The notes under the pieces: generated by a model | What the model was told of the DNA's origin: nothing | What the model saw: only the letters and a program-made list of their open reading frames with translations | The model's database searches: none | NCBI GenBank assembly: GCA_026417315.1 | Contig: JAOADM010000013.1 | Location: 1 to 33,440 of the forward strand | Reading direction: 5' to 3' | Source: Limisphaera sp. | GTDB taxonomy: Bacteria > Verrucomicrobiota > Verrucomicrobiia > Limisphaerales > Limisphaeraceae | DNA length: 33,440 nucleotides | Shown: piece by piece, positions 1 to 33,440 of the stretch | How positions within the stretch are numbered: the first letter of the stretch is position 1 | How the letters are laid out: the number at the start of each line of letters is the position of its first letter | Program-made: the position numbers and the translations under genes

Positions 1-465
1 GTGTACGTCGGCACTCCGTACGAGGGACGGGACGAGTGGGGGCATCCGGTGACCGAGCGGCAGAATCGCATCGTCCGCGACCTGGCCTTGCGGCACGAGC
101 GGACCTACGTGGACGCCATGACGCCCATGGTCTCCTACTCGTGGATGAGGGAACGCGGCTACCTGATCGATGCGTTGCACTTGAGCGACGCCGGCTACGC
201 GTTCCTGGCGGAGCGGATCTGGCGCGAGCTCGACTGGTACGCTCTGCGTCTCGATCGCCGCGTCCGCATCGAACCCCGGCCCGCGGGAGCCCGGTTGTCC
301 TGGACCACCCGCACCAATCTTGTCTGGGAGCTGCTGGCTTCCACCAACCTCTTCCATTGGGAAGTCGTCGAGTCCGCCCGGGGTGGCAATGAGACGGTGA
401 CGTGGCCGACTCCCAGCTTCGAAGGCCCGGTTCGATTCTTCCGACTGCAGTGGCGACCCGACTGA
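1..465 (+). CDS. SGNH/GDSL-type hydrolase, C-terminal fragment
   Basis: The window opens inside this gene; the GTG at position 1 is probably internal, because the nucleophile-Ser, Gly and Asn blocks of an SGNH hydrolase are missing. What remains holds the last catalytic block: an Asp-x-x-His pair (D57 and H60 in IDALHLSDAGY) followed by the usual AFLAERIW helix. Residues about 88-154 form an extra domain (ending in ASTNLFHW...FFRLQW) of a kind I know as a C-terminal beta-rich module on many secreted Verrucomicrobiota proteins. The family comprises esterases and acetyl-esterases, often acting on acetylated plant or algal polysaccharide, which fits the DUF1080 and GH51 genes nearby. The real substrate cannot be read from the sequence. 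Stop codon TGA at 463-465. Confidence 0.72.
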   Translation: MYVGTPYEGRDEWGHPVTERQNRIVRDLALRHERTYVDAMTPMVSYSWMRERGYLIDALHLSDAGYAFLAERIWRELDWYALRLDRRVRIEPRPAGARLSWTTRTNLVWELLASTNLFHWEVVESARGGNETVTWPTPSFEGPVRFFRLQWRPD

Positions 466-689
466 CGAGTCCCGGAAAACGGCAGTTTGCCCGGCCCTGA
501 TGAAGTCCCACGGTCGCCCACCGAAGCGCCGTCCAAGGATTCGGGACCTTTTGCCATGCCGCGTCCGGTCTCCTCGCCGCGAGAGGCGAAGCCTCTGGGA
601 TGAAAACGCTCGATCTGCCCACCCGTCAGCCCCTTCGAACAAGCCTTCCGCAGCATCGAGTCCGCGGGGACGCAGCCGGCGGGCCGCGA

Positions 690-1388
690 TCAATCCAGCA
701 CGCAAATGCGGGCGTTGCGAATCCGGACCGGCGGGCCTTCGCGGCTGAGTTCCTGAAACCCGATGTGCCCCCGGCGGGGCCGGTCTTTCAAAGGAGGCGC
801 AAGGCTCCCGTCGTGCCGGCGCACTTCCTGCGCTTGTTCGTCGAGGTTCAAGTCGTGAATAATCTCGCCGTTCAACACCACCTTCAGGCGGTTGCCGCGA
901 AGCTCGATGCGGTAGCGGTTCCAATCCATGGGGCGATACACCTGTCGCATCGGAGGGACCGCGCGATAAATCCCGCCCGTCAATTCAGAAGGCCCGGCTT
1001 CCGGATTATAGCGTTCGTCCACCATTTGGAGTTCCATGCCGTCGAAGGCGGGATCACCGAACATCGGCGCACGCAGCGCGCAGCCGCTGTTGCCCCGTTC
1101 TCCCAACTTGAATTCAAACTCGAGGATGAAATCGGAATACTCGCGTTCGCTGACCAGCCAGGTGCCCCGGGGTTGGCCGCCATGCAGCACCCCGTCTTGG
1201 GCCCGCCAAACGACGTTGGTCACCACCTGGCTCAGGTCATTCCAGGCGCGCACCGTCCAGCCAGCAGGCACGCCCTCCCGGGGAAACAACGGCTCGAAGT
1301 GCTCTTCCCCTCCCGGGGAAGTCGGCGGAAAAAGAATCACCACCAGAGTGCAGACGACGGAGGCGAGATTGGTCGAGAAACATCGCAT
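690..1388 (-). CDS. DUF1080 / 3-keto-disaccharide hydrolase domain protein, exported
   Basis: A 232-residue protein with a hydrophobic N-terminal signal (residues about 5-25, VVCTLVVILF core) and then one DUF1080 domain. Recognisable family features are the opening FEPLFPREGVPAGWTVR, the central GNSGCALRAPMFGDPAFDG and ELQMVDERY stretches, the DWNRYRIELRGNRLKVVLNG block and the closing RGHIGFQELS. Members are concanavalin-A-like folds, very abundant in Verrucomicrobiota and Planctomycetota; some hydrolyse 3-keto-glycosides. It is alone on the minus strand, with nothing co-directional beside it. The start at 1388 is preceded by AGGGTGAC, a partial Shine-Dalgarno very close to the ATG. Family assignment is firm; substrate unknown. 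Confidence 0.8.
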   Translation of the reverse strand: MRCFSTNLASVVCTLVVILFPPTSPGGEEHFEPLFPREGVPAGWTVRAWNDLSQVVTNVVWRAQDGVLHGGQPRGTWLVSEREYSDFILEFEFKLGERGNSGCALRAPMFGDPAFDGMELQMVDERYNPEAGPSELTGGIYRAVPPMRQVYRPMDWNRYRIELRGNRLKVVLNGEIIHDLNLDEQAQEVRRHDGSLAPPLKDRPRRGHIGFQELSREGPPVRIRNARICVLD

Positions 1389-1751
1389 GGCGTCACCCTA
1401 GACCGGGGTTGGGGTGGCGACAAGCTCGGTGTGGGTCCAGTCGTCCTCCAGAGTGCATTTCAGTGTTGTACAATCTCCTTGGCCTCGAAAACCGGACGTG
1501 CAGCAACCGGGTCACAGGCTGGAACCGGGTTTCTTCACGCCGGGTCGGTTCAGACGTTCAAAAAGGGAAATCAGGCCGGGCCGGACCCGCTCAATTCATG
1601 CGTTGGACCTCCCCGCAAGGTCCGCAGAATCTCGGACGTCCCTGGCGCGGGAAGGCCATTGGAAACGGCGCCTCCCTGGGATTCCCGCATCCGGTGCGCA
1701 AAACCTGAAATGCGCGCTCGCGTTGTAACCTGATCCCGCCTACCCACCCAC

Positions 1752-1992
1752 GCGCCAAAGGCGCATCCATTCAATAGCCCCGGGCAACGTCCCGGGAACT
1801 CGCGCGCCCCCAAACCCAACCGCGCCCTGAAAGGGCGCAACCCGGGAACCACCCTCGCAAGGGCCGCACCTGTCCCACCGAATGCCGCCCCATTCAGCGA
1901 ACGACCATCGCGCCGTTCCGGTGGCCCAGGGCGTTGCCTGGGCTTGTGAATTCGCACTGCGTTGGGGCGGACACGCGACGCGCTGAAGGCGC
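1752..1992. repeat. Cluster of short interspersed palindromes
   Basis: Five small palindromes fall within 240 bases: GCGCC-AAA-GGCGC at 1752-1764, CCCGGG-CAACGT-CCCGGG at 1779-1796, GCGCCC-TGAAA-GGGCGC at 1822-1838, GCCCAGG-GCGTTG-CCTGGGC at 1924-1943, and GCGC-TGAAG-GCGC at 1980-1992. Loops of the AAA/TGAAA/TGAAG type alternate with CAACGT/GCGTTG-type loops, so this looks like one repeat unit present about twice in diverged form. I recall similar intergenic words (a run of CCCGGGCAACGTCCCGGG type) from other Verrucomicrobiota and Planctomycetota genomes. No transposase is nearby. Confidence 0.5.
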
Positions 1993-2397
1993 GAAACCCT
2001 CCCGCCCCTGGATGGGTATGGTGGGAACGAGTCCGCGGGGGCGGGTTGAACCTTGGCCGCGGCAGAACCCAAAGCAATGAAGGAGAGCTGGCCCTGGACG
2101 CCACCGACCCCCTCAGGCCTTTCCCCGGCATGGAAAAGTGAAGGTCCCATACATGCCGGTTGGGCACCGAAGCGTTTCCGGAAGGACACCCGTGGGAAAT
2201 CAACCACCCGAAATAATGTCCAAGAGCCCGTGCCCCGTCCCGGGCTTGGACCCAACAGCATCCATGGCCCCGCCGGGCTCCCGGCATTCGAAACCGCTGC
2301 GCCTGCATCCATGCTACTTGCCCGGCAGCGGGGTCCGCGCCCCAGCGTCCAAAAGACCACGGCAACCGCGTGCCCGGCAGGCGCTTAAAGCTTCGTT

Positions 2398-2430
2398 CGC
2401 AAATTGGCGATAAAAAAACGCAAACTGGCG
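2398..2430 (+). promoter_or_regulatory. Paired 12-base direct repeats, possible operator
   Basis: CGCAAATTGGCG (2398-2409) and CGCAAACTGGCG (2419-2430) differ at one base. Their starts are 21 bases apart, i.e. two helical turns, with a seven-A run between them. They lie just upstream of an inverted repeat and a weak promoter match in front of the PEP-CTERM gene, which is where an activator dimer would sit. No regulator is identifiable. Confidence 0.35.
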
Positions 2431-2432
2431 TT

Positions 2433-2465
2433 GTTGGAATTCCGTGCTCTCGTCACAATTCCAAC
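2433..2465 (+). promoter_or_regulatory. Inverted repeat with overlapping weak promoter
   Basis: GTTGGAATT (2433-2441) and AATTCCAAC (2457-2465) form a perfect 9-base inverted repeat with a 15-base centre. A poor sigma70-like pair lies over it: TTGTTG at 2431-2436 and CACAAT at 2454-2459, 17 bases apart. The gene start is about 95 bases downstream. The arrangement suggests an operator over a promoter, but a cruciform or chance palindrome is possible. Confidence 0.3.
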
Positions 2466-2557
2466 GTTGGCAGTGGGGTCCGGAGCAGTGTTCCGTCGCC
2501 GGCCCATCGGATCCGCGCACGGGAAAGCGTAGTACGAACCGGGCGAGAATCACAGCC

Positions 2558-3412
2558 ATGAACAAGCTCGAAATGCTGGTCATCGCGGGGGCCCTGGCAT
2601 GCGCCACGGCCCGGGCAGCCACGATCGCTCACTGGGATTTCGAAGGCGGCACGCCGGGAGCCTCGATGGCTCAGGGGGGAAGCGGCGGAGTGCCCGCGGT
2701 GCCGGATCTGTCCGGCAACGGCTACACGATGTACGCTTGGGACGATTACTGGGGCCCGGAGTGGTCTGCCCTGGGAGACACGCCCACCGGAGCGGGACTC
2801 AGCTCCCAGCACTCCGGGCATGATGACGGGTATGTGTTTGCGCCCGGCCTGGTCAACTGGACTCCGCTCACCTGGACCATCGAGCTTTCGGTCAAACTCA
2901 ACAGCCTGGCGGGTTGGAATACGATGATCGGTCGGGACGGCTTCACCGGCGTGTCCGGCGAGGTGGAAGCCGCGTTCTATTTCCAGAACAACGGGATTGA
3001 CGACCGTTTCCGGCTCAACTTCTCCACGATGGGGGGCCAGCGGTATATTTTGGACTCCGACTTCGTGCCGGTGGCCGGCCGATGGTACCACTTGGCAGCC
3101 GTGAGCGACGGCTCCACGCTGCAGATGTGGGCGGACAAGCTGGATGGCAACGGCTTCCAACTGGTGGGCTCGCTGTCCCTGAATCCTGCCAATGACAACC
3201 GGCTGCGCGCCACGGGCACTTGGACATTCGGGCGGGGTTGGTGGAACGGAAATTTCGTCGATCACATCAACGGCAATCTCGACAACATCCGGTTCAGCGA
3301 TGTGGCACTGACACCGGCCCAGTTCATCCAGGTCCCCGAGCCATCGGTTTTGACGCTTTTGGGACTGGGCGGCCTGACGCTGTTCGTCAGGGTCCGACGG
3401 TCTCAAACCTGA
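2558..3412 (+). CDS. LamG-like domain protein with PEP-CTERM sorting signal
   Basis: A 284-residue secreted protein. The ATG at 2558 is chosen because a signal peptide starts there (MNKLEMLVIAGALACATARA, cleavage near ARAATIAHWDF); the frame is open upstream to 2444 but that part has no signal character. Residues about 22-250 form a concanavalin A/LamG-like beta sandwich (IAHWDFEGG at the start, WTIELSVKLNSLAGWNTMIG, RWYHLAAVSDGSTLQMWADK, GNLDNIRFSDVALTPAQF near the end). The C-terminus is a textbook PEP-CTERM tail: VPEPS, a hydrophobic helix (LTLLGLGGLTLFV) and basic RVRR. Such proteins are recognised by exosortase and delivered to the cell surface or extracellular matrix. The gene is monocistronic, with control-like repeats upstream and a strong terminator after it. 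Confidence 0.85.
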   Translation: MNKLEMLVIAGALACATARAATIAHWDFEGGTPGASMAQGGSGGVPAVPDLSGNGYTMYAWDDYWGPEWSALGDTPTGAGLSSQHSGHDDGYVFAPGLVNWTPLTWTIELSVKLNSLAGWNTMIGRDGFTGVSGEVEAAFYFQNNGIDDRFRLNFSTMGGQRYILDSDFVPVAGRWYHLAAVSDGSTLQMWADKLDGNGFQLVGSLSLNPANDNRLRATGTWTFGRGWWNGNFVDHINGNLDNIRFSDVALTPAQFIQVPEPSVLTLLGLGGLTLFVRVRRSQT

Positions 3413-3441
3413 GGCGAGGTCTCGTGAGTTGGTTGAGGACG

Positions 3442-3474
3442 CGAAGGCAGGCTTCGGCCTGCCTTCGTTTTGTT
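3442..3474 (+). terminator. Intrinsic terminator after the PEP-CTERM gene
   Basis: CGAAGGCAGGC (3442-3452), a TTCG tetraloop and GCCTGCCTTCG (3457-3467) make a perfect 11-base-pair stem followed by TTTTGTT. It ends transcription about 30 bases after the PEP-CTERM stop and separates it from the GH51 gene. Confidence 0.9.
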
Positions 3475-3518
3475 AAGGGTGGCATGGGGAACGATCGAGA
3501 AAGTCGTTGGGATTCGAC

Positions 3519-3526
3519 GAGGTGAT
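3519..3526 (+). promoter_or_regulatory. Strong Shine-Dalgarno for the GH51 gene
   Basis: GAGGTGAT is an exact match to the complement of the usual 16S rRNA 3' tail and ends five bases before the ATG at 3532. It fixes that start and implies efficient translation. Confidence 0.75.
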
Positions 3527-3531
3527 GGAAG

Positions 3532-6027
3532 ATGAAACGCGCGTTGGGCATTTCGGCTTGGGCATTGGCCATCTTGGGAGTCGTTGGGAACGCCGTGAGC
3601 GCCCCCGTGCAACTGACCGTGCAAGTGGACCGCCCCGGATCCCCGGTGGCCCCGACGATGTGGGGGATCTTCTTCGAGGACATCAATCTCGGCGCCGACG
3701 GGGGATTGTATGCGGAGTTGGTCAAGAACCGGGGATTCGAGTTTCCCGAACCCATGATGGGGTGGTTCCTGTTGCGCACCAGCCACGGTCGGGGCGACGT
3801 GCGGATCCTGACCGACGCGCCGTTCGATCCGGCCAATCCCCACTACGCGCGAATCGAGTCGCGCGCGCCCACGGCCATGGGTTTGTCCAACGAGGGATTT
3901 CGCGGGATGGGCTTCCGCGGGGGCGAAGATTATGACCTGAGCCTGCAGGTTCGCCGGATTTCCGGCAATCCCCGGCTGCTGATCGAGCTGGTCAACGAAT
4001 GGGGCGAGACCCTGGCGGAAGCGCGGCTGGGCGACCTGCCGAGCCACTGGGAGAAGCGATCCGTGAGTCTTCGACCCCGCAGCACCACCGCACGGGGCCG
4101 ACTCAACGTCCTGGTCGAGGGTGGCGGCACGGTGGACGTGGACATGGTCTCGCTGTTCCCCCGGAAGACCTGGAAAAACCGGCCCGGGGGCCTGCGGGCC
4201 GATCTCGTCCAGATGCTGGCCGATCTCCAGCCCGGCTTCCTGCGGTTCCCCGGCGGTTGCATCGTCGAAGGCAGCGAGCTGGACAAGCGCTATCAGTGGA
4301 AGACCACCATCGGTCCGATCGAACAACGCCGGCTGCTCATCAATCGCTGGAACTACGAGTTCAAGCATCGCCCAACCCCGGACTACTACCAGAGTTTTGG
4401 CCTGGGCTTTTTCGAGTATTTCCAGCTGGCCGAGGACCTGGGGGCCGAACCGTTGCCGATCCTCAATTGTGGCATGGCCTGCCAGTTCAACAGCGGGGAA
4501 CTGGTGCCCCTGGATCAGTTGGACCCGTACATCCAGGACGCACTGGATTTGATCGAGTTCGCCAACGGGCCGGTCACCAGTCCGTGGGGGGCGCGCCGGG
4601 CCGCCATGGGGCATCCGGAGCCGTTCGGGTTGAAGTACCTGGGCATCGGAAACGAGCAATGGGGTCCGCAGTACTTGGAACGTTATGCGGCCTTCGCACG
4701 CGTGCTCAAAGCCCGCCACCCCGAAATCACGCTGGTTTCCAGTGCCGGTCCCTCGCCCGATGACGAACGTTTCGATTTCCTCTGGCCGCGCCTGGCCGAA
4801 ATGAAGGCGGAGATCGTGGACCAGCATTGCTACGCGAATCCCATCTGGTTCTTCACCAGTGCCGACCGTTTCGATCGCTACGACCCGGCAGGGCCCAAGG
4901 TGTTCTTCGGGGAGTACGCCGCGCAGAGCGACCGCATCGTCAGCGTGCACAACCGCAACAATTGGGAGTGCGCGCTGGCCGAGGCCGCCTTCATGACCGG
5001 CATGGAACGCAACGCCGCAGTGGTGGTCATGGCCGCCTACGCGCCGTTGTTCGGCCACGTGGATGGCTGGCAGTGGCGGCCCAACCTCATCTGGTTCGAC
5101 AACCTGCGCGTCTTTGGCACGCCCAGCTACTATGTGCAGCAGGCGTTCGCCCGGAACCGCGGCGACCGCGTGCTGCCGGTGCGGCTCGAAGGTCCCACGG
5201 CCGCGCCCGCCCTGGCCCGCGGCGGCATCGGCCTCGGCACCTACCGGACGGCTGCCGAGTTCAAAGACCTGGTCGTCCGACGCGGCGAGGAGATTCTCTA
5301 TCGCGCCGACTTCTCGACCCGGCCGGAGGGATGGCGCTGGCCGGACGCCGGCCGATGGGAGGTCGCCGACGGTGCCCTGCGTCAAGCCGACCCGCGCAGC
5401 ATCAGCACGGCCGCGGTGGGCGGACCGGACTGGACCGAGTACACCCTGGAGCTGAAGGCCCGCAAGGTCAGTGGCGCCGAAGGGTTTCTCATCATGTTCC
5501 GCGACGCCTGGCAGGGCACGCGCGTGCAATGGAATCTCGGTGGGTGGGGCAACACCCGGCACGGCATTCAGTCGTGGCTCGGCGGACAGGAACGGCTGGT
5601 CACCCAGGTCCCGGGTTCCATCGAAACGGGGCGCTGGTATGACATCCGCATCGAACTTCGCGGGCCCCGGGTGGATTGTTATCTCGATGGCCAGCGCATT
5701 CATTCGGTGGAGATTCCGGTTCCTGTCCAGGACGGTTTCTACGCCACGGCGGCATGGGAAGAATCCGGCCGCGAGGTGATCCTCAAGCTGGTCAACGCCG
5801 CCCCGTACGAGCGCACGGTGGCCGTGCAACTGGCGGGCGTAAAGGCGGTGCGGCCGGGCGCTCGCGGGATCCTGTTGCGGGGGGAGACGCTTGCAGACGA
5901 AAACGACTTCGATCACCCCACCCGCGTGGCACCCCGTGACTGGCCCGTCCGGGTCGAGGCACCTGCGACCTCCCTGTCCGTGCCCTCGCATGCCCTGCTG
6001 ATCGTTCGCGTGCCAGTGGAACGCTGA
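3532..6027 (+). CDS. Secreted GH51 alpha-L-arabinofuranosidase
   Basis: An 831-residue enzyme that removes arabinofuranosyl side chains from arabinoxylan, arabinan or similar polysaccharide. It has a signal peptide (residues 1-24, ending VSA). Next comes TMWGIFFEDINLGADGGLYAEL, the family opening, and a CBM-like stretch at about 75-210. The (beta/alpha)8 barrel runs from about 225 to 560 with LRFPGGCIVEG, acid/base Glu375 in GIGNEQWG and nucleophile Glu461 in VFFGEYAAQ. Residues about 585-735 look like an additional concanavalin-A/LamG-type domain (YTLELKARKVSGAEGFLIMF, RWYDIRIELRGPRVDCYLDG), and the barrel's partner beta domain resumes at the C-terminus. Length is typical of the long Bacteroidota/Verrucomicrobiota type. 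The start is fixed by the Shine-Dalgarno at 3519-3526. No arabinose-use genes sit beside it. Confidence 0.92.
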   Translation: MKRALGISAWALAILGVVGNAVSAPVQLTVQVDRPGSPVAPTMWGIFFEDINLGADGGLYAELVKNRGFEFPEPMMGWFLLRTSHGRGDVRILTDAPFDPANPHYARIESRAPTAMGLSNEGFRGMGFRGGEDYDLSLQVRRISGNPRLLIELVNEWGETLAEARLGDLPSHWEKRSVSLRPRSTTARGRLNVLVEGGGTVDVDMVSLFPRKTWKNRPGGLRADLVQMLADLQPGFLRFPGGCIVEGSELDKRYQWKTTIGPIEQRRLLINRWNYEFKHRPTPDYYQSFGLGFFEYFQLAEDLGAEPLPILNCGMACQFNSGELVPLDQLDPYIQDALDLIEFANGPVTSPWGARRAAMGHPEPFGLKYLGIGNEQWGPQYLERYAAFARVLKARHPEITLVSSAGPSPDDERFDFLWPRLAEMKAEIVDQHCYANPIWFFTSADRFDRYDPAGPKVFFGEYAAQSDRIVSVHNRNNWECALAEAAFMTGMERNAAVVVMAAYAPLFGHVDGWQWRPNLIWFDNLRVFGTPSYYVQQAFARNRGDRVLPVRLEGPTAAPALARGGIGLGTYRTAAEFKDLVVRRGEEILYRADFSTRPEGWRWPDAGRWEVADGALRQADPRSISTAAVGGPDWTEYTLELKARKVSGAEGFLIMFRDAWQGTRVQWNLGGWGNTRHGIQSWLGGQERLVTQVPGSIETGRWYDIRIELRGPRVDCYLDGQRIHSVEIPVPVQDGFYATAAWEESGREVILKLVNAAPYERTVAVQLAGVKAVRPGARGILLRGETLADENDFDHPTRVAPRDWPVRVEAPATSLSVPSHALLIVRVPVER

Positions 6028-7125
6028 CCTCTCCCACGACACGCGCGCCGCAGCCGGATTCGCAGCTCGAGAGGTGACGTCCTCCATGCGTCTCTTCAGG
6101 CCCGACGGGATCCTCCGAAGCGCGCCATCGAAATTGCGGTGCCCCAATCGGCATGTCCCGACCCGGCGTGCCGGGCCGCCGGTGGCAACCTCACACACGG
6201 TACGGCTCATCCTGGAAACGACGCTTGTGGGGGACTGGCCCGAGGGGCGGCGGGCTGAATCTGACTTCGGGCATGCTGTTGCCACCTTCTGCGCGCCGGC
6301 TCACGCGCAAGGTGAGTCCAAGCCCCGACGGTCTCAACTTCGGCCACCACCCGCCCGGTGCAACGGCGCGCGCCCCGCCGGACCTGCACACGCGCCGCAT
6401 CCATGGCGAATGAGACTCACACGCGCCGCGGACGCCGCCGGGGCACGGGCCCGGTCTCGGCTGACTGCCGGCCACCGCGAGTTCGGTCCGCGACTGGGGC
6501 GCCGATTCTGATGCAGCGCGTCCGGCCGCAACGCCGAGCAAGGCGGTGAGGTACGGAGGAAGGCTGCTTTCGGCGATGGGGCGGGAAGCGCGGCACGCGG
6601 GCCGGAGGACGGTGGGGTGGACCCGCTCGCACGCGGAAGCGGGTCGGCATCAGCGGCTTTTAACCGAGGTGAGCCTGTTCTTGAGCGGGTTGCGGAATCG
6701 TGTCGAGCTGTTGACGGCATGGCAGGGCGGGGAGCGGATTGGGGAGCAGATTTTGACGCCGTTGAAGCTGTGGGTGGCGGCGAGCTGGTCGTGGTGCGGG
6801 CCACGGGCGCCGTAACCGGGGTGGCGGTGGCCGCGAGGATTTCAGATTCTGCACCGCGCCGGGTTGCAAATCGCCTGGAACGCCCCACCGCTGCCCCTTC
6901 AACGGCCGGCTTTGGGCGCAACCGCTGCTGTCGTCGGATTGAGAATCCGCTCGGATGCTTTGGGCGCCGGATCCAAACCGCCGCCAGCAGCTCGGGAGGG
7001 CGACAACAAAACCGGGCTCCGCCTGCCCGGCGCTTTACCCGGCGGGCGGTGGTCCTAGAATGAATGCGCATGTCATCGACCATCCCAGAGGTGCCGGGCG
7101 GGAAGGCGCGTCGCCCGTTCCGCGC
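6028..7125. other. Long intergenic region before mutL
   Basis: About 1.1 kb with no credible gene. Short frames exist on both strands but none has a domain, a plausible ribosome site or a hydrophobic/polar pattern typical of protein. The part from 6655 to 6790 is less GC-rich than its surroundings and reads on the plus strand as LFLSGLRNRVELLTAWQ-like residues, which could be a decayed gene or an interspersed repeat. The probable mutL promoter lies at the right end. Confidence 0.55.
7034..7061 (+). promoter_or_regulatory. Candidate mutL promoter
   Basis: TTTACC (7034-7039) and TAGAAT (7056-7061) are 16 bases apart and match sigma70 boxes at four and five of six positions. Transcription would start near 7068, which argues against the upstream in-frame ATG at 7060 being the start of MutL and leaves a leader of about 58 bases. 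Confidence 0.45.
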
Positions 7126-9201
7126 ATGAACCGGATTCGTCTGTTACCGGAGACGCTGGCCAACCAGATCGCGGCCGGCGAAGTCATCGAGCGACCGGCC
7201 AGCGTGGTGAAAGAACTCATTGAAAACGCGCTGGACGCCGACGCACGCCGCATTGTGGTGGAGATTCAGGCCGGAGGCCGGAGTCTGATCCGCGTCTCCG
7301 ACGACGGCATCGGGATGAGCCGGGACGACGCGCTGTTGTGTCTCGAGCGGCATGCCACCAGCAAAATCCGGTCGCTGGAGGACCTGATGGCGATTCGGAC
7401 GCTGGGGTTCCGGGGAGAGGCGCTCCCCAGCATCGCCAGCGTGAGCCGGCTGACCCTGACCACGCGGGAACGCGACAGTGACCAACCCGAGGGAACGCAA
7501 GTGCTGGTGACGGGGGGACGGATCGTCGATGTGCGAGCCGCGGGCACGGCGCCGGGCACCACCGTGGAGGTCCGCCAGCTTTTCTTCAACGTGCCCGCGC
7601 GGCGCAAATTCCTGCGCAGCGACGAGACCGAGGCTGCGCACGTGCAACACTGCGTGCTGCTGGCGGCACTGGCCTGGCCGGAGGTGGCCTTTACCTTCAT
7701 CAAGGACGGACGGACCCTCTGGCAATTGCCGGCGGTGCCCTGCGGCCCGGATCCGCAAACCCGGCGGGCGGCCCTGCGGGAACGGCTCCGTGCCCTTTAC
7801 GGCACGGGCGAAGCTCTTCTCGAGGTCGAGTTCGCCGCGCCTTTGGACGAGCGTCCCTCTGCCAGCCCGGCTGAAGTCGTGTCGAGTCCCGAGCCCTCTG
7901 CGTTGTTGCGCGTGTGGGGATTCATTGGCGCTCCGGGCGTGTCGCGGGCCACTCGGGCCGATCAACACCTGTTTGTCAATCGCCGGCCCGTCGAGAGCCG
8001 CACCCTCAACCACGCGCTGTTGGAAGGCTACCACACCGCCCTGATGAAGGGGCGCTACCCGGTCTGCTGTCTGTTTCTTGAGCTGGACCCGGCCGCGGTG
8101 GACGTAAACATTCACCCGGCCAAACGGGAGGTGAAGTTTCACCGCGAATGGGCCGTGCGCCATGCGGTGACTCAGGCGGTCCGGCAAACCCTGCTTGCGT
8201 TTCACTCGGCCCCGGGCCGGGCAGTGGGGCAGGCGACGACCTCGGGGGTTTCCACCCCCTCGCTCCCTGTCAAACGAGAAGAATCGGCTTTGCCCGGTCT
8301 GAAGACGGATCCGCAAACCCCCACCCCGTCGCAAAGCGCGGAGGCCGGTCCCGGAGTGGGGAGCTTCGGTTTCGACGTGGCCATGCCTGGCGCGACGTCG
8401 ACCACCCGGATGGCTCCGGCTCGGGCTTCAGCTCCGGCACAACCGGGTGCGACCGTTGCGGTGCCCTCGGTGTTTTCTCCGGCGCCCGTCTCCGGACCCG
8501 GGGCCGGTGCCGAGCCCTCGGCCCCATCTTCGACCGTCGTTACCCCGCCGCGGCCGGAAAGGGTTGCCCCGGGCGGTTCGCCGGCCGGGCCCGACCTTCA
8601 GCCCGTGCCCTTGCTGGAGGTGCCGCTGCGATTTCTTGGGGTTTTGGGCCGACTGTACGTGCTGTTCGAGTCCGATCGCGGGCTGGTGTTGATGGACCAA
8701 CATGCGGCGCATGAACGGGTGTTGTTCGAAGAGATGTTGGACCGCCTCGAGCGGGAGGGGCAGGCCCCGTCGCAGAAACTGTTGTTGCCCGAAGCGGTCG
8801 AGCTGCCCGCACGCGATGCCGCCTTTCTGCGCGAGCAACTCGGCGTGTTGAACCGGCTCGGCGTCGGCTTGAGCGAGTTCGGCACCCGCACCTTCCTGCT
8901 CGATGCCCTGCCCCCCTTTGTGAAAGTGCCGGATCCGCGTCGGTTTTTGCTCGATCTGGTGGACGAGCTGCGGGTGTCCGGCCAGGAACTCAATGTACTG
9001 CGGCTGGGCGAGCCCGTGGTCGCCAAAACGGTCTGCCGCCACGCCGTCAAGGCGCGTGACCCCCTGGAGGAGCCGGAACTGCGGAACCTGTTGGAGAGTC
9101 TGCGCCGCTGTCGCATGCCGTACACTTGCCCCCACGGACGGCCCACGCTCATCGAGCTGAGCTATCGCGAGTTGGAGCGGAAGTTCGGTCGGGTGACCTG
9201 A
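7126..9201 (+). CDS. mutL: DNA mismatch repair protein MutL (endonuclease type)
   Basis: A 691-residue MutL that couples MutS mismatch recognition to strand removal. The N-terminal GHKL ATPase is clear: Glu30 and Asn34 in VVKELIENALDADA, DDGIGM, and GFRGEALPSIASVSRL. The transducer domain follows (QHLFVNRRPVES, VDVNIHPAKREVKFH). Residues about 365-505 are a Pro/Ala-rich linker. The C-terminal domain carries DQHAAHERVLFEE, matching the DQHA(x)2E(x)4E metal site, plus VCRHAVKA and CPHGRP. It is therefore a nicking MutL like that of Bacillus, not the MutH-dependent Escherichia coli type. The start at 7126 (MNRIRLLPETLANQIAAGEV) matches the family; an ATG at 7060 would add 22 residues of unconserved sequence. 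It is convergent with the prenyltransferase gene. Confidence 0.95.
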   Translation: MNRIRLLPETLANQIAAGEVIERPASVVKELIENALDADARRIVVEIQAGGRSLIRVSDDGIGMSRDDALLCLERHATSKIRSLEDLMAIRTLGFRGEALPSIASVSRLTLTTRERDSDQPEGTQVLVTGGRIVDVRAAGTAPGTTVEVRQLFFNVPARRKFLRSDETEAAHVQHCVLLAALAWPEVAFTFIKDGRTLWQLPAVPCGPDPQTRRAALRERLRALYGTGEALLEVEFAAPLDERPSASPAEVVSSPEPSALLRVWGFIGAPGVSRATRADQHLFVNRRPVESRTLNHALLEGYHTALMKGRYPVCCLFLELDPAAVDVNIHPAKREVKFHREWAVRHAVTQAVRQTLLAFHSAPGRAVGQATTSGVSTPSLPVKREESALPGLKTDPQTPTPSQSAEAGPGVGSFGFDVAMPGATSTTRMAPARASAPAQPGATVAVPSVFSPAPVSGPGAGAEPSAPSSTVVTPPRPERVAPGGSPAGPDLQPVPLLEVPLRFLGVLGRLYVLFESDRGLVLMDQHAAHERVLFEEMLDRLEREGQAPSQKLLLPEAVELPARDAAFLREQLGVLNRLGVGLSEFGTRTFLLDALPPFVKVPDPRRFLLDLVDELRVSGQELNVLRLGEPVVAKTVCRHAVKARDPLEEPELRNLLESLRRCRMPYTCPHGRPTLIELSYRELERKFGRVT

Positions 9202-9252
9202 GGCCGGCTGCGCCGCCCGGGGCAGGAACCCGGAGCCGGGCCGGGGGATGGG

Positions 9253-10182
9253 TCAATGATCCCGGCGCAGAAGGAACTCGGCCAGGGCATGCAGGGCTGC
9301 GGCCTTCCGGCCGAAAGGCTCCAGCGCCGCAAAGGCGCGTCGAGTGAGAGTCTGCGCGATCTGGCGCGACCGTTCGAGTCCCACCAGCGCCGGATAGGTC
9401 GCCTTGCGGGCTTTCACATCCTTGCCGGCGGTCTTGCCCAGCTTCTCGCTCGTTTGCGTGACATCCAGGATGTCGTCGATCACCTGAAAGGCGAGCCCGA
9501 CATGGTATCCGAACCGGGTGAGCGCCTCCAACTGCCGCGCTGTACAGTTGGCGCTCATGCCGCCGAGCCGCACCGCGCAACAGAGCAGGGCCGAGGTTTT
9601 TCGCTCGTGGATGTACCGGAGCTGCCGCAACGGGATCTGTTTGCCTTCGCTCTCCAGATCGGCCACCTGCCCGGCGATCAACTGGCGCGAGCCTGCGGCC
9701 TCGGCCAGCTCGCGGATGATCCGCTCCGGAGGGTAGCGGGGCCAGCCGCGACACTGCGCGGCGATCTCGAAGGCCAGCGTCAGGAGCGCATCCCCCGCCA
9801 GCACGGCGATGCCTTCGCCGAACACCTTGTGACAGGTGGGGCGGCCCCGCCGGAAGTCGTCATTGTCCATGGCCGGGAGATCGTCGTGCACCAGCGAATA
9901 GGTGTGGATGCACTCGATGGCGCAGGCCAACGGCAGCGCCTCCTCCGGATCGCCCCCGCACGCCTCGGCCGCCGCCAGGCAGAGGATGGGCCGAATCCGC
10001 TTGCCGCCGGCGAACACCGAGTACCGCATGGCCCGGTGAATCGTGCTCGGCCGGGTGCTTTGCGGGGGTAAGAACCGGTGCAACCCGCGGTCCACCCACC
10101 GGCTTCGTTCGGTCAGATACCGTTGCAGATCGAAATCCCCGTGAGTGTTGGGGGGAGTCGATTGCGCATCCCGTGCAGCCAT
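9253..10182 (-). CDS. ispA: Polyprenyl diphosphate synthase (farnesyl/geranylgeranyl type)
   Basis: A 309-residue trans-isoprenyl diphosphate synthase that condenses isopentenyl diphosphate with allylic diphosphates, giving farnesyl (or geranylgeranyl) diphosphate for quinone, undecaprenyl and hopanoid or carotenoid synthesis. Seen directly: GGKRIRP (substrate Lys/Arg), the first aspartate-rich motif D100-D101-x-x-x-x-D106 in HDDLPAMDND, RRGRPTCHKVFGEGIAVLAGD, and the second motif D236-D237-x-x-D240 in FQVIDDILDVTQTSEKLGKTAGKD. The two-residue insertion in the first motif (DDxxxxD) is the bacterial FPP-synthase arrangement. Chain length cannot be settled by eye, so ispA is a best-fit symbol. 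The 51-base gap to mutL, which converges on it, holds no clear terminator. Confidence 0.88.
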   Translation of the reverse strand: MAARDAQSTPPNTHGDFDLQRYLTERSRWVDRGLHRFLPPQSTRPSTIHRAMRYSVFAGGKRIRPILCLAAAEACGGDPEEALPLACAIECIHTYSLVHDDLPAMDNDDFRRGRPTCHKVFGEGIAVLAGDALLTLAFEIAAQCRGWPRYPPERIIRELAEAAGSRQLIAGQVADLESEGKQIPLRQLRYIHERKTSALLCCAVRLGGMSANCTARQLEALTRFGYHVGLAFQVIDDILDVTQTSEKLGKTAGKDVKARKATYPALVGLERSRQIAQTLTRRAFAALEPFGRKAAALHALAEFLLRRDH

Positions 10183-10511
10183 GCAGGTTCAGTAAACGAG
10201 CCCGACCCTGCCGGGGCAAGCCGAATCGGGGAAACACGGTCGCCCTCGGAACGTCGTTTGCGCCGGGTCAAAACCGTGAGTGCCCCGGACCTCTTCCATG
10301 CCGGCCCCGGGCATGCAGACACTCCGGATTCTCCGGGAAGATGCTGTCCGACCGGGAGCCGCGAGTGGGATCCAGCGGTGGCCCGCCGACACGCTGGCAG
10401 GTTGCGTCGCGGCTGGTCTTGTGGCATTCATTAGCTGCCATGCAAACGCCGAACCAGAATCCGTCCCGGGCAACGACCAAGCCCTGTGCCTCCTCTCCCG
10501 CCGAACCTCGA
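10183..10511. other. Divergent intergenic region between ispA and the aldo/keto reductase
   Basis: The frame of the plus-strand reductase is open through this stretch back to 10173, so part of it could be coding if translation starts early (in-frame ATG at 10440). Nothing protein-like is seen before 10512, and no clear promoter boxes were found for either gene. Confidence 0.4.
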
Positions 10512-11423
10512 ATGAGACGTCGCGAGTTTTTGCGGCGCACCGCGTTGGCGGCTGGACTGGTGGCCCTCACCGGCCCGTGGCTGCGGGCCGAGGAATCACA
10601 ACCGCGCCGTTTCGATCCCTTCGAAACCGTGACGCTGGGCAAGTCAGGGATTCGCACCTCGCGGTTTTCCCTGGGCACCGGCATGCGCGGCGGGAATCGC
10701 CAGTCCAACCACACCCGCATGGGCCGGGAAAAACTTCAGGCCCTGATTCGCGAGTCCTACGAACGCGGCACCCGTTTGTTCGATCTGGCCGACCTGTACG
10801 GCACGCATCCGTACCTCATTCCGGCCCTGGAGGGCGTGCCGCGGGACCGCTATCAGATCGTCACCAAGATCTGGTTCCAGCCCGGCGGCATTCCGGAACC
10901 CGAACGACCCGATGCCGATGTGGTGGTGGAGCGGTTCCTCCGGGAGCTCAAAACCGATTACATCGACCTGGTCCTGCTGCACTGCGTAACCTCGCCGAAC
11001 TGGCCCAGGGAACTGAGCAAACAAATGGAGATCCTGGCCCGGCTGAAGGAGAAGGGCATCATTCGTGCCCACGGCGTCTCCTGCCATTCGCTGGAGGCAT
11101 TGAAGGCAGCCGCCGAGGAGCCGTGGGTGGATTCCGTGCACGCGCGCATCAACCCCTTCCAGATGAGCATGGACGGTCCGCCCGATGAGGTGGTGCCGGT
11201 GTTGCGCAAAATCAAAGCCGCGGGCAAGGGCATCGTGGGCATGAAGCTGGTGGGCGAAGGCCGGTTGCGGAACGACCCGGACAAGCGGGATGAATCGATC
11301 CGGTTTGTGCTGGGCCTGGGGTGCGTGGACGTGATGACCGTCGGTTGCGAAACCATTCAGGAGGTGGACGACTTCACTGAACGGGTGCGCAAGGTGCCGA
11401 GGCCGGCTCAAGCGGCGGCGTAA
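10512..11423 (+). CDS. Aldo/keto reductase with Tat signal peptide
   Basis: A 303-residue NAD(P)H-dependent oxidoreductase-family protein. The start at 10512 puts a twin-arginine signal at the very N-terminus (MRRREFLRRTALAAGLVALT), so the enzyme is probably folded with its cofactor in the cytoplasm and exported to the periplasm. An in-frame ATG at 10440 would add 24 residues; neither start has a good Shine-Dalgarno. The aldo/keto reductase tetrad is complete: Asp91 and Tyr96 in FDLADLYG, Lys119 in IVTKIWF and His157 in LVLLHCVT. GIIRAHGVSCHS and the C-terminal VDVMTVGCET match the family. It lacks the C-terminal Cys motif of ferredoxin-like fusions. Tat-exported members are common in Verrucomicrobiota and Planctomycetota; substrate unknown. 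Confidence 0.86.
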   Translation: MRRREFLRRTALAAGLVALTGPWLRAEESQPRRFDPFETVTLGKSGIRTSRFSLGTGMRGGNRQSNHTRMGREKLQALIRESYERGTRLFDLADLYGTHPYLIPALEGVPRDRYQIVTKIWFQPGGIPEPERPDADVVVERFLRELKTDYIDLVLLHCVTSPNWPRELSKQMEILARLKEKGIIRAHGVSCHSLEALKAAAEEPWVDSVHARINPFQMSMDGPPDEVVPVLRKIKAAGKGIVGMKLVGEGRLRNDPDKRDESIRFVLGLGCVDVMTVGCETIQEVDDFTERVRKVPRPAQAAA

Positions 11424-11829
11424 CGTTCAACTTGTCTGCCCGCGCCACCCGGCGTGGAGCGCCCGTGGAGCGCCCACGCTCACGGTCCGAGCTGCGGCCC
11501 ACGGGCCTCCGGCACCCACCGGACAGGCGGAAAGGGGGCGTTCGGTGTCCGGCCGGCGCCCGGCGACGGCTTTTTCGGGGCCTCATGCCGGCGGGCAGGC
11601 GGAGCCGTTCCGGCCCAAGGGCGCCCACATGGACAACCCGCACGCGAGGAAGCCCCGGTGTGTTTGCCCGAGTTCCCCCGGGGCGGCCGAGGGGTTGCCT
11701 GCGTTTGGCAGTGGCCAAAACGAACAGGCATTGGTAGGTTATCGTGCCATGGATGAGCGAACGGCAGGCCAGGGCAACGCCGTTCGCGGCAACCCGGAGA
11801 ACGCGTGGCGACCGCCGCGCCCGTGAGCC
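11424..11829. other. Intergenic region before the WXG100/FtsK cluster
   Basis: About 400 bases with no gene, terminator or clear promoter seen. The control region of the four-gene cluster downstream should lie here, but no boxes stand out. Confidence 0.45.
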
Positions 11830-12102
11830 ATGCCACAAGCCATCATCGATCCGGAGGAAGTGCGCAGGTTCGCCGAGGAGCTGAAACGGTTCAACCTCGA
11901 GCTGCAGAACCGCATGTCGGCCTTGCAGGCTCGCTTCGCGGCCCTGGGCGACACCTGGCAGGATCAGGAGCACGCCAAGTTTGCCGAGGAATTCCGCGAT
12001 ACGATGAAGGTCCTGCGCCGGTTTATCGAAGCCTCCAACCGTCAGGCCCCGTTCCTCCTGCGCAAGGCCCAGCGCATCGAGGAATACCTCAAACAGCACT
12101 GA
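11830..12102 (+). CDS. WXG100-like small helical protein
   Basis: A 90-residue, all-helical protein with the size and pattern of a WXG100 (ESAT-6/YukE-type) substrate or partner: helix one at about 7-38 (VRRFAEELKRFNLELQNRMS), a turn centred on GDTWQDQ, and helix two at about 45-88. The usual Trp-x-Gly is Trp-Gln-Asp here, followed by a W-x-D-x5-F-x3-F spacing. The same spacing occurs in the 68-residue protein encoded at 12663-12869. No signal peptide, as usual for this family. First gene of a packed cluster ending in an FtsK/SpoIIIE ATPase, the motor class that exports WXG100 proteins, which supports the assignment. The change from WxG to WxD means the family call rests on size, helix pattern and context. 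Confidence 0.65.
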   Translation: MPQAIIDPEEVRRFAEELKRFNLELQNRMSALQARFAALGDTWQDQEHAKFAEEFRDTMKVLRRFIEASNRQAPFLLRKAQRIEEYLKQH

Positions 12103-12105
12103 CCC

Positions 12106-12666
12106 ATGGCAGACCAGGCCAGGGTTACCTCCCTGGAGGCCATCGAGGCCTTTCGGAATCAGATGATCCTGTTCCGCGAGCGGGCAGGGCGGGTCCTCGA
12201 CGAGGTGACCGAGCATCTCGCCCGGACGCGCAACTGGTTGGAGCAGGACCGCGCGACGCACTGGCAGCACGAGATCCGTCGCCTGCAACGGGAGCTGGAG
12301 CAGCGACAGCAGGAGCTTTTCAGCGCCCGGCTCTCGGCCTTTCGCGACACGCCGCTGGCGGAACAGGTGGCCGTCCAGCGCGCCCGCCAGGCGCTGGAAT
12401 CTGCTCAGGATCGCGCCCGCCGCGTGCGTTTCTGGCAACAGCAGTTCGAGCCCCGCGTGCAACCGCTGGCGCGGCAAATCGAGAAACTGCGCAGTCATCT
12501 CAACCAGGACCTGGCCCGTGCCCTGGCTTACCTCACCGAGATCCATCGCACCCTTGCCGCTTACGCGGAGTTGGAACCCGGTTCGGCTTCGCTCTCCCGG
12601 CCCGCCCCCGAGCCGCCTCCGGCACCTGCCACCGATCCAACCTCATCGGGACCGTCCCAGCCATGA
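12106..12666 (+). CDS. Coiled-coil protein of the WXG100/FtsK cluster
   Basis: A 186-residue protein starting three bases after the previous stop. Residues about 10-165 are almost entirely amphipathic helix rich in Glu, Gln, Arg and Leu (RRLQRELEQRQQELFSARLS, RQIEKLRSHLNQDLARALAY), typical of a long coiled coil. The last 30 residues are Pro/Ala/Ser-rich and probably disordered. There is no signal peptide or membrane segment, so it is cytoplasmic or an exported helical substrate. A W-L-E-Q-D stretch at about residue 43 may mark a distant relation to its WXG100-like neighbours. I do not recognise the family. Position suggests a chaperone, a scaffold, or a LXG-like secreted protein of the same machine. 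Its stop overlaps the next start in ATGA. Confidence 0.6.
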   Translation: MADQARVTSLEAIEAFRNQMILFRERAGRVLDEVTEHLARTRNWLEQDRATHWQHEIRRLQRELEQRQQELFSARLSAFRDTPLAEQVAVQRARQALESAQDRARRVRFWQQQFEPRVQPLARQIEKLRSHLNQDLARALAYLTEIHRTLAAYAELEPGSASLSRPAPEPPPAPATDPTSSGPSQP

Positions 12667-12869
12667 CCGGTGCACAAAATCGTCTGCTCGGCCTGCTGAA
12701 GGATTTGCAGGCTCACTGGGACCGAACCCGGGAGTGCTGGCGAGATGACAAAGCGCTCGAGTTCGAACAGCGCTTCCTCAACGAGCTGACCAGCCAGGTC
12801 AACCAAACCATCGCTGCGTTGGATACCCTGGAACGTGTGCTGCAACAAATCCGTCGCGACTGTGAATAG
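12663..12869 (+). CDS. Second small WXG100-like protein
   Basis: A 68-residue helical protein whose ATG overlaps the previous stop (ATGA), a sign of translational coupling. It reads as two helices (about 3-22 and 28-66) around a C-W-R-D turn. The spacing W-x-D-x5-F-x3-F (W26-R-D-D-K-A-L-E-F-E-Q-R-F) is identical to that in the 90-residue protein at 11830, so the two may be a pair, as ESAT-6/CFP-10 are. It is shorter than the normal 100 residues. The following ATPase gene starts inside its 3' end. Function is inferred from context only. Confidence 0.6.
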   Translation: MTGAQNRLLGLLKDLQAHWDRTRECWRDDKALEFEQRFLNELTSQVNQTIAALDTLERVLQQIRRDCE

Positions 12870-15800
12870 TCCTCTTGTGGGTACGGCCGAGACGTTGGCC
12901 CTGCTGGAGCGCCTGCGCACCACGGTGCAGGAACTGGCGCGCCAGGCGGAGCATTTGGACCGTGATCTCGGCTCGCGCAGTCACCGCGTGCGCTACCAGC
13001 GCGACGAGGCACTCCGCGTGGCCCGCGAACAATACGAGGCCGCCCGCGCCCGCCTGGAGGCCCACGCCCGCGAACGGCGTCTGCACCTGGAGCGGACCCA
13101 TCAACATCGGGAACGCCGCATCCTTCAGGCGCTGGAGAAGGAACGCCAGCGCCTGAAGGACCGCATCGAGGCCGAAGCGGGTCGCGCCACATTCGAAATC
13201 CAACGGGCCCAGCTCGATGCCGATCGTCGCCGCGACGAGGAGCTGGCCTCCGCACGACAAGCCCATCAGGCTCTCCTGGAGCGGATGACCGAGGCTCAGG
13301 CCCGGTACCAACAGCGTCTTCATCTGGTCCAGCTCCTTTTCAGCCCCTACCCCGGTCTGGCGCGCCAATGCCTGACGGCCGGGCCCACCCCGCCCACGTC
13401 CGCAGTCGAAGGCCTGGACGCGGTCAGCTTTTGGTCGGGTTTCCAGGGACGTCTGGCAGGAGTTGACGCGCTGGTCCGGCAAACGCGTCGTTTGATTCTG
13501 CCCGTGCTCTTCCGCTACTGCCCGTGGTGGCTGGGGCTTTTGCTGGGCATTGTGCTGCCGGCCCTGGGGATCTTCGGCGTGGCGCGGCGCGGGCCGGCAG
13601 AGCTGAGCCCTGTGCACTGGGCGGTTTGGAGCGGCGCCCTCGTGTTCTGGTTGGGCTTGTACGGACTGAGCCGGGGCTTGGCCCGGCCGCGTGCCGAGAA
13701 AATGGCGCGCGCGCTGGCCGAGTTGGACGGATGGCTGGAACAATTCGCGCAATCGGCTGAAACCGCCCATCAGTCGGAGCTTGCATCCATCCAGGCCAGG
13801 CATGCCCGGACCGTGGAGGTGTTGAACGAGCGATGGCGTCAGCTCCGGAAGCAGACCCAACAACAGCAGCAGGAGGCCCTCGAGGCCCTCGAAGCCCGGG
13901 GCCGGCGCGCCCAACAGCGCAACGACACGCTGACCCGTACGCGACTGCAGCAACTGGAAGCAGACGTGGCCCGTCAGCAGGCCCGGATGGAATCCGAGTA
14001 CGAGCAACAACGCCAGTCCCTCGAGGAGAGCACCCGGCAGCAACTCCAACGCCTGCAGCAAGCCCGTGAAACGGGCTGGAACGAGATTCGCCGGCAGTGG
14101 CACGACGTCGTTCTGCCGTTGGTCGCCCAACTGCGCGCCGCTGCGGCGGCAGCCGAAGTCGCCTTTCCGCCCTGGACCGACCCCCGTTGGTCGGACTGGA
14201 CTCCGCCGGAGGATTTCCTGCATGCCGCTCCCTACGGACACTTGGACGTGGACCTCGCCACTTTTTGCGGCGTCAATCTGGCCGACAAAGGGCTTCCTCT
14301 TCCGGAGCCCCAGCAGCTGCGTTTACCGCTGCTGCTGACCGTGCCGCACGAGGCCTCGCTTTTGTTGGAGACCGGTCAGGCCGAAACGGAGCCCGCCCTG
14401 GCCACACTGAACAATCTCATTCTTCGCCTGCTCACCAGCGCCCCACCCGGCCGCCTCGCCTTCACCATCCTGGACCCGGTGGGCCTCGGGCAGAACTTCG
14501 CCGGCATCATGCACCTGGCCGATTACGAGGACCGCCTGATCCACGGGCGCATCTGGACCCAGCCCGCCCACATCGAAGAACGGCTGGCCGAACTGAACGA
14601 ACACGTCGAGAAGGTCACCCAGATGTACCTGCGGAACGAATATGCGACCCTGGCCGAGTACAACGCCCAGGCGGGCCGGCTGGCCGAGAAGTACCATTTC
14701 CTGGTGGTGGCGCATTTTCCCGTGAATTTCTCGGATCTGGCGGTCAAGCGCCTGCAGAGCCTGGCAGCCAGCGGCCCGCGTTGCGGGGTGCATGTGCTGC
14801 TGCACTGGGACCAGCGCCGCACGCCGCCGGTGGAACTGGTGCCCGAGGAACTTCGCAAATACGCGCGCTGTCTGGTCCAACGGTCGGGGCGCTTTCTGCT
14901 GGCCGGCGCCGACCACGAGGGGCTCCGGCTGGAGCTGGAAGCGCCGCCGCCGCCCGAGATTGCCACTCCGCTGCTCCACCGCATCGGCCAAAACAGTCGG
15001 GATGCCTACCGGGTCGAAACCCCGTTTGTGGAGGCGGCCCCCTCGGAGGACCGGTACTGGTCGGGCGATGCCACCGACGAGCTGCGGGTGCCGATTGGGC
15101 GCACGGGGGCTACCAAGCTGCAATACCTCTGCCTGGGACAGGGCACCCGGCAGCACGGGCTGGTGGCGGGCAAGACCGGCTCGGGCAAGTCCACGCTGTT
15201 CCACGTCATCATCACCAACCTGGCCTTGTGGTACAGCCCGGACGAAATCGAGTTCTACCTCGTGGACTTCAAGAAGGGCGTGGAGTTCAAATGCTATGCG
15301 GCTCATCGGCTGCCGCACGCCCGCGTGGTGGCCATTGAAAGCGATCGGGAGTTCGGTCTCAGCGTGCTGCATCGCGTGGACGAGGAACTGCGCCGGCGGG
15401 GCGACCTGTTCCGCCAGCTGGGAGTTCAAGATTTGCCGGGGTACCGCCGGGCCGGGGGCCGGGAGACGCTGCCGCGCGTGTTGCTGTTGATCGACGAGTT
15501 CCAGGAGTTCTTCGTGGAGGACGATCGCATTGCCCAGAGTGCGGCCCTGTTGCTGGATCGCATCGTGCGGCAGGGCCGCGCTTTCGGGATTCATGTGTTG
15601 CTCGGTTCGCAAACCCTGGGCGGAGCCTATACGCTGGCCCGTTCGACCATGGGGCAGATGGTTGTGCGGATTGCGCTGCAATGCAACGAGGCCGACGCGC
15701 TTTTGATCATGAACGAGGACAATCCCGCGCCCCGATTGCTCAGCCGGCCGGGCGAGGCCATTTACAACGACGAGGGCGGAGCCCTGCAGGGCAACAGTCC

Positions 15801-16800
15801 CTTCCAGGTCGTCTGGCTGCCCGACCGCGAACGGGAGGAATGGTTGCGGCGCATCCGGGCCCTGGCGGAAAGCACTCCGGACCGTGCCCGGCGCTTTGCC
15901 GGCCGTGAACCGATCGTCTTCGAGGGCAACGCGCCTGCCGAGATTCGGTCAAACCGCCACCTGCGCGAGTTGTTGCATGCTCCGGCGCTGCGGCCCACGC
16001 GCGCACCCCGGCTCTGGCTGGGGGAACCCAACGCCATCAAAGGTCCCACCGAAGTCGTGTTCCGTCGCCAAAGCGGGAGTCATTTGCTCATTGTAGGGCA
16101 ACGCGACGAAACCGCGCTGGCCCTGCTTTTGCTGGCCCCGGTCATCCTCGGGGCGCAACTGCCCCGGCCGGCCGCTCGGTTCTATCTGTTCGACGCCAGT
16201 CCGCCTGACGCCCCCGAAACCCGGCTTTTCCAGCAGCTGCTGCCCCGTCTGCCGCACGCCGTACAATGGGTCCGGCCCGCGGACGCGGAAGCCGTCTTGC
16301 AGGAGTTGCTCCACGAACATCAACGTCGCACCGAAACGCTCGACCCCGCCGCCCCCGAACTGTTCCTCTTGATCCATCGCCTCCAGCACCACAAAAAACT
16401 CCGCTACGACGAGGACGCGGCGTTTGCCCTGGACAGTGAGACGTCTCTCACTCATCCCGGTCTGATCTTCGACCGACTGGTCACCCAGGGGGGAAACCTG
16501 GGATTTCACGTGCTGCTCACCTGTGACACTTACGCCAATCTGCTGCGCCAGCTCAGCCGCAAGGCGCTCGCCGAGTTCGAGCTGCGGGTCCTGTTCCAGA
16601 TGAGCGCCAACGACTCCGCCAGCCTGATCGATTCCCCGCAAGCCAACAACCTGGGGCTGCATCGGGCCCTCCTTTTCCACGGGCAGGAGGGCTGGATCGA
16701 AACGTTCCGTCCCTATGCGATGCCGGAGTCGGCCTGGTGGGAGGAGGCTCTCGAGCATTTGCATCGGTTGCATGCCGAGCCGGTGACGGTGCCGGGCTGA
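12862..16800 (+). CDS. Membrane FtsK/SpoIIIE-family ATPase, EccC/EssC-like
   Basis: A 1,312-residue motor from the GTG at 12862, which overlaps the previous gene by eight bases; GTGs at 12835 and 12877 are alternatives. Order of parts: a coiled coil (about 10-190), two membrane helices (about 218-238, LGLLLGIVLPALGIFGVA; about 251-272, WSGALVFWLGLYGLS), a second coiled coil (about 285-425), then three FtsK-like modules. Module one (about 488-690) has no Walker motifs. Module two (about 735-960) is complete: Walker A GKTGSGKST at 770-778, Walker B LLLIDEFQ with Asp878-Glu879. Module three (about 1045-1280) has a spoiled P-loop (VGQRDETAL). Two membrane helices plus three tandem ATPase modules is the EccC/EssC plan, not that of the DNA translocase FtsK, whose gamma domain is absent. 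It probably exports the small helical proteins encoded just upstream. Confidence 0.85.
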   Translation: MNSPLVGTAETLALLERLRTTVQELARQAEHLDRDLGSRSHRVRYQRDEALRVAREQYEAARARLEAHARERRLHLERTHQHRERRILQALEKERQRLKDRIEAEAGRATFEIQRAQLDADRRRDEELASARQAHQALLERMTEAQARYQQRLHLVQLLFSPYPGLARQCLTAGPTPPTSAVEGLDAVSFWSGFQGRLAGVDALVRQTRRLILPVLFRYCPWWLGLLLGIVLPALGIFGVARRGPAELSPVHWAVWSGALVFWLGLYGLSRGLARPRAEKMARALAELDGWLEQFAQSAETAHQSELASIQARHARTVEVLNERWRQLRKQTQQQQQEALEALEARGRRAQQRNDTLTRTRLQQLEADVARQQARMESEYEQQRQSLEESTRQQLQRLQQARETGWNEIRRQWHDVVLPLVAQLRAAAAAAEVAFPPWTDPRWSDWTPPEDFLHAAPYGHLDVDLATFCGVNLADKGLPLPEPQQLRLPLLLTVPHEASLLLETGQAETEPALATLNNLILRLLTSAPPGRLAFTILDPVGLGQNFAGIMHLADYEDRLIHGRIWTQPAHIEERLAELNEHVEKVTQMYLRNEYATLAEYNAQAGRLAEKYHFLVVAHFPVNFSDLAVKRLQSLAASGPRCGVHVLLHWDQRRTPPVELVPEELRKYARCLVQRSGRFLLAGADHEGLRLELEAPPPPEIATPLLHRIGQNSRDAYRVETPFVEAAPSEDRYWSGDATDELRVPIGRTGATKLQYLCLGQGTRQHGLVAGKTGSGKSTLFHVIITNLALWYSPDEIEFYLVDFKKGVEFKCYAAHRLPHARVVAIESDREFGLSVLHRVDEELRRRGDLFRQLGVQDLPGYRRAGGRETLPRVLLLIDEFQEFFVEDDRIAQSAALLLDRIVRQGRAFGIHVLLGSQTLGGAYTLARSTMGQMVVRIALQCNEADALLIMNEDNPAPRLLSRPGEAIYNDEGGALQGNSPFQVVWLPDREREEWLRRIRALAESTPDRARRFAGREPIVFEGNAPAEIRSNRHLRELLHAPALRPTRAPRLWLGEPNAIKGPTEVVFRRQSGSHLLIVGQRDETALALLLLAPVILGAQLPRPAARFYLFDASPPDAPETRLFQQLLPRLPHAVQWVRPADAEAVLQELLHEHQRRTETLDPAAPELFLLIHRLQHHKKLRYDEDAAFALDSETSLTHPGLIFDRLVTQGGNLGFHVLLTCDTYANLLRQLSRKALAEFELRVLFQMSANDSASLIDSPQANNLGLHRALLFHGQEGWIETFRPYAMPESAWWEEALEHLHRLHAEPVTVPG

Positions 16801-16830
16801 CCGCAGCCGCGTCCGGGAGGCTGCCGTGCC

Positions 16831-17466
16831 ATGCTGCTGGCGTTCCACAAACCCTACGGCGTGCTTTCGCAGTTTACCCCCGAGCGACCGGGCCACCGCA
16901 CGCTGGCCGAGTTCGGCTTTCCGCCCCGCGTCTATCCCATCGGCCGACTCGACGCCGATTCCGAGGGACTTCTGCTTCTTTCGGACGAGCCGGCGTTGAC
17001 CGCGCGGCTGCTCGATCCCCGGTACGCCCATCCCCGCGAATACTGGGTGCAGGTCGAACGAATTCCCTCGCCGGAGGCCCTGGACCGGTTGCAGCGCGGC
17101 GTGCGCATTGGCGATTATCTCACCCGGCCGTGCCGAGTTTGGCGATTGGAGCCGCCACCCCAAGTGCTCCCAGCGCCCGCCGAGCCCGACCTGATTCCGA
17201 TTGCCATCGGTCCGACGGCCCCGGCCATTCTGCCGGCCCGGGTTCCCCCGATTCGCTACCGCAAGAGCGTGCCGGACTGTTGGCTGGCCCTGGAGCTCAC
17301 GGAAGGGAAGAATCGTCAGGTGCGGCGCATGACCGCTGCCATTGGGCATCCCACGCTGCGGCTGCTGCGGGTCCGCATCGGCGCCTTTTGGCTGGGCAAC
17401 CTTGCGCCGGGCCAATGGCGCGAACTGAACGCGGAGGAGCGCCGTGCAGTGCTTCAGCGGCTGTAA
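16831..17466 (+). CDS. rluE: rRNA pseudouridine synthase, RluE-like
   Basis: A 211-residue RsuA-family pseudouridine synthase. The opening FHKPYGVLSQFTPE, catalytic Asp41 in PIGRLDADSEGLLLLS, PPIRYRKSVPDCWLALEL and KNRQVRRMTAAIGHPTLRLL match RluE, which modifies one uridine in domain V of 23S rRNA. It lacks an S4 domain, as RluE does. Residues about 102-140 form a Pro/Ala-rich stretch that is longer than in Escherichia coli RluE. It starts 30 bases after the FtsK-like gene and may be co-transcribed, although the functions are unrelated. Confidence 0.88.
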   Translation: MLLAFHKPYGVLSQFTPERPGHRTLAEFGFPPRVYPIGRLDADSEGLLLLSDEPALTARLLDPRYAHPREYWVQVERIPSPEALDRLQRGVRIGDYLTRPCRVWRLEPPPQVLPAPAEPDLIPIAIGPTAPAILPARVPPIRYRKSVPDCWLALELTEGKNRQVRRMTAAIGHPTLRLLRVRIGAFWLGNLAPGQWRELNAEERRAVLQRL

Positions 17467-17597
17467 GCCCGCGTCCGATTTCGAGCGAAGGGGCTGCGAG
17501 ACGATACGGAACTCGTGTCCCTCCGCTGCTCTGCGTCCCGCCATCCCGGAGGCACGGCCGCTGCGGACACGGCGGCGCATTTCAGGTTTTGGACACT

Positions 17598-17621
17598 CCC
17601 GAAAGCGGGTGCAGTTTCGGG
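17598..17621. repeat. Short inverted repeat
   Basis: CCCGAAA (17598-17604) and TTTCGGG (17615-17621) form a 7-base-pair stem with a 10-base loop. It sits directly after the 16-base word shared with 1700-1715 and before the terminator-like hairpin at 17639. Confidence 0.4.
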
Positions 17622-17638
17622 CGTCCTCGGCGCGGGAC

Positions 17639-17675
17639 ACCGGGGGAAAACGGCGTTTGTCCCCGGTTTCTTCTA
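17639..17675 (+). terminator. Terminator-like hairpin after rluE
   Basis: ACCGGGG (17639-17645) pairs with CCCCGGT (17661-17667). Inside, AAAC pairs with GTTT around a GGC loop after a two-base mismatch. The stem is followed by TTCTTCT, a broken T-run. This could end the rluE transcript about 170 bases after its stop, or be part of a repeat. Confidence 0.45.
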
Positions 17676-18180
17676 TCCGGTGCTCAGCCACGGCCGCCGG
17701 GTGCGCCTCGGGCACCGGAGGATCAGCCGGTCTGCGCGGAGCGAGACCTGCGGTGCGCCGTCCCGCTGGCAGCAAACTCTCCCTTGGGCGGTCCGCCGGT
17801 TGGCCCACGAAAGGCGGCCGGAGCCCGTACGTGGTTCGCGTTCTCGTGGGCATTTGCCAACTGGCCCTCGGAGCTGTGGGCCCAGCCGGCCCGACTGGTT
17901 CGGGAGCGTTGACGTCCGCGGCTGGACGCCAAGGAGGCTCATGCCGGATCCAGGGTGGATCGGGTGTGCCGAGTGTGGCTCCGGGAGCGAAGGTTGAAGC
18001 CGTTGGCCCGGAGAGCCGCCGAGGGAGCCCCACGTCGGTGACGGCTTTTGGCCGGACCTGCTGACCCGCCGGGGGGAGGCAGTTGTTGCTCCGGCCCCCC
18101 GGTGGACGACGCGCGGGCACGGGCAGCCCTGCTTTTTCCTCTTTTCCATGCCGGAGTCGCCGGTTATGTTAATGCGCGCC

Positions 18181-18254
18181 TGTCCGGTGGTGTAACGGTA
18201 GCACAAGGGTCTTTGGAGCCCTTTGTCATGGTTCGAATCCATGCCGGACAGCCA
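18181..18254 (+). tRNA. tRNA-Gln (TTG)
   Basis: Complete cloverleaf: acceptor TGTCCGG/CCGGACA, D arm GTG..CAC, anticodon loop CTTTGGA with anticodon TTG (reads CAA), T arm CATGG-TTCGAAT-CCATG, discriminator G, and the CCA tail encoded at 18252-18254. Confidence 0.95.
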
Positions 18255-18282
18255 TGCATTTTTGCCACCCGCTTTGCCGTTG

Positions 18283-18894
18283 ATGAACGACTGGAACATT
18301 CAGGGACGCGCTTCCGCCTGCCAAAGCTGCGGTCAGAAGTTTGCGGATCGCCAGCCCTACCACAGTCTGCTGTGGGAGGAGGAGAGGCGCTACCGGCGGC
18401 TGGACGTTTGCGTGGCGTGTTGGGAGGCACAATACCTCCAGGAGGCCCGCACCCGACGGGAGGTGGTCTCGTACTGGCGGGGCATCTACGAGGCGCCACC
18501 GCCCCCGGCCGAGCCGATCCGGCGCGACGCAGCCGAGACATTGCTGCGTCAGCTGTGTGAGCGAGCCGATCCCCAATACCGGCCTGCAACGTACATCCTT
18601 GCGGTCATGCTGGAGCGCAAACGGGTGCTGAAGGTCAAGGAGCAGTTCTGGCGCGACGGCCAGCGGGTCTTTGTGTACGAACACACGCGCAACGGGGACG
18701 TGTTCACGGTGCCCGACCCGGCGTTGAAGCTCGGCGAGCTCGAAGCCGTGCAGCGGACGGTGGCGCAGTTGCTCGAGCAGGGTCTGCCTCCGGCGATGTC
18801 GGGGCCCGACCCCGCGCCGGCAACCCCGGACGCCACAGGCGCCGAGGCCGTCCCGTCCGATTCCAGGGTGGAGCCGGCTCCCTCCGGTTCGTAA
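18283..18894 (+). CDS. Conserved zinc-ribbon protein upstream of rnc
   Basis: A 203-residue cytoplasmic protein from the ATG at 18283 (the frame is open into the tRNA upstream, which cannot be coding). The N-terminal third holds two Cys pairs, C-Q-S-C (about residue 11) and C-V-A-C (about residue 43), a likely treble-clef or zinc-ribbon site. The middle (ETLLRQLCERADPQYRPATY, ILAVMLERKRVLKVKEQF) is helical, followed by VFVYEHTRNGDVFTVPDP. The last 35 residues are Pro/Ala/Asp-rich and disordered. I do not know a named family; I recall similar proteins in Verrucomicrobiota and Planctomycetota. It is 18 bases upstream of rnc, which suggests a role linked to RNA or ribosome maturation, but that is inference from position. 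Confidence 0.7.
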   Translation: MNDWNIQGRASACQSCGQKFADRQPYHSLLWEEERRYRRLDVCVACWEAQYLQEARTRREVVSYWRGIYEAPPPPAEPIRRDAAETLLRQLCERADPQYRPATYILAVMLERKRVLKVKEQFWRDGQRVFVYEHTRNGDVFTVPDPALKLGELEAVQRTVAQLLEQGLPPAMSGPDPAPATPDATGAEAVPSDSRVEPAPSGS

Positions 18895-18912
18895 GCCAGG
18901 AGAGTTTCGCCC

Positions 18913-19713
18913 GTGTCTGCGACGGACGCATTGGAGACCCGCGTGGGCTGGCGGTTTCGCGACCGGACGCTGTTGCGACTGGCGCTGACTCATCCTTCGG
19001 TGGCCACGGAGCCTGCGGCCACGCTGCAGACGAATCAGCGGCTGGAGTTCCTGGGGGATGCGGTTCTCCAGCTGGTGCTGACCCGCGAGCTGTATGACCG
19101 ATTCCCGACCTACGAAGAAGGCCGCCTCACGAAGGCCCGCGCGCGGCTGGTCAACCGACGGACCCTGGCCGAGCGCGCCCGGGCGTTGAATCTGGGCAGC
19201 CACCTCATCCTCAGCCCCGGCGAGGAGCGGCACGGGGGGCGGCAGCGGATCTCCTCCTTGGCCGATGCGTACGAGGCCCTGATCGGAGCCCTTTATTTGG
19301 ACGGCGGGTTCGAGGTGGCGCAGCGGTTCGTGTTGCGAGAGTTCGAACCGCTGCTGGCGCAGGTGGAGACTCTGCCCGCGCCGGACAATCCGAAAGGCGA
19401 ACTGCAGGAGCTCCTGCAGGCCAGGTCGGCGCACCCGCCCGAGTATCGGTTGGTCAACGTGACCGGCCCGGATCACGAGCGCGTTTTCGAATGTGCGGTG
19501 TGGCACGAGGGGCAGGAACTGGGCCGGGGCAAGGGGCCCAGCAAAAAAGCCGCGGAAAGTGAGGCCGCCCTTGCCGCCTTGAAACGGCTCCAAGGGGGCG
19601 AAGCGGGTGCCGCCGCGGGAACCTCGATCGTGCCCCGGACTCGCCGCCGCCGCAAGACCGCATCCCGCAAGACCGATCCGCAACGGGAGACATCCAAGGA
19701 TGAGTCAGCGTGA
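18913..19713 (+). CDS. rnc: Ribonuclease III
   Basis: A 266-residue double-strand-specific endoribonuclease that processes rRNA precursors and other duplex RNA. The start is GTG at 18913, with AGGAGA eight bases upstream. The catalytic domain has THPSVATEP, the signature NQRLEFLGDAVLQLV (metal-binding Glu/Asp) and SLADAYEALIGALYLDGG (second acidic pair). The double-stranded RNA-binding domain starts near NPKGELQELLQ and ends GPSKKAAESEAALAAL. A 35-residue Arg/Lys-rich tail (TRRRRKTASRKT) extends beyond the usual length and may add RNA affinity. Middle gene of a three-gene operon. Confidence 0.95.
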   Translation: MSATDALETRVGWRFRDRTLLRLALTHPSVATEPAATLQTNQRLEFLGDAVLQLVLTRELYDRFPTYEEGRLTKARARLVNRRTLAERARALNLGSHLILSPGEERHGGRQRISSLADAYEALIGALYLDGGFEVAQRFVLREFEPLLAQVETLPAPDNPKGELQELLQARSAHPPEYRLVNVTGPDHERVFECAVWHEGQELGRGKGPSKKAAESEAALAALKRLQGGEAGAAAGTSIVPRTRRRRKTASRKTDPQRETSKDESA

Positions 19714-20632
19714 GGCAGCACAATCGGGTTCGGCCCCCGGACCTTCCGCCGAGTCCCGCACGGGACCTGCAGAGAAGGGCCGGATGAGAGGGGCGTGGGA
19801 AAGCTCGCAGCGACAGCGCGACTTGATTTGGTCCGCGGCACGTCCGCGTTTGCTGGTGGGCGTTGTCCACTTGCGGCCGTTGCCCGGGGCGCCCCGCTGG
19901 GCCGGCAGCATGTCCGAAGTGGTTCGAGCCGCGGTGGCCGATGCCCGGGCCTATGCGCGCGGTGGGGTCCACGCCTTGTGCCTCGAGAACTTTGGCGATC
20001 TGCCCTTCACCGGCGGGGCCGTGGGGCCGGAGACGGTGGCGGCCATGGCCGTGGTGGCGGCTGCGGTGCGGGAGGCGGTGGAGTTGCCGCTGGGTTTCAA
20101 TGTGTTGCGCAACGATGCCCGAGCGGCGCTCGCCCTGTGTGCCGCCTGTGGGGGCCGCTTCGTTCGCGTCAACGTCCACACCGGCGCCATGCTGACCGAT
20201 CAGGGCATTCTGCAGGGTAACGCCTACGAGACGGTGCGGTATCGCCAGCAAGTGGCTCCGGAGGCGGCCATCTGGGCGGATGTGCATGTGAAACATGCCG
20301 TGCGGTTGGGCGATTGGCCCCTGGAAGTGGCGGCGTGGGACACGTGGAAACGGGGGCTGGCCGACGCCTTGATTGTGTCGGGTGTGGGTACGGGCCAGGC
20401 GGCCGACCCGGAGCAGTTGCGACGGTTACGGGAGGCATGCCCCGGGGCACGGCTCCTGGTGGGCAGCGGGATCACGCCGGAGAACCTGGAGCGGTACGCG
20501 GCGGCGGACGGGTTTTTGGTGGGGACCTCGCTCAAGCGGGGCGGGCGGATCGAAGAGCCGGTGGATGTACGGCGCGTGGCGGCTTTGGTGCGGGCGCTGG
20601 GGCGGCTGCCTCCGCCCGCGGGCCGAGCCTGA
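19700..20632 (+). CDS. BtpA/SgcQ-family TIM-barrel protein
   Basis: A 310-residue protein. The ATG at 19700 overlaps the end of rnc by 14 bases and follows GGGAGA; the first 30 residues are unconserved, and translation could instead begin at the in-frame ATG before RGAWESS. From there a TIM barrel is visible: LLVGVVHLRPLPGAPRW, GGVHALCLENFGDLPF, VELPLGFNVLRND, RVNVHTGAMLTDQGI, AIWADVHVKHA, DALIVSGVGTGQ, LLVGSGITPENLERY and GFLVGTSLKRGG. The family is named for BtpA, needed for stable photosystem I in cyanobacteria, and SgcQ of sugar clusters. Most members are in non-photosynthetic bacteria and have no proven reaction; a phosphate-binding barrel is likely. Coupling to rnc is the notable feature. 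Confidence 0.85.
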   Translation: MSQREAAQSGSAPGPSAESRTGPAEKGRMRGAWESSQRQRDLIWSAARPRLLVGVVHLRPLPGAPRWAGSMSEVVRAAVADARAYARGGVHALCLENFGDLPFTGGAVGPETVAAMAVVAAAVREAVELPLGFNVLRNDARAALALCAACGGRFVRVNVHTGAMLTDQGILQGNAYETVRYRQQVAPEAAIWADVHVKHAVRLGDWPLEVAAWDTWKRGLADALIVSGVGTGQAADPEQLRRLREACPGARLLVGSGITPENLERYAAADGFLVGTSLKRGGRIEEPVDVRRVAALVRALGRLPPPAGRA

Positions 20633-20704
20633 AGTCAGCAGCCGGAATTTGTGGCCGTGGCCGGGGCCGGCCTGGAAGCGGCGCCCGGCTTGCGGGACCC
20701 GGAC

Positions 20705-21805
20705 TCAGTTGGTGGCGTGCGCGCCGGCCGGCGTGGGGCCCAGGGCCAGGTCCACCAGCTCGCCGGGGCGCAGTTTCATGTTGGGCGGCACACTGACGAT
20801 GATGGGCAGGCCACGCTGTTGGGCATTGCCCAATCCGCGAATGCGAAGGGGAGCGTCGAAAAGCTCGATGCGCGCGCCCACGTGGAGCACCCGGCCGTAC
20901 CCCACCGAGCGGTGGATGCCCCGGCTGCGGACTTCGACCTCCATCCCTTCGACGGGCTCCACCCGCAGCGGCTGGGGAATGAAGCCCACGATGTAATCCA
21001 CGTGTGAACTGGCGATGGTCACGATGGGTTCGGCGGTGGCCACGATGCTGCCCGGGTACTTGGCGATGGCGGTGACGACGCCATCGATGGGGGCGGTCAA
21101 CACCAGGGGCTGCAGCTCGGCTTCCGCCAGGCGCAGCCGTTCTTCCGCGACAGCGAGGGCCGCCTTGACCTGGGGCGATTCCGGGGTGCGTTGGTGGGGA
21201 TCCAGTTCTTCCAGGAGCTTTGCAGCGAGGTCGACTGCAGATTGTTTTTCGTTCACCAATTGTCGGGCCTGTTCCAGGTCCCGCAAGGCGATGTCCAGCG
21301 CGTCCTGACTGGCCACGCCTTCTTCGACCAGGCGCCGGACCCTTTCGTATTCCCGTTCCGCATACCCCAACTGCGCCTTTGCGCTCAGGAGGTCGGCCCG
21401 CTCGCGAAGCCAGTCGAGCTGGTACTGGGCGTAGCGGAGGCGATCGTCGGTGGGATAGCCCATGTCCGCCAGGATGGCATTCATTTCCGCGCGGATCAGG
21501 CGCACCGTGTTGCTGAGAACGGCCGGATCGACGGCTTCCACCAGGGCGACGGGCTGACCTGCCTGCACCGGCTGATAAAGGCTCACGTGCAGCTCCGACA
21601 GCCTGCCGGGCCGCGGACTGATAATGTCGGCGCGCGGGCCCGAGGCCGTCCCCACCACGGTGGGGCTGGCCATGTTCATTTCCCAGAGGCGCACGGTCAG
21701 GGCCAGCACACCCACAAAGGCCAACGCCGGCAGAACGCGGACGCGAAACATGCGCCACCATTGGGCCGGCGGACTGGGAATGGGAGGGAGCGGTTCCAGT
21801 TTCAT
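20705..21805 (-). CDS. HlyD-family periplasmic adaptor protein
   Basis: A 366-residue membrane fusion protein. One membrane helix at about 22-41 (VLPALAFVGVLALTV) anchors a periplasmic body: a first barrel/lipoyl half (ADIISPRPGRLSELHVSLYQPVQAGQPVALVE), a long coiled-coil hairpin (about 95-215, AQLGYAEREYERVRRLVEEG, ALAVAEERLRLAEAEL), the second lipoyl half (LVLTAPIDGVVTAIAKYPGSIV), then a beta barrel. These proteins join an inner-membrane transporter to outer-membrane channels, but no transporter is adjacent. The partners here are the DUF4956 protein, four bases upstream, and the VTC enzyme. It is the last gene of a minus-strand operon and converges on the btpA-like gene. Confidence 0.85.
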   Translation of the reverse strand: MKLEPLPPIPSPPAQWWRMFRVRVLPALAFVGVLALTVRLWEMNMASPTVVGTASGPRADIISPRPGRLSELHVSLYQPVQAGQPVALVEAVDPAVLSNTVRLIRAEMNAILADMGYPTDDRLRYAQYQLDWLRERADLLSAKAQLGYAEREYERVRRLVEEGVASQDALDIALRDLEQARQLVNEKQSAVDLAAKLLEELDPHQRTPESPQVKAALAVAEERLRLAEAELQPLVLTAPIDGVVTAIAKYPGSIVATAEPIVTIASSHVDYIVGFIPQPLRVEPVEGMEVEVRSRGIHRSVGYGRVLHVGARIELFDAPLRIRGLGNAQQRGLPIIVSVPPNMKLRPGELVDLALGPTPAGAHATN

Positions 21806-21809
21806 GGCG

Positions 21810-22523
21810 TCAGAGCTCCGATTCTTCCTGGGCCTGGAGACTGGTCAGGCGCGAGACGCCCTCAACGGCCCGCAGTTCGGTGAGCAAATCTTCCACGCGC
21901 GAGGGATCGCGCAGCAGCAGGCGGTAGGAAAGATCCATGCCCTCCTGGCGTTCGTCGGAACGGCGGGTGGCGCAGTACACCGCACGACTGTGACGCTCCA
22001 ACACCCGCAACAGATAGGGCAACTCCGCCGCCGGACGGCCCCAGTGAAGATTGACGATCAGATCATAGCGGTGCCGCGTGCCGTAGGCGGTGTACCACAG
22101 GAAAAACATGATGGCGGCGACGCTGAGCGTGGCGATGACCGCCAGCGAAAAACGCTGCGTGCCGCAGGCCATGCCCACGGCAATCACGCTGAGGATGTAG
22201 CTGGTGTCCAGCGTGTCGCGCAGCACGTTCCGGAAGCGCACGATGGCGAACACGGCCATCAAGCCGAAGGCCGTGACCAGGTTGTTTTGCAGGACCTGCA
22301 TCACCACGGTCACAATGGCGGGAATCACCACCAGCGAATTTACGAAGGACCGGGAATACGACAGGCCTGCATGGGTGGTCATGTACGTCCACGAGATGGC
22401 CAGCCCGGCCAGGAATGCCAGGCACAATCCCAGCAAAAGGGCCGGCACATTGACGGGCTGCAGCGAGAAATCCGCGCTGAAAAACAGGCTCAAGAGTTCG
22501 TTCAGGCCGTTGACGTCATTCAT
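21810..22523 (-). CDS. DUF4956 membrane protein
   Basis: A 237-residue integral membrane protein. Hydrophobic segments lie at about 24-46 (VPALLLGLCLAFLAGLAISW), 60-97 (two helices, LVVIPAIVTVVMQV and LVTAFGLMAVFAIV) and 106-147 (two helices). The block GLMAVFAIVRFRNVLRD is the DUF4956 hallmark. The C-terminal 85 residues are soluble and look like a small alpha/beta domain (YRLLLRDPSRVEDLLTELRA). The function of DUF4956 is unknown, but it is regularly encoded beside VTC-domain proteins, as here (18 bases downstream). It may be the membrane partner through which the VTC product passes. Confidence 0.85.
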   Translation of the reverse strand: MNDVNGLNELLSLFFSADFSLQPVNVPALLLGLCLAFLAGLAISWTYMTTHAGLSYSRSFVNSLVVIPAIVTVVMQVLQNNLVTAFGLMAVFAIVRFRNVLRDTLDTSYILSVIAVGMACGTQRFSLAVIATLSVAAIMFFLWYTAYGTRHRYDLIVNLHWGRPAAELPYLLRVLERHSRAVYCATRRSDERQEGMDLSYRLLLRDPSRVEDLLTELRAVEGVSRLTSLQAQEESEL

Positions 22524-22541
22524 GGACAGCGACCTCGTGTC

Positions 22542-23399
22542 TCAAGCCGGCTGGCCCAGGCGCCCGGGCAGATGGCGACGCTGCAAATACCGTTCGAGCA
22601 GGTCGTCCCGCAAGATCAGGAGGGATTCGGGGGCCAGGCGGCGCTCGCCCAGCAGGGCCACCCCGTCGGCGTACTTGGCGGAACTGAGCTGGCGCAACCC
22701 GAAGGTCCGCACCAGATCGCCCATCCAGTTCGGGAACCGACCCGTGAACTTCAGCTCCAGGATCACTTCCGGCTCGAACGGCATGACCGGGTTTTCCATT
22801 TCCGTTTTGAGCTCCGGAGTGCTCTGCGGCTCGCTGCAGACCTGACGGTCCAGGCAGATGCGTACGGCGTTGCTGCCGGGGCTGACCCAGGCCTCGCGCA
22901 GATAGCTGACGTGGGTTCTGGGTTTGGCATTCAGGTCGGAGATGCGCCGGCAGAACTCCTGGAGCGCCTCCAACTGATGGGGTTTTTGGGAAATCAAAAA
23001 GGACGGGTCGGGCAACTGGCCGGACAGCAGGGGAGCGACGGCATCCTTGCGAATGGCACAACGCTGTTTGAGGATCGCCTCGTTGACCCGCCGTTTGATC
23101 TCGCAAAAAGCGGGCGTATCGGGGTTGTCGTCGTAGTACCGGATGCGAAGCTTGAACCGGTTCTTGTTGCTGTTGAACACATCCCAGAAACACCGCAGGT
23201 CGTCGGAGTCCAGGTAGAGGCTGTGGATGCGGTACGAATAGTTCGGCTTGTCGACCCCGTACTCGTCCGGCTCCAGGTAGCCCCGGACAAACTCGCGGAT
23301 GGCCCGGGCGGTGTCTTCGTCCACCCGGTATTTCAGTTCAAAGCGTTGTAATTGGACCTTGTCTTCCACAGCCCATGCCGGGGTGTGCCGCTGCCGCAC
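22542..23399 (-). CDS. VTC-domain (polyphosphate polymerase-like) protein
   Basis: A 285-residue triphosphate-tunnel enzyme of the VTC type; in yeast the homologous Vtc4 domain makes polyphosphate from ATP. Tunnel residues are visible on successive strands: RFELKYRV (Glu and Lys), RIHSLYLDSDDL, RFKLRIRYYDD, CEIKRR, VSYLREAW, VRICLDRQV, VILELKF and SAKYADGV. The hydrophobic character is low, so the domain is cytoplasmic and probably membrane-associated through DUF4956. The start is a GTG at 23399; another GTG at 23369 would place the ELKYR strand nearer the N-terminus and is equally plausible. First gene of the minus-strand operon. Whether the product is polyphosphate is inference. Confidence 0.85.
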   Translation of the reverse strand: MRQRHTPAWAVEDKVQLQRFELKYRVDEDTARAIREFVRGYLEPDEYGVDKPNYSYRIHSLYLDSDDLRCFWDVFNSNKNRFKLRIRYYDDNPDTPAFCEIKRRVNEAILKQRCAIRKDAVAPLLSGQLPDPSFLISQKPHQLEALQEFCRRISDLNAKPRTHVSYLREAWVSPGSNAVRICLDRQVCSEPQSTPELKTEMENPVMPFEPEVILELKFTGRFPNWMGDLVRTFGLRQLSSAKYADGVALLGERRLAPESLLILRDDLLERYLQRRHLPGRLGQPA

Positions 23400-24324
23400 G
23401 ACCGGCCCACGGTTTCAAGCCCCCTTCTTGGTCCTTGAGTCGGGCGGCCGACCTCGTCGCTGCCAAGGCGGCGCCATCGGCGCACCCACTTCCCACTAAC
23501 CATTGGCCATGCGTGCCGCGTTGGCAATCCTTTTCGTAGGGCGGCCGGGGCGTCCGGGGGACGGCCCTGCGCCTTGTGCTCGAGAACAAAGCCTCATGGG
23601 AGGGCGACCAGAAGCGGGGCCCGGCGCCCTCCATCCATTCCTTTATCGGCGAAGGGCCGTGGCGGCTTGAGCTGCTCCTGCCCTGCCAGCGCAGGCAAGC
23701 CGGCGGAAGAGACCTTCGCCTCGCTGCACGGGAGTTTGGGCACTGCGAAACCGGGGACCCCACAGGCCGAGACCGACCGCTCGAGAAGCGGCCCGCCATG
23801 CCCGCGCAGTTGCGGAGAATCCGCCGTAGCGAGAGCAGCAAGCTCGACGTGGGCGGCTTGCCGGGGTGTCGATTCCGGAGGGCCCGAGCCTGCGACGTCG
23901 TTCCCGATGGCATCCAAGATGGCCGCACCCATTCGCCCCTGTCCGGAGCCCGGAGCCACTCCGCCCGACAGGAGATGGCGACCGGGAAAAGCGCTCGGCC
24001 CGGCCGCGGCGGCTCCGTGTCGGGTGTGTTTCATCGGCCGGGGCCTGGCCCGTTTTCTTCCCGGCCGTCGGGCGAGGGGCGGTCGGGAACTTCGAACAAA
24101 TGTCCGATGGGCAGCGGGAGGCCTGCGGCCCAGACTGGCTGCGGAAGGGCAGGACGATCACGGAGTGCGAGCAAAGTGATCCCGCAGCCCGGGGTTTGGC
24201 GGCCGGCATCGGGCCCGGGAAAAGCAATATTCGGAGTCGATCTTGTTCACGTACCAGGTCTCTTGACACTGCCTGTGGCAGGCGGCACGGTGATGCGGAA
24301 GCTGCAATCCCCTGGTCCTCGCTC
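23400..24324. other. Divergent intergenic region, no gene found
   Basis: About 925 bases between the VTC operon (minus) and the prepilin gene (plus). Open frames exist on both strands but look like random GC-rich sequence. TTGACA at 24263-24268 is followed by a small CTGCC-TGT-GGCAG hairpin but has no -10 partner. The six-base inverted repeat GATCAC/GTGATC at 24156-24181 may be chance. Confidence 0.5.
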
Positions 24325-25119
24325 ATGAAACCGGTGAAAAAGTGGCCTTGCGAAGTGCCGGCACGCAGCTGGCGGGCGTTCACCCTGATCGAGCTGTTGG
24401 TTGTCATTGCGATCATTGCCATTTTGGCGGGGATGCTTTTGCCAGCACTGTCGAAGGCCAAGGCCAAGGCGGGCCAGGCCCGCTGTTACAGCAATCTGCG
24501 GCAGATCACGGTCGGGTTCATGATGTACATCGACGCCCACCAGGGAATCTTTCCGGCCTGTGCTTCGGCCAACACGTACGGCTTCCAACCGGAGGACTGG
24601 ATCTACTGGCGGCGAAACCTGCCCCAGTACCCCATCGAGCGCAGCCCCATCGCGCCGTACATCGGCAACATGAGCAGCAACCTGTTCCGGTGCCCTCTGG
24701 ATCTGGACGACCGGGAGCGTATCCTGCAGGCCAATCCGGCCAACGGCCCTTATCTGTACAGCTACAGTCTCACCAGTTTCAGTCTGGAGTCGGGCCGCTC
24801 CCCGGGCATGGCGTCCATTCGCCAGGGCCAAACCTTTTATCCGTTCCGGCAGGTGAACATCAGGAACCCGGCCAAAAAGATCATGCTGGCCGAGGAACAG
24901 TCGTCCTACCTGGCCCAGGAGGTTTCGCGGCCGAACTTGAACGTCATCAATGACGGCCGCTGGGTGCCGCAGAGCACGTACAATCCCAACCCCAGCGGCG
25001 GCGATGTGCTCACCAGTCGGCACAGCAAACGGGCCAATGTGGGATTTGCGGACGGGCATGCCAGTGCGGTGCATCACACGTATGGATTCGATCCTGCCAA
25101 TTCGCGGCCGGACTTGTGA
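24325..25119 (+). CDS. Type II secretion/pilus-like prepilin (pseudopilin)
   Basis: A 264-residue prepilin-like protein. After a 17-residue basic leader (MKPVKKWPCEVPARSWR) comes the class III signal AFTLIELLVVIAIIAILAGM, with Phe at +1 and Glu at +5, processed by a prepilin peptidase. The helix then continues (LLPALSKAKAKAGQARCYSNLRQI), matching the G-type pseudopilins that Verrucomicrobiota and Planctomycetota carry in many copies. The body ends with the family's SRHSKRANVGFADGHASAVH block. The ATG at 24325 is chosen for the leader; the frame is open 150 codons upstream but that part is not protein-like. The downstream lipoprotein gene overlaps its end. No secretion machinery genes are adjacent. 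Confidence 0.9.
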   Translation: MKPVKKWPCEVPARSWRAFTLIELLVVIAIIAILAGMLLPALSKAKAKAGQARCYSNLRQITVGFMMYIDAHQGIFPACASANTYGFQPEDWIYWRRNLPQYPIERSPIAPYIGNMSSNLFRCPLDLDDRERILQANPANGPYLYSYSLTSFSLESGRSPGMASIRQGQTFYPFRQVNIRNPAKKIMLAEEQSSYLAQEVSRPNLNVINDGRWVPQSTYNPNPSGGDVLTSRHSKRANVGFADGHASAVHHTYGFDPANSRPDL

Positions 25120-25558
25120 GAAGGGATTCCTCCGGACTGACTCGATCGTTCGGTCGCGGCCGGGTTGGATACGTGGCGCATGCCTCGGCTTGGTCGCAGG
25201 GGCTCTGGTCTTGGGCGTAGCCGGATGCAAGCGGGCCGAAGAGTCGGCCGCCCCGAACAATGGCGCACCAGCTCCGGAGGTCCTGGGTGAGCCGGTCCGC
25301 ACGGAGACGCCGTTGCCTCCGCCGCCTGCCCCGGTCGCTGCTGTCGCAGAGAACCGCCTTCACAAAGGGGTACGGGGAACGATGGATCCGTTCCTGACGG
25401 AGCAGCTTCGGATTTTCGTCAAACAGGCGGGACGGTTGCCGGTGAGCTTTGCGGAGTTTGCCGGGCAGCGCTTGGACAGTGTGCCCGGCCCGCCCCCCGG
25501 GCATCGCTGGGTGATCGACGCCGAGACGATCACGGTGAAGGCCGTTCCGGTGCAATGA
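25082..25558 (+). CDS. Small lipoprotein paired with the prepilin
   Basis: A 158-residue lipoprotein. The only usable start with a full signal is the ATG at 25082, inside the last 38 bases of the prepilin gene, which implies coupling. A long basic leader (about 32 residues, many Arg) precedes LGLVAGALVLGVAGC; the lipobox is VAGC and lipid is added at Cys49. A Pro/Ala-rich linker follows (LPPPPAPVAAVAEN). The conserved-looking C-terminal domain has MDPFLTEQLRIFVKQAGRLP and ends RWVIDAETITVKAV. I recall prepilins followed by such small proteins elsewhere in the phylum; function unknown, possibly periplasmic support of pseudopilin assembly. Confidence 0.7.
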   Translation: MDSILPIRGRTCEKGFLRTDSIVRSRPGWIRGACLGLVAGALVLGVAGCKRAEESAAPNNGAPAPEVLGEPVRTETPLPPPPAPVAAVAENRLHKGVRGTMDPFLTEQLRIFVKQAGRLPVSFAEFAGQRLDSVPGPPPGHRWVIDAETITVKAVPVQ

Positions 25559-26143
25559 GTCGCCGGGGTCCTGGTGCGTGCCGCAGCGGCTCCTGCAGCT
25601 ACTGCCGGAGGCGCCGTCGACTTTTTGGTGGCTCACTGTGGGGCGGGGTGGTGCTTCGGCAGGCGATTTGCGGGGGTGGGCTCACTCGCAAGATCAGATC
25701 GTCTGTTGCCCACGACCAGGGCCGGGCGCAACAGGGAGACGATCTCTTTTCAGCCGCGGCGTTGTCACCGATCTCGTGCTGTGCGCCGTGGAATTGCAGA
25801 GCCGGCTCTCGAACCCGGTCTCTGCCTGGCTCGAACCCATGCGGCGCCCCAGCGAGATGAACCTCCCTCTGATCTGCCGCTTCGCTTGGATCACACGGGT
25901 CAGCGCCGAGACCGAACAGGCGAGGCGAAAGGTTGCCGTCCCAAGCCGGTCCGGGGCCGAGTCCATGACCCGGGCCGCCACGTCTCGACTCCGACAGCCC
26001 TGCAGTGGGATCACTGGCTGTCCGGGGGGCCTTTCCGGAACCGGAGGGTGAAGCGCGCGGACTGCGGCGGGTGCGGTGCCCGACCCGCTGTGGATCGGAA
26101 GTGGACAGGGGGTTGGCAAGGGGGCCGGCCCTTGCGCCGGCTC
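25559..26143. other. Intergenic region before the tRNA cluster
   Basis: About 590 bases with no recognisable gene, repeat or terminator. Frames on both strands are open for long stretches but have no domain; the minus-strand frames simply run through the antisense of the tRNAs. Confidence 0.5.
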
Positions 26144-26172
26144 TTGACCCTGGGACGGGCTCGACGTAGTGT
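26144..26172 (+). promoter_or_regulatory. Promoter of tRNA-His/tRNA-Arg
   Basis: TTGACC (26144-26149) and TAGTGT (26167-26172) are 17 bases apart, a good sigma70-type pair, with the first tRNA base 16 bases further on. Best promoter match in the window. Confidence 0.65.
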
Positions 26173-26187
26173 GCTGAGCGATTGAGC

Positions 26188-26266
26188 GGTGGTCGTAGCT
26201 CAGCCTGGTTAGAGCCCCAGATTGTGGATCTGGCTGTCGCGGGTTCAAATCCCGTCGACCACCCCA
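26188..26266 (+). tRNA. tRNA-His (GTG)
   Basis: Acceptor GTGGTCG/CGACCAC with the extra G at -1 (26188) facing C73 (26263), the histidine identity pair. Anticodon loop TTGTGGA gives GTG; T arm CGGG-TTCAAAT-CCCG. CCA is encoded at 26264-26266. Confidence 0.95.
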
Positions 26267-26275
26267 TTTCCTTTT

Positions 26276-26297
26276 CCCGGCGGTGACGTGCGCCGGG
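26276..26297. repeat. Inverted repeat between tRNA-His and tRNA-Arg
   Basis: CCCGGCG (26276-26282) and CGCCGGG (26291-26297) make a 7-base-pair stem with an 8-base loop, followed only by TTTG. It could be a weak terminator or a processing hairpin in a joint tRNA transcript. Confidence 0.4.
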
Positions 26298-26305
26298 TTT
26301 GTGGC

Positions 26306-26382
26306 GCATCCGTAGCTCAATTGGATAGAGCTTCTGACTTCGGATCAGAAGGTTGCAGGTTCGAGTCCTGCCGGATGCGCCA
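26306..26382 (+). tRNA. tRNA-Arg (TCG)
   Basis: Acceptor GCATCCG/CGGATGC, anticodon stem TCTGA/TCAGA with loop CTTCGGA (anticodon TCG, reads CGA), T arm GCAGG-TTCGAGT-CCTGC, discriminator G, encoded CCA at 26380-26382. No separate promoter; probably transcribed with tRNA-His. Confidence 0.95.
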
Positions 26383-26405
26383 GTTGCTTGTTTTGGATCC
26401 GGGGC

Positions 26406-26433
26406 TTGCGCCCTGCGACGGGCCGATTATGCT
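26406..26433 (+). promoter_or_regulatory. Candidate promoter of tRNA-Cys
   Basis: TTGCGC (26406-26411) and TATGCT (26428-26433) are 16 bases apart, and the tRNA begins 19 bases downstream. A moderate sigma70 match in the expected place. Confidence 0.45.
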
Positions 26434-26451
26434 TTCATTGGTGCGAGCAGA

Positions 26452-26526
26452 GGCGGGGTAGCCAAGTGGTAAGGCAGGGCTCTGCAAAAGCCCCATACGT
26501 CGGTTCGATTCCGACCCTCGCCTCCA
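26452..26526 (+). tRNA. tRNA-Cys (GCA)
   Basis: Acceptor GGCGGGG/CCTCGCC with one G-T pair, anticodon loop CTGCAAA (anticodon GCA), T arm TCGG-TTCGATT-CCGA, discriminator T as expected for cysteine, encoded CCA at 26524-26526. A seven-T run follows at once (26528-26534) and may help end the transcript. Confidence 0.95.
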
Positions 26527-26904
26527 GTTTTTTTGGTGCCGGGCGCGTCCACGGTCCTGGCTGAGTTTCTTCGGGAGCCTTCATTCGCATGTGCCAGGGA
26601 TTCGTTTTGCTCCGGGGCGGGTTTGTCTCCGGCGGCCGGCCTTTTTTCCTGAACCCGGTGTCGGCTCCGTTTTCGCTGTTGGCACAAGCGTGGCGGAGCG
26701 CGAGAGCCGTTGCAGTGCGGGGTGTCGGGGAGGAGAGAAGCCGGCCCGCCTGGCGCGGAATTGCCGAGGGTTTCGTTGCACAACGATCGGCGTTTTGGGA
26801 GCCGCTCATCATCCGGGCACCTGCTGTCGAAGCCGAGGGACGGGGAGGTTTCGTCCGGGGGCTTTGCACTTGAGTGCCGGGGTCCGTGCCGTAGGCTCGG
26901 GTGC
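26527..26904. other. Intergenic region before trpD
   Basis: About 380 bases. The trpD frame is open back to 26710, but no family sequence is found before 26905. Apart from the T-run after tRNA-Cys, no attenuator-like Trp codon run, hairpin series or clear promoter was seen. Confidence 0.45.
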
Positions 26905-27960
26905 GTGTTGGAGACGTTGACCCGTCAATTGCTGGCCGGCGAGTCGCTCGGACCCGAACAGGTGCGGGCGGCGGTGGATCGGCTGGTGAACGAGCAGGTG
27001 TCCGCGGAGACCAAGGCGGAGTTTTTAACTGCCCTGGCGCGCAAGGGCGAAACGCCCGACGAAATTGCCGGCTTTGCGCGAGAACTTCGGGCCCGGGCCG
27101 TGGTGCCGCCGGTGGACCCGGAGTGGCGGAAAGGCCGGGTGATTTTGGACGTGGTGGGGACGGGCGGCGATCGAGCCGGCACGTTCAACATTTCCACCGC
27201 GGTGGCGTTGCTTTGTGCCGCGGCGGGGGTGCCCGTGGCCAAACACGGGAACCGTGCGGTGACCTCGCGGGCGGGCAGCGCAGACGTATTGGAGGCGTTG
27301 GGGATCCCCATCCAGCAGTCGCCGGCCGAGGCGGCGCGCGCCTTGCAAGTCCGGGGGTTCGCCTTCTTTTTTGCGCCCCTGTATCATCCGGCATTCCGCC
27401 ACATTGCACCGGCGCGGCGCCTGTGTGCCGAGCGGGGCCAGCGCACCATCTTCAACTATCTCGGTCCCCTGCTGAACCCGGTGGTGCCGGATGCCCAGTT
27501 GATGGGAGTGCCGCGACCCGACCTGTGCGCGCCCCTGGCCCGTGTATTGCAGTCCCTGGGAGTCCGGCGGGGCTTGGTGGTGTGCGGAGAAATCACCGAA
27601 GCCACGGGGGCCAGGGTGTATCTGGACGAGGCCTGCCCTGCGGGATCGAATACCGTGGCGGGCTTTGGTCTGGGCGATTCTCCAACATGTGCGGGGTGGG
27701 AAATGCCGCCGCGGCCATCGTCCTCGGCGAGCCTGGAGGATCTGCGGGGTGGCGATGCGGCTGCGAACGCCGCACTGTTGGAAAGGCTCTTGCGGGGAGA
27801 AGACCGGGGGCCCCGTCGAGAGGCGGTGTTGTTCAATGCCGCGGCTGCGTTGTGGGTGGCGGGTGCGGCGACGTCGCTCACCGAGGGCTGGGCAGTGGCG
27901 GAAAGGGTGCTTGCCGAGGGACGGGCCGCGCACAAGTTGGAGGAGCTGCGGCGCGGGTGA
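26905..27960 (+). CDS. trpD: Anthranilate phosphoribosyltransferase
   Basis: A 351-residue enzyme that joins anthranilate to phosphoribosyl diphosphate, the second step of tryptophan synthesis. The start is taken as the GTG at 26905 (LETLTRQLLAGESLGPEQV follows). Helical N-terminal domain with KAEFLTALARKGETPDEIAG; then the diphosphate loop DVVGTGGDRAGTFNISTA (GTGGD at 85-89), KHGNRAVTSRAGSADVLEALG, HPAFRHIAPARR and RTIFNYLGPLLNPV, all hallmarks. The C-terminal half (GEITEATGARVYLDEACPAG, EAVLFNAAAALWVAG) is normal. Other trp genes are not in the window, so the pathway is scattered in this genome. Confidence 0.93.
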   Translation: MLETLTRQLLAGESLGPEQVRAAVDRLVNEQVSAETKAEFLTALARKGETPDEIAGFARELRARAVVPPVDPEWRKGRVILDVVGTGGDRAGTFNISTAVALLCAAAGVPVAKHGNRAVTSRAGSADVLEALGIPIQQSPAEAARALQVRGFAFFFAPLYHPAFRHIAPARRLCAERGQRTIFNYLGPLLNPVVPDAQLMGVPRPDLCAPLARVLQSLGVRRGLVVCGEITEATGARVYLDEACPAGSNTVAGFGLGDSPTCAGWEMPPRPSSSASLEDLRGGDAAANAALLERLLRGEDRGPRREAVLFNAAAALWVAGAATSLTEGWAVAERVLAEGRAAHKLEELRRG

Positions 27961-28515
27961 AGGGCAGGCGGAAGGCTGCGCGTGTCGAGCCCGGCGTCAT
28001 CCTGCCCGACTATGCGTTTGCCCGGGGCTGACTCATGTCGGGCAGTGGGCCAACCGGCGTGGTTTCTGCGACCTCTCCCGGGATCCGGATGTTCTGTGCA
28101 GGAGATGTCCCGGGTTCGGGTAAACGCTTCCGTTGTCGATGCCCGGTCATGACCCCGGTCGGTGGTTCGAGCGGACAATGCCGTGGAGTTTTGGGTCGAG
28201 AGTCCGGAGCAGGGTCGGATCGTTTTTGATCGTTTGGCCAGCCCAACTCGGCGCGGCGCCCCGAGTTGGCAGGATGCGCCGGCTTGTGCGGCGCGTGAAG
28301 CGGCGGCCGCCCAGGGAGACGACTCATCTCCCAGCGCCGACTGCCCGCTGACAAGCCCCGGGTCGGAACGCCCTCGCGGGGTCGCGCCGTGTGCGCGGTT
28401 CTCCGGGTGCTTGTTGGGTCCATGTGCTTCTTCGACCCCGGGAGTGTAGAAACGTGTGGCTGACTTGCGAGGGCGGGTGCAGGGGCGCAGACTGACTCGC
28501 GAGGTTGAAGCACGC
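27961..28515. other. Intergenic region after trpD
   Basis: About 550 bases without a credible gene. CTGCCCGAC (28002-28010) and GTCGGGCAG (28037-28045) form a 9-base inverted repeat with a 26-base centre but no T-run. The frame of the next gene is open to a GTG at 28456. Confidence 0.45.
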
Positions 28516-29724
28516 ATGAACAGCGACGCCTCCCATGCGCCAACAGGCCCGACGGGAGTCCGAGCCTTGCCCTTGGAGCAGGTGCGGGTACGACCCCTGG
28601 CGGAGCGGCAGAGCTTGAGTCGGCTGGAGCAGATTTTGATATCCCCGGACGATTCCCCGCCCGTGCTTTCCGAGCCGGTGGCAGAGCTGGTGGCAGAAGC
28701 GGCGGACCGGATCCGACAGGCTCGTGCCACCGGCGCGGCGGTGATGCTCATCTACGGGGCGCACCTGGTGAAGAACGGCTTGATGGACGTGGTGATCCGG
28801 TTGATGGAGCGCGGCTGGATCACGCACCTGGCCACCAACGGAGCGGGCACGATTCACGATTGGGAACTGGCATTCCTGGGGCGAACGGAGGAGAGCGTGC
28901 GCGCGCATGTGGCGCAGGGGTGTTTTGGGACGTGGGACGAGACGGGGCGATACCTGCATCTGGCGCTGGCCGTCGGGGCGCTCCGGGGCGAGGGCTGGGG
29001 GCGCAGCCTGGGCCGGTTCATCGCCGAGGAGGGGTTGGAACTGCCGGAGCCCGGGGCGTTGGAGCAGGCCATTCGCCAGAGCCCCCAGGATCCCCGGACG
29101 CCGGCCCGCGCCGAATTGTTGCAAATGATCGTGCGGCACGGGCTGGCCCCGGGACGCTGGACCGTGAAACATCCGCACAAGGCGCACTCGTTACCGGCGC
29201 GTGCGTTCGAACTGGGCATCCCGTTCACGGTGCATCCCGGCATCGGATACGACATCATTGCCACGCATCCGTGGTTCAACGGGGCGGTGCTGGGGCGGGC
29301 TGCGCAACTGGATTTTGCGCTGTTCGGCGGATCGGTGGAGCGGCTCGACGGCGGGGTGGTCCTGTCGGTGGGCTCGGCCATCATGGGCCCGCAGGTGTTC
29401 GAAAAGAGCCTGAGTTGCGTGAACAATTTGCGGTTGCAGGCGGGCCGTCCCACGGTCCGGGGCCATACCATCTATGTGGTGGACCTGCAGGATGGCGGAG
29501 GTTGGGACTGGTCCCGGGGCGAACCTCCCAAGGACAACCCGGCCTACTACCTGCGCTTTTGCAAGAGTTATGCGCGCATGGGCGGCTGCATGCGGTATGT
29601 GCAGAGCGACAACCGGATGTTCCTGTCGGGGCTCTGGCATCGGCTGAAAGGAGAAGCAGTCGGGGCGACGCCCGGGGCACGGGCCGCGGCCCTTTCGGAG
29701 GATGCGATCGGAGACGGGTCATGA
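28516..29724 (+). CDS. Deoxyhypusine-synthase-like conserved protein
   Basis: A 402-residue protein from the ATG at 28516 (a GTG at 28456 would add 20 basic residues). Residues about 70-130 look like the NAD-binding half of the deoxyhypusine synthase fold: AVMLIYGAHLVKNGLMDVVI, then THLATNGAGTIHDWELAFLG. Later blocks are GIPFTVHPGIGYDII, LDFALFGGSVERLDGG, VVLSVGSAIMGPQVFEKSLS and the tail FCKSYARMGGCMRYVQSDNR. The catalytic Lys-His-His region of true deoxyhypusine or homospermidine synthases was not found, so the reaction is probably different. I recall such proteins in Planctomycetota and Verrucomicrobiota, without a known function. The next gene, a sugar-kinase-family protein, overlaps by four bases (ATGA), so the two probably act together. 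Confidence 0.55.
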   Translation: MNSDASHAPTGPTGVRALPLEQVRVRPLAERQSLSRLEQILISPDDSPPVLSEPVAELVAEAADRIRQARATGAAVMLIYGAHLVKNGLMDVVIRLMERGWITHLATNGAGTIHDWELAFLGRTEESVRAHVAQGCFGTWDETGRYLHLALAVGALRGEGWGRSLGRFIAEEGLELPEPGALEQAIRQSPQDPRTPARAELLQMIVRHGLAPGRWTVKHPHKAHSLPARAFELGIPFTVHPGIGYDIIATHPWFNGAVLGRAAQLDFALFGGSVERLDGGVVLSVGSAIMGPQVFEKSLSCVNNLRLQAGRPTVRGHTIYVVDLQDGGGWDWSRGEPPKDNPAYYLRFCKSYARMGGCMRYVQSDNRMFLSGLWHRLKGEAVGATPGARAAALSEDAIGDGS

Positions 29725-30761
29725 CGCCGAAACGTTTGCGCGAATTGACCGGCCGGTACGGCAAACTGCGCATCGCCGTGGTGGGCGACTTTTGCTTGGA
29801 CCGTTACCTGGAGATCGATCCGGCGCGTCGGGAGCGATCCCTGGAGACCGGCCTGCCCGTGTACAACGTCGTGCGGGTTCGGGCGCAGCCGGGGGCGGCC
29901 GGGACGATCGTGAACAATCTGGTGGCGGCGGGCGTGGGGCGGATTCACGCCGTGGGTTTTTGTGGCGAGGACGGCGAAGGCTATGAGTTGCGGCGGGCAT
30001 TGGCGGGGCTGCCCGGCGTGGCGCTGGACGATTTCCTGCAGACCCCGTGTCGGCGGACGTTTACCTACACGAAGCCGTTGGTGATGGAGCCGGGCCGACC
30101 GCCACGGGAACTGAACCGGCTGGATCTCAAGAACTGGACGCCCACCCCGCGCGGGGTGAGTCGCGCGCTCGCCGAGTCGGTGCGGCGGCTGGCGACGGAG
30201 CTGGATGCGATGATTCTGTTGGACCAGGTGGATGTGGCGGGCACGGGGGTGCTCACGGCAGAGGTGTTGCGGGCGGTGCGCGAGGCACTCGAACGGGAAC
30301 CGGACCTGTTGGTGTTGGCGGACAGCCGTCGGGGGCTGCGCGGGTTTCCCGCCGTCCTGTGGAAGATGAACGTACGGGAGCTGGGCCTGTTGTTGGGGGC
30401 CCGGCGGCGGTTGTCGGGACACGCGCTGGTGGCTGCGGCGTTGCGACTGGCGCAGCGGAACCGGCAGCCGGTGGTGGTGACCCTGGGGGAGCGCGGTCTG
30501 TTGGGTGCCTGGCCGACCGGAAATCATTGGCACGTCCCGGCATTCCCGGTGCGGGGGCCGATCGATGTGGTGGGCGCCGGCGACGCGGTCAGTGCGCATT
30601 TGATGGCGGCGCTGGCGGCGGGAGCGACGCCGGAGGAGGCTTTGTGGCTGGCCAATGCGGCTGCCTCGGTGGTCATTCACAAACTGGGGACCACCGGCAC
30701 GGCCACCCCGCGGGAATTGGAGCAGGTCCTGCGTGGCGGAGGGCCCGCGGCCGGGAATTGA
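29721..30761 (+). CDS. PfkB-family carbohydrate kinase
   Basis: A 346-residue ribokinase-fold kinase. It opens with LRIAVVGDFCLDRYLEID, similar to the kinase half of RfaE/HldE; QPGAAGTIVNNLVAAGVGRI replaces the usual GGA-N motif region; the C-terminal motif is DVVGAGDAVSAHLMAALAAG with catalytic base Asp288. ATP site LGERGLLGAW and the final LANAAASVVIHKLGT are standard. No nucleotidyltransferase domain is fused. Start ATG at 29721 overlaps the stop of the DHS-like gene. The substrate could be a heptose phosphate or another sugar; the sequence does not tell. malQ begins 36 bases later. Confidence 0.85.
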   Translation: MTPKRLRELTGRYGKLRIAVVGDFCLDRYLEIDPARRERSLETGLPVYNVVRVRAQPGAAGTIVNNLVAAGVGRIHAVGFCGEDGEGYELRRALAGLPGVALDDFLQTPCRRTFTYTKPLVMEPGRPPRELNRLDLKNWTPTPRGVSRALAESVRRLATELDAMILLDQVDVAGTGVLTAEVLRAVREALEREPDLLVLADSRRGLRGFPAVLWKMNVRELGLLLGARRRLSGHALVAAALRLAQRNRQPVVVTLGERGLLGAWPTGNHWHVPAFPVRGPIDVVGAGDAVSAHLMAALAAGATPEEALWLANAAASVVIHKLGTTGTATPRELEQVLRGGGPAAGN

Positions 30762-30797
30762 ACGCGCACAGGGATTTGTCATGCTCTGCGCGCGTTT

Positions 30798-32525
30798 ATG
30801 CGAGTGACGGCCGATCGACGATATGCGGGTGTGTTGGTGCCGGTGTTTGCCGTGCGGACGGCGGACGACCTCGGCATCGGCGACACGGCGGGCGTGCGCG
30901 CACTGTTGCGGTGGTGTCGCGCGCACGATCTGCAAATCCTGCAAACGCTGCCGATTCTGGAGCTGAGCGACGACTTCAGCCCCTACAACGCCATCAGTGC
31001 CCAGGCCATCGAGTTCAGTACGTTGACGTTGCGGCCCGATACGTTGCCCGACCTATTGCCGGAGCAGTTCGATGCGGTGGTGCGGTCGGCAGAAGTCGCA
31101 GAGCTGCGTCGCGGGCCGGTGCGCTACGAGCCGGTCCGCCGTCTGAAGCGCAGGTTGTTGGAGGCGGCGTTTGCGACCTTTGTTCAACGGCACTGGAAAC
31201 GGGACACCGAGCGCGCGCGCGCCTTCCAAGCGTTCCTGACCGCCGAGGCCGCCTGGTTGCCGGACTACACCCTGTTTCGGGTGTTGATGGACGAAAACGA
31301 CGGCTCGCCGGCCTGGGAATACTGGCCACGAGAACATCAGACCCCTGAAGCGGCGCGGGGCTGGTGGGAAACCCTGCCCGAAGCGAGGCGCGCGGCCCTG
31401 GACCAACGCCGGCTTTTTTACAGTTACGTGCAATGGATCGCCCACCAACAGTGGGCCGAGGTTCGACAGGAAGCCGAGCGCCTGGGCGTGGCGCTGATGG
31501 GGGACATGCCCTATGGCATTGCCCGGGCCAGTGTGGATGTGTGGGCGCACCGATCCTTGTTCGACCTGGAGTGGTGCGGGGGTGCACCCCCCGAATGGAC
31601 CTTCCGGGGAGATCCGTTCATCGAGAAATGGGGTCAGAACTGGGGCATTCCCAACTATGCCTGGGAGGCGCACCGCCGCGAGGGCTTTGCGTGGTGGCGC
31701 CGGCGGGTGGGCAGTCTGGCCCGGGTGTTCCACCTCTACCGCATCGATCACGTTCTCGGGTTTTTCCGCATCTACTCCTTCCCGTGGACGCCGGATCGGA
31801 ACGACGAGTTTCTCGGGTTGAGTCCCGAGGAGGCCGCCCTGCGCACCGGCGGGCGCCTGCCCGGGTTTCGGCCGTACCCGGACGACACGCCGGAACATCG
31901 CGCGGCCAATCAGAAGCAGGGCGAGGAAATCCTGCGCATGTTGCAAGCGGCTAGCGGCCCGACCGGCATCGTGGCGGAGGACCTGGGCTGGGTGCCGGAT
32001 TACGTTCCGGTGACCCTCGCCCGACTGGGCATTCCGGGTTTTCGCATTCCGATGTTCTGTCGGGAGCCCGATGGTCGTTACACGGATCCGCGGCGATACC
32101 CGCGCCTGTCCCTGGTGCAACCGGCGACGCATGACCATCCTCCCCTGGCCGCGCGTTGGATCGAGTTGTGGATGGCCGCCGACGCCGGAGACGCCGGCGC
32201 GCGGCGGGAGCTGGATTTCCTCATGGAATTTGCCGGGCTGCCGGGACAACCGCCACCCCGTGCTTTCACTCCCAAAGTGCACGAAGGGCTGTTGCGGGCG
32301 GTGTTTCACGCCAGCTCGTACCTCGCCATCGTGCTGCTGACCGATGTGCTGGGGTTGACGGACCGGTACAACTGGCCGGGCACGCAGTTCGAGGAGAACT
32401 GGACGGCACGCCTCCCGTGGACGGTCGAGCAGTTGGCCACCGAGCCGGCCCCTGCCGCGCAGGGGAAACTGTTACAGCGATTGGTACACGAGAGCGGGCG
32501 CGCGCCGGCGACCGACCATGCGTAA
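30798..32525 (+). CDS. malQ: 4-alpha-glucanotransferase (GH77)
   Basis: A 575-residue amylomaltase that moves glucan segments between maltodextrins or glycogen fragments, acting in the cytoplasm. Family features in order: YAGVLVPVFAVRTADDLGIGD, LQTLPILELSDDFSPYNAISA, RLGVALMGDMPYGIARASVDVW, the nucleophile Asp317 in YRIDHVLGFFRIYSFP, acid/base Glu394 in GIVAEDLGWVPDYV, and Asp446 in QPATHDHPPLAARW, where the usual THDNDT is THDHPP. It is somewhat longer than the Thermus enzyme (about 500 residues). Downstream of the PfkB gene by 36 bases and possibly in the same transcript; no other glycogen genes are present here. Confidence 0.92.
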   Translation: MRVTADRRYAGVLVPVFAVRTADDLGIGDTAGVRALLRWCRAHDLQILQTLPILELSDDFSPYNAISAQAIEFSTLTLRPDTLPDLLPEQFDAVVRSAEVAELRRGPVRYEPVRRLKRRLLEAAFATFVQRHWKRDTERARAFQAFLTAEAAWLPDYTLFRVLMDENDGSPAWEYWPREHQTPEAARGWWETLPEARRAALDQRRLFYSYVQWIAHQQWAEVRQEAERLGVALMGDMPYGIARASVDVWAHRSLFDLEWCGGAPPEWTFRGDPFIEKWGQNWGIPNYAWEAHRREGFAWWRRRVGSLARVFHLYRIDHVLGFFRIYSFPWTPDRNDEFLGLSPEEAALRTGGRLPGFRPYPDDTPEHRAANQKQGEEILRMLQAASGPTGIVAEDLGWVPDYVPVTLARLGIPGFRIPMFCREPDGRYTDPRRYPRLSLVQPATHDHPPLAARWIELWMAADAGDAGARRELDFLMEFAGLPGQPPPRAFTPKVHEGLLRAVFHASSYLAIVLLTDVLGLTDRYNWPGTQFEENWTARLPWTVEQLATEPAPAAQGKLLQRLVHESGRAPATDHA

Positions 32526-32797
32526 CGAAGAGGCGCAAGGTCAGTTGTACCGGTTCCGGGGAAGCACGGGGCCATGGAGACCGCCACGGACTGCCGAAAG
32601 CACGGATCGAACCTGCCGCCGGGGCGGGGAACCGGCGGGCTTTGTCTCCCGGCATCTCCGGAAGGCTGCAGCACGCCAGGGAGGCAGTGAAAACGCGCCC
32701 GGCAGACAAGCGGTTTCCCGCCTGGTCCACCGGGGAAGCGCCCGGGGCTGGCGATTGCCGGGACGGCCACGGGAGCTGTGAGGAGGGCGGAGGGTTC
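32526..32797. other. Short intergenic region before the MFS gene
   Basis: About 270 bases. No terminator for malQ and no clear promoter were seen. AGGAGG at 32781-32786, 11 bases before the next ATG, is a strong Shine-Dalgarno. Confidence 0.45.
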
Positions 32798-33404
32798 ATG
32801 AGCAATCCCACAGGGATGCAAGGGGATCGTGCAGCAGACACAGGCGAGCGTTTTCCCCCCGGTCTGCACAACGCGTACCTCTTCGCCTGGTTCAACACGT
32901 TGTCCTACCAGATCGTGTTGGGCAGCCCGATGATCCTGTATGCCAAGACCCTGGGGGCCAGCGCCACCGTGCTGGGGATCATCGCCGGGATGATGCCACT
33001 GCTGGTGATCCTGCAGATTCCGGCCGCGGGTCATATCGCGGCGATTGGCTACCGCCGATTCGTGCTGGGGGGTTGGAGCATTCGCGTGGCCTTCATCTTC
33101 GGGATGGCGCTGGTTCCGTTGCTGGGGGGTTGGCTGGGGCCGCACAATCAACTGGCGCTGCTGTTGTTCCTGTTGTTCGGTTTCAATCTGTCGCGGGGGA
33201 TTTCCAGTTGCGCGTGGTTGCCATGGATTACGGCGCTCGTGCCGGGTGGACTGCGGGGCCGGTATCTGGCCCGTGACGCGGCAGTGCAGAACGTGGCCAG
33301 TTTCGTGACGTTCGTGATCGCAGCCGGCGTGTTGTCGGGCCAGCCGCGTCCCTGGCAGTTCGCGGCCCTGTTTGGGTTCAGTGCCCTGATGGGCGCCGTG
33401 AGCC
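32798..33404 (+). CDS. MFS transporter, N-terminal fragment
   Basis: The first 202 residues of a major facilitator permease cut by the contig end. After a 22-residue hydrophilic start (MSNPTGMQGDRAADTGERF) hydrophobic helices follow: LHNAYLFAWFNTLSYQIVLG, TVLGIIAGMMPLLVILQIPA, GHIAAIGYRRFVLGGWSIRV (a loop with the basic residues expected between helices 2 and 3), FIFGMALVPLLGGWL, LALLLFLLFGFNLSRGI, and VASFVTFVIAAGVLSG. The Shine-Dalgarno AGGAGG supports the start. The frame runs on into adapter sequence from 33405, which must be removed. Substrate unknown; the start of the family that includes sugar and drug permeases is all that can be said. Confidence 0.8.
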
Positions 33405-33440
33405 CTGTCTCTTATACACATCTGACGCTGCCGACGAGCG
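33405..33440. other. Nextera/Tn5 sequencing adapter (artefact)
   Basis: From 33405 the sequence is the Tn5 mosaic end CTGTCTCTTATACACATCT and then GACGCTGCCGACGA, i.e. the reverse complement of the Nextera read-1 transposon adapter (33405-33437), plus three bases that would be index sequence. It is not part of the genome. A minus-strand frame starting here reads MCIRDR, an adapter-derived peptide. Confidence 0.97.

What the first reader, a model, noticed from the sequence alone, without database searches (positions are those of the whole stretch)
11830..16800. Type VII secretion-like WXG100/FtsK module in a probable diderm bacterium
Four genes packed with gaps or overlaps of a few bases encode two small helical WXG100-like proteins, a coiled-coil protein and an EccC/EssC-like membrane ATPase. 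That is the minimal logic of a type VII system (small helical partners plus a membrane FtsK-type motor). Well-studied systems are in Actinomycetota and Bacillota; a compact version in a Verrucomicrobiota-like genome, with no EccB/D/E or EsaA/EssA/B-like gene present, would have to cross or stop at the inner membrane by other means. The gene packing and motifs are seen; the secretion role is inferred.
Basis: partly seen in the sequence, partly recalled or inferred. Interest (0 to 1): 0.82.

Follow-up and report, generated by a model that had tools for sequence, protein, structure and literature searches.

The report
Verrucomicrobial four-gene WXG100/EccC-like operon
A compact set of four genes, shared in one copy by many Verrucomicrobiota (bacteria with two membranes), encodes small WXG100 proteins and a membrane motor related to the heart of the type VII secretion machine, but without the other known parts, so it looks like an old, stripped-down protein exporter whose cargo and route across the outer membrane are unknown.

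Summary
Four tightly packed genes (A 11830-12102, B 12106-12666, C 12663-12869, D ~12862-16800) encode a WXG100 protein (Pfam, above cut-off), a long helical hairpin, a second short W-x-D protein with weak WXG100 matches, and a membrane-anchored ATPase whose fold is closest to EccC/EssC rather than FtsK. In 286 genomes of the class, independent searches found A, B and D in exactly the same 48 genomes, with C between B and D. No other gene travels with them across 128 loci. The D tree follows families and the flanks are housekeeping genes, so the unit is mainly inherited vertically. Eleven carriers lack EssB (the EccB test had no working control). Related WXG100/FtsK modules on plasmids, in Helicobacter and in CoCoNuT/TerY-P loci are known from the literature; there the gene between A and the motor carries a nuclease domain and most tested motors lack transmembrane segments. 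Here B has only a disordered tail and D has membrane segments. Best reading: a minimal, toxin-free, type VII-like inner-membrane protein translocase, a new variant of a known kind. Secretion, cargo and the outer-membrane step are inferred, not shown.

The parts
11830..12102 (+). Gene A: WXG100 protein, 90 aa, W43-Q-D45 at the hairpin; closest solved structure is Helicobacter pylori HP0062
   Evidence: PF06013 E 9.7e-9 above cut-off; profile vs PDB: 3fx7/2gts HP0062 E about 1e-15, EsxB 2e-8; 90 aa in all 71 named orthologues measured, invariant W and D
12106..12666 (+). Gene B: 186 aa, long two-helix hairpin (residues 2-76, 83-156) plus variable P/S/T/A-rich tail without any toxin domain
   Evidence: AlphaFold2 model pLDDT 88.8; W44, W110 and L..Y end conserved; tails listed; one copy per genome in 48 of 286 genomes
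12663..12869 (+). Gene C: 68 aa second W-x-D protein, weak WXG100 match, nearly invariant W19, W26, D28, F34 and C-terminal D-C-E
   Evidence: TIGR03930 E 2.1e-5, PF06013 E 4.2e-3, both under cut-off; alignment of 34
12862..16800 (+). Gene D: EccC/EssC-like membrane ATPase, 1312 aa: coiled coil - TM segments - coiled coil - three FtsK/HerA-type domains, only the middle one with intact Walker motifs
   Evidence: PF01580 3.4e-32, EccCa 1.4e-32; PDB EccC/EssC by sequence and fold; invariants; TM scan
13528..13680 (+). TM-like segment(s) of D, about residues 223-272 (approximate)
   Evidence: Kyte-Doolittle scan: 106 of 107 full-length orthologues have one or two such segments here; in the window only the first passes the threshold
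15169..15192 (+). Walker A (GKTGSGKS) of the middle ATPase domain of D
   Evidence: invariant in 34 orthologues
15493..15498 (+). Walker B acidic pair (DE of LLLIDEFQEFF) of the middle ATPase domain
   Evidence: invariant in 34 orthologues

Best explanation
The four genes form one functional unit: a minimal type VII-like protein translocase in the inner membrane of Verrucomicrobiota. D is the membrane-anchored motor, with one working ATPase domain between two degenerate ones. A and C are small WXG100-type hairpins; with the long hairpin B they probably make a helical complex that D recognises. The arrangement resembles the LXG-rod-plus-two-small-partners complexes of T7SSb, but B ends in a short disordered tail instead of a toxin. 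D would move B, and perhaps A and C, across the inner membrane. Shown: the genes, their co-occurrence, single copy, conservation, domain make-up and mainly vertical inheritance. Inferred: complex formation, translocation, direction and cargo. How anything would pass the outer membrane is unknown.
For: A is WXG100 by curated model and is closest to HP0062 and EsxB. D is EccC/EssC-like by sequence and by fold: 4nh0 EccC E 2.7e-30, against 8e-12 for FtsK. TM-like segments near residues 215-275 in 106 of 107 orthologues. A, B and D in identical sets of 48 of 286 genomes. Only A, B, C and D recur across 128 loci. Gene order also kept in other classes of the phylum. In relatives on plasmids and in other Verrucomicrobiota the gene between A and the motor is a coiled coil with a C-terminal nuclease, e.g. 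WHH/colicin DNase followed by an SMI1/KNR4-type immunity-like gene in a Helicobacter plasmid, as expected of an export or delivery module.
Against: No secretion data. A lacks the YxxxD/E export motif in 71 of 71 orthologues, and B and C mostly lack it. No EssB in 11 carriers and no YukD in 10 of them. No toxin or other cargo gene is linked, and no B paralogue with a toxin tail was found in 286 genomes. Homology of B to the nuclease-bearing proteins is only suggestive (hhalign 58%), and of C to the corresponding small proteins not detectable. The B fold search was unspecific. In most nuclease-type relatives the motor lacks TM segments, so not every relative can be a membrane channel.
Confidence: 0.58

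Rival explanations
1. It is an intracellular, inner-membrane-tethered stress or defence device: D remodels or loads the A/B/C complex on the cytoplasmic side and nothing is exported. It would descend from the WXG100/FtsK cassettes found with TerY-P and CoCoNuT systems.
For: Closest relatives with nuclease domains sit beside VWA, kinase, phosphatase, CARF and helicase-like genes and most of their motors lack TM segments. PMC11090510 treats this type as an extension of a restriction system.
Against: Here there is no nuclease, VWA, kinase or defence gene nearby, the locus lies among housekeeping genes, and D is membrane-anchored. The D tree follows family lines, unlike typical defence islands. 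PADLOC gives only partial P-loop and coiled-coil matches.
Confidence: 0.22
2. The operon is a polymorphic-toxin type VII system whose toxins are encoded elsewhere in the genome and travel with A/B/C.
For: Nuclease-bearing proteins occur in the B position in relatives, and one genome (G427) has both types.
Against: No second B-like gene in any of 286 genomes and, apart from G128, no second A; toxins with an unrelated targeting domain cannot be excluded.
Confidence: 0.12
3. D is a DNA translocase (FtsK/HerA-like) and the small proteins are DNA-handling or regulatory partners.
For: FtsK/SpoIIIE domain; FtsK motor domains appear in the fold search.
Against: EccC and EssC score far better than FtsK. 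The genome has a separate FtsK-like match (L002). WXG100 partners point to type VII motors.
Confidence: 0.06

Closest known systems
Stand-alone WXG100/FtsK (mobile T7SS-like) modules; H. pylori HP0062/HP0066 'WXG100 secretion system' (PMC3482391, PMC4978471, PMC3397514)
   Same: HP0062-like WXG100 with W-x-D; YueA/EssC-like ATPase described as having three FtsK/HerA domains with only the middle one active; no other type VII part
   Different: Here B has no nuclease, a third small gene C is fixed, D has TM segments, and the unit is mainly vertically inherited in Verrucomicrobiia rather than mobile
[quoted passage not shown]
   Same: EssC-like motor with N-terminal coiled coil and only the central ATPase domain active, two WXG100-like proteins, a coiled-coil protein
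   Different: CoCoNuT version: no TM helices, coiled coil fused to a D-ExK nuclease, flanked by VWA genes; the window operon has none of these
T7SSa (ESX; EccB/C/D/E, MycP) and T7SSb (Ess/Yuk; EssA/B/C, EsaA, EsaB)
   Same: EccC/EssC-family motor plus WXG100 protein
   Different: No EssB or YukD found in the window genome, no phylum-specific membrane partner beside the operon, one intact plus two degenerate ATPase domains, W-x-D instead of W-x-G, no YxxxD/E in A
LXG effector with Lap1/Lap2 targeting partners (T7SSb; title and abstract of PMC9600955, details from own knowledge)
   Same: One long helical rod plus two small helical partners encoded together (analogy)
   Different: B lacks an LXG profile match and any toxin domain; no sequence homology shown

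Membership tests
WXG100 family (gene A) | Match to PF06013 above the gathering score; about 100 aa helical hairpin with W-x-G at the turn | tested here: met
   35.8 bits vs cut-off 27.3; PDB relatives are WXG100 hairpins. The turn is W-x-D in all 71, as reported for HP0062 (WRD, PMC3397514).
WXG100 family (gene C) | Match to a WXG100 model above its curated cut-off | tested here: inconclusive
   PF06013 17.8 bits vs 27.3; TIGR03930 24.6 bits vs 44.85; both below cut-off though E 4e-3 and 2e-5
WXG100/LXG family (gene B) | Match to a WXG100 or LXG profile | tested here: not met
   No such Pfam or NCBIfam match at E up to 10 and 1; helical hairpin with unspecific fold matches
Type VII secretion system | EccC/EssC-family membrane ATPase | tested here: met
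   below the NCBIfam equivalog cut-offs, so a relative rather than EccC or EssC itself
Type VII secretion system | EssB/YukC (T7SSb) membrane partner | tested here: not met
   PF10140 absent in 11 carrier genomes, control rang in B. subtilis
Type VII secretion system | EccB (T7SSa) membrane partner | tested here: inconclusive
   PF05108 no match in 11 genomes, but no control genome rang
Type VII secretion system | EccD, EccE, EsaA, EssA membrane partners | not tested
   No family search was run; no such gene among the window neighbours scanned and no conserved neighbour in 128 loci
Type VII secretion system | EsaB/YukD ubiquitin-like part | tested here: not met
   PF08817 in only 1 of 11 genomes, not in the window genome
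Type VII secretion system | C-terminal YxxxD/E signal on a WXG100 partner | tested here: not met
   A 0 of 71, C 5 of 67, B 8 of 72; the signal is best defined for T7SSa
Type VII secretion system | ATP-dependent export of WXG100 proteins | not testable with these tools
   needs a laboratory assay
CoCoNuT/TerY-P-associated WXG100/FtsK cassette | Nuclease-fused coiled coil, soluble motor, VWA/kinase/phosphatase neighbours | tested here: not met

The most novel reading that the evidence does not exclude
An ancient, toxin-free, four-gene type VII-like exporter inherited vertically in the diderm Verrucomicrobiota, with the helical rod B as a dedicated core substrate or envelope component, working without EccB/D/E- or EssA/B-type partners.
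Probability: 0.4. Interest if true: 0.82.

Novelty: new variant of a known kind. Interest (0 to 1): 0.62.

Why it matters
Type VII secretion is studied almost only in Actinomycetota and Bacillota. A fixed, single-copy, four-gene version in a diderm phylum would show the smallest set that evolution keeps, and would ask what a type VII motor exports when there is no toxin. Records that look like isolates carry it (for example Verrucomicrobium sp. BvORR106 and Spartobacteria bacterium LR76), so the question can be tested.

Tried and rejected
DNA translocase: EccC and EssC win in three comparisons. Chance gene packing: rejected by identical phyletic sets. Mobile element: no relative of D in viral contigs (a single-protein scan, close relatives only), no plasmid record covers 80% of D, the tree follows families. 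Known defence system: PADLOC matches are partial. B as an LXG or known fold: no profile match, and Foldseek gave only coiled coils with E above 0.08. C equals the small protein next to nuclease-type motors: hhalign found nothing. B equals the N-terminus of nuclease proteins: 58% probability, not decisive. A, B and C as one family: hhalign of A with C or B gave 15-19% probability only. A profile scan with the B alignment in viral contigs was not possible, too variable.

Full report
The window is contig C44 of a 3.79 Mb, 372-contig draft genome, 86.7% complete. The nearest named relative of D is in Limisphaera sp. SKYG106, 66% identical, so the genome is Verrucomicrobiota, class Verrucomicrobiia. 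The locus lies between an aldo/keto reductase gene (upstream of it polyprenyl synthetase and mutL) and a pseudouridine synthase gene, followed by tRNA-Gln and RNase III. The same two flanking genes border the operon in the congener (83% and 76% identity).

The four genes are real. A is a WXG100 protein by curated model. Its profile finds H. pylori HP0062 (3fx7, 2gts) first and EsxB next among solved structures. C is a shorter W-x-D protein with sub-threshold WXG100 matches and a nearly invariant C-terminal D-C-E. B is a long two-helix hairpin by AlphaFold2 with a tail that varies in length and is rich in P, S, T and A. D has coiled coils around TM-like segments and three FtsK/HerA-type domains; only the middle one keeps the Walker motifs, which are invariant in 34 orthologues. 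The three-domain reading of the first and last domains rests on the fold match to EccC and on the published description of this motor type. Over its 873-residue C-terminal part the AlphaFold2 model (pLDDT 85) matches EccC of Thermomonospora (E 2.7e-30) and EssC well before FtsK. TM-scores over the whole length are low (0.36), which may mean that the domains are placed differently.

Conservation. In 286 genomes of the class, D was found in 49 (one, G060, only a distant type), B in 49 (one, G089, a marginal match) and A in 49 (one, G165, a partial copy without D). After removing those three the sets are the same 48 genomes, with one copy of each gene, except that G128 has a second A beside a second, distant motor and that D is split or cut in G259 and G280. 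C lies between B and D in the fetched loci; in L042 and L059 extra DNA separates C from D. Clustering of all ORFs around 128 loci gave A in 118, B in 120, C in 122 and D in 128 loci, and no other gene family in more than about ten (I read the other frequent clusters as shadow frames of A-D from their positions). The D tree needs 20 changes of family label where 19 is the minimum and shuffles need 35, so inheritance is mainly vertical with many losses. In the phylum sample, 23 of 388 genomes had a match; loci from other classes again show A-B-C-D, some with a shorter B.

Relatives with nucleases. tblastn of D in plasmids led to Rhodococcus, Deinococcus, Caballeronia and Helicobacter plasmids. 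Each has an A-like WXG100 protein (E 9e-13 to 2e-26). In Helicobacter the protein after A is a coiled coil ending in a WHH/colicin-DNase domain, followed by an SMI1/KNR4 gene as annotated. In Caballeronia, and in Verrucomicrobiota genomes G427 and G416, it ends in a shared domain with a D...ExK look (read by eye; no Pfam match). G427 carries both types. The nuclease-type or related motors in L164, L165, L201 and L203 have no TM-like segment by the same scan (L163 and L166 each have one weak segment), whereas 106 of 107 window-type motors do.

Interpretation. The combination of a WXG100 protein, a second small W-x-D protein, a helical rod and an EccC/EssC-like membrane motor, kept together in one copy, is best explained as a minimal type VII-like translocase that lost, or never had, a toxin. 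What is shown is anatomy and evolution; export, cargo and the outer-membrane step are inferred. The strongest points against are the missing export motif, the missing partners, and the intracellular defence setting of the nuclease-type relatives.

Novelty. Stand-alone WXG100/EssC-like modules in diderms are known, so this is not a new kind of system. I found no paper describing this fixed, toxin-free, membrane-anchored four-gene form, but the library holds only open-licence papers, and one key source (Anantharaman et al. 2012) was seen only through citations.

Noticed in passing
L203 (G427:C1:1715000-1734000), 5666-11778: VWA - WXG100 - coiled coil with nuclease-like end - 125 aa protein - 82 aa protein - soluble EssC-like motor; the same genome also has the window-type operon.
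   Followed up: partly
L201 (G416:C131), 6789-11556: Nuclease-type module without an obvious gene between the nuclease protein and the small protein before the motor.
   Followed up: partly
L082 (G060:C12), 7200-11268 coordinates: A different arrangement: two WXG100-like genes, a multi-TM coiled-coil protein and an 836 aa FtsK-type protein, as if D were split in two.
   Followed up: no
L081 (G128:C41), 247-4955 coordinates: Motor - two WXG100-like genes - 543 aa protein with a possible nuclease part before the coiled coil (by eye) - 147 aa protein; reverse domain order.
   Followed up: no
L210 (G165:C10), 9540-9890: Partial A gene without B or D in that genome, possibly a relic of loss.
   Followed up: no
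G199:C14:115991-116227: A YukD (PF08817) match over cut-off in a genome that carries the operon elsewhere.
   Followed up: no
L042 and L059: Extra DNA between C and D: in L042 a gene pair resembling HicB/HicA toxin-antitoxin (by eye) and a 267 aa ORF; in L059 about 600 bp without an obvious gene.
   Followed up: no
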